64,000 nt of DNA from Oscillospiraceae bacterium (GTDB lineage: Bacteria > Bacillota > Clostridia > Oscillospirales > Oscillospiraceae): assembly GCA_015067435.1 (NCBI GenBank), contig SVMM01000007.1, positions 1 to 64,000 on the forward strand, written 5' to 3'. Below the pieces are notes generated by a model that was not told the DNA's origin, searched no databases, and saw only the letters and a program-made list of their open reading frames with translations. Shown piece after piece: positions 1 through 64,000 of this stretch (the stretch's first letter is position 1; the number at the start of each line of letters is the position of its first letter). Position numbers and translations under genes: made by a program.

Positions 1-80
1 CGGGCACGTGGACGTGCCCGAAGTGCGGCAAGGTCAACGACGGCGCGTTCTGCCCCGGCTGCGGCACCGCGAAGCCGTAA
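1..80 (+). CDS. C-terminal end of a zinc-ribbon protein (partial)
   Basis: Only the last 25 residues are in the window, read in the frame that starts at base 3. They contain two CxxC pairs (CPKCG then CPGCG) in the pattern TWTCPKCGKVNDGAFCPGC, followed by GTAKP and a TAA stop. The pattern closely matches the end of the protein at 11902-12558 (LCPKCG...CTNCG...KKP). Such a terminal ribbon is common on SPFH-like 'virion core' family proteins of clostridia, so that is the likeliest parent, but the body of the protein cannot be seen. A short GC-rich hairpin follows the stop. Confidence 0.7.
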   Translation, partial: GTWTCPKCGKVNDGAFCPGCGTAKP

Positions 81-96
81 GGAATACATTCGCAAT

Positions 97-124
97 GCGG
101 CTGTTCCCGCGAGGGGGCAGCCGC
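97..124 (+). terminator. Weak hairpin after the first partial gene
   Basis: GCGGCTG at 97-103 pairs with CAGCCGC at 118-124, followed by a GTTTG tract. It lies 17 bases after the stop of the partial gene and before the Shine-Dalgarno of the next gene. The stem is only 7 bp and the T tract is poor, so termination may be partial. Confidence 0.35.
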
Positions 125-161
125 GTTTGCGGTATTGCCGGAATCACGGAGGTAGCCACAG

Positions 162-1163
162 ATGTCGAACAGGAAAGGAAAGAACACCATGCGGATCATC
201 GCCATACTGCTTTCCGCGCTGACGCTTTTCGGGCTGGGCGGCTGCAAGACGCCGGAGCCGGCTCCCGTCCCCGAACCCGAACCGATTGACGGCGGGGTGA
301 CAGACAACACCGACTACAGCGCGCCGAAGACGATCGGGTCGAAGGACATTTCGGACTACCGCGTGAACTTCATGCTCGGCGGCGAGTGGGCGCCGGGACA
401 TGAGAACGTGTTCTATACGTTCGAGGTCAAGCCCGACGGCTCCGGCACGCTCACGGTGGCCGAGTCCGTCACGGGCGTCAGCGCCCCGGCGGACAAGGCG
501 CTGCTCGACGCCCTGCAGGCGGTCGTCGACGAGTACGCTCTCGCCGGACAGAACGGCGTCTACCGCCTCACGGCGGGCATCGACCCGTCGGAGTTCGGCC
601 CGTCCACGCTGACGGTGCACTACGCCTCGGGGGAGACGCTGACCTTCACGGTCGACAACAACCCCGACGAGCCGTGGGCGCGGGCGACCTATCTCGCCTT
701 TGCCAAGTGGTTCGCCTCACGGGGGATCGACACGCTGCTGCCGAGCGGGCTGGAGAAGATGGTGACGTTTGTAAGCCTCAAGCTCAAGGACGGCGACAAC
801 TCTTATTCCTACGGCTTTGAAGCGGAGCCGAACGACAAGGGACAGGTTGTTTTCACCCGCGTCCGGAACGGCGAGAAGGAGAGCGTTCCCATGTGGGACA
901 CGCGGGATTTCTACGACAACCTCAGCACGGCGATCGAGGACTTCGACCTGAGCAAATACGACCCCGCCTCGCCGCTCTACGGATATGAACAGACGGAGCA
1001 GGACAAAAACGATCCCTCCGCCGCGGCGGTGCAGCTCACCATCCGGTACGAGGACGGACATGAGGTGTCCGTTTCTTCGAGCGCCGAGAGCGTGCTTGAC
1101 GATCTGGGCTTTCTGATCGACATGCTGTTCGATTACTTTGACGAGCAGTTTCCGAAGAATTGA
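162..1163 (+). CDS. Hypothetical lipoprotein
   Basis: Protein of 333 residues. The start at 162 is chosen because GGAGG lies 9 bases upstream; the in-frame ATG at 189 has only a weak site. A basic N-region, a hydrophobic stretch (IIAILLSALTLFGLG) and the lipobox-like LGGC near residue 28 predict a lipoprotein signal peptide with lipidation on that Cys. A Pro/Glu-rich linker (PEPAPVPEPEPI) follows, as in many surface lipoproteins. The rest looks like two similar beta-rich halves (FYTFEVKPDGSGTLTV and SYGFEAEPNDKGQVVF) and is not a family I recognise. It precedes the signalling genes by 43 bases and may be co-transcribed with them; a role as the extracellular ligand partner of the sensor is possible but is inference. 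Confidence 0.75.
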   Translation: MSNRKGKNTMRIIAILLSALTLFGLGGCKTPEPAPVPEPEPIDGGVTDNTDYSAPKTIGSKDISDYRVNFMLGGEWAPGHENVFYTFEVKPDGSGTLTVAESVTGVSAPADKALLDALQAVVDEYALAGQNGVYRLTAGIDPSEFGPSTLTVHYASGETLTFTVDNNPDEPWARATYLAFAKWFASRGIDTLLPSGLEKMVTFVSLKLKDGDNSYSYGFEAEPNDKGQVVFTRVRNGEKESVPMWDTRDFYDNLSTAIEDFDLSKYDPASPLYGYEQTEQDKNDPSAAAVQLTIRYEDGHEVSVSSSAESVLDDLGFLIDMLFDYFDEQFPKN

Positions 1164-1206
1164 CGGCGCTGCGCCGGGCGTATCGTGAAAAAGGGGACAT
1201 GAGCGG

Positions 1207-2877
1207 ATGCTCCACATCAGCGAACGGACAAAACGGCATATTCTCTGGTTCGCGCTGGCGATGCTCGCCGGCGCGCTCGCCCATACGCTGACGCCGGGAG
1301 CATTCCCGTTCAAGAGCCTGAGCACGGTGATCTACTGCGGCATCCTGATCGCTTGGATGCTGACGGTGCAAAAGCGCGTGATCCAGTGGCATGTCCGCCG
1401 GTATCTGGTCTCCGTCGCCGGAGGCTGCACGCTGCTGATGATCCTGCGCGTGTGCCGCTGGGATTTCTTCACATGGTCGCCGGACCTCAGCCGCTGGCTG
1501 TGGTATGCCTACTATATCCCGTTCGTCATCTCGCCCCTGTGCCTGCTGTGCGCGGCGAAATGCGTCGGCAGGCGCTGGGCGGATAAGCCGCTGCGCCGCG
1601 TCGCGTGGCTGTGGATTCCCTGCGCGATGATGGCGGCGGGCTTTCTGACCAACGACCTGCACGGCGCGGCGTTCCGCATCACGCCGCTGGCCAACGATGA
1701 CTATACCTATACGCACGGCTGGCTCTATTGGCTGATGGCGGCGTGGTGCGCCGTTTTGCTGCTGTGGGCGTTTTCCGCGCTGCTGCGCAGCAGCCTGATT
1801 GCCAGCGGCAGGCGCTTCTGGTTTATACCCGTCGTCTGGGCGGCGGCGTTCACCGCGCTGCTGTTCGTCTTTATCGCGAACGGCGGCTCGCCCCACTGGG
1901 GGAGGTACAGCCTCTACAATTTTCAGGAGATCTGGGCGGCGCTGCTGGTCGGGACGGCGGAGTGCTTCATCCTGATCGGCCTCATTCCCGCGAACACCGA
2001 TTACGAGGAGATCTTCGGGAAGCTGCCGTGGAACGCGGCGCTGACCGACCGCGACGGCAACGTCGCCTTCCACTCCGCCGACGCGTTCCTGCCCACGCCG
2101 GAGCAGATCGACATGGCGCGCGGCGGCGCCGTCGCCGTCGACGCGAACCATATCCTGCGCTGCCAGGAGATCCGCGGCGGCGTGTCGAGCTGGCTGGTGG
2201 ACCGGACGCACGTCAACCGGATGAACAGGCACATCGCGGAGACGGTGGAGTATCTGGAGGAGGAAAACGACCTGCTTGCCGAGGAGAACCGCGTCCGCGC
2301 GGCGCGCGCCTCCTACGAGACGCAGAACACCATCTACGACGGTGTCATCCCCGTCGTCCGTCCGCAGCTTTTCGAGGCGGAGCGCCTGCTGCGCGAGGAG
2401 ACGGCGGACGACGAGGCCTACCGGCAGAACATGCTGCGCGCGATGGTGCTGTGCGACTATGCCAAGCGGCGCATCAACCTCTCACTCATCGCGCACGGGA
2501 ACGCCAGCCTCTCCACCAGCGAGCTGGCGCTGGCGATCCGCGAAACGCTGGAATACCTCTCCGCGGGCGAGATCGAAACGGCGCTGGAGTGCTCCGAGGC
2601 GGAGCTGTATCCGACCGAGCAGCTTGTGATGGCATACGACTTCTTCGAGGAGGTGCTGGAGACGGCGCTGCCAGGACTCAGCGCGCTGTTCGTCCACATC
2701 GCCACGAAGGACGCCTTGCAGCTCAAGCTCGTCATGGAAACGCCGTCCGCGCTGCCGCCCGAGGGCTGGTTCGCGCGCCAGCGCGAAAAGCTCGGCGCGA
2801 GGATCGAGCTGTCCGTTGACGAGGAGAGCTGCGGCTTCGTGCGGCTGTCCTTCGGGAAGGGGGGCGCGGCGGAATGA
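1207..2877 (+). CDS. Eight-TM sensor-like membrane protein without a recognisable kinase core
   Basis: Protein of 556 residues. About eight hydrophobic helices fill residues 11-262, resembling the N-terminal 7TM domain of clostridial histidine kinases. A PAS-like patch follows (WNAALTDRDGNVAFHSAD), then a strongly charged coiled coil (YLEEENDLLAEENRVRAARASY) and a helical domain. I find no H-box, N-box or ATP-lid glycines, although the C-terminus (LQLKLVMETPS...GFVRLSFGKGG) could be a degenerate ATPase fold. The next gene, a real histidine kinase, starts inside its stop codon (ATGA), so the two are translationally coupled. It is best read as a sensor or co-sensor subunit paired with that kinase. 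The Shine-Dalgarno is weak (AGGGGAC, distant), so the start is moderately certain. Confidence 0.75.
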   Translation: MLHISERTKRHILWFALAMLAGALAHTLTPGAFPFKSLSTVIYCGILIAWMLTVQKRVIQWHVRRYLVSVAGGCTLLMILRVCRWDFFTWSPDLSRWLWYAYYIPFVISPLCLLCAAKCVGRRWADKPLRRVAWLWIPCAMMAAGFLTNDLHGAAFRITPLANDDYTYTHGWLYWLMAAWCAVLLLWAFSALLRSSLIASGRRFWFIPVVWAAAFTALLFVFIANGGSPHWGRYSLYNFQEIWAALLVGTAECFILIGLIPANTDYEEIFGKLPWNAALTDRDGNVAFHSADAFLPTPEQIDMARGGAVAVDANHILRCQEIRGGVSSWLVDRTHVNRMNRHIAETVEYLEEENDLLAEENRVRAARASYETQNTIYDGVIPVVRPQLFEAERLLREETADDEAYRQNMLRAMVLCDYAKRRINLSLIAHGNASLSTSELALAIRETLEYLSAGEIETALECSEAELYPTEQLVMAYDFFEEVLETALPGLSALFVHIATKDALQLKLVMETPSALPPEGWFARQREKLGARIELSVDEESCGFVRLSFGKGGAAE

Positions 2878-4139
2878 CGTTTTTTGCGCTTCCCGCGCTC
2901 GCCCGCGGCATGCTGCGCCTGCTGAACCTGCTGACGCTGCTGCTGTACCAGTACAGCCTGCTGCGCATCGCGCGCGACCGGCGGAAATGGGAGCTGACGG
3001 CGAGCGCCGTGCTGGGGAACCTGTTGAGCTATGCGATGATGCAGGCCCTCTCGGACGGCTCGCCCTACGCGCCGAACGCCGTGTGGAGCATTGCGCTGCT
3101 GCTCACGCTGCTCGCGGCGGCGGTCGGACTCGCGCTCCGCGGCAGATGGTACAGCATGCAGCGCATCGAGGCGGCGTCCATCAAGGAGTGCGTGGACAGC
3201 CTGCCCGTTGGCGCGTGCTGCTATTGGCCCGGCGGGCTGGTGAAGCTGGTCAACGGGCGCATGGAGGAGCTGAGCTACGCCGTCACAGGCGGCGCGCCGC
3301 TGGACGGCGAGCGATTGTGGCGCGCGCTGGAGAACGGCGAGGGGAACTGCGAATTCCTGCAAACGGGAGAAAATCCCGTCGTGCGCCTCCCGGACGGGCG
3401 CGTGTGGAGCGTCCGCCGCGAGACCGCGGAGCTGGACGGCGGCGAGATCTACGCGCTGCTGGCAGACGAGATGACGGAGGAGTACGCCGCCAACGCGGAG
3501 CTGACGGAAAAGCGCGAGCAGGTCAGCGAATTCAACAGCCGCCTGCGCGCGCTGAACCGGGAGATCGAGCGCATGACCGTCGAAAAAGAGGTGCTTGCCG
3601 CGAAGGTGAGCGTCCACGACGACCTCGGCCACGCGCTGCTGTACGCCAAGCAGTACTACCGGGATCCCGCGTCGGGGGACCGCGAAACGCTGCTGCGCAT
3701 CTGGGGCGAGGCGATCCGCTTCGTGCGCAGCGAGAAGCCGGAGCGCTGGCGCGACCAGTACGCCTACGCGCATCAGGCGGCGAGCGAGCTGGGCATCACC
3801 ATCTACACCGACGGCGCGCTGCCGAACGGCGGCAGGGTGGAGGAGATGCTCTCGGACGCGCTGATCTGCTGCCTGAGCAACGCGGCGCGGCACGGCGGCG
3901 CGGACGCGCTGTATGTGACCGCTCGGGAGACGGAGAAGACCTGGCGGCTGCACATTTCAAACAACGGCGCCGCGCCGGAGGGCGAGGTTGCCGAGACCGG
4001 CGGACTGAAGAACATGCGCGAGGAGATCGAGCGCGCGGGCGGGACGATGCGCGTGGAAAGCGCGCCCGCCTTCGCCGTGATCCTTGAGCTGCCAAAGGAG
4101 GAGGACGAAAATGCCGTATCGCGTGTTGATCGTGGATGA
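2874..4139 (+). CDS. Sensor histidine kinase
   Basis: Protein of 421 residues. Hydrophobic segments near residues 11-30, 41-58 and 71-89 suggest a short membrane domain. A PAS-like region (about 100-200, ...PVGACCYWPGGLVKLVNGRM...) is followed by a coiled coil (about 208-243). The likely phosphoacceptor is H248 in KVSVHDDLGHALL. The HATPase has an N-box (CCLSNAARHGG, N336), a G1-like ISNNG with Asn in place of the usual Asp, and GGLKNM. It overlaps the 8-TM gene by 4 bp and is followed by the response regulator, whose Shine-Dalgarno lies inside its 3' end. The signal is unknown. The N-for-D change in the G1 box is unusual and could weaken ATP binding. Confidence 0.85.
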   Translation: MTFFALPALARGMLRLLNLLTLLLYQYSLLRIARDRRKWELTASAVLGNLLSYAMMQALSDGSPYAPNAVWSIALLLTLLAAAVGLALRGRWYSMQRIEAASIKECVDSLPVGACCYWPGGLVKLVNGRMEELSYAVTGGAPLDGERLWRALENGEGNCEFLQTGENPVVRLPDGRVWSVRRETAELDGGEIYALLADEMTEEYAANAELTEKREQVSEFNSRLRALNREIERMTVEKEVLAAKVSVHDDLGHALLYAKQYYRDPASGDRETLLRIWGEAIRFVRSEKPERWRDQYAYAHQAASELGITIYTDGALPNGGRVEEMLSDALICCLSNAARHGGADALYVTARETEKTWRLHISNNGAAPEGEVAETGGLKNMREEIERAGGTMRVESAPAFAVILELPKEEDENAVSRVDRG

Positions 4140-4734
4140 CCAGCGCATGGCGCGCCAGCTGTTCGAGAGCGTGGTCGCCTCGTCGGAGCAATACCGGCTC
4201 GCGGGGTCGCTGGACGCCGCGGAGGACGCCGCGCCGTTCTGCGCGTCGCAGGGGGTCGATCTTGTTCTGATGGATCTGATCTTTGTCGACAGGCCCGACG
4301 GTTTTGAGGCGGCGCGCGCGATCAAGGACGTCAGTCCGCGGACGAAGATCGTCATTGTCACCAGTATGCCGGAGGTCAGCTACCTCGACCGCGCGCGGGA
4401 GATCGGCGTGGAGAGCTTCTGGTACAAGGAGGTCGGAGAGGAGCCGCTGCTCGCGCTGATGGACCGCACGATGGCGGGCGAATCCGTCTATCCGGACACC
4501 ACGCCGCGCCTTGTCCTCGGCAACGCCACGAGCGCGGAGCTGACCGATCGCGAGCTGGACGTGCTGCGCGAGCTGCTGACCGGCGCCACCAACGGCGAGA
4601 TCGGCGAAAAGCTCGGCATGAGCGAGCGGACGGTCAAGACGCACATCACGCACATGCTGGAAAAGACCGGCTTCAAGAACCGCACAGTGCTGGCGATCCG
4701 CGCCCGCATGAGCGGACTTGTCATCGACGAATGA
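4111..4734 (+). CDS. NarL/LuxR-type response regulator
   Basis: Protein of 207 residues. The start at 4111 is chosen because AAAGGAGGAGG lies just upstream and MPYRVLIVDDQ is the standard receiver start; an earlier ATG at 4084 lacks a site. The receiver domain (about 1-125) has acidic D9/D10, phosphoacceptor D55 in LVLMDLIF and Lys in WYKEV. The C-terminal LuxR helix-turn-helix (about 142-200) has LTDRELDVLRELLTGATNGEIGEKLGMSERTVKTHI in pieces. It overlaps the kinase gene by 29 bp. Its probable targets are the two promoters that share the motif at 4741-4761 and 13865-13885, the first lying directly downstream of this gene; this link is inference. Confidence 0.9.
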   Translation: MPYRVLIVDDQRMARQLFESVVASSEQYRLAGSLDAAEDAAPFCASQGVDLVLMDLIFVDRPDGFEAARAIKDVSPRTKIVIVTSMPEVSYLDRAREIGVESFWYKEVGEEPLLALMDRTMAGESVYPDTTPRLVLGNATSAELTDRELDVLRELLTGATNGEIGEKLGMSERTVKTHITHMLEKTGFKNRTVLAIRARMSGLVIDE

Positions 4735-4740
4735 CGCAAT

Positions 4741-4785
4741 TTTGCCCGATGGTACGATGCGGAGACGTCTGGATCGTGCTATGAT
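4741..4785 (+). promoter_or_regulatory. Activator-type promoter with shared 21-bp motif (SLH operon)
   Basis: The sequence TTTGCCCGATGGTACGATGC plus one more G (4741-4761) occurs again, exactly, upstream of the leucine-rich protein gene. Here it is followed 18 bp later by the -10 box TATGAT (4780-4785). No good -35 hexamer exists at the usual spacing, which suits a promoter that needs an activator bound at the -35 region. The motif contains CGATG repeated with a 3-base gap. The upstream NarL-type regulator is the natural candidate. Confidence 0.65.
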
Positions 4786-4848
4786 AAAAAAGTTGAAACG
4801 GGAGCATGGCGCTTCACGGAATATGAAAAGGACAGGAGGAACCAGCCC

Positions 4849-5553
4849 ATGAAAAAACTGACGTCACTCTGCCTCGCGTTCCTGCTCGCATTCTCCCTCT
4901 GCGCGACCGCCCTCGCGGCGGATGTGCCCTCCGACTGGGCGAGGGCGGAGGTGTCCGGCGCGATCAGCGCCGAGCTTGTGCCGGCGGATCTGCAAGGCAA
5001 ATATCAGCAGGCCATCACGCGCGGCGAGTTCTGCCGCCTCGTCATCCAGCTGATGCGGCAGACCTATGCGGCGGACTGCGTGGAGTTCTTCGAAGAAAAC
5101 GGCGGTTTCACCGTTTCCTTTACGGACACGAGCGACCGCGAGATCCTCGCGGCGGCGCAGTTCGGCATCGTCAACGGTGTGGGCGGCGGACGCTTCGACC
5201 CGGACAGCAGCATCCAGCGGCAGGCGGCGGCGACCATGCTCAAACGCGCGGCAAACATCCTCGATCTGACGCCGACGGTGGCGCTGACCTTTTACGACGC
5301 CGACCAGTTTGCACCCTGGGCGGCGGAGGGTATTTTGTTTACCTCTGCGCTGATCGACCCCTTCAGCCGCTTTCCCGTAATGGGCGGCACCGGCAACTTC
5401 CGCACAATTAACGATGAGACGGTAGCGGTGTTTTCACCCTTTGATCTTTACACCCGCGAGCAGGCGATCTGCACGATGATGCGCATTTACGACAACTGGC
5501 TGATGAAGACGCTGGATCCCGACGGATATCACGAGATGTTCGGTTACGGCTGA
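4849..5553 (+). CDS. Secreted SLH-domain protein
   Basis: Protein of 234 residues with a clear signal peptide (MKKLTSLCLAFLLAFSLC...ALAA, cleavage near residue 24). The mature protein is little more than SLH repeats: about 26-66 (DWARAEVSGAISAELVP...ITRGEFCRLV), 88-130 (FTDTSDREILAAAQFGIV...SIQRQAAATMLKRA) and 140-215 (FYDADQFAPWAAEG...YTREQAICTMMRIYDN). SLH repeats normally bind pyruvylated secondary wall polymers, so it should sit on the cell wall. AGGAGG lies 9-10 bases before the ATG. It is the first gene after the shared-motif promoter, and the first 5'-nucleotidase gene follows after 10 bases, so it leads an operon. Confidence 0.85.
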   Translation: MKKLTSLCLAFLLAFSLCATALAADVPSDWARAEVSGAISAELVPADLQGKYQQAITRGEFCRLVIQLMRQTYAADCVEFFEENGGFTVSFTDTSDREILAAAQFGIVNGVGGGRFDPDSSIQRQAAATMLKRAANILDLTPTVALTFYDADQFAPWAAEGILFTSALIDPFSRFPVMGGTGNFRTINDETVAVFSPFDLYTREQAICTMMRIYDNWLMKTLDPDGYHEMFGYG

Positions 5554-5563
5554 TGGGTGAGGT

Positions 5564-7033
5564 ATGAAACATCTCAAAAAACTGGTGCTGCTGCACTCGA
5601 ACGACATGCACGGCGACTTCCTCGCCGAGCAGATCGATGAAAAGCTGGTCGGCGGCGTGTCGCTGCTCTCCGGCTATGTGGGCAAGGTGCGGCAGGAGGA
5701 GCCGAACACGCTCTACTGCGTCGCGGGCGACATGTTCCGCGGCAACATCATCGACTCGGAATTTCAGGGCATCTCGACCATCGAGATCATGAATATGCTC
5801 TCGCCCGACGTGGTGACGATCGGCAACCACGAGACGGACTACGGCCTCGCGCATCTGCTGTTTCTGGAGCGCTGCGCGAAGTTTCCCATCATCAACGCGA
5901 ACCTGTTCATCCGCATCAACCGCACCCACCTGTTTGAGCCGTACAAGGTTATCGAGACGGGCGGCATGAAGGTGCTTTTCATCGGCATCATCACCGAGGA
6001 GGTGCTGGCGCAGACGAAGAAGGACGGCCTGATCGGGACGTTCGTCGATGTCGAGGACGCCGCCGAGGAGGTCAGGCGCATCTGCGACGCGCACAAGGCG
6101 ATCGACGTGGATCTCACGGTGCTGCTGACGCACATCGGCATCGAGCAGGACAGAAAGCTGGCGGCGGCGCTCGATCCCGCCTGCGGCGTGGACGTCATCA
6201 TCGGCGGACACAGCCACACCTACATGACCGAGCCGGAGAGGGTAAACGATATCCTGATCGTGCAGGCGGGCGTGGGCACCGACCAGCTCGGCCGCTTCGA
6301 CATCATGGTGGACACGGACGAAAACCGCGTGGACAGCTGGACGTGGCAGCCCGTCCCGATCGACGGGACGACCTGCCCCCGCGACGCCGACATCGAGGCG
6401 CTCATCACCCGCTACAAATCCCGCACGGACGAGAAATACAGCCGCGTCATCACGCGCTTCAAACGCCGGCTGACGCACCCGGCGCGCACGCAGGAGACGG
6501 AGCTCGGCTGCGTGTTTGCCGACGCCATGCGCGAGAGCCTGGGCACGGACATTTTCCTGCTGGCGTCCGGCAGCATCCGCACGCAGGAGATGGGCTCGAT
6601 CGTCATGCTGGGCGACCTCAATGAGGGCTTCCCCTACGACGACGCGGCGTATGTGGTCAAGATCAGCGGCGCGCAGCTGCGCAAAATGCTCGTCTACATG
6701 ATGCGCGACGAGGTCTGGACGGGTATCCACTGCGAGTTCTATCAGTTCTCCGAGGGGCTGCACGTCGTCTATTCCAAGGCGGAGCACGCCCTGCGGGAGT
6801 TCACCTACTACGGCGAGGAGATCGCCGACGACCGCCTCTTTACGGTGGGCTTGCAGGCGTTCCATTTCAACAATCTGGGCGAGAGCTTCCGGATCGACGT
6901 GAACGAGATCTACGCCAACGCGCGGCCGCGCATGGTGGCGACCTCGTGCCGCACGGTGCTGGAGGGCTATCTCTCCGATCACCCGCGGCTCGACCACAGG
7001 GTCGGCGGACGCCTGACGGTTTTGGAGGATTAG
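5564..7033 (+). CDS. 5'-nucleotidase family metallophosphatase (copy 1)
   Basis: Protein of 489 residues with the two-domain layout of the 5'-nucleotidase/2',3'-cyclic phosphodiesterase family. The N-terminal metallophosphatase domain shows the metal-binding blocks HSNDMHGD (residues 11-18), GDMFRG, GNHETD, LLTHIG and GGHSHT. The C-terminal domain includes the conserved YDDAAYVVKISGAQLRKML. Most family members are exported, but this one begins MKHLKKLVLLHSND with no signal peptide, so it looks cytoplasmic. The Shine-Dalgarno GTGAGG is 10 bases after the SLH gene. The next gene is a close tandem paralogue; a 65-nt block (6155-6219) is identical between them. The exact substrate (nucleotide, UDP-sugar, cyclic nucleotide) cannot be told from sequence. 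Confidence 0.9.
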   Translation: MKHLKKLVLLHSNDMHGDFLAEQIDEKLVGGVSLLSGYVGKVRQEEPNTLYCVAGDMFRGNIIDSEFQGISTIEIMNMLSPDVVTIGNHETDYGLAHLLFLERCAKFPIINANLFIRINRTHLFEPYKVIETGGMKVLFIGIITEEVLAQTKKDGLIGTFVDVEDAAEEVRRICDAHKAIDVDLTVLLTHIGIEQDRKLAAALDPACGVDVIIGGHSHTYMTEPERVNDILIVQAGVGTDQLGRFDIMVDTDENRVDSWTWQPVPIDGTTCPRDADIEALITRYKSRTDEKYSRVITRFKRRLTHPARTQETELGCVFADAMRESLGTDIFLLASGSIRTQEMGSIVMLGDLNEGFPYDDAAYVVKISGAQLRKMLVYMMRDEVWTGIHCEFYQFSEGLHVVYSKAEHALREFTYYGEEIADDRLFTVGLQAFHFNNLGESFRIDVNEIYANARPRMVATSCRTVLEGYLSDHPRLDHRVGGRLTVLED

Positions 7034-7069
7034 GACTATCATCAAAATACAATAACGGGAGAGGATCAC

Positions 7070-8533
7070 ATGAAAAATCTCAAGAAGCTGGTACTGCTGC
7101 ACTCGAACGACATGCACGGCGACTTTCTGGCGGAGCAGGTGGACGACAAGCTGGTCGGCGGCGTCTCGCTGCTCTCCGGTTACGTCAGCAAGGTCCGTCA
7201 GGAGGAGCCGAACACGCTCTACTGCATCGCGGGCGACATGTTCCGCGGCTCCATCATCGATCAGGAGTTTCAGGGCTTTTCCACAATCGAGCTGATGAAC
7301 ATGATCTCGCCGGATATCGTGACGCTGGGCAACCACGAGACGGACTACGGCGTCGCGCACCTGCTGTTCCTCGAAAAGTGCGCGAAGTTCCCCATCGTCA
7401 ACGCGAACCTGTACATCAGCACGAACCACGCGCACCTGTTCCGCCCGTACAAGGTTCTCGAGGTGGACGGGATGAAGATCCTCTTCATCGGCATCCTGAC
7501 CGAGGAGGTCATGGCGCAGACGAAGAACGACGGCATGGTCGGCACGTTTGTCAGCGTCGAGGACGCGGCGAAGGAGGTCGAGCGCATCTGCAACGCGCAC
7601 AACGCGGTCGACATCGACTTCACGGTGCTGCTGACGCACATCGGCTGGAAGGAGGATCAGAAGCTGGCGGCGGCGCTCGATCCCGCCTGCGGCGTGGACG
7701 TCATCATCGGCGGACACAGCCACACATTCATCGACGAGCCGGCGAAGGTCAACGATATCCTCATTGTGCAGGCGGGCACGGGCACCGACCAGATCGGGCG
7801 CTTCGACATCATGGTGGACACGGACAACAACTGCGTGGACAGCTGGACGTGGCAGGCGATCCCCATCAACGCGGAGACCTGCCCCTACGACCACGACCTC
7901 GAAAAGCTCCTGAACGTCTACAAGGGCAAGACGGACGAGAAATACGGCCGCGTCATCACGCGTTTCAAGCGCCGTCTGGAGCACGAGGTGCGCACGAGAG
8001 AAACCGAGCTGGGCAGCGTGTTCGCCGACGCGATGAAGGAGAGCCTGGGCGTGGATATCTTCCTGCTGGGCTCCGGCAGCATCCGCAGCGACTGGATGGG
8101 CCCGATCGTCATGCTGGGCGACCTCGCCGAGGGCTTCCCCTACGACGACGCGGCGTACATGATTAAGGTGACGGGCGCGCAGTTCAAGGCGATGATTAAA
8201 TACATGGTACGCGACGAGGTCTGGGAGGGCGTGCACAACGAGTTCTACCAGCTCTCCGAGGGGCTGCACGTCGTCTACGACCGCGCGAGCCATTCGTTCA
8301 AGGAGTTCACCTTCGAGGGCGCGGAAGTTACGGACGAGCAGCTGTTCACGGTGGGCCTCCAGAACTTCCACTTCAAGAACCTCGGGGAGATTTTCCATAT
8401 CAACACGCAGGAGGTCTACGCCAACATGAAGCCGCGCATCATCTCGACCTCCTGCCGTCAGGTGCTGGAGGAGTACCTCTCCGAGCACCAGCACCTCGAC
8501 CACGTCGTCGGCGACCGTTTGGTCGTGCTGTAA
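7070..8533 (+). CDS. 5'-nucleotidase family metallophosphatase (copy 2)
   Basis: Protein of 487 residues, a tandem paralogue of the preceding gene (about three quarters of residues identical by eye). The same metal-site blocks are present: HSNDMHGD, GDMFRG, GNHETD, LLTHIG, GGHSHT. It too starts directly at the first metal motif (MKNLKKLVLLHSND) and has no signal peptide. GGGAGAGG precedes the start by 6 bases. The 36-base gap to copy 1 holds no terminator, so the genes should be co-transcribed. All visible metal ligands are kept in both copies, so neither looks like a decaying duplicate. Confidence 0.9.
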   Translation: MKNLKKLVLLHSNDMHGDFLAEQVDDKLVGGVSLLSGYVSKVRQEEPNTLYCIAGDMFRGSIIDQEFQGFSTIELMNMISPDIVTLGNHETDYGVAHLLFLEKCAKFPIVNANLYISTNHAHLFRPYKVLEVDGMKILFIGILTEEVMAQTKNDGMVGTFVSVEDAAKEVERICNAHNAVDIDFTVLLTHIGWKEDQKLAAALDPACGVDVIIGGHSHTFIDEPAKVNDILIVQAGTGTDQIGRFDIMVDTDNNCVDSWTWQAIPINAETCPYDHDLEKLLNVYKGKTDEKYGRVITRFKRRLEHEVRTRETELGSVFADAMKESLGVDIFLLGSGSIRSDWMGPIVMLGDLAEGFPYDDAAYMIKVTGAQFKAMIKYMVRDEVWEGVHNEFYQLSEGLHVVYDRASHSFKEFTFEGAEVTDEQLFTVGLQNFHFKNLGEIFHINTQEVYANMKPRIISTSCRQVLEEYLSEHQHLDHVVGDRLVVL

Positions 8534-8590
8534 CATCGCCGGAACACCAATCAGACATAAACCAAAAACAACAAAGAAAGGGAGAGCGAC

Positions 8591-9385
8591 ATGGGACTGT
8601 TTGACAAGAAATTCTGCGACGTCTGCGGAGGGAAGATCGGCCTTTTGGGCAACCGCAAGCTGGAGGACGGCAATCTGTGCAAGGACTGCGCGGCGAAGCT
8701 CTCGCCGTGGTTCAACGAGCGCCGGCACAGCACGCTGGCGGAGATCAAGGAGCAGCTGGACTACCGCGAGCAGAACAAGCAGGCGGTGAGCGCGTTCCGC
8801 ACCACGCGCAGCCTCGGCAAGAACTACAAGGTGCTCCTCGACGAGGACGCGCGCAAGTTCATGGTGACGAACGCGAGCAAGCTCGTCGACGCCAACCCCG
8901 ACGTGCTCGACTTCTCGCAGGTCACGGGCTGCGATCTGGACATCGAGGAGGATCGCGACGAGCTCATGCGCAAGGGCCCGGACGGCAAGGACATCAGCTA
9001 CAATCCGCCGCGCTATGAGTATTCCTATGACTTCTACATCACCATCCGCGTCAACCATCCGTATTTCGACGAGATGCGCTTCCGCCTCAACCCGACCTCC
9101 GTCAATACCGGCGACCGCTCGATGGCGGGCATCGGCGGCAACGTGAGGGTGGCGCCCGGCAGCATGGGCATCCGTGCCGGCATGGGCGCGAACGACTATC
9201 AGGAATACGTCCAGATGGGCACCGAGATCAAGGAGGCGCTGACGCAGGCGCGTCAGGAGATCCGCACCGAGGTCGCGGCGGCCGCCGCGCCGAAGACCGC
9301 CGTCAAGTGCCCGCTGTGCGGCGCGACGACCTTCCCCGACGCGAACGGGCGCTGCGAGTACTGCGGCGGCTCGATCAACGGTTAA
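8591..9385 (+). CDS. DUF4428-type zinc-ribbon protein
   Basis: Protein of 264 residues. The N-terminal MGLFDKKFCDVCGGKIGLLGNRKLEDGNLCKDC is the DUF4428 signature, a CxxC...CxxC zinc ribbon. A middle domain (about 70-215) has a beta-rich pattern (YEYSYDFYITIRVNHPYFDEMRFRL) and a short Gly-rich loop; a second zinc ribbon closes the protein (CPLCGATTF...CEYCGG). There is no signal peptide or membrane segment. A good site (AAAGGGAGAG) precedes the ATG. It lies in the run of genes between 4849 and 11840 with no terminator before or after. Function is unknown; two other C-terminal zinc-ribbon proteins lie close by (1-80 and 11902-12558). Confidence 0.8.
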   Translation: MGLFDKKFCDVCGGKIGLLGNRKLEDGNLCKDCAAKLSPWFNERRHSTLAEIKEQLDYREQNKQAVSAFRTTRSLGKNYKVLLDEDARKFMVTNASKLVDANPDVLDFSQVTGCDLDIEEDRDELMRKGPDGKDISYNPPRYEYSYDFYITIRVNHPYFDEMRFRLNPTSVNTGDRSMAGIGGNVRVAPGSMGIRAGMGANDYQEYVQMGTEIKEALTQARQEIRTEVAAAAAPKTAVKCPLCGATTFPDANGRCEYCGGSING

Positions 9386-9413
9386 GCGGCGGCGCAGGAT
9401 GGGAGCGAAAACG

Positions 9414-11840
9414 ATGCGAAGAAAAGTTTGGAGCCTGCTGCTGGCACTGTGCCTGACGGTATCGCTGGCAACGACAGCATGGGCGGCAAAGGAATTCGGG
9501 CCCATCAACCGCCTCCGCTTTGAGGGCACCACCGTCAAATGGGACGCGGTGGAGGGCGCCAACAAGTATTACGCGGGGCTCATGAGGCTGGAGGGGAACA
9601 TGGCCGTCATGGTGAAGTCGCTGGAAACCACGGCGACCTCCGTCTCCTTCGAAAATGAGCTCAAGCCGTACCGGCAGGACCTCGACACGAAATTCATGGT
9701 CGGCGTCTACGCGCTGAAAACCGCGCAGTACAACGAATCCCCGGTCTACTACACCGAGGCGGTGGCGGGGCTGTATCTGGCGCAGGGCTACAAGACCCCG
9801 ATGGCGCTCTCCGGTGAGGCGAGCATCGGCGTGCCCTATCCCGGATACTATCTGCGGCCCACCTTCTCCGGCACGCTCTATCAGGCGTGGCGTGAGAACG
9901 AAAGCGCGGTGCATTACCGCTGGCAGATCTCCGATTCCGCCGCCGGCAGCTTCGCGGACATCTCCGGCGAGCGCGAGCGCACCCATGTCGTCGAAGGCGG
10001 CGAGATCGGGAAATACCTCCGCGTCGTCGTGACGGCGGAGGGCTATTCCGGCCAGATCGTCAGCAACGTCGTGCGCGTGGAGAAGGGCTTTCCCCTGCCC
10101 GCCGAGCGGCCCCAGCTGTCGGTGGGAAGCAATTCCCGGACGGGGAAGCCGATCATCGTTGTAACGAATGCGAAGGCGCATCAGGAGTATACGTGCACCA
10201 CCGTGGAAACGCGCGCGCCGACCGAGGCGTTTTGGCGCGACGCCGTCTCTCCCAGTTCCGACGGTATGCTTTCCCTGAACTGCACCCCCGGCGCCGTCAA
10301 CTACGTCTACACCCGCAGCAAGGAGACCGCGACGCACGCGGCGGGGACCGAGCTGCTGCGCGAGAGCGCCTACATCGCCGAGACGACAGCCGCCGCGGCA
10401 GCGGAGGTCAGCTCCCTCAGGCTGGAGATCACCGGCCGCGAGCGCTTTGGCTCAAGCAACGCAAAGTACATGGTGGACGACATTCTTGAGGTGACGGTCA
10501 GCGCGCTGCCGGAGGGCACCGCGTTCAAGGGTATCCGCGCGGACGGCTGGCTGTGGAACTTCAACACCGTCAACGAGTTCGGCAACGCGGCGTTCTACGG
10601 CGATCCCGGCTGCAAGGTGCCGCTGGAGGCAGGACAGTATTACACGAAGGCGTACATCCGCCTCGCGAGCGCCGGAGCCGCCAAAAAGCTCGGCGTGCAG
10701 TACCGGCTCGACAACGGCGAGCTGCTCACGGCGAACCAGAGCCTCGACGTCGCCGACGAGTACGGGCAGTATGAGATCAGCATGGTGCTTCTTCCCACCG
10801 ACCTTACGGTCACCGCCGGCGACAAGGTGGAGGGCTTTCAGGTGCAATGGATGCCGGAGGAGGCCGTGATGCGGAACCTCGACTTCGACGCCGGCCAGAG
10901 CGGCGCGCCGCTGATCACCTTCGACGAGGACACCCAGACGCTGACGGTGGACGCCACGGCGGCGAAGGCGGGGAAATATCACTACACCGCCTACGTCGGC
11001 AGAGCCGAGATGGACGACATGATCGTCACCGTCGAGGCGAGAACGGCGGGCGCCGCCGAGGTGAGCATCTCCGCGCCCCAGATCCTGCCGCTTACCCCCG
11101 GACAGCGGGCGGATGCGGGCGTCACCGTTGATCCCGAGAGTGCGTTCGCTTCGCTGGTCTGGATGGTGGAAAAGCCCAACCTCATCAGCGTGAAGGACGG
11201 CTTCGTCACCGCCTCGCCGGACGCGCCCTACGGCGCGACGTCGACAATCACCGTCTACACCGGAACCGCGGGCGTCACCGCCACTATTCTGGTGGTGATC
11301 GTCAATGAGGAGGGCGACGTCGGCGTCGGTGACGGCGGCGAGACCGCGTTTACCGACGTACCGAGCGGCGCATATTACGCCGACGCGGTGGCGTGGGCGG
11401 TGGAAACGGGCGTGACCAAGGGCACGAGCGAGACGACCTTCTCGCCCAACGACACGCTCACGCGCGCGCAGGCGGTGACGTTCCTCTGGCGCGCGAAGGG
11501 CAGCCCCGCGCCGACGAGCAGCTACAACCCCTTCGCCGACGTCAAAGCGGGCGCGTACTACTACGACGCCGTGCTGTGGGCGGTCGAGAACGGCATCACG
11601 AACGGCGTGAGCGCCGACGAGTTCAGCGTCGACGGCAAGGTGACGCGCGGACAGATGATTACGTTCCTCTGGCGCACCGAGGGCAGGCCCTTCGACACCG
11701 GCGGTAAGTGGTACGAGGCGGCGGAGAGCTGGGCGGTGTCCAGACGGCTGCTTTCCGGAACGGCGGAGGACTACACGACCGACGGCAAGTGCCCGCGCTC
11801 CGACGTGGTCTACTACCTCTATCGCGATCTCGCGCAATAA
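9414..11840 (+). CDS. Large secreted surface protein with Ig-like domains and C-terminal SLH repeats
   Basis: Protein of 808 residues from ATG 9414, chosen because GGGAG lies 8 bases upstream; the ATG at 9399 has no usable site. The signal peptide is MRRKVWSLLLALCLTVSL...AWAA. A fibronectin-like domain (about 25-115), a bacterial Ig-like domain (about 125-220, YRWQISDSAAGSFADISG) and further beta-sandwich modules follow; around 550-625 a BIG-like domain (ITVYTGTAGVTATILVVIV) is visible. Three SLH repeats end the protein: FTDVPSGAYYADAVAWAVETG, FADVKAGAYYYDAVLWAVENG and KWYEAAESWAVSRRLLSG, each with a TRAQ/TRGQ/PRSD turn. The protein should be anchored to the wall polymer by these repeats. It is the last gene before a strong terminator. 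The binding target of the Ig modules is unknown. Confidence 0.85.
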   Translation: MRRKVWSLLLALCLTVSLATTAWAAKEFGPINRLRFEGTTVKWDAVEGANKYYAGLMRLEGNMAVMVKSLETTATSVSFENELKPYRQDLDTKFMVGVYALKTAQYNESPVYYTEAVAGLYLAQGYKTPMALSGEASIGVPYPGYYLRPTFSGTLYQAWRENESAVHYRWQISDSAAGSFADISGERERTHVVEGGEIGKYLRVVVTAEGYSGQIVSNVVRVEKGFPLPAERPQLSVGSNSRTGKPIIVVTNAKAHQEYTCTTVETRAPTEAFWRDAVSPSSDGMLSLNCTPGAVNYVYTRSKETATHAAGTELLRESAYIAETTAAAAAEVSSLRLEITGRERFGSSNAKYMVDDILEVTVSALPEGTAFKGIRADGWLWNFNTVNEFGNAAFYGDPGCKVPLEAGQYYTKAYIRLASAGAAKKLGVQYRLDNGELLTANQSLDVADEYGQYEISMVLLPTDLTVTAGDKVEGFQVQWMPEEAVMRNLDFDAGQSGAPLITFDEDTQTLTVDATAAKAGKYHYTAYVGRAEMDDMIVTVEARTAGAAEVSISAPQILPLTPGQRADAGVTVDPESAFASLVWMVEKPNLISVKDGFVTASPDAPYGATSTITVYTGTAGVTATILVVIVNEEGDVGVGDGGETAFTDVPSGAYYADAVAWAVETGVTKGTSETTFSPNDTLTRAQAVTFLWRAKGSPAPTSSYNPFADVKAGAYYYDAVLWAVENGITNGVSADEFSVDGKVTRGQMITFLWRTEGRPFDTGGKWYEAAESWAVSRRLLSGTAEDYTTDGKCPRSDVVYYLYRDLAQ

Positions 11841-11853
11841 GCTGAAAACAACA

Positions 11854-11885
11854 CGAAACCGGAGGGCGGACGCCCTCCGGTTTCG
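11854..11885. terminator. Bidirectional terminator
   Basis: A perfect 15-bp inverted repeat, CGAAACCGGAGGGCG (11854-11868) and its complement (11871-11885), sits between the convergent ends of the Ig/SLH gene and the zinc-ribbon gene at 11902. The A- and T-rich ends of the arms give a short T tract in each direction. Confidence 0.85.
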
Positions 11886-11901
11886 TACTGTGCGTTTGAT
11901 G

Positions 11902-12558
11902 TTATTCCGGCTTTTTCGTGCCGCAGTTGGTGCAGAAGTTCCCGTTGTTTGCCATGCCGCACTTCGGGCAGAGCCACGCGCCGGCGGCGACCGCCGCGTC
12001 CTGCGCTTCCTGGAGCGCCTTTGCCATCTCCGCGGGGTCGGACAGCTTTGCCTGAAGCCGGATCGCGCCGATCGCGTCCATGTCCTCCTTGCGCGGCGCG
12101 GCGGAGGTCAGGCGGAAGCGCGTCGCCTGAATGCCCAGCCGCTCGCGCCAGAGCGGGAACAGGTCCTCCGCGAGCGACCTGCCGATCTCATCGGAGCGTC
12201 CCGGCAGCTCGGCGAAGGGGACGCCCGCCGAGGACAGCTTGGTCAGCGCGGCCTCCAGCGCGAGGCAGATCTCGTTTTCCAGATGCTCGTTCAGCTCCGC
12301 GCCCGGCAGGCAGTTTTTGCCGAACAGCGCGGTGTCGCAGACGTTCCAGTCACATTCGCCCTCGCAGGTCAGGGACACGTCGAGCGAAAGGCCGCAGGAC
12401 GCGTCCTGCTCGTGATACAGGATCGGCGTCGGCGTGCGGAAGCGGAGCGTCTCCGCGTGCCCCGCGCTTACCGCGGCGCCCTGCCGCGCCGCGCCCTGTA
12501 TCTGCGTGCCGCCGCGCAGGTGCCCATAGTTGGAAGGATCGGTTTTCGTGATACCCAT
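11902..12558 (-). CDS. SPFH-like protein with C-terminal zinc ribbon
   Basis: Protein of 218 residues. The end (LCPKCGMANNGNFCTNCGTKKPE) is a double-CxxC ribbon matching the partial gene at 1-80. The middle (about 95-170: LENEICLALEAALTKL...IQATRFRLTSAAPRKEDMDAIGAIR) resembles the second half of SPFH/'virion core' family proteins, where the phrase 'ITxFxIxSIxPxEEDMxxI' is typical. The usual family length is 300 or more residues, so this looks like a short form whose N-terminal segment (...RFRTPTPILYHEQD) may be all that remains of the first half. AGGGAGG lies 10 bases before the ATG. It is 31 bases downstream of the leucine-rich gene and may be read with it. Function is unknown. Confidence 0.6.
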   Translation of the reverse strand: MGITKTDPSNYGHLRGGTQIQGAARQGAAVSAGHAETLRFRTPTPILYHEQDASCGLSLDVSLTCEGECDWNVCDTALFGKNCLPGAELNEHLENEICLALEAALTKLSSAGVPFAELPGRSDEIGRSLAEDLFPLWRERLGIQATRFRLTSAAPRKEDMDAIGAIRLQAKLSDPAEMAKALQEAQDAAVAAGAWLCPKCGMANNGNFCTNCGTKKPE

Positions 12559-12589
12559 GGTGCGTTACCTCCCTGTCGAAATAGTCGGA

Positions 12590-13792
12590 TCACTTGCTTT
12601 CAATGATTACGGTGCGGCTCGCGCCGTCCCAGTCCACCGCATAGCCGAAGTACTCGGCAAGGCAGCGCACGGGAGCGTAGGCGCGGTCGCTTACGATGAC
12701 CGCCGCGGTGTCCATCGGGATCTCCTCGCCGCCGGACGTGCGCGCGGCGGCGCTGCCGATGGGAAAGAAGAGCGTTTTTTCACCGTCGGAGAAGGACGCC
12801 TCGCGCTTGTCACCGTCCCACGCGACGCTCAGGCCGAGCGCGTCGCCCGCGGCGCGCAGGGGCACCATCGTGCGGCCGTTTTCGTCCGTGAAGGGCGCGG
12901 CGTCCGTCCATTGCACCGCCTTGCCGTTCACGGTGACGGAAACGGCGTCGGGGTCCGGCGCGGGCGTCGGAGCGGGAGCCGGCGCGGCAAAGGCGGGCAC
13001 ATCGCGGAAGGCGCCCGTGTCGAGGAAAGCGGCGCCGGAGAGCTTGACGTCGCGCAGCGCGTAGCAGTTCTGGAACGCCCAGATGCCGACGCTGGTCACG
13101 CTGTCCGCAAGCACGGCGCTCTCCATGCGCTCAAAGCTCTGGAACGCGCGGTTGCCGACGCGGGTGACGCCGTTCTGCACCACCAGACGCTTGACCAGCG
13201 TGCGGTAGGCGGCCCACGGGCGGTTCGCGATGGTGGGCGCCGCCTCGTCGGACTTGTTGTAGTCCGGGATCGCGCCGCTGCCGGCAACGGTCAGCGTGCC
13301 GACGGCGGAGAGCGCCCAGCTGAGGTTCCCCAGCATACCGTCCGCGCTCACGAGGCGCGCGTCGACGGGGGCGCTGCGGAATGCGCCCAGCTCGATGGCG
13401 ATGTTCTCCGGCATCTGCACGCTTCCGAGCGCGTAGCAGTTCTGGAACGCCCAGATGCCGATGCTTTCGACGCTGTCCGCGAGTTCGACGCTTTCCAGCT
13501 TCTCAAAGCCCTGGAACGCGCGGCTGCCGACGCGGGTGACACCGCTTTGCACGACCAGCCGTCTGGCTTCGGTGCGGAAACCTGCCCACGGGCGGTTTGA
13601 GACGGTGGGCGCCGCCCCGTCGGACTTGTTGTAGTCCGGGATCGCGCCGATGCCGCCGATGGTCAGCGTGCCGTCGTCGGAGAGCGACCAGCTGAGGCTT
13701 CCCAGCGTGCCGCGCGCCGCCGCGCGCGCCGCGGGCGCAAGATTCAACAGCAGACAGAGCGCGAGAAACGCGCCGATCACGCTTTTTTTCAT
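12590..13792 (-). CDS. Secreted BspA-like leucine-rich protein with C-terminal stalk domain
   Basis: Protein of 400 residues from ATG 13792, which has GGGGTGG 10 bases upstream and gives a proper signal peptide (MKKSVIGAFLALCLLLNLAP...ARA). Two near-identical blocks of about 135 residues follow; each contains GTLTI/VxGxGAIPDYNKSD, NRPWA, RLVVQxGVTRVGxRAFQ and IGIWAFQNCYAL, the BspA/LRR_5 type of leucine-rich repeat. A Pro/Ala linker (APAPAPTPAPDPD) leads to a copper-amine-oxidase N-terminal ('stalk') domain (about 285-398: VNGKAVQWTDAAPF...MVPLRAAGDALGL...YAPVRCLAEYFGY). The stalk is closely similar to that of the GH26-like protein at 52107-54116. It has its own promoter carrying the shared 21-bp motif. 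A cell-surface binding role is likely; the ligand is unknown. Confidence 0.85.
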   Translation of the reverse strand: MKKSVIGAFLALCLLLNLAPAARAAARGTLGSLSWSLSDDGTLTIGGIGAIPDYNKSDGAAPTVSNRPWAGFRTEARRLVVQSGVTRVGSRAFQGFEKLESVELADSVESIGIWAFQNCYALGSVQMPENIAIELGAFRSAPVDARLVSADGMLGNLSWALSAVGTLTVAGSGAIPDYNKSDEAAPTIANRPWAAYRTLVKRLVVQNGVTRVGNRAFQSFERMESAVLADSVTSVGIWAFQNCYALRDVKLSGAAFLDTGAFRDVPAFAAPAPAPTPAPDPDAVSVTVNGKAVQWTDAAPFTDENGRTMVPLRAAGDALGLSVAWDGDKREASFSDGEKTLFFPIGSAAARTSGGEEIPMDTAAVIVSDRAYAPVRCLAEYFGYAVDWDGASRTVIIESK

Positions 13793-13840
13793 GTTCGGAC
13801 CCACCCCTTTCCAGAACGACCGGTTTCATGCCACAATGCC

Positions 13841-13885
13841 ATTATAGACGCCGCCGCGCGGAAGCGCATCGTACCATCGGGCAAA
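13841..13885 (-). promoter_or_regulatory. Promoter with shared 21-bp motif (leucine-rich protein gene)
   Basis: On the minus strand the motif TTTGCCCGATGGTACGATGC plus one G (13865-13885) is followed 18 bp later by a perfect TATAAT (13841-13846). Sequence and distance to the -10 box equal those at 4741-4785; no proper -35 box is seen. An extra CATCGTACG lies about 10 bp further upstream. This is a strong sign of control by the same activator. Confidence 0.7.
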
Positions 13886-13916
13886 TTTCCGTGGCGTACG
13901 ATGTTTTTTTGCGGCC

Positions 13917-13951
13917 AAAAAACGCGGCGGCTCCGTCAGGAGACCGCCGCG
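13917..13951 (-). terminator. Terminator of the hybrid kinase gene
   Basis: On the minus strand CGCGGCGG (13944-13951) pairs with CCGCCGCG (13923-13930) across a 13-base loop and is followed by TTTTTT (13917-13922). It starts 7 bases after the stop of the hybrid kinase gene and lies just upstream of the motif promoter. Confidence 0.8.
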
Positions 13952-13958
13952 AATGTGT

Positions 13959-16799
13959 TCAGGAGAGGATACCCTCGATCTTGTCCCAGTCATAGTTCTC
14001 GACCGCCTGCCGCGCGCGCCGGACGCGTTCACGCTCGCCCTCCGGGATGCGGAAGCCGGCGAGGTAGTCCAGCACATAGGCGGCGCCGTCCGAATCCATG
14101 TTCGCCGCGAACTCGCGCAGGCTGTCGTACGCCTCGCGCAGCTTTCCCTCCGGCAGGGGAGGAAGGCCGCTGTCATCCCGCGGCGCGTCCGTTTCACACA
14201 GCGGCGCGAGCGCCGTGCCCAGCGCGCGGAAACGTGCCAGCAGCCCGCCCAGCTCCGCTTCCAGCGTCCGCGTGTCGCCCGCCTTGCCCGCCGCCTCCAG
14301 CTTCTCCGCCAGCGCGCCGAGTTCCTCCGCGCCGATGGCGCGAGACGTGCTCTTGAGCGCGTGCACCTTCACCGTCACGCCGCCGGCGTCGCCCGCGCGC
14401 CACAGTTTCTCGATCTCGTCCGCGGCGGAGGCGGCGTTTTTCGCGTAGACCGCCAGCGTGTCGAGGTAGGTCTCCGCCGTGCCGCAGCGCGAAAGCCCCT
14501 GCGCGACGTCCAGCTCGTCGACCGCGCGCAGCCAGTCCGGCAGCGCGGCGTCCTCCGCCCCGTCGGACGCGGATACGGGGGTGAGCACGGGCGCGGGCGC
14601 GGCGTTCTCCGGCGTGACCGCGCGCACCTTATCCGGCGGGAGGCAGCCCAGCAGCAGCTTTTCGAGCTTTGCGCCGTCCACGGGCTTGGAGACGTAGTCC
14701 GTGAAGCCCGCCGCGAGATAGGCCTCCCGCGCGCCGGAGATGGCGTTCGCGGTCAGCGCGACGCAGGGGACGGTCGCCGTGTTCGGCAGAGCGCGCAGGC
14801 GGCGGAGCGTTTCGACGCCGTCCATGTCCGGCATCATGTGGTCGATGAAGATGACGTCGTAGGCCGTGTTTTCCGCCTTCAAAAGCGCCTCCGCGCCGGA
14901 CGACGCCGTGTCGACTTTGATCTGTGTACGCTTGAGAAGTCCGCGGATGACGGTCAGGTTGACCGGCGTGTCGTCCACGACGAGGATGCGCGCCTCCGGC
15001 GCGTGGAACAGCTCACGGTAGACCCTGTGCGGCGCGTCCGCCGCGCGGCGTCCGACAAAGCGCCCGACCGGCTCCCACGACTCCACGGGCTGCTCCACGG
15101 CGAAAGAGAACGTCGAACCCTCGCCGTAGACGCTCTCGACGTCGAGCCTGCTGTCCATCAGCGCGAGCAGCTGCTTTGTGATGCTCATGCCGAGTCCCGT
15201 GCCCTCGACGCTGCGGTTGCGCGATTCCTCGATGCGCTCGAACGGCGCGAACAGGCGGTCCATATCCTCCTGCTTCATGCCGATGCCCGTGTCGGCGACG
15301 GAGAAGCGGAGCGCGATCCGGTCCTCGCCGCGCTTCTCGAAGCCGAGCGTCATCGTTACCGTGCCCTTTTCCGTGTACTTCACCGCGTTGGTCAGAATGT
15401 TCAGCGCGCACTGACGGATGCGGATCTCGTCGCCGAGAAGCAGGCGGGGAATGTTCTCGTCCACGCGCACGACGAAGCGCAGGCCCTTGTTGTCCGCGCG
15501 CGGCCGCGTCATGTTCACAAGGTCGTTGACGAGCGAGCTGAGGTCGTAGCGCGCGGGCAGGATCTCCATCTTGCCCTCCTCGATCTTCGAGAGGTCAAGG
15601 ATGTCGTTGATGATGGACAGCAGCGTCCGCCCCGCCGATTCGATGTCTTCGGCGTAGTCGAGGATCTCCTCCTCGCCGCTCTCGCGCAGGATCATCTCGT
15701 CCATGCCGAGGATGGCGTTGATCGGCGTGCGGATCTCGTGCGACATGTTGGCGAGGAAGGTGGACTTCGCCTTGTTCGCCGCGTCGGCGAGGCGCTTTTG
15801 CTCGCGCAGCTCGTCCATGTAGCGGTAGTGCTCGGTGTCGTCCGTCAGCGCGTAGAGCGTGCCGATCACCGCATCGTCCTGCCGCAGCGAGTTCGCCTCC
15901 GGCGTGTAGACGCGTTCGCCGAGGCGCAGCGGCTCGTTGCGGTCGATCGCCCCGCGCAGCGCCGACACAACGTCCTGCGGCTGCGCCCGCAGCTCGGGAA
16001 AAAGATCCTGCGCGGGACGGTTGCTGAATTTGACGACGCCCTGCGCGTCCACGGCGATGATCGCCTCGGACAGCTGCTCGACGACGAACTGGCGCGCCAG
16101 GATCGCCATGTCGAGCAGATCGTAGCGGAAGATCGCGATAAACATGAACAGCGCCGCGACCGGGAAGCTCAGCATGGAGATGTCATACACCCGACACACG
16201 GGGAGCAGCTTGACCATCTGCGCAATGACGCACGCCCCCTGCACGACGATGGCGAGCAGCGTCATCCACTGCTGCTTTTTCGCCACGGGGTCTTTCTCGC
16301 GGCGCACGGCGGCGATCAGGACGAAGATGGTCGAAACGGTATAAAGCGCCAGAACCACCGCGTAGGAGTGGTGCCAGATGCCGTTCGTGTGGGTAAACAC
16401 GGGGAACGAATCCACCACGGAGAAGCTGGTCTCCGTGTGGTAGTAAAGCCCCGTGAACCCTGTGGTCAGCACCGCAAGATAGGTGGCTGTGCTGAACAGC
16501 GCGAGAAACGCCTTGACAAAACGCGGCACGCGGAGCCGAACCAGCTCCGTGGAGAACAGCAGCAGCGCGAACGGCGCCCACACCCGTCCCAGATAGGAAA
16601 CGCGCAGCGCCGCGATGTACGCCTCCTCCGAGCGCGCCGTCAGCTCCAGCAGATAGCCCACGCTGTTCACGAGCGTGGACGCGCAGCTCAAAAACAGGTA
16701 TGCGTGCAGCCTGCTTTTCCAGTGGTTGAACACCACACAGCATTCCGCGAACAGCGCGGCGACGCTGACGCATTGAATGATAAGTATGAGATGATACAT
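13959..16799 (-). CDS. 7TM hybrid sensor histidine kinase with receiver and Hpt domains
   Basis: Protein of 946 residues. The start at 16799 is chosen because AGGGAG lies 8 bases upstream and the protein then opens with a membrane helix. About seven or eight TM helices occupy residues 1-228, a 7TM kinase input domain. A PAS domain (about 235-325) leads through a short coiled coil to HisKA with H354 in FLANMSHEIRTPINAIL. The HATPase has N471 in LTNAVKYTEKG, DTGIG (503-507) and GTGLGM (533-538). A receiver (about 604-718) has phosphoacceptor D653 in FIDHMMPDMDG and K705. An Hpt domain carries H813 in VHALKSTSRAIGA. All phosphorelay residues are present, so phosphate can pass His-Asp-His within one protein and then to a separate regulator. 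None is adjacent, so the partner is probably encoded elsewhere or is the NarL-type protein at 4111. Confidence 0.92.
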   Translation of the reverse strand: MYHLILIIQCVSVAALFAECCVVFNHWKSRLHAYLFLSCASTLVNSVGYLLELTARSEEAYIAALRVSYLGRVWAPFALLLFSTELVRLRVPRFVKAFLALFSTATYLAVLTTGFTGLYYHTETSFSVVDSFPVFTHTNGIWHHSYAVVLALYTVSTIFVLIAAVRREKDPVAKKQQWMTLLAIVVQGACVIAQMVKLLPVCRVYDISMLSFPVAALFMFIAIFRYDLLDMAILARQFVVEQLSEAIIAVDAQGVVKFSNRPAQDLFPELRAQPQDVVSALRGAIDRNEPLRLGERVYTPEANSLRQDDAVIGTLYALTDDTEHYRYMDELREQKRLADAANKAKSTFLANMSHEIRTPINAILGMDEMILRESGEEEILDYAEDIESAGRTLLSIINDILDLSKIEEGKMEILPARYDLSSLVNDLVNMTRPRADNKGLRFVVRVDENIPRLLLGDEIRIRQCALNILTNAVKYTEKGTVTMTLGFEKRGEDRIALRFSVADTGIGMKQEDMDRLFAPFERIEESRNRSVEGTGLGMSITKQLLALMDSRLDVESVYGEGSTFSFAVEQPVESWEPVGRFVGRRAADAPHRVYRELFHAPEARILVVDDTPVNLTVIRGLLKRTQIKVDTASSGAEALLKAENTAYDVIFIDHMMPDMDGVETLRRLRALPNTATVPCVALTANAISGAREAYLAAGFTDYVSKPVDGAKLEKLLLGCLPPDKVRAVTPENAAPAPVLTPVSASDGAEDAALPDWLRAVDELDVAQGLSRCGTAETYLDTLAVYAKNAASAADEIEKLWRAGDAGGVTVKVHALKSTSRAIGAEELGALAEKLEAAGKAGDTRTLEAELGGLLARFRALGTALAPLCETDAPRDDSGLPPLPEGKLREAYDSLREFAANMDSDGAAYVLDYLAGFRIPEGERERVRRARQAVENYDWDKIEGILS

Positions 16800-16869
16800 C
16801 TGATCGCTCCCTGATGGTTCGGAAAAACAGCAACAATTGCCGCGAAACGAAAGGTTCACAACAACTGCT

Positions 16870-16898
16870 ATTGTATGGTCGCGCGATTCGTTTGTCAA
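16870..16898 (-). promoter_or_regulatory. Sigma-A promoter of the hybrid kinase gene
   Basis: On the minus strand TTGACA (16893-16898), a 17-bp spacer and TACAAT (16870-16875) form a near-consensus promoter about 70 bases upstream of the kinase start. Confidence 0.75.
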
Positions 16899-16960
16899 GC
16901 GTCCGCGCCGCCGCGCACCGAGCCCGACGTGACATGCGCACTTTTCGGCAATCTTGCCAA

Positions 16961-16989
16961 TTGTGCCGTCCCGACATCTGTGGTACACT
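16961..16989 (+). promoter_or_regulatory. Promoter of the DEAD-box helicase gene
   Basis: TTGTGC (16961-16966), a 17-bp spacer and TACACT (16984-16989) lie about 70 bases upstream of the proposed helicase start. The predicted transcript start near 16996 leaves no in-frame ATG, GTG or TTG before the helicase domain, which supports an unusual start codon. Confidence 0.6.
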
Positions 16990-17045
16990 CGTCAGGTCGC
17001 GTAACGCGACGCCATATGCACCGGAACAGCGATTTCCGGAGGTTC

Positions 17046-17062
17046 AGGAGGGAATCCCCATT
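17046..17062 (+). promoter_or_regulatory. Ribosome binding site deciding an ATT start
   Basis: AGGAGG at 17046-17051 followed by an 8-base gap and ATT at 17060-17062. ATC at 17054 is too close to the site (2 bases). ATT starts are rare and known chiefly from infC, where they allow IF3-dependent control. Confidence 0.6.
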
Positions 17063-18601
17063 TCTTTTCATGATTTTGATTTCAGCCGTGAGATCGAGCG
17101 CTCGCTCGGCGAGCTCGGCATCCACGAGCCGACGACCATTCAGACGGAGGTCATCCCGGAGGTGCTGCGCGGGCGCAACGTGCTCGCGCTGGCGCAGACG
17201 GGCTCAGGCAAGACGCTCGCCTACGGCGCGCCGATTTTGCAGCAGCTGCAAGCCGCCGGCTTCACCGGGGACCACAGCGTCCGCGCGCTCGTGATCGTGC
17301 CGACGCGCGAGCTTGCCCTGCAGGTGCGCGAGAATATCCGCTCCTACGGCGAGTACCTGCCGTTCCGCTGCGAGTGTGTTTTCGGCGGCGTGGACATGGG
17401 CAAGCAGCTCAAAATGCTCGCGAAGCAGACGCCCGACATTCTCGTCTCCACGCCCGGACGCCTGCGCGACATCCTCACGCAGCCGGAGGGGCCGCAGGGG
17501 CTGTTTGACGATTGCGAGGTCGTCGTGCTCGACGAGGCGGACCGGCTGTTCGAGTCGACCTTCCTTGCCGACACGAAGTGCATCCTCTCGTTCGTGCCCG
17601 CGCAGCGCCGGATGCTCATGTTCTCCGCCACGATGCCCAGGCAGATGGAGGGCACCGCGCGCGAGCTGATGGGCGACTACGTGCTCAAGCTGGCGCAGCC
17701 GCGCAACTCCACGGTGGAGACCATTGAACAGCGGCTTTTCTACGTGGACCGGGAGAACAAGTACCCGCTGCTCCTGCACATCCTCTCGCAGGGCTTCGAC
17801 GGGACGGTGCTGATCTTCACCGCGACGAAGTACCGCTCGCGCATGGTCGCTGAAAAACTGCGGCAGGACGGCTACGCCGCGGACGTGACGACCGCCGGCA
17901 TGAGCATGAACTCGCGGCAGAAGAAGTTCGCCGACCTGCGCGAGGGCAAGACGCAGATCCTGGTCTCGACCAATCTGCTCGCCCGCGGCGTCGACGCCGA
18001 GAACGTGTCGCTGATCGTCCAGTACGACATCCCGGACGCGGCGCAGGAGTACATCCACCGCATCGGGCGCACGGGGCGCGCCGGACGCTCCGGCGAGGCG
18101 GTCGCGTTCAGCGAGTTCTGGGAGAAGAAGTACATCCGCAACATCGAAAAGCTGATGAACAAGCCCATTCCCGTCGTCACGGAGCACCCGTTCCCCATGA
18201 CATGCTTCGAGGTGCCGGTCGACCGGCACGGCAAGCCGGTCGATCCCAACGTCAGGGAGTCCCGGGAGGCGGCGCGCGCCTTCCGTGCCGAGCGGATGGC
18301 AAAGCAGCGCGCGGAGGACGATGCGCGGGAGAAGACGCGCGCGCCGGAGGCGGAGCCGCGTCGGACGGCGGCGGAGCCGGAGAGTGAAAGCCGCAAGACA
18401 GAGCGCGAAGAGCGCAAGCCGGAGCGCGCGGAGCGCAGACAGGCAAAGGAACAGCCGGCACGCAAGAGCGAGAACACGGCGCGCAAGCAGGAAAACACGA
18501 CCCGCAAGCCGGAGGGCGCGGCGCAGCCGCCCGCGGAGAAGCCGGAGACGCCGCGCCGCCGCCGCAGACGCCGCCGCTGGTATCCGCCGAAAACCACATA
18601 A
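17060..18601 (+). CDS. DEAD-box RNA helicase with apparent ATT start codon
   Basis: Protein of 513 residues. Helicase motifs are in order: Q motif (GIHEPTTIQ), AQTGSGKT, PTRELALQ, TPGRL, DEAD, SAT, and HRIGRTGRAG. It has the two RecA domains (about 1-375) plus a long Glu/Arg/Lys-rich tail ending in a run of Arg (RRRRRRRRWYPPKTT), usual in RNA-binding members of the CshA/RhlE group. The start is the notable point: AGGAGG (17046-17051) lies 8 bases before ATT at 17060, and reading from there gives (M)SFHDFDFSREIERSL, exactly how family members begin. There is no in-frame ATG, GTG or TTG between the promoter and this point; the ATGs at 17016 and 17070 are in other frames. It likely acts in RNA unwinding, ribosome assembly or decay. 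Confidence 0.88.
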   Translation: MSFHDFDFSREIERSLGELGIHEPTTIQTEVIPEVLRGRNVLALAQTGSGKTLAYGAPILQQLQAAGFTGDHSVRALVIVPTRELALQVRENIRSYGEYLPFRCECVFGGVDMGKQLKMLAKQTPDILVSTPGRLRDILTQPEGPQGLFDDCEVVVLDEADRLFESTFLADTKCILSFVPAQRRMLMFSATMPRQMEGTARELMGDYVLKLAQPRNSTVETIEQRLFYVDRENKYPLLLHILSQGFDGTVLIFTATKYRSRMVAEKLRQDGYAADVTTAGMSMNSRQKKFADLREGKTQILVSTNLLARGVDAENVSLIVQYDIPDAAQEYIHRIGRTGRAGRSGEAVAFSEFWEKKYIRNIEKLMNKPIPVVTEHPFPMTCFEVPVDRHGKPVDPNVRESREAARAFRAERMAKQRAEDDAREKTRAPEAEPRRTAAEPESESRKTEREERKPERAERRQAKEQPARKSENTARKQENTTRKPEGAAQPPAEKPETPRRRRRRRRWYPPKTT

Positions 18602-18609
18602 CACGCCGA

Positions 18610-18640
18610 AGCCGGCAGGAGCGTATCGCCCCTGCCGGCT
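18610..18640. terminator. Terminator between convergent genes
   Basis: AGCCGGCAGG (18610-18619) pairs perfectly with CCTGCCGGCT (18631-18640). It lies between the helicase stop and the end of the PAP2-EamA gene. T tracts are weak on both sides. Confidence 0.6.
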
Positions 18641-18655
18641 GTTCTATTGCATGGT

Positions 18656-20269
18656 TCAGTTTTCCGGCGAGGCGGTTTTTTCCTCCCGCGCGGTGCGCTG
18701 CACGCCGTAGATGCCCGCGAGGATCATGGCGCAGAACACCGCCGAGACCGCGGAGAACGGCTCGCGCAGGAAAAACGCTCCCGCGAAGACCGAGACGGCG
18801 GTGGTCAGATTGGCGAACACCGTCTCGCGCGCCACCGTCATGTAGGTGATGGAGTAGGAGGTCAGGAAATAGCTGCCCACGGAGCAGCAGACGCCGAGGA
18901 AGCAGATCGCCGTGAGGTACGGCGCGTCATGCAGCGGGCGCAGATACTCCGCCGCGCTGCACCGCAGGAGGGCGGACGCCGTGAAGACGACGGCGCCCGT
19001 CGCCATCATCATATACGTGCGCTCAAACGGCGTGAACGAGACGGAGAGCCGCCGTCCCAGCAGCGTGTACGCCGTCGCCGCCGCCACTGCCACGACCAGT
19101 CCGGCGACGCCGCCCCACGTGAGCGCGCCCGAGCCGCCGCTCTGGAGTCCCACGCCGATCACGCCGGCCACGGAAACCGCGCTGAACGCCAGCTGTCCGG
19201 CGGTGGGACGCTCCTTGAGGATCGGCGCGGCGGCGAGCATGGACACCACGGGGATCATGGCGATCATCACGCCGGAGAAGATGGTGTTCGAGTGCAGGAT
19301 GCCGTACTGCTCGCCGTAGAAATAGACCACCGGCTCGGCGAGGGCGAGCATCAGCAGCGGCAGCAGGCGCTTGCCGCGCAGGGACAGCCGTCCGGCGCCT
19401 GCGAGCAGCAGCAGATTCATCAGCGCGAACGCGAGCAGGAAGCGGTGGCTGAGCAGGACGAACATGTGCGCATGATCCAGCGCCACGCGCGACGCCATGA
19501 AGCTGAAACCCCAGAATGTGTGCGCCAGCACCGCGGAGAGCATGGCGCGCGCCTCCGTCCCGCCGCGCGGCGAGGAAACGCTGTTCGCCGCGCGCTCCCT
19601 GCAAAACGTGCCGACGATGCGGTCGGCGGCTGCCGCGTAGACGCGACGGACGCTTTCCGCGGCGGATATGCGCCAGCACAGCTCCGCGACCGCGACGCCG
19701 GCGAGGACGTCGACGATGAAATGCTGCTTCGTCGTCAGCGTGGAGAGGCAGACCGCCGTGCCGAAGACCAGCAGTCCCGCTTTTACGCCCCGCGGGGCGT
19801 CCGGCAAGTCGCGCACGCCGCGCCAGCACAGCCAGCTGAGCAGGCAGTGGATGGACGGGAACAGGTTGGTCGGCGAATCAAGACGGTAGACAAGCCGCAC
19901 GAGAGCGCCGCACAGCGAAGAACCGTCCACCGCGGGACGCGTGATGGCGGCGGGCAGAGCCAGAAAGCAGACGAAGCACACGAAAAGCGAGAGAAATACC
20001 GCGCAGAAAAAGCGGTATGCGCGCCGCTGCTCCTGCACGGCAAGATACAGATAGATCAAGAACCATTCCGCGAACGCGGCGACGTAGATCAGTATGGTCG
20101 CCGGAACAAACGGGATCAGTCTGTCCGCCGGAAGCGACAGATCGTGGTGCGGCATGCCGTCCATGACCAGCTTGGGCACGTAGAACGCAAAGAGCTGCCA
20201 GCACCATGTTGCCGCCAGCAGGGGCAGCGTGTGGCGCGGGAGCGCGCGGAGCCGCTGCATCGCCCTCAC
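18656..20269 (-). CDS. PAP2-family phosphatase fused to an EamA (DMT) transporter
   Basis: Protein of 537 residues from GTG 20269, which overlaps the psd stop as GTGA and has GAGG 7 bases upstream; ATG 20260 is the alternative. Residues about 1-225 form a multi-TM PAP2-like domain with the active-site blocks SPTNLFPSIHCLLSW and LTTKQHFIVDVLAG, in the style of the inositolphosphotransferase/PAP2_3 subgroup (PSxH and HxxxD). Residues about 240-535 are ten helices of two EamA repeats (FWGFSFMASRVAL...; VETVFANL-like VARETVFANLTTAVSV...FLREPF). Both halves are usually separate genes. It is the third gene of pssA-psd, so a role in dephosphorylating and moving a lipid or lipid head-group linked to phosphatidylethanolamine synthesis is plausible, but is inference. 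Confidence 0.85.
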   Translation of the reverse strand: MRAMQRLRALPRHTLPLLAATWCWQLFAFYVPKLVMDGMPHHDLSLPADRLIPFVPATILIYVAAFAEWFLIYLYLAVQEQRRAYRFFCAVFLSLFVCFVCFLALPAAITRPAVDGSSLCGALVRLVYRLDSPTNLFPSIHCLLSWLCWRGVRDLPDAPRGVKAGLLVFGTAVCLSTLTTKQHFIVDVLAGVAVAELCWRISAAESVRRVYAAAADRIVGTFCRERAANSVSSPRGGTEARAMLSAVLAHTFWGFSFMASRVALDHAHMFVLLSHRFLLAFALMNLLLLAGAGRLSLRGKRLLPLLMLALAEPVVYFYGEQYGILHSNTIFSGVMIAMIPVVSMLAAAPILKERPTAGQLAFSAVSVAGVIGVGLQSGGSGALTWGGVAGLVVAVAAATAYTLLGRRLSVSFTPFERTYMMMATGAVVFTASALLRCSAAEYLRPLHDAPYLTAICFLGVCCSVGSYFLTSYSITYMTVARETVFANLTTAVSVFAGAFFLREPFSAVSAVFCAMILAGIYGVQRTAREEKTASPEN

Positions 20270-21090
20270 GACGCTGCCTCGCCCGTCCCGCCGAGGCACA
20301 TGCCCTGCGTGACGCGGAATTCCCGTCCCTCGCGCAGCTGCCGGAGGATTTGCGCGTCGAGCACGATGCGTCCCCTTTGGAACAGCAGCACGATGGTGGA
20401 GCCGGCGAGCTCGAAGTGGCCCATCTCCTCACCCTTGCGGAACGGCGCGTTCTCCCGCTCGTTCACGATGCCGCCGACGACGAACGCGCCGATCTCGGTC
20501 TGCACGACGAGACCGAAATGCTCCGTGCGCAGCAGCGTCCAGCAGCGGCGGTTGAGCGTGTAGACCGGATAGCGCTCGCAGGCGGCGCTCTGCACGCTGT
20601 GCAGCTCGCCGGGGATGAAGTGGTTTTCCTCCTGATAGCCGTCGTCTATGTAGCAGTAGTGGTGGTAATCCGACGGCGTCAGCCGGAACACGAGGCAGTC
20701 CCCGCCGCAGAACTGCCGCGCGAGCGCCTCGTCCTGCAGCAGATCGGCGAGGCGGTAGTGCGAGCCCTTGATGAAAAAGCTGCTGTCCTCCGCGACGGGA
20801 TAGGCGCTCAGCCAACCGTCGCACGGACTGATGAGCAGGTCGGGCGCGGCGTCGGGCGCGGCGTCCGGCTTCGTGCGGGCGAAAAAGTCGCGGAACGTGG
20901 CGTAGGGCTGCCCCCGCTCCAGCGCGACGCCGTGCCGCTCCGCGTAGCCGCGGATGAACGGGCGCGAGAGGCGGGAGCGGAGGAAACGCACGGCGACGCG
21001 GTCGGCGCGGGTGCGCAGCAGGCCCTTGAGCAGCACGCGCCCCGCCGCCGTTCCGTACAGGAAGCGGACGGTTTTGCTCTCGCTGCTCAT
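20266..21090 (-). CDS. psd: Phosphatidylserine decarboxylase
   Basis: Protein of 274 residues starting MSSESKTVRFLYG at 21090, overlapping the pssA stop as ATGA. It converts phosphatidylserine to phosphatidylethanolamine at the membrane. Family landmarks are FRDFFAR, SPCDGWLSAYP, KGSHYRLADLL, DYHHYCYIDDG and the C-terminal GST in HFELAGSTIVLLFQ, the site of self-cleavage that makes the pyruvoyl group. It is the second step after PssA, and the order pssA-psd with overlapping ends ensures co-translation. The next gene overlaps its stop by 4 bp. Confidence 0.93.
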   Translation of the reverse strand: MSSESKTVRFLYGTAAGRVLLKGLLRTRADRVAVRFLRSRLSRPFIRGYAERHGVALERGQPYATFRDFFARTKPDAAPDAAPDLLISPCDGWLSAYPVAEDSSFFIKGSHYRLADLLQDEALARQFCGGDCLVFRLTPSDYHHYCYIDDGYQEENHFIPGELHSVQSAACERYPVYTLNRRCWTLLRTEHFGLVVQTEIGAFVVGGIVNERENAPFRKGEEMGHFELAGSTIVLLFQRGRIVLDAQILRQLREGREFRVTQGMCLGGTGEAAS

Positions 21091-21707
21091 ATGACCGACC
21101 TCGTCAGCAGCACCGCGAACTCCGCGGCGCCGGCGAGCAGCATGACCGCCTTGCCGCGAAGCTGCGGCTTGTGAAGCCTGAACGGCGTGAGAAACGCCGC
21201 CGCCATCACCAGCAGCGCCAGCGGCGCGAGCCTGCCGACCGGCCAGCTCAGCTTGCCGCCGAGCTCCATCAGCGCGGGAAGGAGCAGCGCCGACGTGGTC
21301 ACGGGCAGGCCGTAATAGACCGTGCGCGAGCCGGTTTCGTGTTCCTGCCGCTCCTCCTCGTCCACGTTGAACCACGCGAGGCGGATCAGCGCGCAGAGCA
21401 CATAGAGGCAGGAGAGGGAGAAGGCGACGGTGCTTTTTCCCGCCGCGCTGTACGAAATGACGGCGGGCAGCACGCCGAAGCAGATGAGATCGCTCAGCGA
21501 GTCGATCTGCACGCCGAAGCGCTTCTCCTGCTCCGTGCGCTCCATGGTTGAGGCGATCGCGCCGTCGAACATATCGCACACGCCGGCGACCATCAGGCAC
21601 AGCAGCGCCGTGTGCAGGTCGCCGTCCAGGGCGAACGTGACGCCGGTGAAGCCCACCAGCATACCGATGTAAGTCAAAACGACCGTGTAGTTGTAGATAC
21701 CGAGCAT
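21087..21707 (-). CDS. pssA: CDP-diacylglycerol-serine O-phosphatidyltransferase
   Basis: Protein of 206 residues with about six membrane helices. The CDP-alcohol phosphatidyltransferase motif is visible as CDMFDGAIASTMERTEQEKRFG followed by QIDSLSDLICFG (DG...G...D...D pattern, with an altered AR position). The product, phosphatidylserine, is the substrate of the next gene, psd. AAGGAGAG lies 8 bases before the ATG. It is the first gene of the lipid operon pssA-psd-PAP2/EamA. The 170 bases upstream carry an AT-rich TAATAT -10-like patch and the terminator of trxA. Confidence 0.92.
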   Translation of the reverse strand: MLGIYNYTVVLTYIGMLVGFTGVTFALDGDLHTALLCLMVAGVCDMFDGAIASTMERTEQEKRFGVQIDSLSDLICFGVLPAVISYSAAGKSTVAFSLSCLYVLCALIRLAWFNVDEEERQEHETGSRTVYYGLPVTTSALLLPALMELGGKLSWPVGRLAPLALLVMAAAFLTPFRLHKPQLRGKAVMLLAGAAEFAVLLTRSVI

Positions 21708-21839
21708 GGGACGACTCTCCTTTCAACGAAGTAAAAATATTAGCACAAAAAGTCGTCCGGCGCAAGAGGAAAATGCGCGCGACGGCGCAAATGTGGGCGC
21801 AAATGCGGCGCAAAAGCGGGCGCAGAACACAGATAAACG

Positions 21840-21876
21840 CCGCCTCCGAACGGCCGAAACGGCCGCGCGGAGGCGG
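21840..21876 (-). terminator. Hairpin after trxA
   Basis: On the minus strand CCGCCTCCG (complement of 21868-21876) pairs with CGGAGGCGG (complement of 21840-21848), with an inner CGGCCG pair, followed by a modest T-rich stretch. It lies about 30 bases after the trxA stop. Confidence 0.55.
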
Positions 21877-21903
21877 TGCTTTTGCCTGTGTGCTCTTTTG
21901 GGG

Positions 21904-22221
21904 TCAGATGTTCGCGTCGATGATCTTGGTGAACTCCTGCGGGGGCATGACGCCGATCTTCTTGTCGATCTCCTGCCCGTCCTTGAAGAACATGACGGTG
22001 GGAATGGACATGATGCCGTAGCGCTGGGCGAGCTCCGGCTCGTCGTCCACGTTGATCTTGCCGATGACCGCCTTGCCATCGTAATCGGCGGCAAGCTGCT
22101 CGACGACGGGGCCGAGCATCCGGCACGGGCCGCACCACTCCGCCCAGAAGTCCGCGACCAGCAGGCCCGGCTGGGAAAGCGCCTTGTCAAAGCTCTCTTC
22201 GGTAAAATGCTGCAATGCCAT
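21904..22221 (-). CDS. trxA: Thioredoxin
   Basis: Protein of 105 residues with the full thioredoxin fold and the redox site WAEWCGPCRML (Cys near residues 30 and 33), followed by KINVDDEPELAQRYGIMSIPTVMFF with the cis-Pro. It reduces protein disulfides in the cytoplasm. AAAGGAGAA precedes the ATG. It lies 27 bases after the reductase gene and is clearly its partner. Confidence 0.95.
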   Translation of the reverse strand: MALQHFTEESFDKALSQPGLLVADFWAEWCGPCRMLGPVVEQLAADYDGKAVIGKINVDDEPELAQRYGIMSIPTVMFFKDGQEIDKKIGVMPPQEFTKIIDANI

Positions 22222-22248
22222 GATTCATTCTCCTTTTCACATTTATAT

Positions 22249-23100
22249 TTATTTGCTTTGTTTGTCCAGATATTCGCACGCGGACAGGCCGGCGACGTGT
22301 CCCTCGCCCACCGCCTTGGCGACCTGCAGCGGCGTACCCGTGCAGTCGCCGCAGGCGAACACGCCCTCAACGCTGGTTTTCATCGCGCGGTCGACCTTGA
22401 TGTAGCCGCCCTCGGTCTCCAGCGCGGGCAGCAGATCCGTCGGCGCGAGCGACGCGCGCAGGATGAACGCGCAGGCGCAGGGAACCTCCGTCCCGTCGAG
22501 CAGCACGGACGCCACGGTCTGCCCGCCCCGAACCTCGACCTTGCTCGCCGCGACGAAGGGAATGTCCTCCGGCAGCTCGTCCGGACGCTTCTGCGCGGTG
22601 TAGGTCACGGCGCAGCCGATGCTCTTGAGGTACTTCGCCTCCTCCGGCGCGTCCGCCGTGCGCCCGACGACCACCACGTCCTTGCCGCGGTAGAGCATCC
22701 CGTCGCAGGTGGCGCAGTAGCTGACGCCGCGGCCGAGATATTCCGCCTCGCCAGGGAACTTTGCCTGCCGCACCACGCCCGGCGCCATGATGAGCGCGCC
22801 GCCCTGATAGAGGTCGGCGCCCACCGTGACGGTGAAGCCGTCCCACGCCATCAGCGAGATGGCGCGTCCGGTGACGAACTCGACGCCCGCGTCCTCCGCG
22901 TGCTTTTGGAATTCCGCCAGCAGCTCGTAACCCGTCCGGCCGGGCAGGCCGAGATAGTTGTCGATTTTTTCCGCCTTTGCCAGCGGACTGTCCTGCCAGC
23001 GGTTGCCGACGACCAGCGCGGTCTTGCCGCGGCAGCGCGCCGCGACGGCGGCGGCGAGTCCCGCGGGGCCGCCGCCCAATACGATCACATCATATTTCAT
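22249..23100 (-). CDS. Thioredoxin reductase-like flavoprotein lacking NADPH motifs
   Basis: Protein of 283 residues from ATG 23100 (GAGGTG 7 bases upstream). The FAD site GGGPAGLAAAVAA (residues 9-21), the redox-active CATC (C129/C132) and the C-terminal FAD block GVFACGDCTGTPLQVAKAVGEGHVAG in pieces are intact. The pyridine-nucleotide domain is altered: the usual GGGxxAxEEA reads VGRTADAPEEA, and the HRRxxxR NADPH-phosphate motif is absent (TYTAQKRPDELPED). Such loss is known in ferredoxin-dependent flavin thioredoxin reductases of clostridia. It is therefore likely the reductant of the adjacent TrxA with a donor other than NADPH; the ferredoxin donor is inference from the family. Confidence 0.85.
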   Translation of the reverse strand: MKYDVIVLGGGPAGLAAAVAARCRGKTALVVGNRWQDSPLAKAEKIDNYLGLPGRTGYELLAEFQKHAEDAGVEFVTGRAISLMAWDGFTVTVGADLYQGGALIMAPGVVRQAKFPGEAEYLGRGVSYCATCDGMLYRGKDVVVVGRTADAPEEAKYLKSIGCAVTYTAQKRPDELPEDIPFVAASKVEVRGGQTVASVLLDGTEVPCACAFILRASLAPTDLLPALETEGGYIKVDRAMKTSVEGVFACGDCTGTPLQVAKAVGEGHVAGLSACEYLDKQSK

Positions 23101-23128
23101 AACAGTCACCTCGTTTCTTTCGTGACAT

Positions 23129-23157
23129 AGTATACCCTATTTTTTCGACCTTGGCAA
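23129..23157 (-). promoter_or_regulatory. Promoter of the reductase-trxA operon
   Basis: On the minus strand TTGCCA (23152-23157), a 17-bp spacer and TATACT (23129-23134), about 30 bases upstream of the reductase start. Confidence 0.75.
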
Positions 23158-23240
23158 GAGGTTGAGCCAAAAAAGATTGGACAAAATTTAAATTTTCTGT
23201 GTCGTATTTATGGCGAAACTGTAAACTTTGCGCGGCGCGC

Positions 23241-23269
23241 TTTACGCGGCGGGACAGAGACGGTATAAT
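23241..23269 (+). promoter_or_regulatory. Promoter of the small zinc-ribbon membrane protein
   Basis: TTTACG (23241-23246), a 17-bp spacer and a perfect TATAAT (23264-23269), followed 22 bases later by the ATG with AGGAGGGG. Confidence 0.7.
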
Positions 23270-23291
23270 CCATTTAAAAGGAGGGGAAGCG

Positions 23292-23711
23292 ATGAACTTT
23301 CTTGATCGTGCCCGCAGCGCCGTCGCGCGCTTCATGTACGGACGCAACGGCGTGGACAAACTGTGCTGGGCGCTGGTGGGGACGGGCTTCGTGCTGGACA
23401 TCGCTGCGACGGCCTTGCACGGCTACGCGGTCCGGGCGCTTTTCCGCGTCCTCAGTACGACGCTGCTGATCTTCGCCGTTTACCGGATGTTCTCGCGCAA
23501 CCTCACCCGCCGCCGCGCCGAGAACGCGCGCTTCCTCAGCTGGTTCGATCCCCGCCGCTCCGCCCTGCGCGCATGGCTCGCCCGCCGGAGCGACCGCGCG
23601 CACAAGTACGTCCGGTGCTCCTGCGGCGCTTGGTGCCGCGTGCCGCGCGGCGTGGGCAAGGTCGAGCTGATGTGCCCGCGGTGCGGGGAGAAGATGATCG
23701 CCAAAACCTGA
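23292..23711 (+). CDS. Small membrane protein with C-terminal zinc ribbon
   Basis: Protein of 139 residues from ATG 23292, with AGGAGGGG 6 bases upstream. Two hydrophobic segments (about 25-43 LCWALVGTGFVLDIAATAL and 51-66 LFRVLSTTLLIFAVYRM) are followed by a very basic linker and a C-terminal ribbon CSCGAWCRVPRGVGKVELMCPRCG with four Cys. The architecture is frequent in clostridial genomes but I do not know a function. It stands alone between its own promoter and that of the next gene. Confidence 0.75.
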   Translation: MNFLDRARSAVARFMYGRNGVDKLCWALVGTGFVLDIAATALHGYAVRALFRVLSTTLLIFAVYRMFSRNLTRRRAENARFLSWFDPRRSALRAWLARRSDRAHKYVRCSCGAWCRVPRGVGKVELMCPRCGEKMIAKT

Positions 23712-23737
23712 CTATTGCCGCATGGCGCATCCCAAGG

Positions 23738-23766
23738 TTGACAGATGTGATGTGCGGTGCTAGTAT
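23738..23766 (+). promoter_or_regulatory. Sigma-A promoter of the stalk-domain protein gene
   Basis: Perfect TTGACA (23738-23743), 17-bp spacer (no TG extension) and TAGTAT (23761-23766), 43 bases before the ATG at 23810. Confidence 0.8.
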
Positions 23767-23809
23767 ATCAGCACGCAAAAGCGTAAAATGAAACAGGAGG
23801 AAAACAACA

Positions 23810-25273
23810 ATGAAAAAAACCTTGCGTTATATCGTTGTCGCTGCGCTGGCTCTGGTGCTGACGCAGGCTGCCGCTCTGGCGGCCGCGCCCGTCGCGGTCC
23901 AGCTGGACGGTCAGGCTGTCACCTTTACCGACGCCGCGCCGCAGATCGTCAACGATCGTACCTTCCTGCCCGTACGCGCCGTATTTGAGGCGATGGGCGC
24001 CGAGGTCGGGTACGACAACGCCACCCGCACCGTCACCGCGAAGCGCGACGGCAGGGTCGTCACCATGACCATCGACTCCAAGGAGGCGAGCGTCACCGAG
24101 AACGGCAAGACCACGCCCATCACGATGGACGTCGCGCCGTACATCGATCCCGCGCTCAGCCGCACCTATGTGCCCGTGCGCTTTGCCGCACAGGCGCTCG
24201 GCGCCAACGTGGGCTGGGATGCCGACACCCGCACCGTGCTCATCGAGGACACCGAGAAGATCGTCGGGAAGCTGATGGACGGCAAGACCTTCAACAATCT
24301 GGATAAGCTCGCCGCCTTCAGCAACAAGTACAGCGAGGGCACCTGGACCTCCACGGTCGACATGAGCGGCACCGTGACCGTCGACCTCGCGCAGTTCGAC
24401 CCCGAAACCCCCATCAAGCTCAGCGTTCCCATGACGGTCAGCGCCAAGGGCGTTACGGCCGACGCGACCAAGATGGACATCACCGAGACGATCAAGATGG
24501 ACCTCAGCTCCGTTCTTACGCTCGTCAAGTCCATGTCCGGCGACGACGCGCCCAGCGCGGAGGATCTCGCGATGATCGAGGCGCTTGCCCAGGCGATGAA
24601 CGCCAAGGGCCTCACCGTCAACGTCCGCGGCGACATGGCGGTCGGCAAGCTCTATGTGAATATCGACGTCTCCGCCCTCGGCGATCTGGCGGCGGAAATG
24701 GGCGTGGATTCCAAGACCTGGTTTGTGCTCGACATGAAGTCCGCCTATGATGAGATGGGCATGGATTATGCCGGCCTGATCGGCTCGGCGAAGAGCTTTG
24801 ACTTCAAGCAGATCGTCTCCGGCGCGCTCGCCAGCGACAGCATGGACGACGCCGCCGTCAACGCCCAGATCAACGCGACGGTGAAGGCACTGGTCGACGC
24901 TTTTGCCGACAGCAGCTTCACCAAGAGCGGCGATACCCTCTCCACCACCTTTGCGCAGGAGATCGAGGGCATCACCCTCAAGTGCGTGATCGCCATGACC
25001 ATGAAGAACGACGCTGTCACCGCCTACGGCTATGAGATCGGCGCGAACGGCGACGCCGCCGGCATGGGCACGCTCAACCTCGCCATGAAGCTGTCCGTGG
25101 ACGAGAAGGACAAGGTCGCCGGCTCCCTGACGATGAACGTCCTCGACGCGGTGAAGGCGGACTTCACCATCTCCGGCGGCTACACCAAGGGCGGCTCCGC
25201 CCCGGCGGTCGAGCCCCCGGCGGGCGCCACGGTTCAGGATCTGATGAACATGATGGGCGCCGTCGACTTCTGA
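23810..25273 (+). CDS. Secreted protein with N-terminal stalk (Cu amine oxidase-like) domain
   Basis: Protein of 487 residues. Signal peptide MKKTLRYIVVAALALVLTQA...LAA. Residues about 27-150 are the copper-amine-oxidase N-terminal fold, seen as VQLDGQAVTFTDAAPQIVNDRTFLPVRAVFEAMGAEVGY and YIDPALSRTYVPVRFAAQALGANVGW in pieces. The remainder (150-487) is a long beta-rich region with repeated phrases about Asp and Met-rich strands (KMDITETIKMDLSS...). It resembles secreted proteins of unknown role. AGGAGG lies about 8 bases before the start. Strong promoter and terminator mark it as a monocistronic unit. Confidence 0.8.
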   Translation: MKKTLRYIVVAALALVLTQAAALAAAPVAVQLDGQAVTFTDAAPQIVNDRTFLPVRAVFEAMGAEVGYDNATRTVTAKRDGRVVTMTIDSKEASVTENGKTTPITMDVAPYIDPALSRTYVPVRFAAQALGANVGWDADTRTVLIEDTEKIVGKLMDGKTFNNLDKLAAFSNKYSEGTWTSTVDMSGTVTVDLAQFDPETPIKLSVPMTVSAKGVTADATKMDITETIKMDLSSVLTLVKSMSGDDAPSAEDLAMIEALAQAMNAKGLTVNVRGDMAVGKLYVNIDVSALGDLAAEMGVDSKTWFVLDMKSAYDEMGMDYAGLIGSAKSFDFKQIVSGALASDSMDDAAVNAQINATVKALVDAFADSSFTKSGDTLSTTFAQEIEGITLKCVIAMTMKNDAVTAYGYEIGANGDAAGMGTLNLAMKLSVDEKDKVAGSLTMNVLDAVKADFTISGGYTKGGSAPAVEPPAGATVQDLMNMMGAVDF

Positions 25274-25302
25274 TCGAAGCCCCGACATTCCCAATAACCC
25301 CC

Positions 25303-25335
25303 AAAACCGCGGCGCCGACGAGGCGCCGCGGTTTT
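25303..25335 (+). terminator. Strong terminator
   Basis: AAAACCGCGGCGCC (25303-25316) pairs perfectly with GGCGCCGCGGTTTT (25322-25335) across a 5-base loop, 30 bases after the stalk-protein stop. Confidence 0.85.
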
Positions 25336-25351
25336 CTGTGCCCGCCGAGCC

Positions 25352-25380
25352 TTGACAATTCCGCGGAAAGGCGGTATAGT
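25352..25380 (+). promoter_or_regulatory. Sigma-A promoter of the LysR gene
   Basis: Perfect TTGACA (25352-25357), 17-bp spacer and TATAGT (25375-25380). The predicted transcript start near 25387 lies only a few bases before the earliest ATG (25393), so the later ATGs are better starts. Confidence 0.8.
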
Positions 25381-25434
25381 ACGCGCATTGACATGAGACG
25401 CCCTCATGGGAGAGAAATGACGCGGGAGAACGGG

Positions 25435-26316
25435 ATGGAGAGCAAGAAACTGGAAGCGCTGCTGATGTCGGCGGATCTCGGCAGCTTCACCAAGGCGGCG
25501 GAGGTGCTCGGCTACACGCAGTCGGGCCTGACGCACATGATGAACTCGCTGGAGCGCGAGGTCGGGTTTCCCCTGCTTGACCGCGGGCGGCACGGCGTCC
25601 GGCTGACGGAGGCGGGCGAGAAACTTGCCCCGCTGATGCGGGAGCTGCTGCGCGCGGACACGGCGCTCGCCGACATGGTGGCGCAGATGTCCGCCTCCCG
25701 CAGCGAGACGATCCACACCGCGGCGTACGCCAGCCTCGCAATGCACTGGCTGCCCGCCATCATCCAGGCGTTCCGCGAGGAGAACCCCAACGTCGACGTC
25801 GACATCCGCATGGCGGACCACGTCGACGCGCCGTACGCGCTGCTCTCGCAGGGCAAGATGGACGTGATCTTCGTCAGCCGGCAGGAGCCGGGCGCGTATG
25901 AGTGGGTGCACCTCAAGGACGACCCGATGTACGCCGTGCTGCCCCGCGACTATCCGACGCAGGGGCGCGACGTCTTCCCGCTGCACGAGTTCGACGGCAA
26001 GGATTTCCTCATGCCCGCGCAGGGCTTCGACAAGGACATCCTGCGCATTTTCGACCGCGAGGGCGTGCGCGCGAACATCCAGCCCACGGTGGTGGACGAC
26101 GCGACTGTGGTCAACATGGTCGAGCATGGCCTCGGCATCAGCATGATGACGGAGCTGACGCTCAAGGGCCGCGCCGAGCGCGTGCTGACGCTGCCTGTCG
26201 AGCCTGCGGCGTCCCGCGAGCTGGGCGTCGCGGTGCGCTCGCTCTCGGAGGCGCCGGAGATGCTTCGCCGCTTTATCGACTGCACGCAGCGCATCGTGCG
26301 CGAGCTCTCGCGCTGA
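25435..26316 (+). CDS. LysR-family transcriptional regulator
   Basis: Protein of 293 residues from ATG 25435 (MESKKLEALLMSADLGSF); ATG 25417, also with a fair GGGAGAG site, would add six residues. The N-terminal winged helix-turn-helix (about 1-60) has FTKAAEVLGYTQSGLTHMMNSLEREVGFPLLDR. The effector-binding domain (about 88-290) is of the usual type. The gene is 25 bases before a possible C39-like protein gene and shares its transcript, so they may form a functional pair. The effector and targets are unknown. Confidence 0.9.
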   Translation: MESKKLEALLMSADLGSFTKAAEVLGYTQSGLTHMMNSLEREVGFPLLDRGRHGVRLTEAGEKLAPLMRELLRADTALADMVAQMSASRSETIHTAAYASLAMHWLPAIIQAFREENPNVDVDIRMADHVDAPYALLSQGKMDVIFVSRQEPGAYEWVHLKDDPMYAVLPRDYPTQGRDVFPLHEFDGKDFLMPAQGFDKDILRIFDREGVRANIQPTVVDDATVVNMVEHGLGISMMTELTLKGRAERVLTLPVEPAASRELGVAVRSLSEAPEMLRRFIDCTQRIVRELSR

Positions 26317-26341
26317 ATCTCGGAAGGGAGAAACCAACCAT

Positions 26342-26854
26342 ATGCCACAGGCTCAGAATACGCCCGCGCCGGTGCTCTGGACGGCGGACGGCTACATAAA
26401 GGATCAGGACGCGCTGACAGACCGCACCTATCGCACGATCTCCGCGCATTACAACAGCTGCGGTCCGGTCGCCGTCTTCGATCTGCGGCACCACATGGGG
26501 CACGACGTATGCTTCGACGACGTGCTGCGCGAGATGGACGACATGCACCTGTTCCGCGCGCCCGGGCCGACGATGATGTACGTGATGCGGCGGTATCTGC
26601 GCAAATACCTTCCCGGTTGGCGCGAGGTGCACGGCAGGGAGGACGCGCTCGCGGCGGCGGAGGGCAGTTCCATGGGCATCCTGCGCTATCACGAGGAACA
26701 TGTGCCGCACTTCGTGCCCTTTTTCCGCGTCGGCGACGGGACGTACCGCTTCCTCAATGTCTCCGACGACACGGAGGACGGCGTTTTTGAGCTTCCGGCG
26801 TTCTGGGAGGGCCATCTGCGCGGCGGCAGCGTCAAGCTGTTCTGCTGGCAATAA
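26342..26854 (+). CDS. Possible C39-like cysteine-peptidase fold protein
   Basis: Protein of 170 residues, no signal peptide or TM helix. The phrase YNSCGPVAVFDLRHHMGHDVCFDDVLREM resembles the catalytic Cys region of C39-type papain-like peptidases (CGPxAxxxxxxxxG), and HVPHFVPFFRVGDGTYRFLNVSDD has a His followed by a beta strand and Asp/Asn as in the second catalytic block. This fold assignment is by eye only; I do not recognise a named family. GGGAGAAA precedes the start. It is the second gene of a two-gene unit with the LysR regulator and ends at a strong terminator. Confidence 0.55.
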   Translation: MPQAQNTPAPVLWTADGYIKDQDALTDRTYRTISAHYNSCGPVAVFDLRHHMGHDVCFDDVLREMDDMHLFRAPGPTMMYVMRRYLRKYLPGWREVHGREDALAAAEGSSMGILRYHEEHVPHFVPFFRVGDGTYRFLNVSDDTEDGVFELPAFWEGHLRGGSVKLFCWQ

Positions 26855-26865
26855 TACGTCCCTGC

Positions 26866-26905
26866 GGGGCGGCGTCCGTTTTGATGCGGCACGCCGCCCC
26901 TTTTT
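26866..26905 (+). terminator. Terminator of the LysR unit
   Basis: GGGGCGGCGT (26866-26875) pairs with ACGCCGCCCC (26891-26900), followed by TTTTT (26901-26905). The T tract runs straight into the -35 element of the next promoter. Confidence 0.85.
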
Positions 26906-26935
26906 GCATAGTTCGCCGGCGCGGCGGGGATACTA
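26906..26935 (+). promoter_or_regulatory. Sigma-G-like forespore promoter
   Basis: GCATA (26906-26910), an 18-bp spacer and GATACTA (26929-26935) fit the known sigma-G pattern (GHATR, 18 bp, CATNHTA) except for the first base of the -10 element. It lies 29 bases before the start of a spore-germination gene, where forespore expression is expected. Confidence 0.55.
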
Positions 26936-26963
26936 CTCTATAAAATATACCGGGGGGTATCCT

Positions 26964-28370
26964 ATGCGCTTATCCGACGATTTTTCCCGCAACGCGCAGC
27001 GGCTGGACGCGCTGCTGGGCGTGGGGCGGAGTTTCGACGTCGTGTCCCGCGACTTCTTTGCCGGACGGCGGCGCTGCCGCCTCTACACCATCGACGGCTA
27101 CGGCGACAGCGCGGTGCTGGAGCGGGTCATGAGCCATCTGATGAGCCTTTCCTCCACCGTGGAGGCGCAGACCGTGCAGGAGTTCGTCGACCGCTTCGTC
27201 GGCTTCGCGCAGGCGGACGCCGAGGACGATCTGGAGCGCGCCGTTACCGCCGTGCTGACGGGCAAGACGCTGCTGCTGGCGGAGGGGCTTGCGGGCGGCG
27301 TCCTGCTCGACGCCAAGCAGTTTCCCGCCCGCGGGGTGGAGGAGCCCGCCTCCGGCAAGGTGCTGCGCGGCGCGCACGACGGTTTCATCGAGACGCTGAC
27401 GGTCAACGCCGCGCTGCTGCGCCGCCGCATCCGCGACCCGCGGCTGACGCTGGAGGGCCACCAGATCAGCGAGCGTTCGCGCGCCGACGTGGCGCTGTGC
27501 TACCTCGAACACAAGGTCGACCGCGATCTGCTCGAAGAGCTGCGGCGCAAGCTGGACGCCATCGACGTGCGCTCGGTCTCCATGGGGCAGGAGAGCATCG
27601 CCGAGGCGATGATGAAGCCCCAGTGGTGGAACCCGTTTCCGAACGTGCGCTACACCGAGCGCCCCGACGTCGCCACCGCCTGCATCATGGAGGGCAGCGT
27701 CGTGCTGCTCACGGACAATTCGCCCGCGGCGATGATCCTGCCGACCGGCTTTTTCGACTTTGTGCAGGAGGCGAACGACTTCTGCTTCCCGCCGCTCATC
27801 GGCTCGTATCTGCGGTTGCTGCGCTGCGCGGTGTTTCTGCTGACGCTGTTCATCACGCCGCTGTGGTACGCCCTCGTCAAGACCTCCGGCGCGCAGGGCG
27901 CGCTGCACTTCCTCGCCATTGCCGAGGATTACGAGGTGCCGCTGCTGGTGCAGCTTCTGTTCGCGGAGTTCATCGTCGATCTCATCAAGCTCACTAGCCT
28001 CAACACCCCGCCGGTGTTCTCAAACTCGTTCTCCATGATCGGCGCGCTCGTGCTGGGCGACTTTGCCGTGCAGGCGCATTGGCTCGTGCCGGAGGTGCTG
28101 GCGTACATGGCGTTCGTCGCCATCGCGAACTTTGCCCAGCCGAGCTACGAGCTGGGCTACGCGTTCAAGCTGCTGCGGTTGATGCTGTTGCTGCTCGTGG
28201 GGGCGTTCGACTGGGCGGGCTTTGCCCTCGGATGCGCCGTGATCGTCGTCCTGCTCGCCACCAACAGGCCCATCGCGGGGAAGGGCTACCTCTACCCGCT
28301 GCTGCCCTTCGACGGCCGCGCGCTGCGCGAGCTGCTGGTGCGCCGCCCGATCAGCCGCGAGAACACGTGA
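26964..28370 (+). CDS. GerA/SpoVAF-family spore germination protein
   Basis: Protein of 468 residues. The N-terminal soluble part (about 1-285) and four or five C-terminal membrane helices (about 290-450) match the GerA family. The block MGQESIAEAMMKPQWWNPFPNVRYTERPDVATACIMEGSVVLLTDNSP in pieces, with ILPTGFFDFVQEANDF, is characteristic, and the form is closer to SpoVAF than to GerAA. SpoVAF sits in the spore inner membrane and is linked to dipicolinate channel function. The usual neighbours (spoVAA-E) are absent, so the gene is an orphan here. GGGGGG precedes the ATG. The upstream sigma-G-like promoter supports forespore expression. Confidence 0.85.
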   Translation: MRLSDDFSRNAQRLDALLGVGRSFDVVSRDFFAGRRRCRLYTIDGYGDSAVLERVMSHLMSLSSTVEAQTVQEFVDRFVGFAQADAEDDLERAVTAVLTGKTLLLAEGLAGGVLLDAKQFPARGVEEPASGKVLRGAHDGFIETLTVNAALLRRRIRDPRLTLEGHQISERSRADVALCYLEHKVDRDLLEELRRKLDAIDVRSVSMGQESIAEAMMKPQWWNPFPNVRYTERPDVATACIMEGSVVLLTDNSPAAMILPTGFFDFVQEANDFCFPPLIGSYLRLLRCAVFLLTLFITPLWYALVKTSGAQGALHFLAIAEDYEVPLLVQLLFAEFIVDLIKLTSLNTPPVFSNSFSMIGALVLGDFAVQAHWLVPEVLAYMAFVAIANFAQPSYELGYAFKLLRLMLLLLVGAFDWAGFALGCAVIVVLLATNRPIAGKGYLYPLLPFDGRALRELLVRRPISRENT

Positions 28371-28460
28371 CGGCGCCCGCGCCGTTCAAAACGGGCAAAA
28401 ACGAGTACGAACAGCAATATTTTTACAATAAAATACCATACGCAATATTTCGGGAGGCTC

Positions 28461-28489
28461 TTGACAAACGGGAGCCTCTTGCTTATAAT
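28461..28489 (+). promoter_or_regulatory. Consensus sigma-A promoter of the metal operon
   Basis: TTGACA (28461-28466), 17-bp spacer and TATAAT (28484-28489), both hexamers perfect. A strong promoter that needs a repressor, which fits the operator directly downstream. Confidence 0.9.
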
Positions 28490-28490
28490 G

Positions 28491-28520
28491 CAAACAGTTG
28501 AACAATTGCTCAACTGTTTG
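28491..28520 (+). promoter_or_regulatory. 30-bp palindromic operator for the ArsR-type repressor
   Basis: CAAACAGTTGA (28491-28501) and TCAACTGTTTG (28510-28520) are perfect inverted arms around ACAATTGC; the whole 30 bp is palindromic save one pair. It covers the transcript start just after TATAAT. ArsR/SmtB repressors bind such sites without metal. The inner TTGAACAATTGCTCAA resembles known TGAACA-type operators of this family. Confidence 0.85.
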
Positions 28521-28536
28521 AGAGGAGGCGGACAAC

Positions 28537-28899
28537 ATGGACACCATCGAGCGGGAAGTGAGCTGCGAGTGCGAGGTCATCCACGAGGAGGCGGTCGCCG
28601 ACGTGCGCGCGCGTCTGGCGGGCGCGGAGGATTACACGCAGCTGGCGGCGCTGCTCAAGCTCTTCGGCGACCCCACGCGCACGAAGCTGCTGCACGCGCT
28701 GGAGCTGCGGGAGCTTTGCGTCTGCGATCTGGCGGCGTTGCTGGGCGTGACGAAGTCCGCGGTGTCGCACCAGCTCAAGATGCTGCGTCTTGCGAATCTG
28801 GTGCGCTGTCGCCGCGAGGGGCAGGTCGTGTACTACTCCCTTGCCGACGACCATGTGGGCGCGATCCTCGAAACAGGCTTTGAGCACATCCGGGAATAA
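28537..28899 (+). CDS. ArsR/SmtB-family metal-sensing repressor
   Basis: Protein of 120 residues. The winged helix (about 35-105) has LLKLFGDPTRTKLLHALELRELCVCDLAALLGVTKSAVSHQLKMLR in pieces. Two Cys pairs fit a CadC-like site: CEC near residue 10-12 in the N-terminal arm and CVC in the helix 'ELCVCDLA'. Metal binding at such a site releases the repressor from DNA. It is the first gene of an operon with an HMA protein and a P-type ATPase, behind its own operator, and likely responds to Cd/Pb/Zn. GAGGAGG lies 8 bases before the ATG. Confidence 0.93.
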   Translation: MDTIEREVSCECEVIHEEAVADVRARLAGAEDYTQLAALLKLFGDPTRTKLLHALELRELCVCDLAALLGVTKSAVSHQLKMLRLANLVRCRREGQVVYYSLADDHVGAILETGFEHIRE

Positions 28900-28938
28900 G
28901 AAGAGCAAAAAAACAGAGATCGAAAAGGAGACGGGACC

Positions 28939-29154
28939 ATGAAGAAGAAATTCAAGTGCGAGGTCGACTGCGCCAACTGCGCGCAGAAGCTGCAGGATGC
29001 GCTGGGCAAGCTGGACGGCGTGGAGGAGGTCACGGTGAACTTCATGACGCAGAAGCTGACGCTCACCGCCGCCGACGAGCGCTTCGACGAGGTGTTCGAG
29101 GCGGTGGTCAAGAAAGCGAAGCAAATCGAGCCGGATACGGTTATTACTGCGTAA
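28939..29154 (+). CDS. HMA-domain metal-binding protein
   Basis: Protein of 71 residues, one heavy-metal-associated domain: KFKCEVDCANCAQKLQDAL with the metal-binding CANC (Cys near residues 11 and 14), then GVEEVTVNFMTQKLTLTA. It should bind soft metal in the cytoplasm and hand it to the ATPase that follows. P-type ATPases of this class often carry this domain at their own N-terminus; here it is a separate gene. AAGGAG lies 8 bases before the start. Confidence 0.9.
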   Translation: MKKKFKCEVDCANCAQKLQDALGKLDGVEEVTVNFMTQKLTLTAADERFDEVFEAVVKKAKQIEPDTVITA

Positions 29155-29212
29155 TAACCGGACTGCTCGCCGTTTCGCTCACCGCTGACGCGGCAACCGC
29201 GAAACATGGCTG

Positions 29213-29246
29213 ACGAAACCACGGCTGGGAAGCGCCGTGGTTTCGT
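29213..29246 (+). other. Intercistronic hairpin before the ATPase gene
   Basis: ACGAAACCACGG (29213-29224) pairs perfectly with CCGTGGTTTCGT (29235-29246). It lies between the HMA and ATPase genes, 15 bases before the ATPase Shine-Dalgarno (AGGAGG). No T run follows, so it is more likely an RNA-processing or stability element, or a partial attenuator, than a full terminator. Confidence 0.6.
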
Positions 29247-29275
29247 AATGAGTATCTTTCAGGAGGCTATGCCCT

Positions 29276-31273
29276 ATGACCGCCAAACAGGAGTTGATGC
29301 GCGCGCGCATCATCGCCGCGCTGCTGCTCTATACCGCCGTCTTTGCCACGGAGCGCCTCGTGCTGCCGCAGAGCGTGCCCGCCGTGCTGCGCCTCGCGCT
29401 CTACGTCGTCCCGTATATCGTCATCGGCTACGACGTGCTGAAAAAAGCGTGGACGAACCTGATCCACGGACAGGCGTTCGACGAGAGCTTCCTGATGACC
29501 GTGGCGACCATCGCGGCGTTTGCCATCGGCGAGTATCCGGAGGCGACGGCGGTGATGCTGTTCTATCAGGTCGGCGAGCTGTTCCAGAGCGTCGCCGTCG
29601 GCAAGGCGCGCGCGTCCATCGGCGAGATGATGAGCATTGCGCCGGACTTCGCGAATCTGGAGACAAAGAGCGGCGTCAAGACCGTCGATCCCGACAGCGT
29701 TGAGGTCGGCAGCGTCATCGTCGTCAAGCCCGGCGAGCGCGTGCCCATCGACGGCACGGTGCTCTCCGGCGAGAGCTTTCTGGACACCTCCGCCCTCACG
29801 GGCGAGTCCGTCCCGCGCCGCGCGGGCGAGGGCGACGAGATCTACAGCGGCTGCATCAACGGCGAAGGCACGCTCCGCGTGCGCACGACCAAGGCGTACG
29901 AGGATTCGACGGTGGCGAAGATCCTCGACCTCGTGGAGAACGCCAGCGAGAAGAAGGCGCGGCTGGAGAAGTTCATCACGCGCTTCGCGCGCATCTACAC
30001 CCCCGCCGTCACCATCGCCGCGGTGCTGCTGGCGCTCGTGCCGCCGCTGGCGTTCCGCCAGCCGTTTGGCGAGTGGATCCAGCGCGCCTGCGTCTTTCTG
30101 ATCGTCTCCTGCCCCTGCGCGCTGGTGATCTCGGTGCCGCTGGGCTTTTTCGGCGGCATCGGCGCGGCGTCGCGCATCGGCGTGCTCGTCAAGGGCGGCA
30201 ACTATCTGGAGGCGGTTGCCGAGTGCGACACGATGGTCTTCGACAAGACCGGAACGCTGACGAAGGGCGAATTCAAGGTCAAGCGCTTTATCCCCGCCAC
30301 GGGCATGCGCACGGACGAGCTGGTGATCGCCGCAGTCTACGCCGAGGCTATGTCCAACCACCCCATCGCCCAGTCGGTGCGCGCGGTCTACGCCGACGAG
30401 ATCGACCTCACGCGCCTGCGGGACATGACGGAGATCTCCGGTTTCGGTATCCGCGCCGTCTGGGACCGCAAGGAGCTGCTCGCGGGCAGCGCCAAGCTGA
30501 TGGAGCGCTACAGCGTCCACTATGAACCCTGCCCCGACAGCGGCACGGTGGTCTACGTCGCGCACGACGGGATCTATCTGGGCTGCTTCATCATCGCCGA
30601 CGCCCTCAAGGAGGGCTCCGCCGAGGCGATCCGTGAGCTCAGGGACGCCGGCGTGCAGCACACGGTCATGCTCACCGGCGACCGGGACGATCTGGCGCAG
30701 ACCATCGGCGCGGAGCTCGGCATGGATCGCGTGTATGCCGAGCTGCTGCCCGCGGACAAGGTCACGCAGCTGGAAACCATCATCAAGCGCGAAAACGGCA
30801 AGAGCAAGGTCGCCTTCGTCGGCGACGGCATCAACGACGCGCCCGCGCTCATGCGCGCGGACGTGGGCGTGGCTATGGGCTCCCTCGGCTCCGACGCCGC
30901 CATCGAGGCGGCGGACATCGTGCTGATGGACGACGACGTGCGCAAGCTCGCCGCCACCGTGCGCATCGGACGCAAGACCATGCGCATCGTGCGCGAGAAC
31001 GTCGGCTTCGCGCTCGCAGTCAAGTTCCTCGTGCTGGTGCTCGGCGCGCTGGGTATTGCCTCGATGTGGCTGGCGGTGTTCGGCGACGTGGGCGTCACGG
31101 TGCTCGCGGTACTCAACTCGATGCGCTGCCTGCGGCTCCCCGCGTACAGGCCAAAGGCTGAAACGGACGCCGCGCCCGAGCACAACGCGCCCGTTCGTAC
31201 CGCCCGCGCCCGCGCCGCGGAAACCACGCGCGTCCCTGCCGCGCGGCAGAAAATGAGAGCCGCGAAGCGCTGA
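29276..31273 (+). CDS. cadA: Heavy-metal P-type ATPase (Cd/Zn/Pb export type)
   Basis: Protein of 665 residues. Six to eight TM helices; the metal-site CPC in IVSCPCALVIS (near residue 279), phosphorylation site DKTGT (near 323), the SNHPIA block, and GDGINDAP (near 516) are all present, and TGES in the actuator domain (LTGESVPRR). There is no N-terminal HMA domain; the separate 71-residue protein supplies it. The CPC motif and ArsR repressor point to export of Zn, Cd or Pb rather than copper. The C-terminus carries a 45-residue Arg/Ala-rich tail after the last helix that most relatives lack. Start at 29276 has AGGAGG 9 bases upstream. Confidence 0.9.
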   Translation: MTAKQELMRARIIAALLLYTAVFATERLVLPQSVPAVLRLALYVVPYIVIGYDVLKKAWTNLIHGQAFDESFLMTVATIAAFAIGEYPEATAVMLFYQVGELFQSVAVGKARASIGEMMSIAPDFANLETKSGVKTVDPDSVEVGSVIVVKPGERVPIDGTVLSGESFLDTSALTGESVPRRAGEGDEIYSGCINGEGTLRVRTTKAYEDSTVAKILDLVENASEKKARLEKFITRFARIYTPAVTIAAVLLALVPPLAFRQPFGEWIQRACVFLIVSCPCALVISVPLGFFGGIGAASRIGVLVKGGNYLEAVAECDTMVFDKTGTLTKGEFKVKRFIPATGMRTDELVIAAVYAEAMSNHPIAQSVRAVYADEIDLTRLRDMTEISGFGIRAVWDRKELLAGSAKLMERYSVHYEPCPDSGTVVYVAHDGIYLGCFIIADALKEGSAEAIRELRDAGVQHTVMLTGDRDDLAQTIGAELGMDRVYAELLPADKVTQLETIIKRENGKSKVAFVGDGINDAPALMRADVGVAMGSLGSDAAIEAADIVLMDDDVRKLAATVRIGRKTMRIVRENVGFALAVKFLVLVLGALGIASMWLAVFGDVGVTVLAVLNSMRCLRLPAYRPKAETDAAPEHNAPVRTARARAAETTRVPAARQKMRAAKR

Positions 31274-31295
31274 GCGGCGTCTGTGATATCAAGAG

Positions 31296-31332
31296 AAAAC
31301 AAACCACCGGTTCAAAACCGGTGGTTTGTTTT
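31296..31332. terminator. Strong bidirectional terminator
   Basis: A 17-bp perfect inverted repeat, AAAACAAACCACCGGTT (31296-31312) and its complement (31316-31332), with a 3-base loop, between the convergent ATPase and TrmH genes. Confidence 0.9.
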
Positions 31333-31341
31333 ATGTAAACT

Positions 31342-32160
31342 TTATTCCCCGCGGTTCCCCAGCTCCCAGAACGCAACGGCGCTCGCCGCCGCCACGTTGA
31401 GGGAGTCGACGCCGCGGGACATGGGGATGCGCACGGTGTAGTCGCACGCGGCGATGGTGCGCGGCGCGAGGCCGTCGCCCTCCGTGCCCAGCACGACGGC
31501 AAGGCGCGGCTCCGCGCGGAGCGCCGGGTCGCGCAGCGAGACCGCGTCCTCGCTCAGCGCCATGGCGGCGGTGCGGAAGCCCTGCGCGCGCAGCAGCTCC
31601 GTCCAGCCGACGTCCACGTGCGTCCACGGCAGCGCGAACACGTTGCCCATGCTCACGCGCACGGCGCGGCGGTAGAGCGGGTCGGCGCTCGCGCGCGTCA
31701 GCAGCACGCCGTCCATGCCCAGCGCCGCCGCGCTGCGGAAGATCGCGCCGACGTTCGTGGGGTTCATCACGTCCTCGATGACGACAAGGCGCCGCGCCGC
31801 CGCGCACACCTCCGCCGGATCGGGCTCGGGCCTGCGCCGCATGGCGCACAACACGCCGCGCGTGAGCTGGAAGCCCACCAGACGCGTCAGCACGTCCAGC
31901 TCCGCCGTGTAGACCGGCACGCTGCCGCAGCGCGCGAGCAGCTCGCGCGCCTCGCCCTCGATGTGCCGCCGCTCCAGCAGCAGGGACACCGGCGCATAGC
32001 CCGCGTCCAGCGCGCGGCAGACGACCTTGGGGCTCTCCGCGATGAACAGCCCCGAAAGCGGCTCGTCGTACCGCAGCAGCTCGCGCTCCGAAAGGCGCGC
32101 GTAGACGTCCAGCTCCGGCGCGTCAAAGTCCGTGATCTCGACGATCCTGCGCTCCGCCAT
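31342..32160 (-). CDS. TrmH/SpoU-family RNA 2'-O-methyltransferase
   Basis: Protein of 272 residues. An N-terminal substrate-binding region (about 1-115) is followed by the SPOUT catalytic domain with the three motifs NPTNVGAIFRSAAALG (residue about 132), GTEGDGL and IPMSRGVDSLNVAAASAVAFWE. It should methylate ribose in tRNA or rRNA using SAM; the exact target is not visible. AAGGGGG lies 7 bases before the ATG. It follows the dipeptidase gene by 17 bases, so both may share a transcript. Confidence 0.9.
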   Translation of the reverse strand: MAERRIVEITDFDAPELDVYARLSERELLRYDEPLSGLFIAESPKVVCRALDAGYAPVSLLLERRHIEGEARELLARCGSVPVYTAELDVLTRLVGFQLTRGVLCAMRRRPEPDPAEVCAAARRLVVIEDVMNPTNVGAIFRSAAALGMDGVLLTRASADPLYRRAVRVSMGNVFALPWTHVDVGWTELLRAQGFRTAAMALSEDAVSLRDPALRAEPRLAVVLGTEGDGLAPRTIAACDYTVRIPMSRGVDSLNVAAASAVAFWELGNRGE

Positions 32161-32177
32161 GCTCTGCCCCCTTTTCG

Positions 32178-33638
32178 TCAGTTGTCCGCCATGTTATAGC
32201 CGTTCTTCATGTGCGTGCTCGCCTCGGCCAGCACCTTTGTGAGCGCGGAGGTCGTCTCCTCCTTCGCCATCTTGCACAGCGCGTCGTTTGCCTCCTCGGT
32301 CAGCGAGAAGTCGCCGCTCTCCGCCATCTTTTTGTCGTATTCCAGCACGATCCGGCGGCCCTTGGCCGCCACCGCGTTCGTGTAGCGCTCGACAAGCTGC
32401 ACGCAATACGGGAAGTTGTGGTCCGCCAGCGCGCCGATCAGACGGCTCGCCCAGTAGAGGTTCTCGCTGCTGGCGTCCAGCGTGACGTCGCTGAGGAAGC
32501 GCGGAATTTTCGACACGTTTGTGTAGACGGGCAGCGCGGCGCTGAACGTGGTGGAGCCGAAGCAGATCCACTCGACGCCCTTGATCGCGTCCGGCACATC
32601 GCTGCGGATCTGGCAGATGGACGTGACGCCCGTGCGGTTGATGCCGATAGAGCGGTACATGCCGCGCTTGCCGGTGTCCTTCCCGGAGTAGGGGTTGTAC
32701 GGCGTGCCCTGATAGTGGGACGAGAGCAGGTACTTCACATCCTCCGCCGTCACTTTGCGCTCGGGCACGTAGAGCCACGGGATGTTGTCGCTCTCCGGCG
32801 TGAATTCGGCGTCGGGGCCGTCCCAGCGGTAGGTGCGCGGCGTGAGGAAGCGGCCCATGAACCACGCGCGCGGCGTGTTGTAGACGTGGTCCGAGTCGCC
32901 GTGGGAGCCGAACACGTCGCGCGGGTTGAACGCGCCGTTCTGATTCAGGTCGAGGTGGTTGTCCGCGATGAACTTTTTCAGATCCTTCGAGCACAGGTGC
33001 GCCTTTTTCGCGCCGAAGGCGTCCTTGAGGTCAAAAGCGTCCATTCCGAACTGGTTGGGGTTGACGACACAGGCGTCGTCCGGCACACGGCGCGCCATCC
33101 AGTGATGCCCGCCGATGGTCTCCATCCACCAGACCTCGTTCTCGTCGTTGAAGGCGATGCCGTTGGACTCGTAGGTGCCGTATTGCTCCAGCAGCTCCGC
33201 CAGACGCAGAACGCCCTCGCGCGCGCTGTGGATGTAGGGCAGCACCAGCACGACCATGTCCTCCTCGCCGATGCCGCCAATGGTCTCCTTCTCGCCCCGC
33301 TTAGCCTTTTTGTACTCCACCAGCGGGTCCGCCGCCAGCACGCGCGGGTTGGAGGTGATCGTCTCCGTCGCGGTCATGCCGACGTTGGCGGCGTTGATGC
33401 CCGTCGCCGCCCAGATGCCGTTCTTGCGGTCCACGCTGGGGCAGGCGGTGTAGCGCATCGGGTCGTCGGGCAGGTCGATCTCCACGTGGGAGATGACGCT
33501 TTTGTAGTGCTTCTTTTGCTGCTTGGGCTCGACCACGACCAGCTTCTTCACGTCGAAGTGCCCGTCGTCGGTGCGCGCGATCATCGTGGAGTTGTCGTTG
33601 CTGGCTTTCTTGCCGACCAGAATCGTCGTACAGGGCAT
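32178..33638 (-). CDS. C69-family dipeptidase
   Basis: Protein of 486 residues of the PepD/peptidase C69 family. It begins MPCTTILVGKKASNDNSTMIARTDDGH in pieces; Cys3 is the expected N-terminal nucleophile, exposed after removal of Met-Pro. Conserved NPNQFGMDAFDL, DVFGSHGDSDHVYNTPRAW and SSHYQGTPYNPY blocks are present, and the length agrees with Lactobacillus PepD. No signal peptide, so cytoplasmic hydrolysis of dipeptides. A TATAGT -10 box lies about 50 bases upstream. Confidence 0.9.
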   Translation of the reverse strand: MPCTTILVGKKASNDNSTMIARTDDGHFDVKKLVVVEPKQQKKHYKSVISHVEIDLPDDPMRYTACPSVDRKNGIWAATGINAANVGMTATETITSNPRVLAADPLVEYKKAKRGEKETIGGIGEEDMVVLVLPYIHSAREGVLRLAELLEQYGTYESNGIAFNDENEVWWMETIGGHHWMARRVPDDACVVNPNQFGMDAFDLKDAFGAKKAHLCSKDLKKFIADNHLDLNQNGAFNPRDVFGSHGDSDHVYNTPRAWFMGRFLTPRTYRWDGPDAEFTPESDNIPWLYVPERKVTAEDVKYLLSSHYQGTPYNPYSGKDTGKRGMYRSIGINRTGVTSICQIRSDVPDAIKGVEWICFGSTTFSAALPVYTNVSKIPRFLSDVTLDASSENLYWASRLIGALADHNFPYCVQLVERYTNAVAAKGRRIVLEYDKKMAESGDFSLTEEANDALCKMAKEETTSALTKVLAEASTHMKNGYNMADN

Positions 33639-33717
33639 GTCTGCATCCCTCTTTCCTGTTTTTTGGGTTTATTCGACCTCCGACACTATAGCACATTTGT
33701 GAGCGAAAATGCAAGGA

Positions 33718-33742
33718 CCCCGCCGCGCAAAACGCGGCGGGG
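33718..33742 (-). terminator. Hairpin after the SGNH hydrolase gene
   Basis: CCCCGCCGCG (33718-33727) pairs with CGCGGCGGGG (33733-33742). It lies 16 bases after the SGNH gene stop on the minus strand. The T tract is weak. Confidence 0.6.
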
Positions 33743-33758
33743 CAGCGGGCTTGTCATA

Positions 33759-34427
33759 TTACGCCATGGCGGCGCAGAACGTCTGATAGAGCAGATCCTG
33801 CCCGACGCGGGAGGGGTGGATGCCGTCCGCGCACAGCAGCGCGGCGGGGGAGCGGACGTCCTGCAAAAACGGGCGGCGCAGGTCGATCAGCGGCGTATCC
33901 TCCTCGCGGGAGAGCTGCTCGACCATCTGGGAGTAATTCTCTTGCCAGCGGTAGATGCGCTCGACGTCGCCGAGCCAGCGCACGATGTTCTCGCGCGAGA
34001 GCCCGCCGCGGCAGAGGAAGCGGAGGTACAGCTCGGAGTTGATCGGCGGCAGCGTGGCGAGCACGGGCTTGCGTCCGGAGGCGCGCAGCAGCCGGATCGC
34101 GCGGCGATAGCAGTCGAGAAACAGCGCCGGCGGGGTCTTGCACTCGTGCGCGCCGTCAGGCGCGTCGGAGATCGCCGCCCAGTCGTAGTCGCAGTCGTTT
34201 CCGCCGAATTCCAGCAGCGCGATCTCCTCGCCGTCCGAGGGGGTCTCGCTGTCCTTCTCGATGCGCGCCATCGCCTTACAGATCGTGCTGCCGAAGCGCG
34301 AGCGGTTGGTGACGCGCAGCGCGAAGCGCTCCGCGAGCCGCTGCTGCCAGTCGTGCGCCACGACGTATTTGCCATCCTCGAACACCACGCCCTTGAGGAT
34401 CGAGTCGCCGTATACGGTAACATTCAT
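33759..34427 (-). CDS. SGNH/GDSL-type hydrolase
   Basis: Protein of 222 residues from ATG 34427 (AAGGTG 7 bases upstream); a GTG 9 bases earlier is less likely. The SGNH blocks are VTVYGDSILKG (Ser in GDS), the block-II Gly in FGSTI, FGGNDCDYDW (Asn) and ADGIHPSRVG (Asp and His). No signal peptide, so cytoplasmic esterase or deacetylase activity. It has its own promoter, divergent from the DUF1836 gene. Confidence 0.88.
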   Translation of the reverse strand: MNVTVYGDSILKGVVFEDGKYVVAHDWQQRLAERFALRVTNRSRFGSTICKAMARIEKDSETPSDGEEIALLEFGGNDCDYDWAAISDAPDGAHECKTPPALFLDCYRRAIRLLRASGRKPVLATLPPINSELYLRFLCRGGLSRENIVRWLGDVERIYRWQENYSQMVEQLSREEDTPLIDLRRPFLQDVRSPAALLCADGIHPSRVGQDLLYQTFCAAMA

Positions 34428-34465
34428 CAGAAACACCTTCTTTAGATAATCTGGTTTTCGATACT

Positions 34466-34494
34466 ATGTTACAGCATACGGAATATTTTGTCAA
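34466..34494 (-). promoter_or_regulatory. Promoter of the SGNH gene
   Basis: On the minus strand a perfect TTGACA (34489-34494), 17-bp spacer and TAACAT (34466-34471). Confidence 0.75.
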
Positions 34495-34514
34495 GACACA
34501 ATCAAAAATAAATC

Positions 34515-34543
34515 TTGTTTTTATGTATCAGATTTGGTATAGT
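34515..34543 (+). promoter_or_regulatory. Promoter of the DUF1836 gene
   Basis: TTGTTT (34515-34520), 17-bp spacer and TATAGT (34538-34543), 23 bases before the ATG. Back to back with the SGNH promoter, 20 bp apart. Confidence 0.75.
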
Positions 34544-34565
34544 CAAAAGCGGAAAGGGTGAGGAC

Positions 34566-35075
34566 ATGGAACACAAAGACGAGCTGCGGGAGCTGTGCGC
34601 GAGCCTGTCGGGGCAGCGGCTCCCGCGCTGGGACGAGCTGCCCGACCTGGAGCTGTATATGGATCAGGTACTGTCCCTGATCGCGCGGTATCTCGGCGGC
34701 TATCCCGGCTTTGACGACAAGGGGCTGACGGCGTCCATGGTCAACAACTATGTGAAGCTGGGCGTGATGCCGCCGCCGGTGAAAAAGAAGTACATGCGCA
34801 CGCATCTGGCGCACCTGCTGATGATCTGCGTGCTCAAGGCGAGCCTCCCGATCGAGCTTATCAAGGGGCTGATCGGCGAGTCGCTGGACGAGCGCGGGGA
34901 GAGCGAGCTGTACGATGCGTTCTGCGAGGAATTCGAGGCGTCGGTCAAGGCGTCGGCGGAGGCGGCGAAAAACGACCCGGCGCTCTCCGGCATCTATCGT
35001 GCGGCGCTCCGCGCGCAGGCGGAGCAGGCGCTTGCCGTCGAGCTCTACGAAATGCGCACCGGAAAAGGGGAATAA
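34566..35075 (+). CDS. DUF1836 protein
   Basis: Protein of 169 residues. The phrase LPRWDELPDLELYMDQVLSLIARYL followed by GLTASMVNNYVKLGVMPPPVKKKYMRTHLAHLLMICVLK in pieces is the DUF1836 signature; the second part looks like a MerR-like winged helix-turn-helix. Members are thought to be DNA-binding regulators but have no settled function. It has its own promoter and AAAGGGTGAGG ahead of the ATG. Its stop codon lies inside a strong terminator stem. Confidence 0.85.
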   Translation: MEHKDELRELCASLSGQRLPRWDELPDLELYMDQVLSLIARYLGGYPGFDDKGLTASMVNNYVKLGVMPPPVKKKYMRTHLAHLLMICVLKASLPIELIKGLIGESLDERGESELYDAFCEEFEASVKASAEAAKNDPALSGIYRAALRAQAEQALAVELYEMRTGKGE

Positions 35076-35111
35076 ATAATAGAACCGCTCCGAAGAGCGG
35101 TTCTATTATTT
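35074..35111. terminator. Strong bidirectional terminator
   Basis: A 17-bp perfect stem (35074-35090 with 35095-35111) around CGAA. It includes the end of the DUF1836 stop codon and reaches into the stop of the EFR1 gene on the other strand. Confidence 0.9.
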
Positions 35112-35928
35112 ATGTAAACCATTTTACCTCGGCGCGCCGCTGGAAGTCGCGCTCCAGCATCGCCTTGTGGGACAAGAACGCCTCGTCGTCGAAGTATTTC
35201 GCCTCCATGGGACACTCGCGCACGCAGGCGTGGCATTTGATGCAGATCCCCGGTACGTTCGACACGTCGAGCGGGTCGATGGAGCCCATGGGACACATGG
35301 CGGCGCACACGCCGCACTGGATGCAGGCGTCGGAGGTCTTGGGCTTCGCCTTGAGGAAGTTCTTCGGCTCGCCGTCGAGGCCCTTGGGCGTGTAGTACGG
35401 CGCGTCGGCGTCGCCCGGCACCTCGGGCGCGGCGGGCGGCTCGTTCGCCTTGGCGACGCGGGTCGCGACGGCGGCGCCGAGCTTGGCGAGCTCCGCGAAG
35501 TCGTCCTTGTCGGGGCGCTCCGCCGCGAGCGTGTCGGAGAACACGTGGCGGCAGGCGAACGCGCCCGCGCCGACGACGTGGAAGCCGTCTCCGCCGAGGC
35601 AGGCGCACAGCTCCGCGAGCGAGTTGTCGAACGCGCGGTTGCCGAACGTCACGAGCGCCACGGCGAGCGCACCGCCGCCCCGAATACGCTCCTTCCAGTA
35701 CGGCAACAGCTTGTTCGGCAGCTTGCCCGCATAGGTCGGGCTGCCGCAAACGACCAGATCGCCCGCGGCGAAGGAAAGCGGCTCCTCGCGCGATGCGGGA
35801 AGTGTTATGTCAACTGTCTCCGTCGGCGCGCCGAAGCTTTCCGCCAGCGCCGTCGCCAGCGTGGTCGTCAGCGAGCGCGTGGAGCCCGCGGGGCTGAAAT
35901 ACAGGGCATAGACCTTTTGGATGTTCAC
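35110..35928 (-). CDS. EFR1-family flavodoxin/ferredoxin protein
   Basis: Protein of 272 residues from GTG 35928, which overlaps the upstream stop as GTGA and has GGAGG 10 bases before it. The N-terminal flavodoxin-like domain (about 1-160) has VYALYFSPAGSTRSLTTTLA for the FMN phosphate and CGSPTYAGKLPNKLLPYW. The C-terminal part has two 4Fe-4S clusters: CIQCGVCAAMCPMG and CIKCHACVRECPM. It is expected to move electrons in the cytoplasm; the partner is unknown. It is translationally coupled to a small Cys-rich protein, so the two probably act together. Confidence 0.88.
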   Translation of the reverse strand: MNIQKVYALYFSPAGSTRSLTTTLATALAESFGAPTETVDITLPASREEPLSFAAGDLVVCGSPTYAGKLPNKLLPYWKERIRGGGALAVALVTFGNRAFDNSLAELCACLGGDGFHVVGAGAFACRHVFSDTLAAERPDKDDFAELAKLGAAVATRVAKANEPPAAPEVPGDADAPYYTPKGLDGEPKNFLKAKPKTSDACIQCGVCAAMCPMGSIDPLDVSNVPGICIKCHACVRECPMEAKYFDDEAFLSHKAMLERDFQRRAEVKWFT

Positions 35929-36137
35929 AGCGTAAAATCCTCCGCACAATATTTTTTTCCCTCAAACGCGGCGGGACGCGGCGGCACGCGCTTGAGCGGG
36001 TCGTAGGCGAAGCGGCGGCAGTGGCTCGCCGCGTCCACGACCCCGCGATAGGGACAGGCGACCTCGCGCTCGCTGATGACGCTGGCGCTCGTACAGTAGG
36101 CGCAGCGCTTTTCCATGTTTTTGCGAAACAGCTTCAT
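35925..36137 (-). CDS. Small Cys-rich protein
   Basis: Protein of 70 residues: KRCAYCTSASVISEREVACPYRG then HCRRFAYDPLKRVPPRP and a closing CAEDFTL. The CxxC pair and further Cys residues suggest a metal or cluster site. The sequence type recurs in Oscillospiraceae but has no function I know. It follows clpE by 14 bases and overlaps the EFR1 gene by 4 bases. Confidence 0.7.
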   Translation of the reverse strand: MKLFRKNMEKRCAYCTSASVISEREVACPYRGVVDAASHCRRFAYDPLKRVPPRPAAFEGKKYCAEDFTL

Positions 36138-36151
36138 GCGCTTCTGCCTCC

Positions 36152-38464
<2,313 letters not shown>

Positions 38465-38485
38465 GTTGGTATTTCCTCCGTTGGC

Positions 38486-39214
38486 TTACCCCTCTCGGGT
38501 AAAAGATGAGAATAACTCAACCGGCGAATGGTTGAGAAAGATCGGCAGCAGCTTGGCGCCCTCCACGTTCTCCGTGACAAGCGCCAGACCGAGATGCGAC
38601 GCAATGTAGACGGCGACGTGGAGCATCAGCGCCGCTTCGATGAGACCGACAATCGCGCCGCCGACGTCGTTGACCGTGCCGAGCACCGGCAGGTCGAACA
38701 CGTGGTCGACCATCTGTACGAGCAGGCGAAACACAAAGAGCAGCACCGGATACAGCACCAGCAGCAGCACCGTGTGCACCACGCCGCGCACCACCTTGCG
38801 CACGCCCGGCGAGATCGCGCTGCGGAACGACTCCGTCACCTTCTCCTTCGCCGCGTCGGCGGAGCCGGACACGGTGCCCCTGAGCGGCTCAAGCGCGCTG
38901 CGCGCCCAGCTGCCCGCGGCGCCGTACTCGTCCAGCAGCGCGTCGATGGTCTCATATGCCTCCGCGCTGTTCTCCTCGACCACCTTGTCCACGGCGTCGG
39001 AGAACTTCGCGACCACGGCGTCCTCGACCTTGGGCGCGGCGATGTCCGTGACCGGGCCGGTCAGCATGCCCGCGAGGATCACGGAGCCGATGAGCGCCGC
39101 GATCACGACCACAAGCCCCATCAGGCTCTTGAACAGGCCCCGCCTTGCACCGAGCATTGCGCCGAGGATCAGAATGGCGGCAAGGAGGGCATCTATAACA
39201 AATGCATTATCCAC
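38486..39214 (-). CDS. CvpA-family membrane protein
   Basis: Protein of 242 residues with the CvpA fold: helices at about 6-22, 28-50, 146-170 and 185-210, with VIDALLAAILILGAMLGARRGLFKSLMGLV at the start. The region 55-140 is a soluble insertion. Starts with GTG at 39214 (GGGAGG 6 bases upstream). CvpA proteins influence envelope or secretion functions; the precise role is open. It precedes clpE closely, so they may be co-transcribed. Confidence 0.85.
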   Translation of the reverse strand: MDNAFVIDALLAAILILGAMLGARRGLFKSLMGLVVVIAALIGSVILAGMLTGPVTDIAAPKVEDAVVAKFSDAVDKVVEENSAEAYETIDALLDEYGAAGSWARSALEPLRGTVSGSADAAKEKVTESFRSAISPGVRKVVRGVVHTVLLLVLYPVLLFVFRLLVQMVDHVFDLPVLGTVNDVGGAIVGLIEAALMLHVAVYIASHLGLALVTENVEGAKLLPIFLNHSPVELFSSFTREG

Positions 39215-39299
39215 GGTTTGCCTCCCTTTTTCAAGTCAAAATGATTGTAATTGATGGATATTTACGGAACGTTCACAAATGAACCGCGGTAACGGCGGC

Positions 39300-40502
39300 C
39301 TATTTTGGCACATAGAGCCACGCGCGCGACGCGCCCAGCAGCAGCGCCGAGCCGTCGTCGCGCATGACGACGCGCTTTGCGTAGTCCGTGGCGGGCAGCG
39401 AGGCGTACTCCGCGAGATCGGAGGTGTAGATCGTCAGGCTGTCGGCGTAGAGCACGGCGACGTAGCGCCCCGCCGCCGAGACGTCCAGAACCTCGTGCTG
39501 CGCGTCGAGCGTGGCGAGCACGCCGCCCTCGCCGTCCACCGTGACGATGCGCGACGCGCCGCCCGAACGGTAGCGCGAGAGCAGCAGCACGGCGTAGTCC
39601 GCGCCGCGCAGGGATTTGCCGCGCAGATACGGGTAGGGATAGCGGCTGCTGCCCGCGAGCGAGCCGTCCGGCTCGAACACGGTGAAGCGCGCGTCCTCCA
39701 GCACGGCGAGCCGGTCCCCGAACGGCCGCAGCGAGAGCGCCATCGCGCCGCCGAGCGTCGTTTCGCTGATCGCGCGCTCGCTGTCGAAGGAGAAGAAGCG
39801 GATCGTGCTGGCGAAGATGCCGTCCGCCTCGCCCAGCTCCGCCGCCGCAAGGCGGCGGTTGTCGTTCAGCACGCAGGCGTCCGTCAGATAGTGCTCGGAG
39901 GAGTTGAAGGTGAACAGGGGAGAGCCGTTGTTGTCATACGCCGAGACCGCCGCGCGGTAGCCGCTCTTGAGCGTGGTGAGCGCCAGATAGTCCGAGGCGT
40001 TGAGCGAGGCGGAGAGGATGCCGTTCTCGCTTTCGCCGCTCATGTCGCGCACCAGTCCGCGCGCGTTGAGGATGTAGAGCTCCTTCCCGCCCACGTCGTA
40101 GACCGCCGCGTGCTTTCCGCCGATCTCCACGGCGGGGTTCTTGAAGCTCACGGTCTTTGACCACAGCGTTTCGCCCTCGTCGCCCAGCAGCAGCACGCGC
40201 GTCGTGGAGACGATCAGCAGGTCGTCGCCCAGCGCCTCGTAGCGTGCGCTGCGGTCGCTGTCGAAGCGGAACAGTTCCGCCCGGCCGTCCTCGCCCTGCG
40301 CCACCTTGTTGTAGGTGAACAGGCGGCGGATGCTGTCCATGCTGTTGAGGTCGCGGAACGCGGCGTAGCCCACCGCGCCCAGCACGACCGCCAGCACGGC
40401 AAGCAGGACCAGCGCACGCTTGAGAGCGCCGGGCTTGCGCGGGGCGAGGCGGGCGCGCTTGATCTCCTCGCGTATTTCCTTTTCGATGTCGTTGTCAGCC
40501 AT
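39300..40502 (-). CDS. DUF5711-family membrane-anchored beta-propeller protein
   Basis: Protein of 400 residues. One N-terminal TM helix (about 28-50, ALVLLAVLAVVLGAVGYAAF) and an extracytoplasmic domain of repeated beta blades, each with a YD/FD-x-G pattern (AVYDVGGKELYILNARG, VSAYDNNGSPLF, VFEPDGS). This is the DUF5711 pattern. The start is uncertain; 40502 overlaps the truA stop by 8 bases, and earlier ATGs at 40514 and 40520 exist. Function unknown. It is coupled to truA, which is common in this group. Confidence 0.75.
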   Translation of the reverse strand: MADNDIEKEIREEIKRARLAPRKPGALKRALVLLAVLAVVLGAVGYAAFRDLNSMDSIRRLFTYNKVAQGEDGRAELFRFDSDRSARYEALGDDLLIVSTTRVLLLGDEGETLWSKTVSFKNPAVEIGGKHAAVYDVGGKELYILNARGLVRDMSGESENGILSASLNASDYLALTTLKSGYRAAVSAYDNNGSPLFTFNSSEHYLTDACVLNDNRRLAAAELGEADGIFASTIRFFSFDSERAISETTLGGAMALSLRPFGDRLAVLEDARFTVFEPDGSLAGSSRYPYPYLRGKSLRGADYAVLLLSRYRSGGASRIVTVDGEGGVLATLDAQHEVLDVSAAGRYVAVLYADSLTIYTSDLAEYASLPATDYAKRVVMRDDGSALLLGASRAWLYVPK

Positions 40503-41250
40503 TGAGTCGTTCATCCTCATACCAGAGTTTTGTCAGGTACAGTCCTCCCGGCGGAACGGTCGGCCCCGCCAGCGTGCGGTCACCCGCGTCGAGGATGCGG
40601 GGAATGTCCTCGGCGGTCAGCTTGCCCTCCGCCGCATAGAGCACCGTGCCGGTGATGGCGCGCACCATGTTGTACAGAAAGCCGTTCGCGCAGACCTTCA
40701 GCTCCAGCAGCTCACCGGATCGGGTTACATAACAATAGTAAATCGTGCGCACGGTCGTGCGCGTCTCCGTGCCGACGCTGCGCACGGCGCGAAAGTCGTG
40801 CGTGCCTTCAAACGCACGCGCGGCGCGGTCCATGACCGCCTCGTCGAGGTGCTTGGGATAAAAATAAGCGCGGTTAACATAAAACGGATTCTTGATTCGC
40901 GAGTTGTAGATGCGGTAGGTGTACTCCTTCTTTTGGCACGAGCCGATGGCGTTGAAATCGTCGGCTACGTCGTATGCCTCCCTGACCACGATGTCCTCCG
41001 GCGTGTGGGTGTTGACGGCAAAGGGCAGGCGGTCGATGGGGATGCGGGAATCGGTGTGGAAGTTGGCGATATAGTGCTCGGCGTGGACGCCCGCGTCGGT
41101 GCGCCCGCAGCCGGTGAGCTTCTCGGCATTTCCGCAGACCATCGTGAGCGCGCGCTGCAAGGTCTCCGCGACGCTGACGGCGTTTTTCTGCACCTGCCAG
41201 CCGTGGTAGGCGGAGCCGTTGTACATCAGTTTTAAGGCGATGTTGCGCAT
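40495..41250 (-). CDS. truA: tRNA pseudouridine synthase A
   Basis: Protein of 251 residues from ATG 41250 (AAGG about 11 bases upstream). It makes pseudouridine at positions 38-40 of tRNA anticodon stems. Motifs: YNGSAYHGWQVQ, the catalytic Asp in GCGRTDAGVHA, and the NFLYNMVR-like NGFLYNMVRAITGT. The gene usually follows ecfT closely; here about 690 bases of repeat sequence separate them, with a hairpin directly next to the truA Shine-Dalgarno. Confidence 0.95.
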   Translation of the reverse strand: MRNIALKLMYNGSAYHGWQVQKNAVSVAETLQRALTMVCGNAEKLTGCGRTDAGVHAEHYIANFHTDSRIPIDRLPFAVNTHTPEDIVVREAYDVADDFNAIGSCQKKEYTYRIYNSRIKNPFYVNRAYFYPKHLDEAVMDRAARAFEGTHDFRAVRSVGTETRTTVRTIYYCYVTRSGELLELKVCANGFLYNMVRAITGTVLYAAEGKLTAEDIPRILDAGDRTLAGPTVPPGGLYLTKLWYEDERLNG

Positions 41251-41266
41251 AAATAAATGACCTTTC

Positions 41267-41313
41267 TTGAAACCGTTTCTTCCTTTTTCTTGCAAAGGAA
41301 GAAATGGTTTCAA
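41267..41313. repeat. Hairpin repeat (H2 type) in the truA leader
   Basis: TTGAAACC (41267-41274) pairs with GGTTTCAA (41306-41313), with a Tn-rich/An-rich inner stem (TTTCTTCCTTT with AAAGGAAGAAA). It is the third copy of a hairpin also found at 41874-41921 and 43655-43700, each time next to a gene of the ECF/truA cluster. Confidence 0.75.
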
Positions 41314-41380
41314 ACTTCCGTAGAAGGAAAATCGCTTTCCACTGTCGACGTTGTTCGCCGCCGTCCGGCGGCGGGGGGAT

Positions 41381-41925
41381 GTTCCGCGCCTGCGGGCGCG
41401 GGTTACTTTTCCCGCGAAGGAAAAGTAACCAAAAGTTCGCCAAAACCTGCGGTTTTGGAATCCCTTTTCGACTGCCTGCGCCGATGGCCGCCGTCCGGCT
41501 TGCCGTGTCGATACGCGTAGTCTCTCCTGTCACCGTTGCGCCAGCTGCTTCTCACTTCCCTTCGGTCGCGACAAGCGGGGCGCTGCCTCGAAATTCGCTC
41601 GCTTTTTCCGCCACAGGCGGCGCTTCGCTCATTTCCACTGTCGCGCTCGTTCATCGATGCGCGGCTGTGTACGCCTATCCGGCGGCGCCTACATCAATCA
41701 ACCCGAAAGTCTTCTCCCACCGAGGCGCGCGGCGCGGAGACGAACAACGTCGCGTGCGGAGGAACGCAGCGACAGCGGAAACAGACACCACACGTATCAT
41801 CCGCGCTCGCGCCGAGCGGGTCACAGCGGTGCCGATGGCGGTGCGACAGGCGTCTTTCTCTTTTGGGGAAGTCTGAAACCACGTTTTCTCTTTCGCAAGA
41901 GAAAGAGAAAAGGCGGTTTCAGGTC
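41381..41925. repeat. Composite non-coding repeat, copy 1
   Basis: Between ecfT and truA. It opens with GTTCCGCGCCTGCGGGCGC and a perfect hairpin GGTTACTTTTCC/GGAAAAGTAACC (41401-41430, H1), continues with blocks shared with copy 2 (AAAAGTTCGCCAAAACC, CGCTCGTTCATCGA, GTACGCCTAT.CGGCGGCGCC, CAGCGGAAACAG, CTCGCGCCGAGCGGGT) and ends with the H2 hairpin (TGAAACC...GGTTTCA, 41874-41921). It lies in inverted orientation to copy 2. Open frames across it look like chance products of the GC skew. Bases 41500-41655 are private to this copy. Confidence 0.8.
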
Positions 41926-41941
41926 CGCACCCCGGCGACCC

Positions 41942-42733
41942 TCAATCAAAAACAACGATCCCAACCGCCAAGGCCAAGAAAAGCAGAAAAACAAGGTAGT
42001 CCCGCGCGGCAAAGCGCAGCACATGCAGCTTCGTGCGCCCCTCGCCGCCGTGGTAGCAGCGGCACTCCATCGCCGTCGCCAGCTCGTCCGCGCGGCGAAA
42101 CGCGCTGATGAACAGCGGCACAAGCAGCGGGAGCAGCGCCTTGGCGCGCCGGATCAGTCCGCCGGACTCAAAGTCCGCGCCGCGCGCCTTCTGTGCCGAC
42201 ATGATCTTGTCGGTCTCCTCGATGAGCGTGGGGATGAAGCGCAGCGCGATGGACATCATCATCGCCAGCTCATGCACCGGCACGCGCAGCTTTTTGAGCG
42301 GGCTCAGCAGCGATTCCAGCCCGTCCGTGAGGCGGATGGGGCTGGTGGTGTAGGTCAGCAGAAACGTCCCCGTGATGAGCAGCACGATGCGCGCCACCAT
42401 GGCGACGGACATGCGGATGCCCTCGCGCGTGACGCGGAGCACGCCCCACGTCCAGAGCGTTTCGCCGGGGGTGTAGAACAGGTTCAGCACCGCGGTGAAC
42501 ACGACGATGAACAGCACGGGCCTGAGCCCGCGGAACAGCGCCTTGACGCCGACCCTCGACACCGCTGCCGAGACGATCAGCGTTACGATCACCGCGCCGT
42601 AGCCCCAGACGGAGTGGCAGGCGAAGATCGCCACGATGTAGCACAGCACGCACAGCAGCTTGGTGCGCGGGTCGAGGCGGTGCGCCAGCGTCGTACCGGG
42701 GAAATACTGGCCCAGCGTGATATCCTTCAGCAC
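41942..42733 (-). CDS. ecfT: ECF transporter transmembrane component EcfT
   Basis: Protein of 263 residues, five or six TM helices, starting with GTG at 42733 that overlaps the ecfA2 stop. The cytoplasmic coupling helices show the Ala-Arg-Gly motif in AQKARGADFESGG, which docks the ATPases. Together with EcfA1 and EcfA2 it forms the shared energising module that takes up vitamins with varied S-components encoded elsewhere. The stop is 20 bases before the repeat. Confidence 0.93.
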   Translation of the reverse strand: MLKDITLGQYFPGTTLAHRLDPRTKLLCVLCYIVAIFACHSVWGYGAVIVTLIVSAAVSRVGVKALFRGLRPVLFIVVFTAVLNLFYTPGETLWTWGVLRVTREGIRMSVAMVARIVLLITGTFLLTYTTSPIRLTDGLESLLSPLKKLRVPVHELAMMMSIALRFIPTLIEETDKIMSAQKARGADFESGGLIRRAKALLPLLVPLFISAFRRADELATAMECRCYHGGEGRTKLHVLRFAARDYLVFLLFLALAVGIVVFD

Positions 42734-43596
42734 GATGCCTCGCCCCCTTTCCGCAGGGCGAGCAGCGCGTCGGCGAGCTCCTCCACCGTGTAGACCGCGG
42801 GGTCGATGTCGAGACCGCGCGCGCGCAGCGCCATGGCGATGCGCGTCGACTGCGGCACGTCCAGCCCCGCGCGCACAAGCTCCTGCCCGTGCGCGAAGAC
42901 CTCGCGGGGGGTGCCGTCCATCAGCGTGTGGCCGTGGGCGAGCACGACGATGCGGTCGGCGTAGCGCGCGACCTCCTCCATGCTGTGGCTGACGAGCACG
43001 ACCGTGTTGCCGCGCTCACGGTGGTAGGTGCGGATGTGCGCCAAAAGCTCCTCGCGCCCGCGCGGGTCCAGTCCGGCGCTCGGCTCGTCGAGCACCAGCA
43101 CCTCCGGCTCCATGGCGATGACGCCCGCGATGGCGACGCGGCGCTTCTGCCCGCCGGAGAGCGCGAACGGCGACTTGTCGAGCAGGCTCTCGTCCAGCCC
43201 CGCAAAGCGCGCGGCGTCGCGGATGCGCCTGTCCAGCTCCTCACCGCCGAGCCCCATGTTCACGGGGCCGAAGGCGATGTCCTTGCGCACCGTCTCCTCG
43301 AAGAGCTGATACTCCGGATACTGGAACACCAGCCCCACGCGGAAGCGCACGTCGCGTATCTTTTTCGGCTCTGCCCAGATATCCTTGCCGTCCAGCAGCA
43401 CGCGCCCGCCGGTGGGGCGGAGCAGGCCGTTGAGGTGCTGGATGAGCGTCGACTTGCCGCTGCCGGTGTGGCCGATCAGGCCCAGCAGCTCGCCGCGGCG
43501 GATGGAAAGGCTCATGTTCTCCACCGCGCTGCGCTCGAACGGCGTGCCGACGCCGTAGGTGTGGGTTAAGTTTTCGACTTTGATGATATCGTCCAA
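42727..43596 (-). CDS. ecfA2: ECF transporter ATPase EcfA2
   Basis: Protein of 289 residues, starting at TTG 43596 with AGAGG 8 bases upstream; reading upstream of this stays open through repeat sequence but is not credible coding. Walker A GHTGSGKST, the Q loop in VFQYPEYQLFEE, signature LSGGQKRR and Walker B VLVLDEPSAGLD are present. It powers vitamin uptake together with EcfA1. The adjoining repeat of about 700 bp separates it from ecfA1, to which it is normally adjacent. Confidence 0.92.
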   Translation of the reverse strand: MDDIIKVENLTHTYGVGTPFERSAVENMSLSIRRGELLGLIGHTGSGKSTLIQHLNGLLRPTGGRVLLDGKDIWAEPKKIRDVRFRVGLVFQYPEYQLFEETVRKDIAFGPVNMGLGGEELDRRIRDAARFAGLDESLLDKSPFALSGGQKRRVAIAGVIAMEPEVLVLDEPSAGLDPRGREELLAHIRTYHRERGNTVVLVSHSMEEVARYADRIVVLAHGHTLMDGTPREVFAHGQELVRAGLDVPQSTRIAMALRARGLDIDPAVYTVEELADALLALRKGGEASC

Positions 43597-43650
43597 GGTT
43601 GTTTCCTCTTTGTTCAGGGGATGAGTCGCCGTATCCTCGGCGGGGGGCGG

Positions 43651-44333
43651 AACCTGAAACCAGTTCTTTCCTTTTCGGGAAAAGGAAAGAACCGTTTTCA
43701 GACTTCCAAAGAAAGGAAAAGCCTGTCGCGTTTTTCGGAGGCGCCGCTGTAACCCGCTCGGCGCGAGCGGCGTCGATACGGATAGTGCCTGTTTCCGCTG
43801 CCGCTGCGCTGTGCCGTGCGCGACGCTGTGCATCGCCGCGCCGCGCGCCTCTGGGGGATGAAATCCGCAAGGTCGTGCAATGCGCATTCGCTTCGCTCTG
43901 CGCCCTTGGCGGATGGACGCCGCGAGTCCGTGCAATGTGCACTCGCTCCGCTCTGCGCCTTTGGCGGATGGACGCCGCAAGGCAGCGCAACGCGCACTCG
44001 CTTCGCTCTGCGCCTCTGGCGGATGGACGCCGCAAGGTTGCGCAATGCGCACTCGCTTCGCTCTGCGCTCGTGGCGGATGGATACGCACAATTGCGTGCG
44101 TCAATTACCTCGCCGCTAAAGCCCAGCTAGGCGCCGCCGCATAGGCGTACAACCTTGCGCCTCGATGAACGAGCGCGTCAGCGCAAGGAGAGACGCAACG
44201 CATCGACACGGCGCGCCGGACGGCGGCAAGCGATGCCGACAGTCGGAAAGGGATTCCAAAACCGCAGGTTTTGGCGAACTTTTGGTTACTTTTCCTTCGC
44301 GGGAAAAGTAACCCGCGCCCGCAGGCGCGGAAC
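43651..44333. repeat. Composite non-coding repeat, copy 2
   Basis: Between ecfA1 and ecfA2, inverted relative to copy 1. Read on the minus strand it shows the same order: GTTCCGCGCCTGCGGGCGC, H1 hairpin (44284-44313, perfect 12-bp stem), CGCTCGTTCATCGA, GTACGCCTAT.CGGCGGCGCC, then an inserted 55-bp tandem array, CAGCGGAAACAG, CTCGCGCCGAGCGGGT, and the H2 hairpin (43655-43700) with TGAAACC at its plus-strand start. The H2 end lies about 60 bases upstream of the ecfA2 start. Confidence 0.8.
43861..44090. repeat. 55-bp tandem repeat, four units
   Basis: Units begin at GCAA 43877, 43932, 43987 and 44042, an exact 55-base period. Each has GCAATGCGCACTCGCTTCGC, then TCTGCGC, four variable bases and GGCGGATGGACGCCGCAAGG with few changes. 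The final unit degenerates after GATGGATACG. A 55-bp period shifts the frame each unit, so it is not coding. The array lies within composite repeat copy 2 and has no counterpart in copy 1. Confidence 0.85.
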
Positions 44334-44360
44334 ACCCCATCCGCCGGGGGAGCGGTGCCG

Positions 44361-45206
44361 TCACCCCAGCGCGGCGACGATCGCCTCCGCGCAGTCCTCG
44401 ACGGTCACGGCGTCCGTCGGCACATCCATGCCGCCCGCCTTCAGCTCGCGCAGCAGCGCCACGGTGTCCGGCACGGCAAGACCCATTGCCTCCAGCTCCT
44501 CCGCGCGGGAGAAGACCTCGCGCGGCGTGCCGTCCATCGCGAGATGCCCGTCGTCCATGACGATCACGCGGTCGGCGTGCTCCGCCTCGTTCATGTGGTG
44601 CGTGATGAGCACCACCGTGATGTCCTTTTCGCGGTGCAATCCCTCGATGACGTTGAGCACCTCGCGCCGCCCGCGCGGATCGAGCATCGCCGTCGCCTCG
44701 TCGAGCACGATGCACTCCGGCAGCATCGCGAGCACGCCCGCGATGGCGACGCGCTGCTTCTGCCCGCCGGAGAGCAGATGCGGCGCGTGGAGCGTGAACT
44801 CCGTCATGCCCACCGCCTCCAGCGCGTCGTCCACGCGCTGACGGATCTCCTCCGTCGGCACGCCGAGGTTTTCCGGCGCGAAAGCGACGTCCTCCTCGAC
44901 GACGTTGGCGACGATCTGGTTGTCCGGGTTCTGGAACACCATGCCGATGCGGCGGCGGATCTCCAGCAGCAGCTTTTCGTCCTTTGTGTCCATGCCGTCG
45001 ACCCACACCGTGCCGCCGCCGGGCAGCAGCACCGCGTTGAAGGTCTTCGCCAGCGTCGACTTGCCGCTGCCGTTGTGTCCCAGCACGACGACGAAGCTCC
45101 CGCGCTCGATCGAGAGCGTCACGCCGTCAAGCGCGACGGTCGGCGCGGTATCCTCGCCGCCGGGGTAGGTGACGGTCAGATTTTCGGTTTGCAAAATAGT
45201 TGACAT
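44361..45206 (-). CDS. ecfA1: ECF transporter ATPase EcfA1
   Basis: Protein of 281 residues. Walker A GHNGSGKST, Q loop VFQNPDNQIVA (the hallmark of EcfA1), signature LSGGQKQR, and Walker B CIVLDEATAMLDP, with Ala where EcfA2 has Pro. It forms the heterodimeric ATPase of the energising module with EcfA2. The gene ends 27 bases before composite repeat copy 2. It follows the methyltransferase gene by 24 bases, so they share a transcript. Confidence 0.93.
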   Translation of the reverse strand: MSTILQTENLTVTYPGGEDTAPTVALDGVTLSIERGSFVVVLGHNGSGKSTLAKTFNAVLLPGGGTVWVDGMDTKDEKLLLEIRRRIGMVFQNPDNQIVANVVEEDVAFAPENLGVPTEEIRQRVDDALEAVGMTEFTLHAPHLLSGGQKQRVAIAGVLAMLPECIVLDEATAMLDPRGRREVLNVIEGLHREKDITVVLITHHMNEAEHADRVIVMDDGHLAMDGTPREVFSRAEELEAMGLAVPDTVALLRELKAGGMDVPTDAVTVEDCAEAIVAALG

Positions 45207-45230
45207 AATAAAAAACTGTCCTTTTGCGCC

Positions 45231-46094
45231 TTAAACGGCGATCCAGCGCCCTGTGGCGCCGCAGGGCAGGCACATGCCGGTGTCCGTCACCGGAAGGCCC
45301 AGCTCGTCCCACGTCACCTTGCCGCCGAACTTCTCGGCGACGAGCAGATGGAGCATGTAGCCGAGCACCGACGGCGCGAGGCCGGTGGTGTAGCTGTTGA
45401 GAATGACGAACAGCGGCTTGTCGGAGAGCACCTGCGCGCAGAGCTTGAGAAACGGGAACAGGCTGTCCTCCAGCTTCCACACCTCGCCGCCGGGTCCGCG
45501 CCCGTAGCTGGGCGGGTCGAGGATGATCGCGTCGTAGGCCTTGCCGCGGCGGATCTCCCGCTCGACAAATTTGGCGCAGTCGTCGACGATCCAGCGGATC
45601 GGCGCCTCGCCGAGGCCGCTGAGCTTGGCGTTCTCTTTCGCCCAGCCGACCATGCCCTTCGCCGCGTCCACGTGGCAGACCTGTGCGCCCGCGGCGGCGC
45701 AGGCGACCGTCGCGCCGCCGGTGTAGGCGAAGAGGTTCAGCACGTTGATGTGCCGTCCGGCGTTTTGGATCTGCTCGCGCGCGAAGTCCCAGTTGACCGC
45801 CTGCTCGGGGAACAGCCCGGTGTGCTTGAAGTTCATGGGCTTGACCTGGAAGGTGAGGTCGCGGTAACGCATCTGCCACTGCTCGGGCAGCTTCTCCTTG
45901 TCCCAGTGACCGCCTCCCTCGGCGGAGCGGTAGTAGCGCCCCTGCGCCTTCCGCCAGCCGGGGTTCTCGCGCTTCGACTCCCAGATCGCCTGCGGGTCGG
46001 GGCGCACCAGCAGCTGCCGCCCCCAGCGCTCCAGCTTTTCGCCGCCGCCGCAGTCCAGCAGCTCATAGTCCTTCCAATCGTCCGCGATCCACAT
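45231..46094 (-). CDS. Class I SAM-dependent methyltransferase (RlmI-like)
   Basis: Protein of 287 residues from ATG 46094 (GAGGAGAC 8 bases upstream). The SAM-binding motif is NVLNLFAYTGGATVACAAAGA, followed by HVDAAKGMVGWAKEN and motif IV LDPPSYGRGP, with a DPPS tetrapeptide as in RlmI/RlmK-type rRNA cytosine methyltransferases. The N-terminal PUA domain of RlmI is absent. Likely an rRNA or nucleic-acid methylase; target unknown. It heads the ecfA1 transcript. Confidence 0.85.
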   Translation of the reverse strand: MWIADDWKDYELLDCGGGEKLERWGRQLLVRPDPQAIWESKRENPGWRKAQGRYYRSAEGGGHWDKEKLPEQWQMRYRDLTFQVKPMNFKHTGLFPEQAVNWDFAREQIQNAGRHINVLNLFAYTGGATVACAAAGAQVCHVDAAKGMVGWAKENAKLSGLGEAPIRWIVDDCAKFVEREIRRGKAYDAIILDPPSYGRGPGGEVWKLEDSLFPFLKLCAQVLSDKPLFVILNSYTTGLAPSVLGYMLHLLVAEKFGGKVTWDELGLPVTDTGMCLPCGATGRWIAV

Positions 46095-46194
46095 AAGGCG
46101 TCTCCTCACCAAACCATAAATATAATCAGTATATTATACGCCCGGGGCGGCACAATAGTCAAACAAAAAGCTTGGCGAAAATGCGGCGTTTTCC

Positions 46195-46238
46195 TTGACA
46201 TTTTGACCGAAAAAAGCTACTGTGCTAATATAACAGTA
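46195..46238 (+). promoter_or_regulatory. Promoter and operator of the YtrA-type regulator
   Basis: TTGACA (46195-46200), 17-bp spacer and TACTGT (46218-46223) as -10. TACTGT is also the left arm of the inverted repeat TACTGT...ACAGTA (46233-46238) with 9 AT-rich bases between. Such AT-rich dyads over the -10 box are typical operators of YtrA-type GntR repressors, so autoregulation is likely. Confidence 0.7.
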
Positions 46239-46260
46239 CAGAGAGACGGAGGGGATGCCT

Positions 46261-46632
46261 GTGGAGTGGACATTTCGGGAGGATACGCCGATCTACACCC
46301 AATTGTGCGAGTTTTTGACGATGGCGATCGTGTCCGGCGAGCTGCAGCCGGGGCAGCGTCTCACGACGGTGCGGGAGCTTGCCGCGGACGCAGGGGTGAA
46401 CCCGAACACGGCGCAGCGCGCCGTCGCCGAGCTGGAGCGCCGGGGACTGGTCTACAGCCGCCGGACGGTCGGCCGTTTTGTCACCGAGGACGCTGAGCGC
46501 ATCGAGAGCGAGCGGCAGGCGCTGGCGGAGGAGCACGGGCGCGCGTTCCTTGCGGCGATGGAGAGGCTGGGCTTCAACCGCATCCAGACGGTCATGCTGC
46601 TGGAAAAGCTCCGCGCGGAGGCGGGCGCGTAA
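46261..46632 (+). CDS. GntR-family regulator, YtrA subfamily
   Basis: Protein of 123 residues from GTG 46261, which has GGAGG 8 bases upstream; the ATG at 46255 is too close to the site. The GntR helix-turn-helix (about 10-75) has PIYTQLCEFLTMAIVSGELQPGQRLTTVRELAADAGVNPNTAQRAVAELERRGLV in pieces, and the short C-terminal tail of about 45 residues is the YtrA form. Such repressors often control a neighbouring transporter or membrane protein; here the next gene is a large membrane protein 57 bases on. Confidence 0.9.
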   Translation: MEWTFREDTPIYTQLCEFLTMAIVSGELQPGQRLTTVRELAADAGVNPNTAQRAVAELERRGLVYSRRTVGRFVTEDAERIESERQALAEEHGRAFLAAMERLGFNRIQTVMLLEKLRAEAGA

Positions 46633-46689
46633 CGGCGCTGTGACCCTCGCAAACACGCCGACATTTTTGCGTACCGGGAGGAAAAACGG

Positions 46690-48441
46690 ATGGATTTTAA
46701 ATACGACCCGTCATCGGGCGGGTTTCATGTGAACATGGGCGGCATGGGCGCGAAAGCGCCCCGTCAGCCGAAGCAGCCCCCGAAGCCGCGCAAGCCGCTG
46801 GGCGGCAAGGCGGTGTGCGTCGCCGTCAATCTGGGCGTTACGCTGCTGGCAGGACTGCTCATATTTTATGTAAACCTACCAGCAATCAACCTTCACGCGG
46901 GGGAATTCTACGGCTTCGTGTTCTTCCTCTGCCTGATCTACTGCGGCTGCGCCCTGCTGACCTCCGGCTTCCGCAAGGACGCGGAGAAGGGCTGGGGCGG
47001 CTTCGTGAAAACGCAGTGCCGCGTGCCGCTTTTCCTCATCGCGGCGATCGTGGTCGTCTCGCTGCTCGGCTCGCTGAGCTCGTGGGTGGTGCTGCGGGCG
47101 GATTCGTATCAAAAGCTGCTCAGCGTGCAGACCGGCGACTTCGCCGCCGAGGTGGACGAAATCAGCTACGACCAGATCCCGATGCTCGACAAGGCGAGCG
47201 CGCAGCGCCTCGGCGACCGCAAGCTCGGCGAGCTGGCGGACATGGTCTCGCAGTTCGAGGTGGCGGAGGAGTATTCCCAGATCAACTATCAGGGGCGCCC
47301 TGTGCGCGTGACGCCGCTGAACTACGGCGACGTCATCAAGTGGCTCAACAACCGCGCGAACGGCCTGCCCGCCTACATCGTCATCGACATGGTGACGCAG
47401 AACGTGGAGGTCGTGCGCCTGCCGGAGGGCATGAAGTACACCACCGGCGAGCACTTTTCCCGCAACCTCTACCGGCACCTGCGCTTTCGCTTTCCCACGA
47501 TGATGTTCGACGCGCCGAGCTTTGAGGTCGACGAGAACGGTACGCCCTACTGGGTTTGCGCCAAGCTGGAGAAGACCATCGGCCTGTTCGGCGGGATCGA
47601 CAACCGCGGCGCGGTGCTGGTGAACGCGATCACCGGCGAGAGCACGTATTACGAGCAGGTGCCGGAGTGGGTGGACCACGTCTACAGCGCGGACCTCATC
47701 ACGCAGCAGTACGATTACTACGGCATGTATCACAACGGCTTCTGGAACTCCATCTTCGGCCAGCGCGACGTGACCGTGACCACCTCTGGCTACAACTACC
47801 TCGCCATCGGCGACGACGTGTGGGTCTACACCGGCGTCACCAGCGTCGGCGGGGACGAGAGCAACATCGGCTTTTTGCTCTCGAACCAGCGCACCAAGGA
47901 GACGCGCTACTACGCCTGCGCGGGCGCGGAGGAGTTCAGCGCCATGGCGAGCGCCGAGGGGCAGGTGCAGCAGATGCGCTACACCGCCACGTTCCCGCTG
48001 CTGCTGAACATCGCGGGGCACCCGACCTACTTCATGGCGCTCAAGGACGCGTCCCAGCTCGTCAAGATGTACGCCATGGTCAACGTCAGCCAGTACCAGA
48101 TCGTCGCCACCGGCGCGAGCGTCATGGACTGCGAGGCGAACTACCGCGCGATGCTGCTGCAAAACGGCATGGTCGGCGCGGCGCAGGCGGAGGTCACGCC
48201 CGCGGAGGAGCTGGAGACCGTGACCGGCACGATCAGCGAGATCCGCAGCGCGGTCATCGGCGGCGACACCTACTATTATATTTACCTGCGGCGGAGCGGC
48301 GAGGACGAGGTCTTCCGCGCGAACGCCGCGCAGATCCCGGTCGCGCCGCTGTTGAGCGTGGGCGACCGCGTGACGCTCCGCTACCGCGCCTCCGACGCGG
48401 GGCAATACTGGACGGAGATCAGCGGTGTCGACGGCTTCTGA
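46690..48441 (+). CDS. Large membrane protein of unknown function
   Basis: Protein of 583 residues. A Gly/Pro-rich cytoplasmic start (KYDPSSGGFHVNMGGMGAKAP...PKQPPKPRKP) is followed by three TM helices (about 41-62, 72-92, 113-137) and a large extracytoplasmic domain (about 138-500) with many aromatic residues (YYACAGAEEF, QYDYYGMYHNGFW). The last 75 residues (ETVTGTISEIRSAVIGGDTYYYIYLRR...VGDRVTLRYR) look like an OB-fold. No family is recognised. It lies behind the YtrA-type regulator and ends at a strong terminator, so it is the probable target of that regulator. Confidence 0.7.
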   Translation: MDFKYDPSSGGFHVNMGGMGAKAPRQPKQPPKPRKPLGGKAVCVAVNLGVTLLAGLLIFYVNLPAINLHAGEFYGFVFFLCLIYCGCALLTSGFRKDAEKGWGGFVKTQCRVPLFLIAAIVVVSLLGSLSSWVVLRADSYQKLLSVQTGDFAAEVDEISYDQIPMLDKASAQRLGDRKLGELADMVSQFEVAEEYSQINYQGRPVRVTPLNYGDVIKWLNNRANGLPAYIVIDMVTQNVEVVRLPEGMKYTTGEHFSRNLYRHLRFRFPTMMFDAPSFEVDENGTPYWVCAKLEKTIGLFGGIDNRGAVLVNAITGESTYYEQVPEWVDHVYSADLITQQYDYYGMYHNGFWNSIFGQRDVTVTTSGYNYLAIGDDVWVYTGVTSVGGDESNIGFLLSNQRTKETRYYACAGAEEFSAMASAEGQVQQMRYTATFPLLLNIAGHPTYFMALKDASQLVKMYAMVNVSQYQIVATGASVMDCEANYRAMLLQNGMVGAAQAEVTPAEELETVTGTISEIRSAVIGGDTYYYIYLRRSGEDEVFRANAAQIPVAPLLSVGDRVTLRYRASDAGQYWTEISGVDGF

Positions 48442-48465
48442 CACATTTCGACGCATGACGGCAAT

Positions 48466-48510
48466 ATTGCAGGACGTTATGTCAACTGACGGGCGTCCTG
48501 CAATTTTTTT
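48466..48510 (+). terminator. Rho-independent terminator
   Basis: ATTGCAGGACG (48466-48476) pairs with CGTCCTGCAAT (48494-48504), followed by TTTTTT, 25 bases after the membrane-protein stop. Confidence 0.9.
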
Positions 48511-48599
48511 CATACTTGTTATGAAAAAGCGGAAAGTTTGCTTTAAAGAATTAGGCATTGTACACAAAAATCAAAAACGATTTTCTCATTCCGAAACTC

Positions 48600-48628
48600 T
48601 TGTGAAATGAAAAAAATCGTGCTAATCT
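48600..48628 (+). promoter_or_regulatory. Promoter of gdhA
   Basis: TTGTGA (48600-48605), 17-bp spacer and TAATCT (48623-48628). It leaves an untranslated leader of about 70 bases before the gdhA start. The region 48511-48600 is AT-rich and holds no other gene. Confidence 0.65.
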
Positions 48629-48705
48629 TTCAACAGATGGACAAACCATCGAGCCTCCGGTGTCGACACAGACGTCGGGGTGAATATGTAAGGAGGTTGT
48701 TTCCC

Positions 48706-50058
48706 ATGAACAAGTATATCGAGCGCGTTTTGGAAGAGACCCGTGCCAAGAATCCGGACGAGAAGCTGTTCCTGCAGACCGTCGAAGAGGTCCTCGTTTC
48801 CGTCGAGCCCCTGATCGACGCTCATCCCGAGTATGAGGCTGCCTGCATTCTCGAGCGCATGGTCGAGCCCGAGCGCGCTGTTTCCTTCCGCGTCGTGTGG
48901 ATGGACGATCAGCTCAAGTATCATGTCAACCGCGGCTATCGCGTGCAGTTCAACGCGAGCCTTGGCCCCCACAAGGGCGGCCTGCGTTTCGCCAAGGCGG
49001 TCAACCTCGACACCATTAAGTTCCTCGGCTTCGAGCAGGTCTATAAGGATGCTCTGACCTGCCTGCCCATCGGCGGCGCCAAGGGCGGCTCCGACTTTGA
49101 CCCCATCGGCAAGAGCGACGGCGAAGTCATGCGCTTCTGCCAGGCCTTCATGACCGAGCTTTATCGTCACATCGGCCAGGACATCGACTGCCCGGCGGGC
49201 GACCTGGGCTGCGGCGGCCGTGAGATCGGCTACCTGTACGGCCAGTATCGCCGCATCGCGGGCAACGCGGAGTTCGGCGCTCTGTCCGGCAAGGACATCA
49301 AGACGGGCGGCTCCATCCTCCGTCCCGAGGCGACCGGCTTCGGCGCTGTCTATTATCTGTGCGAGGTCCTCAAGCACGACGGCGAGGACATCAAGGGCAA
49401 GAGAATCGCTATGTCCGGCTACGGCAACGTGGGCTGGGGCATCATGAAGAAGTCCGCCGAGCTCGGCGCGAAGGTCACCTACTTCGCCGGCCCGGACGGC
49501 TACATCCACGATCCCGACGGCGTTGTCACCGAGGAGAAGCTCAACTTCATCCTTGAGATGCGCGCCAAGGATCCGATGCACTGCAAGCCCTATGCCGACA
49601 AGTTTGGCTGCGAGTTCGTTCCCGGCGAGAAGTGCTGGGGCGTCAAGGACGTCGACATCTATATGCCGGCTGCCATGCAGAACGACGTCAAGATGGAGTC
49701 CGCGGAGAAGATCGCCGCCTCCGGCGTCAAGTACTACATCGAAGTGGCCAACATGCCCACCACGAACGATGCTCTGGAGTTCCTGAAGAAGCAGAAGCAG
49801 GTTCTGGTTGCCCCGTCCAAGGCCGTCAACGCCTGCGGCGTGTCCGTTTCCGAGCTGGAGATGGCGCAGAACGCCGAGCGTCTGTACTGGACCGCGGAAG
49901 AGGTCGATGCGAAGATGCACGGCATCATGACCAACATCTACAACGCCTCCGTTGCGGCGGCTGAGAAGTACGGTCTGGGCTACGACCTGGTTGCCGGCGC
50001 GAACATTGCCGGTTTCGAGAAGGTCGCCGAGGCCATGATGTGCCAGGGCATTTTCTAA
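48706..50058 (+). CDS. gdhA: NADP-type glutamate dehydrogenase
   Basis: Protein of 450 residues, hexameric type. It interconverts glutamate and 2-oxoglutarate plus ammonia. Conserved blocks: FNASLGPHKGGLRFA, catalytic Lys in TCLPIGGAKGG, CPAGDLGCGGREIGYLYGQY and the dinucleotide motif SGYGNVGWG. Start at 48706 has AGGAGGT 8 bases upstream. Codon use has more T-ending codons (GCT, GTT) than its neighbours, a sign of high expression. It has its own promoter and terminator. It provides nitrogen assimilation or amino-acid fermentation. Confidence 0.95.
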   Translation: MNKYIERVLEETRAKNPDEKLFLQTVEEVLVSVEPLIDAHPEYEAACILERMVEPERAVSFRVVWMDDQLKYHVNRGYRVQFNASLGPHKGGLRFAKAVNLDTIKFLGFEQVYKDALTCLPIGGAKGGSDFDPIGKSDGEVMRFCQAFMTELYRHIGQDIDCPAGDLGCGGREIGYLYGQYRRIAGNAEFGALSGKDIKTGGSILRPEATGFGAVYYLCEVLKHDGEDIKGKRIAMSGYGNVGWGIMKKSAELGAKVTYFAGPDGYIHDPDGVVTEEKLNFILEMRAKDPMHCKPYADKFGCEFVPGEKCWGVKDVDIYMPAAMQNDVKMESAEKIAASGVKYYIEVANMPTTNDALEFLKKQKQVLVAPSKAVNACGVSVSELEMAQNAERLYWTAEEVDAKMHGIMTNIYNASVAAAEKYGLGYDLVAGANIAGFEKVAEAMMCQGIF

Positions 50059-50076
50059 TCCCGAAATCCACACAAA

Positions 50077-50119
50077 GCAAAAAGAGGAAGCTCCCAAACG
50101 GGAGCTTCTTCTCTTTTGC
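50077..50119. terminator. Strong bidirectional terminator
   Basis: GCAAAAAGAGGAAGCTCCC (50077-50095) pairs with GGGAGCTTCTTCTCTTTTGC (50100-50119) around AAAC with minor mismatches. It serves gdhA (+) and htpG (-). Confidence 0.88.
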
Positions 50120-50131
50120 GCACTTTTTGAT

Positions 50132-52009
50132 TTACTTCATCAGCTCCGCCACCATGTCGGTGTATGCGCTGGGGTCGTCGAGCGGGAGACCCGCGATCAG
50201 CAGCGCCTGGTTGTAGAGGATCTTCGCGTACAGCTCCGCCTTGGGACGGTCGGTCAGCAGCGCGGTTTCCATCGCCATGACGGAGGGGTGCTTTGTGTTG
50301 AGCTCCAGAATGCGGTCCGCCTTCACCGGTTCGGGCATCTGGAAGTTCTTGAAGTACTTCTCCATCTCGAAGCTGAAGCCCTCGCCGGCGGACATGCAGG
50401 CGGGGTGCGTCTTGAGTCGGCGGGAGACCTTCGCGGCTTTGATCTTGTCGCCCAGCGTCTCCTTGACGAACTTCATCAGGTCCTCCTTCTCGTCGAGGAC
50501 CTCGTTCTCCTCGCCGCCGAGCTCCAGATCGCCGTCGATGATGGAGCGGAAGGGCTTGTCCGCGTACTTTTGCAGCGTTTGCAGCACGAATTCGTCCGCC
50601 TCGCCGGTGAGGTAGAGCACCTCATAGTTCTTGTCCTTCAAAAGCTCGGTCTGGGGCAGGGCGTCGATCTGCGCGGCGCTCTCGCCGGCGGCGTAGTAGA
50701 GGAACTTCTGCTCCTCCGGCATGCGGTCGGCATACTCGCGCAGGCTCGTGAGCTTTTTCTCCGTGGAGGAGTAGAACATCAGCAGGTCCTTCAGCTCGTC
50801 CTTGCGCGCCTCGCCGCCCTCGCTGACGACGCCGTAGCCGAGGGATCGGCCGTAGTTGGCGTAGAACTTCTCGTAGCCCTCGCGGTCCTCCTTCATGAAC
50901 TTGTCGAGATCGGCGAGGATCTTCTTTTCGAGGTTCTTCGCGATGACCTTGAGCTGGCGGTCGTGCTGCAGCAGCTCGCGGGAGATGTTGAGCGAGAGGT
51001 CGGGGGAGTCGACCACGCCGCGCACGAAGCGCAGATAGTCCGGCAGCAGCGCGTCGCACTTGTCCATAATCATCACGCCGGAGGAGTAGAGCTGGAGGCC
51101 CTTTTCATAGTCCTCGGTGTTGTAGTTGAACGGCTTTTTCGACGGGACGAACATCAGCGCGTCGTAGGTGATGTTGCCCTCGACGGAGACGGTGATGATG
51201 CGCTGGGGCTTGTCGAAGTCACGCGCCAGCTCGGAGTAGAATTTGGCATACTCCTCGTCCGTGACCTCGCTGCGCTTGCGGTGCCAGAGCGGGACCATGG
51301 AGTTGATGGTCGTCAGCTCATCCACCATCTCGTACTCGGGCTTTTCGGGATCGCCGCCCTCCTTCTCCTTCTGCACGGGCGTGAGCATCCGGATGGGGTA
51401 GCGGATGTAGTCGGAGTACTTCTTGATGAGAGCGTAGAGGCGATAGTTGTCGAGGTACTCGCTGTACTTCTCGTCCTCCGTGTCCTCCTTGAGGTGCATG
51501 ACGATATCGGTGCCGACGGCATCCTTTTCGCACTCGCTGACGGTGTAGCCGTCCGCGCCGGAGGACTGCCATTTGTACGCCTGCTCGGAGCCGTACTTCT
51601 TTGTGACGACCGTGATCTCGTCGGCGATCATGAACGCGGAGTAGAAGCCCACGCCGAACTGGCCGATGATGTCCACATCCTCGCTCTCGCCCGCCTCCTG
51701 ACGGAACTTGTACGAGCCGGACGCGGCGATGACGCCGAGGTTGTTCTCCAGCTCCTCCTTGTCCATGCCGATGCCGTTGTCACTGACCGTGATGGTGCGC
51801 GCGTCCTTGTCAACGCTGATCTCGATGAAGAAATCGCCGCGGTTCAGCCCGACCTTGTCGTCGGTCAGCGACAGGTAGCAGAGCTTGTCGATGGCGTCGC
51901 TTGCGTTGGAGATGATCTCACGCAGGAAGATCTCCTTGTGCGTGTAGATGGAGTTGATCATCAGGTCGAGCAGACGCTTCGACTCCGCCTTGAATTGTTT
52001 TTTTGCCAT
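50132..52009 (-). CDS. htpG: Chaperone HtpG (Hsp90)
   Basis: Protein of 625 residues. The GHKL ATPase domain has REIISNASDAIDKL (Asn box), DNGIGMDKEEL and IGQFGVGFYSAFM; the middle and C-terminal domains are of normal length. It assists folding of cytosolic clients under stress. It has an apparent sigma-A promoter embedded in the preceding terminator. Start at 52009 (AAGGAAG upstream). No CIRCE element was seen. Confidence 0.95.
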   Translation of the reverse strand: MAKKQFKAESKRLLDLMINSIYTHKEIFLREIISNASDAIDKLCYLSLTDDKVGLNRGDFFIEISVDKDARTITVSDNGIGMDKEELENNLGVIAASGSYKFRQEAGESEDVDIIGQFGVGFYSAFMIADEITVVTKKYGSEQAYKWQSSGADGYTVSECEKDAVGTDIVMHLKEDTEDEKYSEYLDNYRLYALIKKYSDYIRYPIRMLTPVQKEKEGGDPEKPEYEMVDELTTINSMVPLWHRKRSEVTDEEYAKFYSELARDFDKPQRIITVSVEGNITYDALMFVPSKKPFNYNTEDYEKGLQLYSSGVMIMDKCDALLPDYLRFVRGVVDSPDLSLNISRELLQHDRQLKVIAKNLEKKILADLDKFMKEDREGYEKFYANYGRSLGYGVVSEGGEARKDELKDLLMFYSSTEKKLTSLREYADRMPEEQKFLYYAAGESAAQIDALPQTELLKDKNYEVLYLTGEADEFVLQTLQKYADKPFRSIIDGDLELGGEENEVLDEKEDLMKFVKETLGDKIKAAKVSRRLKTHPACMSAGEGFSFEMEKYFKNFQMPEPVKADRILELNTKHPSVMAMETALLTDRPKAELYAKILYNQALLIAGLPLDDPSAYTDMVAELMK

Positions 52010-52045
52010 GGTAGAACACTTCCTTTGGTAAATTTCAGCCTATCT

Positions 52046-52074
52046 TTTATAGCACAAAAAGCCCTGCCGCGCAA
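52046..52074 (-). promoter_or_regulatory. Promoter of htpG, overlapping a terminator
   Basis: On the minus strand TTGCGC (52069-52074), 17-bp spacer and TATAAA (52046-52051). The -35 box lies in the loop of the upstream gene's terminator. Confidence 0.6.
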
Positions 52075-52093
52075 GAGTGCGGCAGGGCTTTTT
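52056..52093 (-). terminator. Terminator of the GH26-like gene
   Basis: AAAAAGCCCTGCCGC (52056-52070) pairs perfectly with GCGGCAGGGCTTTTT (52079-52093), giving a T tract on the minus strand, 14 bases after the GH26-like stop. Confidence 0.9.
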
Positions 52094-52106
52094 CGCAGCT
52101 TTTCTT

Positions 52107-54116
52107 TTATTTAATGACGACGGTGCGGGTCGCGCCGTCCCAGTCCACCGTGCGGCCGAAGAACTCGGCGAGATAGCGCACAGGGGCGTAGGTGCGGCTT
52201 CCCACGATCACCGCGGCAGTGTCCATTGTGACGGTCCTGCCGTCGCTCGTGCGGGCGTCGGTGCTGCCGATGGGGAAGCAGATGGTCTTGCTGCCGTCGG
52301 TGAAGCTCGCCTCGCGCGCCTCGCCGTCCCAGCCGACGGTCAGCCCCAGCGCGTCGCCCACGGCGCGCAGCGGCACCATTGTGCGGGAATTCTCGTCGAT
52401 GAACGGCGCGGCGTCCGTCCACTGCACCGCCTTGCCATTCACGGAGACGCCGGGCGCCGCAGTCGTCGGCGCGGGCGCGGGGGAAGGCGTCGGCGCAGGG
52501 GTGGGAGCGGTATAGCCCTCGGTGATCTTCACCGTGCCGCCGGAGTAGTCGAGCGTGTAGGTCTTCGACACGCTGTATCCCTTGCCGTCGCTGAGCGTCA
52601 GCTCCAGCTTGTGCGCGCCGGCGGAGAGCGACGTGAGGTCGACGCGGTACTGGTTGGGCGAGCCGGCGGTCTCCTTCTTTGCACCGTCCAGCGCCCAGAC
52701 CGCGCTCATGTCGCCGCTGCGGTAGGTGCGCCCTGTCGCGCCGAGCACCAGCGCGCCTGTCATCGGTTCGTTGAGAGACGCGATGGGCACAAAGGTCGCG
52801 GCGGAGGACGCGCCGGGCGCGATCAGGCTGGGGTTGGCGGCGATGGCATCGTCCGCGGCGGACTTCACGCTGCCGGTGAGGGTGAAGTCGTTGGCGCCCT
52901 CCTTACGGTCGAAGTACACCAGCGCCTTGACCTCGGGATAGACCATCGTCAGCGTGGAGAATTCCTTTGCGGCCTGCTTTGCGGCGTACGCCTCGCCGTT
53001 GCCGCGGTGGACGCCGCCCTCGGTGGCGATGGCGGGCTTGTTGTGCGCCTTCGCGATGTCGAGCACGCGCGCGGCGTTGGCGATGGGATCGGCGAAGTCG
53101 CACCAGTGGAAGTATTCCTTCGCTTCCAGACGGGCGGAGGGGTCAGCCGGCGTGTAGTTGTAGTAGAGGGAGAGCCCCACCCAGTCCACCACGCTGTCGC
53201 CGGGGTAGTACGCCGCGGCGTCCGCGCCCCACGAGCCGGTATAGTTCGGCGACCAGACCAGCTCGACCCTCGGCGCGAGGGAGCGGGCGAGAGACGCGAT
53301 GTGCTGATACGCCGCGATGTACTCGGCGGGGGACGCCATGTCCGTCCAGACGTCCATCTCCGCGCCGATGCGCAGCAGCACGGGGCTTTGCACCGTCGCG
53401 AGATAGCTCAGCGTTTCGCGCAGGCGGCTGTCGTACTGCCCGGAGGGGACGGCGCGCGCGGTCGCGCCCTCGCCCTTGAAGTTCAGGTTGATGAGAATGA
53501 CGCGCTTTCCGTCCGCGCGGGGGGCGATCAGATAATCGTACTGGCCTGCGGTCTCGGACTCCAGCAGGACGTAGAACGAGCAGATGCTGCGGTCGCCGTA
53601 GTGCCCGCCGTCGCTGATCGAGCCGTAATACGCGCCGGATGACGCCGCGATGCGCGAGCCGTAGGCGCTGCCGCGCGCATACGACGCGGCGTACACGCCG
53701 ACGAAGGGGCGCACGACCTCCAGATGCGCGTTGCAGCGGATGATCCAGTCCGCGAAGCTGGCGCCGTTGGGGTCGTTCTGCCGCAGGTATTGGCAGATCT
53801 CCAGCAGCGCCTCCGTGTTCTTCACGGCATTGTCGTAATCGCCGCGGTTTTCGAAGATCAGCCGCTCCAGACGCGTGGAGTAGACCACAAAAAGGCCGTT
53901 CGCGATGTCGAGGTTGCGCGGCGCGGCGGTGTAGAGCGCGATGACCGCGTCGCCCTTGGCGAGGATGTCGTCGTCGTTGCCCGCGTTGACCGCGTCGCTG
54001 TACGCCGACCAGACCGGCCACCAGCCCTGCGGAAGATCCACCGCCAGTGTGCCGACGGAGAGAAGCGAGCAGGCAAACGCGAGCGAGAGAGAAAGAGACA
54101 GGACCCGTTTTTTCAT
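52107..54116 (-). CDS. Secreted GH26-like glycoside hydrolase with C-terminal stalk domain
   Basis: Protein of 669 residues. Signal peptide MKKRVLSLSLSLAFACSLLSVG...LA. A helical domain (about 25-130) precedes a (beta/alpha)8-like domain (about 130-420) with GH26 features: LLRIGAEMDVWTDMASPAEYIAAYQHI (putative acid/base Glu near 253), VELVWSPNYTG, YYPGDSVVDWVGLSLYYNY and the nucleophile region PAIATEGGVH (Glu near 365). A further beta domain (about 440-540) leads through a Pro/Thr-rich linker to a copper-amine-oxidase-type stalk (about 555-669), which is about 70% identical to that of 12590-13792. Likely a mannan- or glucan-type polysaccharidase held at the surface; substrate unknown. AAAGGAG lies 10 bases before the ATG. 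Confidence 0.8.
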   Translation of the reverse strand: MKKRVLSLSLSLAFACSLLSVGTLAVDLPQGWWPVWSAYSDAVNAGNDDDILAKGDAVIALYTAAPRNLDIANGLFVVYSTRLERLIFENRGDYDNAVKNTEALLEICQYLRQNDPNGASFADWIIRCNAHLEVVRPFVGVYAASYARGSAYGSRIAASSGAYYGSISDGGHYGDRSICSFYVLLESETAGQYDYLIAPRADGKRVILINLNFKGEGATARAVPSGQYDSRLRETLSYLATVQSPVLLRIGAEMDVWTDMASPAEYIAAYQHIASLARSLAPRVELVWSPNYTGSWGADAAAYYPGDSVVDWVGLSLYYNYTPADPSARLEAKEYFHWCDFADPIANAARVLDIAKAHNKPAIATEGGVHRGNGEAYAAKQAAKEFSTLTMVYPEVKALVYFDRKEGANDFTLTGSVKSAADDAIAANPSLIAPGASSAATFVPIASLNEPMTGALVLGATGRTYRSGDMSAVWALDGAKKETAGSPNQYRVDLTSLSAGAHKLELTLSDGKGYSVSKTYTLDYSGGTVKITEGYTAPTPAPTPSPAPAPTTAAPGVSVNGKAVQWTDAAPFIDENSRTMVPLRAVGDALGLTVGWDGEAREASFTDGSKTICFPIGSTDARTSDGRTVTMDTAAVIVGSRTYAPVRYLAEFFGRTVDWDGATRTVVIK

Positions 54117-54148
54117 GGCGGTTGCTCTCCTTTGTCGTTGATGCCTCT

Positions 54149-54177
54149 ATTTTACTCCGGCTTTCGCCAAAATACAA
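54149..54177 (-). promoter_or_regulatory. Promoter of the GH26-like gene
   Basis: On the minus strand TTGTAT (54172-54177), 17-bp spacer and TAAAAT (54149-54154), about 33 bases before the start codon. Confidence 0.65.
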
Positions 54178-54193
54178 CGGTTCCGGACAAAAA

Positions 54194-54227
54194 GGGGATG
54201 TGAAAAACGCGTGTTTTTCACATCCCC
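54194..54227. terminator. Terminator after the araR-acetyltransferase unit
   Basis: GGGGATGTGAAAAAC (54194-54208) pairs perfectly with GTTTTTCACATCCCC (54213-54227). It overlaps the last codons of the acetyltransferase gene ending at 54218. Confidence 0.85.
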
Positions 54228-54739
54228 GATCCGTTGGCCGCCGGTTCCGCATCCAGCCGGCAGGCATACCACTCCTCCGCGGTTTTATGAAAGCCGACGG
54301 ACTCGAACATCCTTTGGCTCTGCATGTTGAAGGCGTAGATATTCGCCGTGACCTCGCGCAGCCCCTTTTCCCGCGCGAGCGCCAGCATGTCCAGAATACA
54401 CCTGCGCCCGATGTGCCGGTTCTGATATTCCCTGCGGACCACAATGCAGACCTCCGCGTTGTCGCGCAGCGTCACGTCGCCCACAAGGACGCCTTTGTAT
54501 TGAATATAGTAGCAGTTCCCGTGCGTGCTCAGAAAGGTATACATCCGCTCCAGCAGCTCAATGGAATACACGTGGTCGATGTTGTCGACCTGCTTGCACA
54601 CGCCGGGGTCCTGATACCACGCGAGCGTCACGGCGCTGTTGGGGTAATACGGCACGAGCGTGATCTCATCGTCGACGACCCGCTCCTTTGCAGAATCCTC
54701 CATAAGCCGCATCCGCCCTGCCGGACAGACTGGGTTCAC
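54218..54739 (-). CDS. GNAT-family acetyltransferase
   Basis: Protein of 173 residues if started at GTG 54739, which overlaps the preceding stop as GTGA; ATG 54712 or 54703 are alternatives. The GNAT core is visible: VLVGDVTLRDNAEVCIVVRREYQNRHIGRRCILDMLALAREKG with the acetyl-CoA loop RHIGRR, and NIYAFNMQSQRMFESVGF. Acts on an unknown small molecule or protein. It is the third gene of the araR transcript, which is odd for a sugar regulator. Confidence 0.85.
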   Translation of the reverse strand: MNPVCPAGRMRLMEDSAKERVVDDEITLVPYYPNSAVTLAWYQDPGVCKQVDNIDHVYSIELLERMYTFLSTHGNCYYIQYKGVLVGDVTLRDNAEVCIVVRREYQNRHIGRRCILDMLALAREKGLREVTANIYAFNMQSQRMFESVGFHKTAEEWYACRLDAEPAANGSGM

Positions 54740-55218
54740 CGCCTGACGAAAAGCGGCATGTCGTACTCGTCCCTGCCGTTTTCGACGAAGCCCAGCGACT
54801 TCCAGAACCGGACGGAATCCTCCTTTTCGCTGTTGATCTCATAGTATTTTGCGCCGTCGGCCTTTGTGTACCGCTCCAAAGCCTCGAAGCAGAGGCGTCC
54901 GGCGCCGCGCCCCCGGAACGGCGGGAACACCCAGAAATCGAGGATAAAGCATTTGCCATCCTCGCTCTGATACGTGTTGTACTGCGCGGCGCCGATCCTC
55001 TCGCCGCCGCGGACAAAATAGACCATGTGGTGCCGGTCGGCTTCCCGCTCCATGTGCGCCCGTATGATCCCGCGGTACTCCTCGCCCGCGAAGTACGCCC
55101 GGTCCTCCTCGTCCGCGATGATCCCGTCGTCGATGAGGTAGGGCAGGTGGATCGCCCAGAACTCGTCGATCCGCTCCACGGGGATCTCCTGAATCCCGAC
55201 CGCCTGCTCCGCCGACAT
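54736..55218 (-). CDS. GNAT-family acetyltransferase
   Basis: Protein of 160 residues starting at ATG 55218, overlapping the araR stop by one base (TGATG). Acetyl-CoA loop FRGRGAGRLCFEALERY and the terminal VRFWKSLGFVENGRDEYDMPL define the family. It overlaps the next acetyltransferase gene by 4 bases. Substrate unknown. The tight coupling with araR suggests co-expression. Confidence 0.9.
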   Translation of the reverse strand: MSAEQAVGIQEIPVERIDEFWAIHLPYLIDDGIIADEEDRAYFAGEEYRGIIRAHMEREADRHHMVYFVRGGERIGAAQYNTYQSEDGKCFILDFWVFPPFRGRGAGRLCFEALERYTKADGAKYYEINSEKEDSVRFWKSLGFVENGRDEYDMPLFVRR

Positions 55219-56282
55219 CAGCCGCTCTCCTTCTCCGCCAGCGTCCACGGCACCAGCTCGGACGCGCAAGGCTCGCCGCGCATGTGGCGGAACAGCAGCT
55301 CGGCGGCGGCGCGGCCGACGTTGCGCTGCGCGTGGGACAGGGATGTGATGCGCGGGGTGGACATCTCGCTGTACGAGCTGTTGTCGAAGCTGACGACGGC
55401 GACGCCGCCGGGGACGGAGACGCCCTTCTTCGTCAGGTACGAGATGACGCGGGCGGCGATCTCGTCGTTGTAGCAGACGACGGCGCTGCACGACGAGAGG
55501 CACTCGTCCATCCGCGCCTGTGCCAGACCGTCCTTGAAAATGAGATCCTTCTGGTCGGTGCTGTACCAGAGGATGTTCCTGTCCTCCAGCGGCAGGTCGT
55601 ATTCCTGAAGCGCGTCCAGATACCCCGCAAAGCGCTGACGCCCCTGCAAATCGTCGTACTTGAAGATGCCGGCGATGCGCCGGTGCCCCTTCTTATAAAG
55701 GTGTTCCACCAGCATCCGCCCGCCCGCGGCGTTGTCGTCCAGCACGGAGAGCGTGTCCGGGATCTGCTCGTAGTTGCCGTGGAAGAAGACCAGCGGCACG
55801 CCCTTCTCCATCAGCTTTTCATAGAGCCGGATGTTCGGGTTGGGAAGCCCCGTTTTCGTTCCCTCGACCAACACGCCGTCCAGCGGTTCGGTCTCCAGCA
55901 GGGAAAGCAGGATGCGGCGCTCATTGGCGAACTGGTTCTGCGTGGCGAACAGGAGCGGCGCGCCGTTGTTCTCCGCGCACACCGCCTCGATCTCACGCAG
56001 GATGCTGGGGAAGATGTAGTCGCTGATATACGTCGTGATGACGGCGATGGAGAGGCGCTGGTGCGCCGCGCTCTCGCGCTGCTCGCGGATGTGCGAGCCG
56101 CTGCCCTGCCGGCGGTCGATCAGCCGCTCCGCCTCCAGCAGGGAGAGCGCCTGGCGCACCGTCTGGCGGCTGACGCCGAACTGCGCGCAGAGCGCCTGTT
56201 CCGTGGGCAGCGTTTTCTCGTATTTTCCGGTACGAATGTCGTTTCGCAGCGTCTCCGCCACCATTTGATATTTCGGATTCAT
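55218..56282 (-). CDS. araR: AraR-type arabinose repressor (GntR DNA-binding, LacI effector domain)
   Basis: Protein of 354 residues. The N-terminal GntR winged helix (about 1-68) has YQMVAETLRNDIRTGKYEKTLPTEQALCAQFGVSRQTVRQALSLLEAERLIDRRQGSGSHI in pieces. The rest (about 76-350) is a LacI-type periplasmic-binding-like domain with VVCYNDEIAARVISYL and VAVVSFDNSSYSEM. This fusion is specific to AraR, which releases DNA on binding L-arabinose. It is divergent from an arabinose transport/catabolic operon. AGGAG lies 8 bases before the ATG. Confidence 0.93.
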   Translation of the reverse strand: MNPKYQMVAETLRNDIRTGKYEKTLPTEQALCAQFGVSRQTVRQALSLLEAERLIDRRQGSGSHIREQRESAAHQRLSIAVITTYISDYIFPSILREIEAVCAENNGAPLLFATQNQFANERRILLSLLETEPLDGVLVEGTKTGLPNPNIRLYEKLMEKGVPLVFFHGNYEQIPDTLSVLDDNAAGGRMLVEHLYKKGHRRIAGIFKYDDLQGRQRFAGYLDALQEYDLPLEDRNILWYSTDQKDLIFKDGLAQARMDECLSSCSAVVCYNDEIAARVISYLTKKGVSVPGGVAVVSFDNSSYSEMSTPRITSLSHAQRNVGRAAAELLFRHMRGEPCASELVPWTLAEKESG

Positions 56283-56293
56283 GGCATGACTCC

Positions 56294-56304
56294 TGTACGA
56301 TCAA
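56294..56304 (-). promoter_or_regulatory. Candidate AraR site in the araR leader
   Basis: TGTACGATCAA resembles half of the known AraR box (consensus ATTTGTACGTACAAAT). It lies just upstream of the araR Shine-Dalgarno, a position suited to autorepression. Match is imperfect. Confidence 0.4.
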
Positions 56305-56314
56305 CTTTACCTTT

Positions 56315-56342
56315 ATTATACCGAGATCGCTTTAATTTTCAA
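56315..56342 (-). promoter_or_regulatory. Promoter of araR
   Basis: On the minus strand TTGAAA (56337-56342), 16-bp spacer and a perfect TATAAT (56315-56320). An AT-rich half-box ATTTGTA overlaps its -35 side. Confidence 0.75.
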
Positions 56343-56440
56343 TACAAATATCGGAGCTTTCATCATATTAATGGATTTGGGCTTACCAAAGCGCGATTAA
56401 TTATGCAACTCGACGAACGGTGAGAAAAACGCAAAGGAAC

Positions 56441-56455
56441 GAAAACGTTTGAGTA
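56441..56455 (+). promoter_or_regulatory. Possible CcpA (cre-like) site
   Basis: GAAAACGTTTGAG shares the core ANCGNT of cre elements but is imperfect at the outer bases. It lies between araR and the transporter operon, where catabolite control would be expected. Confidence 0.25.
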
Positions 56456-56493
56456 GTTTCGAGATTTTGTGGAAAATTGCAATTAAATTGCCG

Positions 56494-56572
56494 ATTTGTA
56501 CGGTGATTCTTGCGAGAATACAAAAATTTGTATTGTATATGGACACGAAAATGATTTTTTGTGCGTACAACT
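56494..56572 (+). promoter_or_regulatory. Three AraR-like operators upstream of the transport operon
   Basis: 56557-56572, TTTTGTGCGTACAACT, differs from the AraR consensus (ATTTGTACGTACAAAT) at three positions and lies just upstream of the -35 box. 56494-56509, ATTTGTACGGTGATTC, matches one half. 56518-56533, ATACAAAAATTTGTAT, is a perfect 7-bp inverted repeat around AA with the TTTGTA core. Several boxes are usual for AraR-controlled operons. Confidence 0.6.
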
Positions 56573-56573
56573 G

Positions 56574-56602
56574 TTGATTTTCTCGTGGAAAGGCTGTATC
56601 AT
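56574..56602 (+). promoter_or_regulatory. Promoter of the arabinose transport operon
   Basis: TTGATT (56574-56579), 17-bp spacer and TATCAT (56597-56602), directly after the best AraR-like box. Confidence 0.7.
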
Positions 56603-56672
56603 GTCGGCAGATGGAACAAATCCGTTCCGGACCTTGAGGAAAAAAGATGAAAAATGAAGAGAGGTAAAAGCT

Positions 56673-57767
56673 ATGCGTAAATTGTCTGCTCTGCTCCTTG
56701 CACTGGCGATGGTCCTCGCGCTGGCCGCCTGCGGTGGTCAGCAGACCGCCACCCCCGCCGCGGAACCGGCCGCCCCCGCCGCCACGACCCCGGCCGCCCC
56801 TGCGGACACGACCCCCGCGACCCCCGCGACGCCCGAGCCTGCCGCTCCCGCCGCTCCCGCGGAATCCGGCGGCGCGATCAAGGTCGGCGTCGTCAACAAC
56901 CCCCCGTCCGAGTCCGGCTATCGTGAAGCCAACGTCAACGACTTCATCAGCGTGTTCACCGCGGACAACGGCTACGACGCCAAGTTCTTCTACAGCATCA
57001 AGAACGATGAGCAGCTCAGCGCCGCCCGTCAGTTCATCACCGACGGCGTGGACTACCTGCTGATCTCCGCCGCCGAGACCACCGGCTGGGACGCCGTCCT
57101 GAAGGATGCGCAGGACGCCGGCACCCGCGTGTTCCTGTTCGACCGTATGATCGACTGCGACAAGAGCCTCTTTGAGGCCGCCGTCGTCTCCAACATGGCG
57201 AACGAGGGCGACACCGCCGTCAACTGGCTGCTCGCCCAGAACCTGCCCGAGTACAACGTCGTCCACATCCAGGGCGCCATGGGCAGCGACGCCCAGATCG
57301 GCCGCACCGGCGCGCTCGACGCGCAGTTTGCCTCCGGCAAGATGAAGAAGGTCGTTCAGCAGACCGCCACCTGGGACGAGGCCGAGGCGAAGAAGATCGT
57401 CGAGTCCGTCATCAACTCCGGCGAGCCGTTCAACGTCATCTATGCCGAGAACGACGGTATGGCGAAGGGCGCCGTCGCGGCTCTGGACGAGGCCGGCATC
57501 ACGCACGGCGTGGACAAGGACGTCGTCGTCATGGGCTTCGACTGCAACAAGTGGGCGCTGCGCGAGCTGCTCGCCGGCAACTGGAACTATGACGGCCAGT
57601 GCAGCCCGTTCCAGGCGCAGGTCATCAGCGACATGATCCAGACGCTCGAGGGCGGCGGCAGCATCAGCGGCCTGAACGACGCCAAGCAGATCATCTCCGT
57701 GGAGAAGGGCTTCGACGCCCGCGAGCTCACGCAGGCCGACATCGACACCTACGGTCTGGGCGAGTAA
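56673..57767 (+). CDS. Sugar ABC transporter substrate-binding lipoprotein (YtfQ-like)
   Basis: Protein of 364 residues. Signal peptide with lipobox LAAC (Cys near residue 20), then a 45-residue Ala/Pro/Thr linker and a periplasmic-binding domain (about 67-360) of the RbsB/YtfQ class: IKVGVVNNPPSESGYREANVNDF, VDYLLISAAETTGWDAVLKDAQDAG and FNVIYAENDGMAKGAVAAL. It delivers a pentose, probably arabinose or arabinofuranose, to the permeases below. First gene of the operon; GAGAGG precedes the start. A hairpin follows, which would keep its mRNA more abundant than that of the membrane genes. Confidence 0.88.
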   Translation: MRKLSALLLALAMVLALAACGGQQTATPAAEPAAPAATTPAAPADTTPATPATPEPAAPAAPAESGGAIKVGVVNNPPSESGYREANVNDFISVFTADNGYDAKFFYSIKNDEQLSAARQFITDGVDYLLISAAETTGWDAVLKDAQDAGTRVFLFDRMIDCDKSLFEAAVVSNMANEGDTAVNWLLAQNLPEYNVVHIQGAMGSDAQIGRTGALDAQFASGKMKKVVQQTATWDEAEAKKIVESVINSGEPFNVIYAENDGMAKGAVAALDEAGITHGVDKDVVVMGFDCNKWALRELLAGNWNYDGQCSPFQAQVISDMIQTLEGGGSISGLNDAKQIISVEKGFDARELTQADIDTYGLGE

Positions 57768-57799
57768 TATCCAGGGGACATACCACGATTGAAGCGAAC

Positions 57800-57846
57800 G
57801 GCGCGGTGTGGAATCAAGTGGAGTAATCCGCGGTCCACACCGCGCC
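57800..57846 (+). other. Hairpin between the binding protein and ATPase genes
   Basis: GGCGCGGTGTGGA (57800-57812) pairs perfectly with TCCACACCGCGCC (57834-57846), followed by a short TTCTC. It sits where ABC operons often carry a stabilising or partial-termination stem that raises the amount of binding protein. Confidence 0.7.
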
Positions 57847-57879
57847 TTCTCTAAAGACAAAGAGACAGGAGTTGATCGG

Positions 57880-59382
57880 ATGCAAGAGGACATTGTCCTG
57901 ACGATGCGCGGGATCTGCAAGTATTTTCCGGGCGTCAAGGCATTGAAAAACGTGGACTTCACCCTGCGCAAAGGGACGATCCACGCGCTGATGGGCGAAA
58001 ATGGCGCGGGCAAGTCCACGCTCATCAAGGTGCTGACCGGCGTTTATCCCATGGACGAAGGAGAGATCCGGATCGACGGGATCGAGGGCGCCGTCAGCAT
58101 CCACTCCCCGCAGGAGGCGCAGAGCTGCGGCATCAGCACCGTGTATCAGGAGATCACGCTCTGCCCGAACCTCACGGTGGCGGAGAACATGTTCATCGGC
58201 CGCAGCGGAAAGCTGGGCGTGGACTGGAAAACGATGGAGAAGCGCTCCGGCGAGCTGCTGGAGAGCCTCGGCATCCCCGCGCGCCCCAGACAGCAGCTCG
58301 GCAGCTGCTCGCTCGCCGTGCAGCAGATGGTTGCCATCGCGCGCGCGGTGGACACCGACTGCAAGGTGCTGATCCTCGACGAGCCCACGTCGTCGCTGGA
58401 CGACAAGGAGGTCGAGATGCTCTTCCGCCTGATGCGCGACCTGAAGGACCGCGGCGTCGGCATCATCTTCGTCACGCATTTCTTAGAGCAGGTCTACGCG
58501 GTCAGCGACCAGATCACGGTGCTGCGCAACGGCGAGCTCGTGGGCGAGTACGAGGTGAAGGAGCTGCCGCAGGTGCAGCTGGTGGAGAAGATGATCGGCA
58601 AGGACCTGGAGGATCTGTCGACCATCAGGAAGAGCGACGCCTCCGCCGCCGGAAACGAGCCGTTCTACGAGGCGCAGGGGCTTTCCAGCACGGAGAGCCG
58701 CCCGTTCGACTTCCACATCGCCAAGGGCGAGGTGAACGGCTTCACCGGCCTGCTCGGCTCCGGCCGCAGCGAGAGCGTCCGCGCCATCTTCGGCGCCGAC
58801 CCGGTCACGGGCGGAACGGTCAGGATCGACGGCAAGAGCGCAAAGGTCACGAAGCCGCTGGACGCCATGAAGCACGGCATCGGCTATCTGCCGGAGGATC
58901 GCAAGCGCGACGGCATCATCGCCGACCTCTCCGTGCGCGATAACATCATCCTCGCGCTTCAGGTCATCCGCGGCATGAACCACCCCATCAGCCGCGCGAA
59001 GGCGGAGGCCTTCGCCGACGAGTACATCAAGGCGCTGGACATCAAGACCGCCTCGTCCGAGACGCCGATCAAGTCCCTCTCCGGCGGCAACCAGCAGAAG
59101 GTGATCCTCGCGCGCTGGCTGCTGACGCACCCGCAGTACCTGATCCTCGACGAGCCGACGCGCGGCATCGACGTCGGCACCAAGACGGAAATTCAGAAGC
59201 TGGTGCTCAAACTGGCAGAGGAGGGTATGAGCATCACGTTCATCTCCTCCGAGATCGAGGAGATGCTGCGCACCTGCTCGCGCCTGATCGTCATGCGCGA
59301 CCGGAACATCGTCGGCGAGCTCAAGGGCGACGAGCTGACGCAGGAACGCGTCATGCACACCATTGCGGGAGGTGGCGACTGA
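57880..59382 (+). CDS. Sugar ABC transporter ATPase (RbsA/YtfR type)
   Basis: Protein of 500 residues from ATG 57880 (AGGAG 9 bases upstream). Two ABC domains: first with GENGAGKST, signature-like GSCSLAVQQM and LILDEPTSSLD; second with a degenerate GLLGSGRSES Walker A, signature LSGGNQQK and LILDEPTRGIDVG. This tandem layout is typical of monosaccharide importers. It lies between the binding protein and two permease genes. Confidence 0.92.
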   Translation: MQEDIVLTMRGICKYFPGVKALKNVDFTLRKGTIHALMGENGAGKSTLIKVLTGVYPMDEGEIRIDGIEGAVSIHSPQEAQSCGISTVYQEITLCPNLTVAENMFIGRSGKLGVDWKTMEKRSGELLESLGIPARPRQQLGSCSLAVQQMVAIARAVDTDCKVLILDEPTSSLDDKEVEMLFRLMRDLKDRGVGIIFVTHFLEQVYAVSDQITVLRNGELVGEYEVKELPQVQLVEKMIGKDLEDLSTIRKSDASAAGNEPFYEAQGLSSTESRPFDFHIAKGEVNGFTGLLGSGRSESVRAIFGADPVTGGTVRIDGKSAKVTKPLDAMKHGIGYLPEDRKRDGIIADLSVRDNIILALQVIRGMNHPISRAKAEAFADEYIKALDIKTASSETPIKSLSGGNQQKVILARWLLTHPQYLILDEPTRGIDVGTKTEIQKLVLKLAEEGMSITFISSEIEEMLRTCSRLIVMRDRNIVGELKGDELTQERVMHTIAGGGD

Positions 59383-59383
59383 G

Positions 59384-60454
59384 ATGAACAAGACGAAATC
59401 GTCCCAATTCTTTGCGAAGAACTCCCAGCTGCTGATCCCGCTGATCGCCATTTTGCTGCTGGTGATCTTCAACCTGTTCCGCGACCCCGGCTTCTTCTCC
59501 GTCAGCATCGCCGCCAACAACAACGGCGACCCCGTTTTGCAGGGCAACCTGATCTCGATCCTCAACGGCGCGTCCGAGCTGGTCATCCTCTCCATGGGCA
59601 TGACGCTCGTGACGGCGGCGTCCGGCGGACAGGATATCTCCGTCGGCGCGCTGGCGGCGATCGCGGGCAGCGTGTTCGTCAAGGTGCTCAAGGGCGGCGC
59701 CATCACCGGCGGCACGGTTTTCCTCGCGTTCGCCATGTGCTGCGTGGTCGCGATGCTCTTCGGCGCGTTCAACGGCTCGCTCGTGTCGTTCTTCCGCATC
59801 CAGCCCATGATCGCGACGCTGATCCTCTTCACCTGCGGACGCAGCGTGGCGTACTGGATCAACGGCGGCGCGACGCCGACGGTCGAGAGCCCTATCATCA
59901 ACGCCATCGGCAGCTTCATTCCGGGTATCCCGATCCCGACGCCGATTTTGATCGTCATTCTCATGGGCATCCTGTTCGCGCTGCTCTTCCGCTTCACCAC
60001 GCTGGGCCTCTACGTCCAGACGGTGGGCATCAACCAGGGCGCGGCGCGCCTGAACGGCATCAACGCCGTCGGCATCAAGCTGCTCTCGTTCGTCATGCTC
60101 GGCGCGTGCTGCGCGGTTGCCGGCATGATCGGCGTCAGCAGGCTCGGACTCATCAACCATGAGACGCTGCTCATCAACATCGAGATGGACGCGATCCTCG
60201 CGGTCGCCATCGGCGGCAACAACCTCGGCGGCGGCAAGTTCAAGATGCTCGGCTCCGTGCTGGGCGCTTACGCGATCCAGGCGCTGACCATCACGCTCTA
60301 CTCCATGAAGGTGCCGTCCACGGACGTCAAGGCGTACAAGGCGGTCGTCATCATCATTCTGGTCGCGATGGGCTCCCCCGTGGTGAAGGACGCCATGGGA
60401 CGCCTTTTCAAAAAGACCGGCGGCAGCGCCGGCGCGGGAAAGGAGGCGGCCTGA
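59384..60454 (+). CDS. Sugar ABC transporter permease (YtfT-like)
   Basis: Protein of 356 residues from ATG 59384, which has GGGAGGTGG upstream. About eight to ten TM helices of the branched-chain/ribose permease class, with LVILSMGMTLVTAASGGQDISVGALAAIAGS and a coupling loop LGLYVQTVGINQGAARLNGI. Pairs with the second permease, as in the ytfQRT-yjfF galactofuranose system. Confidence 0.9.
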   Translation: MNKTKSSQFFAKNSQLLIPLIAILLLVIFNLFRDPGFFSVSIAANNNGDPVLQGNLISILNGASELVILSMGMTLVTAASGGQDISVGALAAIAGSVFVKVLKGGAITGGTVFLAFAMCCVVAMLFGAFNGSLVSFFRIQPMIATLILFTCGRSVAYWINGGATPTVESPIINAIGSFIPGIPIPTPILIVILMGILFALLFRFTTLGLYVQTVGINQGAARLNGINAVGIKLLSFVMLGACCAVAGMIGVSRLGLINHETLLINIEMDAILAVAIGGNNLGGGKFKMLGSVLGAYAIQALTITLYSMKVPSTDVKAYKAVVIIILVAMGSPVVKDAMGRLFKKTGGSAGAGKEAA

Positions 60455-60457
60455 TCC

Positions 60458-61516
60458 ATGAGTGATTTGCAAAAGACCGCCCGCCGCCGCGAACCGATCA
60501 CCGACACCCAGTTGCTGCTGACCATCACGATCTGCATCTTCGTGGGCATGTACGTGATGGCGATGCTGGTCTGGGGCGGCGGCTTCCTCAAGCCTCAGAT
60601 GCTCTTTGACATCCTCAACGACAACGCGTACCTCATCATCATCTCCTGCGGGCTGACCATCGTCATGATAACCGGCAGCATCGACATCTCCGTCGGCGGC
60701 GTGACGGCGCTGGTCGCCATGGTGGGCGTGATGATCTTAAACGGCAGCCTATTCAACGTGCCGGAGGGCTCGCGCATCGCGGCCGCGCTGGCCGCGGCGC
60801 TGCTCATCGGACTTGCCTTCGGCCTCGTGCAGGGCTTTTTGATCGCCCATCTGGAGATCCAGCCCTTCATCATCACGCTGGCGGGCATGTTCTTCGCCCG
60901 CGGCATGATTACCATCATCAGCGTCGACCCGCAGAAGGCGCCGCAGAACCTGATGGATATTCTCCAGACGCGCATCGATATCCCGTGGCTCGGCTCCGTG
61001 AACAAGCGGGGCGAGCTGATCCCGGCGCGCATGGAGATCGGCGTGGTGATCGCGCTCGTCATCGTGGCGCTCGTGTTCCTGCTGCTGCACAATTTGCAGC
61101 TCGGCCGCAGCTTCTACGCCGTCGGCGGCAACCGCCAGAGCGCGCTGATGCTGGGCGTGAACGTGCGCAGGACGCGCTTCATGGCGCACCTTCTCTGCGG
61201 CCTGCTCGCCGGCGTCGCGGGCTTCGTGTTCATGATGCACACGGGCGCGGGCAACGCCACGAACGCCACCGCGGCGGAGATGAACGCCATCGCGTCCTCG
61301 ATCATCGGCGGCACGCTGCTCACCGGCGGCGTCGGCAACGTGATCGGCACGTTCTTCGGCGTGCTGACGCTCAGCACGATCAAATCCATCGTCACCACAT
61401 CGGGCCTGCGCGACCCGTGGTGGCAGAGCATTACCACCGGCGCGATGCTGTGCCTCTTTATCCTGCTGCAAAGCGTTGTGCTGATGCGCAAGAACAAGAA
61501 AAACGGCAAAAAATAA
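60458..61516 (+). CDS. Sugar ABC transporter permease (YjfF-like)
   Basis: Protein of 352 residues, starting 3 bases after the previous stop (AAAGGAGG just upstream). Typical TM pattern with IIISCGLTIVMITGSIDISVGGVTALVAMVG and loop LGRSFYAVGGNRQSALMLGVNV. Two distinct permeases with one ATPase is the YtfQRT-YjfF layout and suggests a furanose-form sugar as substrate. Confidence 0.9.
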   Translation: MSDLQKTARRREPITDTQLLLTITICIFVGMYVMAMLVWGGGFLKPQMLFDILNDNAYLIIISCGLTIVMITGSIDISVGGVTALVAMVGVMILNGSLFNVPEGSRIAAALAAALLIGLAFGLVQGFLIAHLEIQPFIITLAGMFFARGMITIISVDPQKAPQNLMDILQTRIDIPWLGSVNKRGELIPARMEIGVVIALVIVALVFLLLHNLQLGRSFYAVGGNRQSALMLGVNVRRTRFMAHLLCGLLAGVAGFVFMMHTGAGNATNATAAEMNAIASSIIGGTLLTGGVGNVIGTFFGVLTLSTIKSIVTTSGLRDPWWQSITTGAMLCLFILLQSVVLMRKNKKNGKK

Positions 61517-61538
61517 GATAGGAAAGAGGATTTCGAGC

Positions 61539-63002
61539 ATGAAACGTGAATTTTGGTTTGTCGTCGGGTCGCAGTTCCTCTACGGCCCGGAGGTGCTGGA
61601 GACGGTCGACGCGCGCGCGAAGGAGATGGCGGCGGAGCTGACGAAGGTGCTGCCCTATCCGCTGGTCTACAAGGTGACCGCCAAGACCAACAAGGAGATC
61701 GCCGACGTGGTGCGCGCGGCGAACTACAGCGCCGAGTGCGCGGGCGTCATCACCTGGTGCCACACCTTCAGCCCGAGCAAGATGTGGATCGACGGCCTGC
61801 GCGACCTGCAAAAGCCGTGGTGCCACTTTGCCACGCAGTACAACAAGGAGATCCCGAACGACGAGATCGACATGGACTTCATGAACCTCAACCAGGCCGC
61901 CCACGGCGACCGCGAGCACGGGTTCATCGGCGCGCGCCTGCGCAAGCCGCGCAAGGTCGTCGCCGGCTACTGGAGGGACGAAAAGGTCCACAAGCGCCTT
62001 GCCGACTGGATGCGCGCCGCCGTCGGCGTCGCCGTGTCGAAGGAAATGAAGGTCATGCGCTTCGGCGACAACATGCGCGAGGTCGCCGTCACCGAGGGCG
62101 ACAAGGTCGAGGCGCAGATCCAGCTCGGCTGGCAGGTCAACACCTGGGCGGTCGGCGATCTGGTGAAGGAGATGAACGCCGTCACCGACGCGGAGATCGA
62201 CGCGCTCATGGCCGAGTACAAGGCGGCCTACGACGTCGCGACCGACAACGTCGCCGCCATCCGCTATCAGGCGCGCGAGGAGATCGCGATCAAAAAGATG
62301 ATGGACCGCGAGGGCTGCCGTGCGTTTTCCAACACCTTCCAGGACCTCTACGGCATGGAGCAGCTCCCCGGCCTCGCCTCCCAGCACCTGATGGCGCTGG
62401 GCTACGGCTACGGCGGCGAGGGCGACTGGAAGGTCAGCGCCCTGACCGCCATCTGCAAGGCGATGGGCGAGGGCGGCAACGGCTCGTCCGCGTTCATGGA
62501 GGACTACACCTATCATCTGGTCGAGGGAAAGGAGTACTCCCTCGGCGCGCACATGCTGGAGGTTTGCCCCAGCCTCGCCGCGGACAAGCCCCGCATCGAG
62601 ACGCACCACCTCGGCATCGGCATGAACGAGAAGGACCCCGCGCGCCTCGTTTTCGAGGGCAAGGCGGGCCCGGCGATCGTCGCCACCGTCATCGACATGG
62701 GCGGGCGCTTCCGCCTGATCGTGCAGGATATCGAGGCGGTCAAGCCCATCCTTCCGATGCCGAACCTGCCCGTGGCGCGTGTGATGTGGCGGGCGATGCC
62801 CGACCTCACCACCGGCGTCGAGTGCTGGATCACGGCGGGCGGCGCGCACCATACGGTGCTCTCCTACGACGTCTCCGCCGAGATGCTGCGCGACTGGGCG
62901 CGCATGATGGACATTGAGTTCGTCCACATCACGAAGGACACGACGCCCGAAAAGCTGGAGGACGAGCTGCTGGTCAAGGACCTGATCTGGAAGCTGAAAT
63001 GA
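61539..63002 (+). CDS. araA: L-arabinose isomerase
   Basis: Protein of 487 residues: converts L-arabinose to L-ribulose with Mn2+. Landmarks: [62 protein letters not shown] and the metal-ligand blocks [18 protein letters not shown] and [15 protein letters not shown] lies about 9 bases before the start. The start of the kinase gene overlaps its stop codon. Confidence 0.96.
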
Positions 63003-64000
63003 TGGATCTGAAAAAGACTTCGCTCGGTATCGAGCTGGGCTCCACCCGCATCAAGGCGGTGCTGATCGACGAGAACCACATCCCCGTCGCCTCCGGCGGC
63101 TTCGAGTGGGAAAACCAGCTGGTGGACGGCGTGTGGACGTATGCCATGGACGCCGTGCACGAGGGCGTGCAGGCCTGCTTCGCCGCACTGCGTGCCGACG
63201 TGAAGGCAAAGCTCGGCGTTGAGCTCACCACGGTCGGCGCCATCGGCGTGAGCGCGATGATGCACGGCTACCTGCCCTTTGACAGGGACGGGAAGCAGCT
63301 TGCGGAATTCCGCACGTGGCGCAACACCATCACCGGCGAGGCGGCGGCAGAGCTGACGGAGCGGTTCGGTTTTAACATCCCGCAGCGCTGGAGCATCGCA
63401 CACCTTTATCAGGCGATTTTGAACGGCGAGACGCACGTGGGCGACATCGCGCAGCTCACGACGCTCGCGGGCTATATCCACTGGCGGCTCACGGGCGAGA
63501 AGGTCATGGGCGTGGGCGAGGCGAGCGGCATGTTCCCCATCGACAGCGCAAAGCTCGACTACGACGAGGCGATGGTGGAGAAGTTCGACGCGCTTGTCGC
63601 GCCCAAGGGCTATTCGTGGAAGCTGCGCGACATTCTGCCGAAGGTGCTCTCCGCCGGCGAGAGCGCCGGCACGTTGACCGCGGACGGCGCGCGCTTCCTC
63701 GATCCCACGGGCACGCTGCTTCCGGGCATCCCGCTCGCGCCCTGCGAGGGCGACGCGGGCACCGGCATGGCGGCGACAAACTCCGTGCGCGTCGGAACGG
63801 GCAACGTGTCCGCGGGCACGAGCGACTTCGCCATGCTCGTCACCGACAAAAAGCTGCGCGTCCACCGCGAAATCGACATGGTCACGACGCCGGACGGTTT
63901 CCCGGTCGCGATGGTGCACTGCAACAACTGCACGAGCGACATCAACGCGTGGGTAAACCTCTTCGCGGAGCTTGCCGCGCTCATCGGCGCGGACGCCGAC
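63002..64000 (+). CDS. FGGY-family carbohydrate kinase, probably ribulokinase (3' end missing)
   Basis: At least 333 residues, open to the window end; the start is ATG 63002 or 62999, overlapping the araA stop. The FGGY kinase fold is shown by [18 protein letters not shown] (ATP-phosphate loop), [20 protein letters not shown] and [29 protein letters not shown]. By position after araA it should phosphorylate L-ribulose, the AraB role, but in sequence it looks nearer to xylulokinase-type enzymes than to enterobacterial AraB. Confidence 0.88.

Follow-up and report, generated by a model that had tools for sequence, protein, structure and literature searches.

A predicted activator site of a VraR-type response regulator at promoters of surface-protein genes in an Oscillospiraceae bacterium

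The window, that is, the whole stretch of 64,000 nucleotides analysed here (positions 1 to 64,000 of contig SVMM01000007.1 of an Oscillospiraceae bacterium), carries a cassette of three genes at 1207-4734, for a 7TM-like protein, a kinase and a response regulator, followed by a gene row led by an SLH-domain protein and, on the opposite strand, by a gene for a BspA-type leucine-rich protein (Table 1). The reading frame of the regulator is open from a TTG at 4084, and the ATG at 4111 stands after GGAGGA. Both of its domains (PF00072 and PF00196) score above the curated cut-offs, and its best solved relatives are VraR. The kinase gene matches HATPase_c (PF02518) at 1.2e-4 and 22.9 bits, below the curated cut-off of 26.4, and the NCBIfam models UhpB, MctS and LiaS (6.7e-4) at scores that are all far below cut-off; in an alignment of eight homologues the His, the Asn and the GG are invariant, and the gene, which stands beside that of the regulator, probably encodes a histidine kinase. 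The best 25 of 53 matches include no curated LiaR or VraR model, and none above cut-off, the scores of the other 28 being lower, and neither Pfam nor NCBIfam gives a LiaF match for the two partners of the regulator. The same three-gene order is found in G070, G360, G054, L054 and L056.

Table 1. Genes and predicted promoter elements of the cassette and its neighbourhood in the window
Feature	Coordinates	Strand	Basis
333-aa protein ahead of the cassette	162..1163	+	Relatives in G006 and G001 within site-bearing gene rows
7TM-like membrane partner of the kinase	1207..2877	+	HisKA_7TM 7.6e-6, weak, below curated cut-off
Histidine-kinase-like protein	2874..4139	+	Pfam HATPase_c; invariant His in HDDLG
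NarL/VraR-type response regulator, probable site owner	4111..4734	+	Pfam GerE 2.3e-17, Response_reg 3.4e-15
Form A regulator site (predicted), first copy	4741..4761	+	Exact 21-mer; family of 24 sites in 4 genomes
-10 box TATGAT	4780..4785	+	TGC just before (extended -10)
SLH-domain protein, signal-like N-terminus, predicted target, leads its gene row	4849..5553	+	Pfam SLH; orthologues behind sites in G001, G006, G013
5'-nucleotidase 1, predicted target row	5564..7033	+	Pfam; comparison with relatives
5'-nucleotidase 2, predicted target row	7070..8533	+	Pfam; comparison with relatives
DUF4428 protein, predicted target row	8591..9385	+	Pfam; comparison with relatives
Large SLH protein, predicted target row	9399..11840	+	Pfam; comparison with relatives
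BspA-type leucine-rich protein, signal-like N-terminus and Cu_amine_oxidN1, predicted target	12590..13792	-	Pfam; G001 orthologue behind a site
-10 box TATAAT	13841..13846	-	GTC just before
Form A regulator site (predicted), second copy	13865..13885	-	Exact 21-mer

A first-pass annotation of this DNA had pointed to an identical 21-mer at two positions, each 18 bp from a -10 box in a promoter lacking a normal -35 hexamer, with the regulator gene ending 6 bases ahead of the first copy, and all of these observations hold. The 21-mer, TTTGCCCGATGGTACGATGCG, is present in the two exact copies of Table 1, and allowing up to three mismatches adds no further match in the window; shuffle controls (n = 100) give a mean of 0.01 matches, none of the 100 reaches two, and the recurrence is far above chance. 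The gap between site and -10 box is 18 bp at both promoters, the best candidate for a -35 hexamer at spacers of 16-18 bp matches TTGACA at only 2 of 6 bases in each case, and six bases lie between the regulator stop codon and the first copy. The TATAAT box, since it is preceded by GTC, is not of the TGN type.

A search with the motif alone across 60 genomes, the own genome included, yields 30 distinct places, and at 24 of them, which are promoter sites, TANNNT stands exactly 18 bp downstream (24/24), a pattern found to begin at 0.24-0.26% of window positions. Matches scattered in coding DNA, which the first-pass annotation had held to speak against its reading, are thus not what was found. The six remaining places (in G002, G011, G049, G004 and G009, and C30:64957 of the own genome), which have no -10 box at this spacing and were not counted, look like coding DNA. 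In the own genome of 3.34 Mb the 21-mer at up to three mismatches has six places, against none for a reversed control pattern, and there are eight promoter sites when both of the forms described below are counted. A looser 18-base pattern gives 28 places at up to three mismatches, against 10 for its reversed control; the seven at up to two mismatches are all sites already counted, and among the 21 at three mismatches the sequences of four (L014, L025, L033, L034) were inspected. The promoter pattern ACGATGNG-N16-GCTANNNT occurs at 25 places in the 60 genomes, 15 of which are sites already counted (six of six in the own genome) while the other 10 are scattered over eight genomes.

The sites take two forms, A and B, which have in common the symmetric skeleton T-N4-C-N4-G-N4-A, retained over the 24 sites at T2 in 22, C7 in 24, G12 in 23 and A17 in 24. 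The symmetry of form A is weak (4 of 9 pairs), and that of form B extends to 7 of 9 pairs. The bulk of the conservation falls within the site and the -10 region, most positions in between staying below 0.6 bits, and the centre of the box lies 30.5 bp ahead of the -10 box in all 24 cases. If the transcription start is placed where it is assumed to be, the box would be centred near -42.5 and would overlap the poor -35 region as in class II activators (-41.5 to -42.5). The -35 hexamer retains 2-3 of 6 bases at 23 of the 24 promoters (5 of 6 at G001:C30:20600), and TGN precedes the -10 box at 19. In the own genome, the promoters C22:233913 and C30:210551, both of form B, have their flanks in common too and look like duplicates. 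A separate regulator for each form was considered and set aside, because both forms are present in all four site-bearing genomes with identical spacing and a common skeleton, and the own genome has a single regulator match at E<=1e-20.

The first gene behind the site looks exported, as judged by eye, in 20 of 24 cases. The motif is kept upstream of orthologues, as the first-pass annotation had expected for the SLH and leucine-rich genes: SLH orthologues lie behind it in G000 (the own genome), G001, G006 and G013, and the leucine-rich gene in G000 and G001, the G001 orthologue of the BspA-type protein being 63% identical. Target families also recur behind sites in differing gene rows, for example a protein of 550 aa in four genomes, G013 having a partial one, and the BspA and DUF6935 families in two genomes each. 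The 333-aa protein encoded ahead of the cassette is 52-70% identical to its relatives in G006 and G001.

The 24 promoter sites are confined to four of the 60 genomes searched, G000, G001, G006 and G013, and a regulator orthologue of at least 84% identity is found in the same four only. The nearest site past the regulator stop codon lies at 6 bp in G000, 11 bp in G001, 43 bp in G006 and 670 bp in G013. These genomes may share ancestry, in which case other genes could co-occur with the site too: in an rpoB tree of 13 of the 18 genomes of the genus (G003 and G014 gave fragments only, and G007, G016 and G017 no match), their union as one lineage is not rejected (p-AU 0.296). In the order as a whole, where only exact matches are used, the core with its -10 box occurs at zero mismatches in 3 of 394 genomes. 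All three belong to the 19 that encode a homologue of the regulator at E<=1e-55, and the 375 regulator-negative genomes all lack the exact core. The corresponding hypergeometric value of 9.6e-5 is not independent, because both the G360 and the G070 locus were already known when the core was fixed; in G070 the exact core stands both ahead of the cassette and behind the regulator gene. At up to two mismatches 71 of the 394 genomes match, mostly once, and the reversed control matches some genomes too. A core-only search of 391 genomes of the class for the exact core with its -10 box returned the own genome alone.

Diverged homologues of the regulator (39-60% identity) were evaluated at 32 loci, three of the 35 available (L050, L067, L165) being excluded since their sequence breaks off after the regulator. 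The arrangement C-N4-G-N4-A-N22-TANNNT is present in the 300 bp that follow the regulator at 11 of the 32 loci, against 1.7 expected from shuffles, and 21 other spacings give 0-5 of 32; of the 11 loci five had been noticed beforehand and three look like chance, and the loci are partly related to one another. At the loci unseen before the test the result is 6 of 27, with 1.35 expected (Poisson 0.003). The geometry is missing at 21 of the 32 loci. A scan for the palindrome only, which was not taken as main evidence, peaks at 8 of 32 at a gap of 20, one base off the expected gap of 21 (4 of 32); three of the eight are near-identical Lachnospiraceae loci.

The 21-mer is predicted, with a probability of roughly 85%, to be an activator site through which the regulator, as the output of the three-gene cassette, would control genes for surface proteins, as the first-pass annotation had proposed; co-occurrence in the same four of 60 genomes, the same geometry behind part of the diverged homologues and the agreement with the published LiaR skeleton all support the link with the neighbouring regulator. 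A phosphorylated dimer of the regulator would bind an 18-bp box centred near -42.5, over the missing -35 element, and would draw RNA polymerase to a promoter with, in most cases, an extended -10 box (class II activation). The predicted regulon comprises at least eight promoters of the own genome, mostly of genes for S-layer-type, leucine-rich, lipoprotein-like and other exported proteins; the operon of the cassette is probably also a target, and the signal sensed is perhaps envelope stress. Form B, the symmetric skeleton, the larger regulon and the probable autoregulation are additions to the first-pass annotation.

The possible common ancestry of the four genomes leaves some room for a site owned by another transcription factor confined to them, but this is unlikely: downstream of the genes of diverged regulator homologues the geometry of the box recurs above expectation, the exact core occurs in no regulator-negative genome among the 394 of the order, and the skeleton of the box matches that of LiaR, which is related to VraR, the nearest solved relative of the regulator. 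It is likewise improbable that the regulator binds but represses, with the box blocking RNA polymerase at -35. The box does overlap that position, but 23 of 24 promoters are left with so little of the -35 hexamer that they should be weak unaided, and the fixed spacing together with the TGN at 19 promoters suits class II activation.

Constant spacing to the -10 box at all 24 sites would also be expected of a long recognition sequence for an alternative sigma factor. The -10 boxes, however, are sigma-70-like, and the conserved block is 18-21 bp long and, in form B, symmetric, whereas -35 elements are unlike a long symmetric block of this kind, which makes the sigma factor a very remote prospect. 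Promoter repeats that are mobile or duplicated and serve no regulation would explain why two exact copies lie 9 kb from each other and why C22:233913 and C30:210551 have common flanks, but such repeats are scarcely credible as the source of the whole set, in which conservation is mostly limited to the site and the -10 region and two forms hold the same geometry ahead of several target families.

The activator reading may extend to an undescribed family of three-component systems in the Clostridia, with a 7TM-like partner, a kinase and a VraR-like regulator, in which the letters of the box would drift while a rigid layout (C-N4-G-N4-A, 22 bp, -10) would be kept, often at the first promoter past the regulator gene. 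The locus of an uncultured regulator would then reveal its specificity, from which its surface-protein regulon could be predicted; the present data tilt slightly towards this generalization. A group of uncultured Clostridia known from metagenome assemblies gains, by sequence alone, a predicted surface-protein regulon, the exact letters of its DNA box and a candidate for its regulator. If the layout holds family-wide, one could predict where many unstudied NarL-type regulators bind by looking at the promoter next to each regulator's gene, and purified protein would allow such predictions to be checked with no need to grow the organism.

Among the matches listed in the literature searched, neither this site nor the cassette was seen described; the comparison here is with partly similar systems. 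The PspA-YdjGHI operon of Bacillus subtilis includes the SPFH protein YdjI. In L054 the regulator gene is followed by an SPFH (Band_7_1) gene. The first 97 residues of its product share 62% identity with a 139-aa protein encoded behind a site in G006, which itself gives no Band_7 match and only a weak zinc-ribbon one, and in the own genome a site is followed by the opening 20 codons of the same gene. PMC8581546 describes the B. subtilis operon as being under sigma-W control. The lux box of LuxR is, according to PMC3376562, a 20-bp inverted repeat centred at -42.5, the same centre as inferred here, and a GerE domain is common to both regulators; LuxR works with an acyl-homoserine lactone, whereas the present regulator has a receiver domain and a kinase. 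Likeness to LiaFSR and VraTSR lies in a NarL-type regulator whose best solved relative is VraR, in the three-gene cassette and in the weakly LiaS-like kinase, while a 7TM-like protein here takes the third place, which LiaF fills in LiaFSR. LiaR and VraR are reported to bind each other's promoters. Protection by LiaR at PliaI extends from -76 to -52 (PMC7191749), in contrast to the predicted position of the present box near -42.5, but the LiaR motif given there, T(X)4C(X)4G(X)4A, has the same skeleton as the site described here, a fit that was noticed after the fact and that a random 21-mer would show by chance (four letters, six registers) in about 2% of cases.

The 21-mer TTTGCCCGATGGTACGATGCG (form A of the predicted site) occurs in the window as two exact copies, each separated by exactly 18 bp from a -10 box (TATGAT and TATAAT), just as the first-pass annotation had described them; with up to 3 mismatches allowed, the window has these two matches and no others, against 0.01 in dinucleotide shuffles. 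It had also described promoters lacking a normal -35 hexamer, and neither has one (the best candidate at each matches 2 of 6 positions), while the NarL/VraR-type regulator gene does end 6 bases before the first copy. Close to the second copy, GTACGATG is a possible additional half-site, starting 11 bp past the upstream end of that site; use of weak secondary sites is also reported for LiaR and VraR (PMC7191749). Immediately upstream of the BspA-type gene and on its strand, a hybrid histidine kinase of large size is encoded; its Pfam architecture is 7TM N-terminus, kinase, receiver and Hpt, with no DNA-binding domain.

Coordinates of the cassette, the predicted sites and neighbouring features (window positions unless a contig is named)
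Feature	Position	Strand
Cassette (7TM-like protein, kinase, regulator)	1207-4734	
Regulator gene	4111-4734	+
21-mer, first copy	4741-4761	+
SLH/5'-nucleotidase row	from 4849	+
Tandem 5'-nucleotidase genes	5564-7033; 7070-8533	
BspA-type gene	12590-13792	-
21-mer, second copy	13865-13885	-
Possible half-site	13896-13903	
Hybrid histidine kinase gene	13959-16988	-
Form B site and SPFH-type gene start, own genome (L142)	C16:145236-145416	
Form B promoters with common flanks, own genome (L143, L145)	C22:233913; C30:210551	
Pair of form B sites, G013 (L154)	C209:1759 and 2380	

When up to 3 mismatches are allowed, the 21-mer is found at 6 places in the own genome (3.34 Mb, 36 contigs; reversed pattern 0) and at 17 places in 7 of 60 genomes, own included (reversed control 0). 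Inspection of these places disclosed form B, ATCGTACCATCGGACGATGCG in gene direction, at an equal distance from a -10; among the same 60, it has 15 places spread over 6 genomes, and the reversed control has 2 (in G013 and G038). Two places are common to both searches, leaving 30 distinct places, of which 24 are promoter sites and 6 are without a -10 at that spacing. The promoter sites are distributed over the own genome (8; 4 form A, 4 form B) and three relatives, G001 (6; 4 and 2), G006 (4; 2 and 2) and G013 (6; 2 and 4). In all 24, TANNNT begins exactly 18 bp past the 21-mer, although it is no part of either search pattern and starts at only 0.24-0.26% of window positions; 19 have an extended -10 (TGN ahead of the -10). 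Two form B promoters of the own genome, with common flanks and a common signal-peptide gene start, look like a duplicated promoter region ahead of different proteins, one of 674 and one of 864 aa. The pair in G013 is 621 bp apart; behind its first site stands just one frame of 27 codons, which has a signal-like start and may be a gene remnant.

The control of surface proteins proposed in the first-pass annotation agrees with the genes behind the sites. Signal-peptide-like or lipoprotein-like N-termini, judged by eye without a signal predictor, are present in 20 of the 24 first genes, the exceptions being the SPFH-type gene (own genome and G006), a DUF6935 gene (own genome) and the 27-codon remnant. 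The SPFH label is based on Band_7_1 in the homologue at locus L054, with which the 139-aa protein of G006 shares 62% identity over its first 97-100 residues; by itself that protein has only a weak zinc-ribbon match, and the own SPFH-type gene has 20 codons on its contig. Pfam families in the target rows are SLH, 5'-nucleotidase, DUF4428, BspA-type repeats, Cu_amine_oxidN1, CHAP, DUF3298 and DUF6935, and five scanned proteins from target rows and homologue loci have no Pfam match. Families reappear behind sites although row membership differs: a 550-aa protein (76-87% identity, partial in G013) and the SLH protein (72-78%) in all four genomes, BspA (63%) and the DUF6935 family (78%) in two. A short site that follows its genes in this manner is hard to explain otherwise than by regulation. 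The tandem 5'-nucleotidase pair is retained in G013 (85% and 91% identity), and at a Lachnospiraceae locus, L056, a 5'-nucleotidase gene likewise lies behind the regulator.

The assignment of the site to the neighbouring regulator, also proposed earlier, is supported by co-occurrence in four of 60 genomes and by geometry beside diverged homologues. The regulator consists of receiver and GerE domains, and among its seven solved relatives, VraR proteins take the first three ranks. Orthologues of at least 84% identity are found in G001, G006 and G013 and in no others among the 60 genomes, so that genomes with the gene and genomes with sites coincide; the nearest site lies 6 bp past the regulator stop codon in the own genome, 11 bp in G001, 43 bp in G006 and, across a small lipoprotein-like frame, 670 bp in G013. 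This co-occurrence carries a caveat, because the rpoB tree (13 of 18 genus genomes) places the four within an unresolved group of nine; the best tree requires two changes, and a single clade is not rejected (p-AU 0.296). In the recognition helix, the position ahead of TVK is occupied by Arg in each of the six exact-core genomes and by His, Ala or Asn in five other aligned homologues; two further homologues (L172, L173) have Arg and lack the core.

Among diverged homologues, the regulators of G360 and G070, from other families of the order, have 51-52% identity, and TGCACGAAAGTACGATG lies 102 bp and 49 bp past their stops, with the spacing to the -10 (TATGAT and TAAAAT, respectively) unchanged; at L049 (60%) it occurs with 3 mismatches, 265 bp past the stop and ahead of TACACT. 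In the order set of 394 genomes the core with its -10 and no mismatch is found in 3 (own genome, G360, G070), each of which belongs to the 19 genomes that have a homologue at E<=1e-55, and is absent from the 375 others; the hypergeometric value of 9.6e-5 is no independent test, because the core was fixed after G360 and G070 had been seen. The order-wide search yielded a second exact site in G070, and in the class set of 391 genomes the core is present in the own genome only. A set of 32 diverged loci, 5 of them in the same genus as the window, has regulators with 39-60% identity. In the stretch from 20 bp before to 300 bp after the regulator stop, C-N4-G-N4-A-N22-TANNNT is found in 11 of them, against 1.7 expected from shuffling (Poisson 1.5e-6, assuming independent loci), and not in 21, while the 21 other gaps from 12 to 33 give 0 to 5. 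Five of the positives (L056, L061, L065, L169, L170) were known before the test; the 27 unseen loci include 6 with the geometry (1.35 expected, Poisson 0.003), and loci outside the genus 8 (1.5 expected, 1.7e-4). Three positives (L069, L160, L163) look like chance matches, and at L168 the 18 bp of the box form a perfect palindrome, ATCACCCATATGGGTGAT. The pattern GATG-N20-TANNNT occurs at 7 of 32 loci, eight other gaps (18 to 26) giving 0-3. In G001, which also holds the main regulator, a perfect 20-bp palindrome, CACTATCACATGTGATAGTG (C63, L070), lies 59 bp past a 39%-identical regulator and 19 bp ahead of TACAAT, and is perhaps the box of this second regulator.

G070, G360, G054 and loci L054 and L056 share the gene order 7TM-like protein (about 555 aa), kinase (about 425 aa), regulator, with 21-61% (7TM-like) and 22-65% (kinase) identity to the window's proteins. 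G070 has two exact sites here, one that begins 97 bp ahead of the first cassette gene and one behind the regulator; the G006 cassette belongs to a co-directional row of SPFH-type, 329-aa lipoprotein-like, 7TM-like, kinase and regulator genes with a form B site in front. Window base 1 is base 1 of contig C10, shortly ahead of a 333-aa relative of the 329-aa protein, and at the end of contig C16 a form B site is followed by the opening 20 codons of an SPFH-type gene. The arrangement in G006 suggests that the two contig ends adjoin, and they are probably one row split by assembly. With sites ahead of the cassette in G070, in G006 and at these contig ends, the cassette is probably autoregulated.

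In the alignment of all 24 sites, agreement is 22 at T2, 23 at G4, 24 at C7, 23 at A9, 24 at T10 and 23 at G12, and ACGATG (positions 14-19) is invariant at every position. The skeleton T2-N4-C7-N4-G12-N4-A17 has its axis of symmetry at position 9.5, and over the whole box 7 of 9 position pairs match in form B and 4 of 9 in form A. The box centre lies 30.5 bp ahead of the -10, or at about -42.5 on the assumption of a -10 that starts at -12, which is the position that the lux box of LuxR occupies in the published description (PMC3376562). Most likely, the phosphorylated regulator would bind there as a dimer and activate a -35-less, mostly extended -10 promoter. That the input is an envelope signal is speculation, suggested by the SPFH gene and by the resemblance of the box to that of LiaR; in B. 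subtilis, the envelope-stress operon pspA-ydjGHI is described as encoding an SPFH protein, YdjI (PMC8581546).

The skeleton of both forms is identical to the LiaR-binding motif as quoted from PMC7191749, T(X)4C(X)4G(X)4A, a fit that was spotted after alignment and that by our own arithmetic a random 21-mer would show in some register about 2% of the time. Because no LiaF is seen for the cassette by Pfam or NCBIfam, and no curated model exceeds its cut-off for the regulator among the matches listed, it is not classed among the LiaR/VraR systems; it is a NarL-type regulator with a newly predicted regulon, which resembles LiaR/VraR in the skeleton of its box and in having VraR proteins as its nearest solved relatives.
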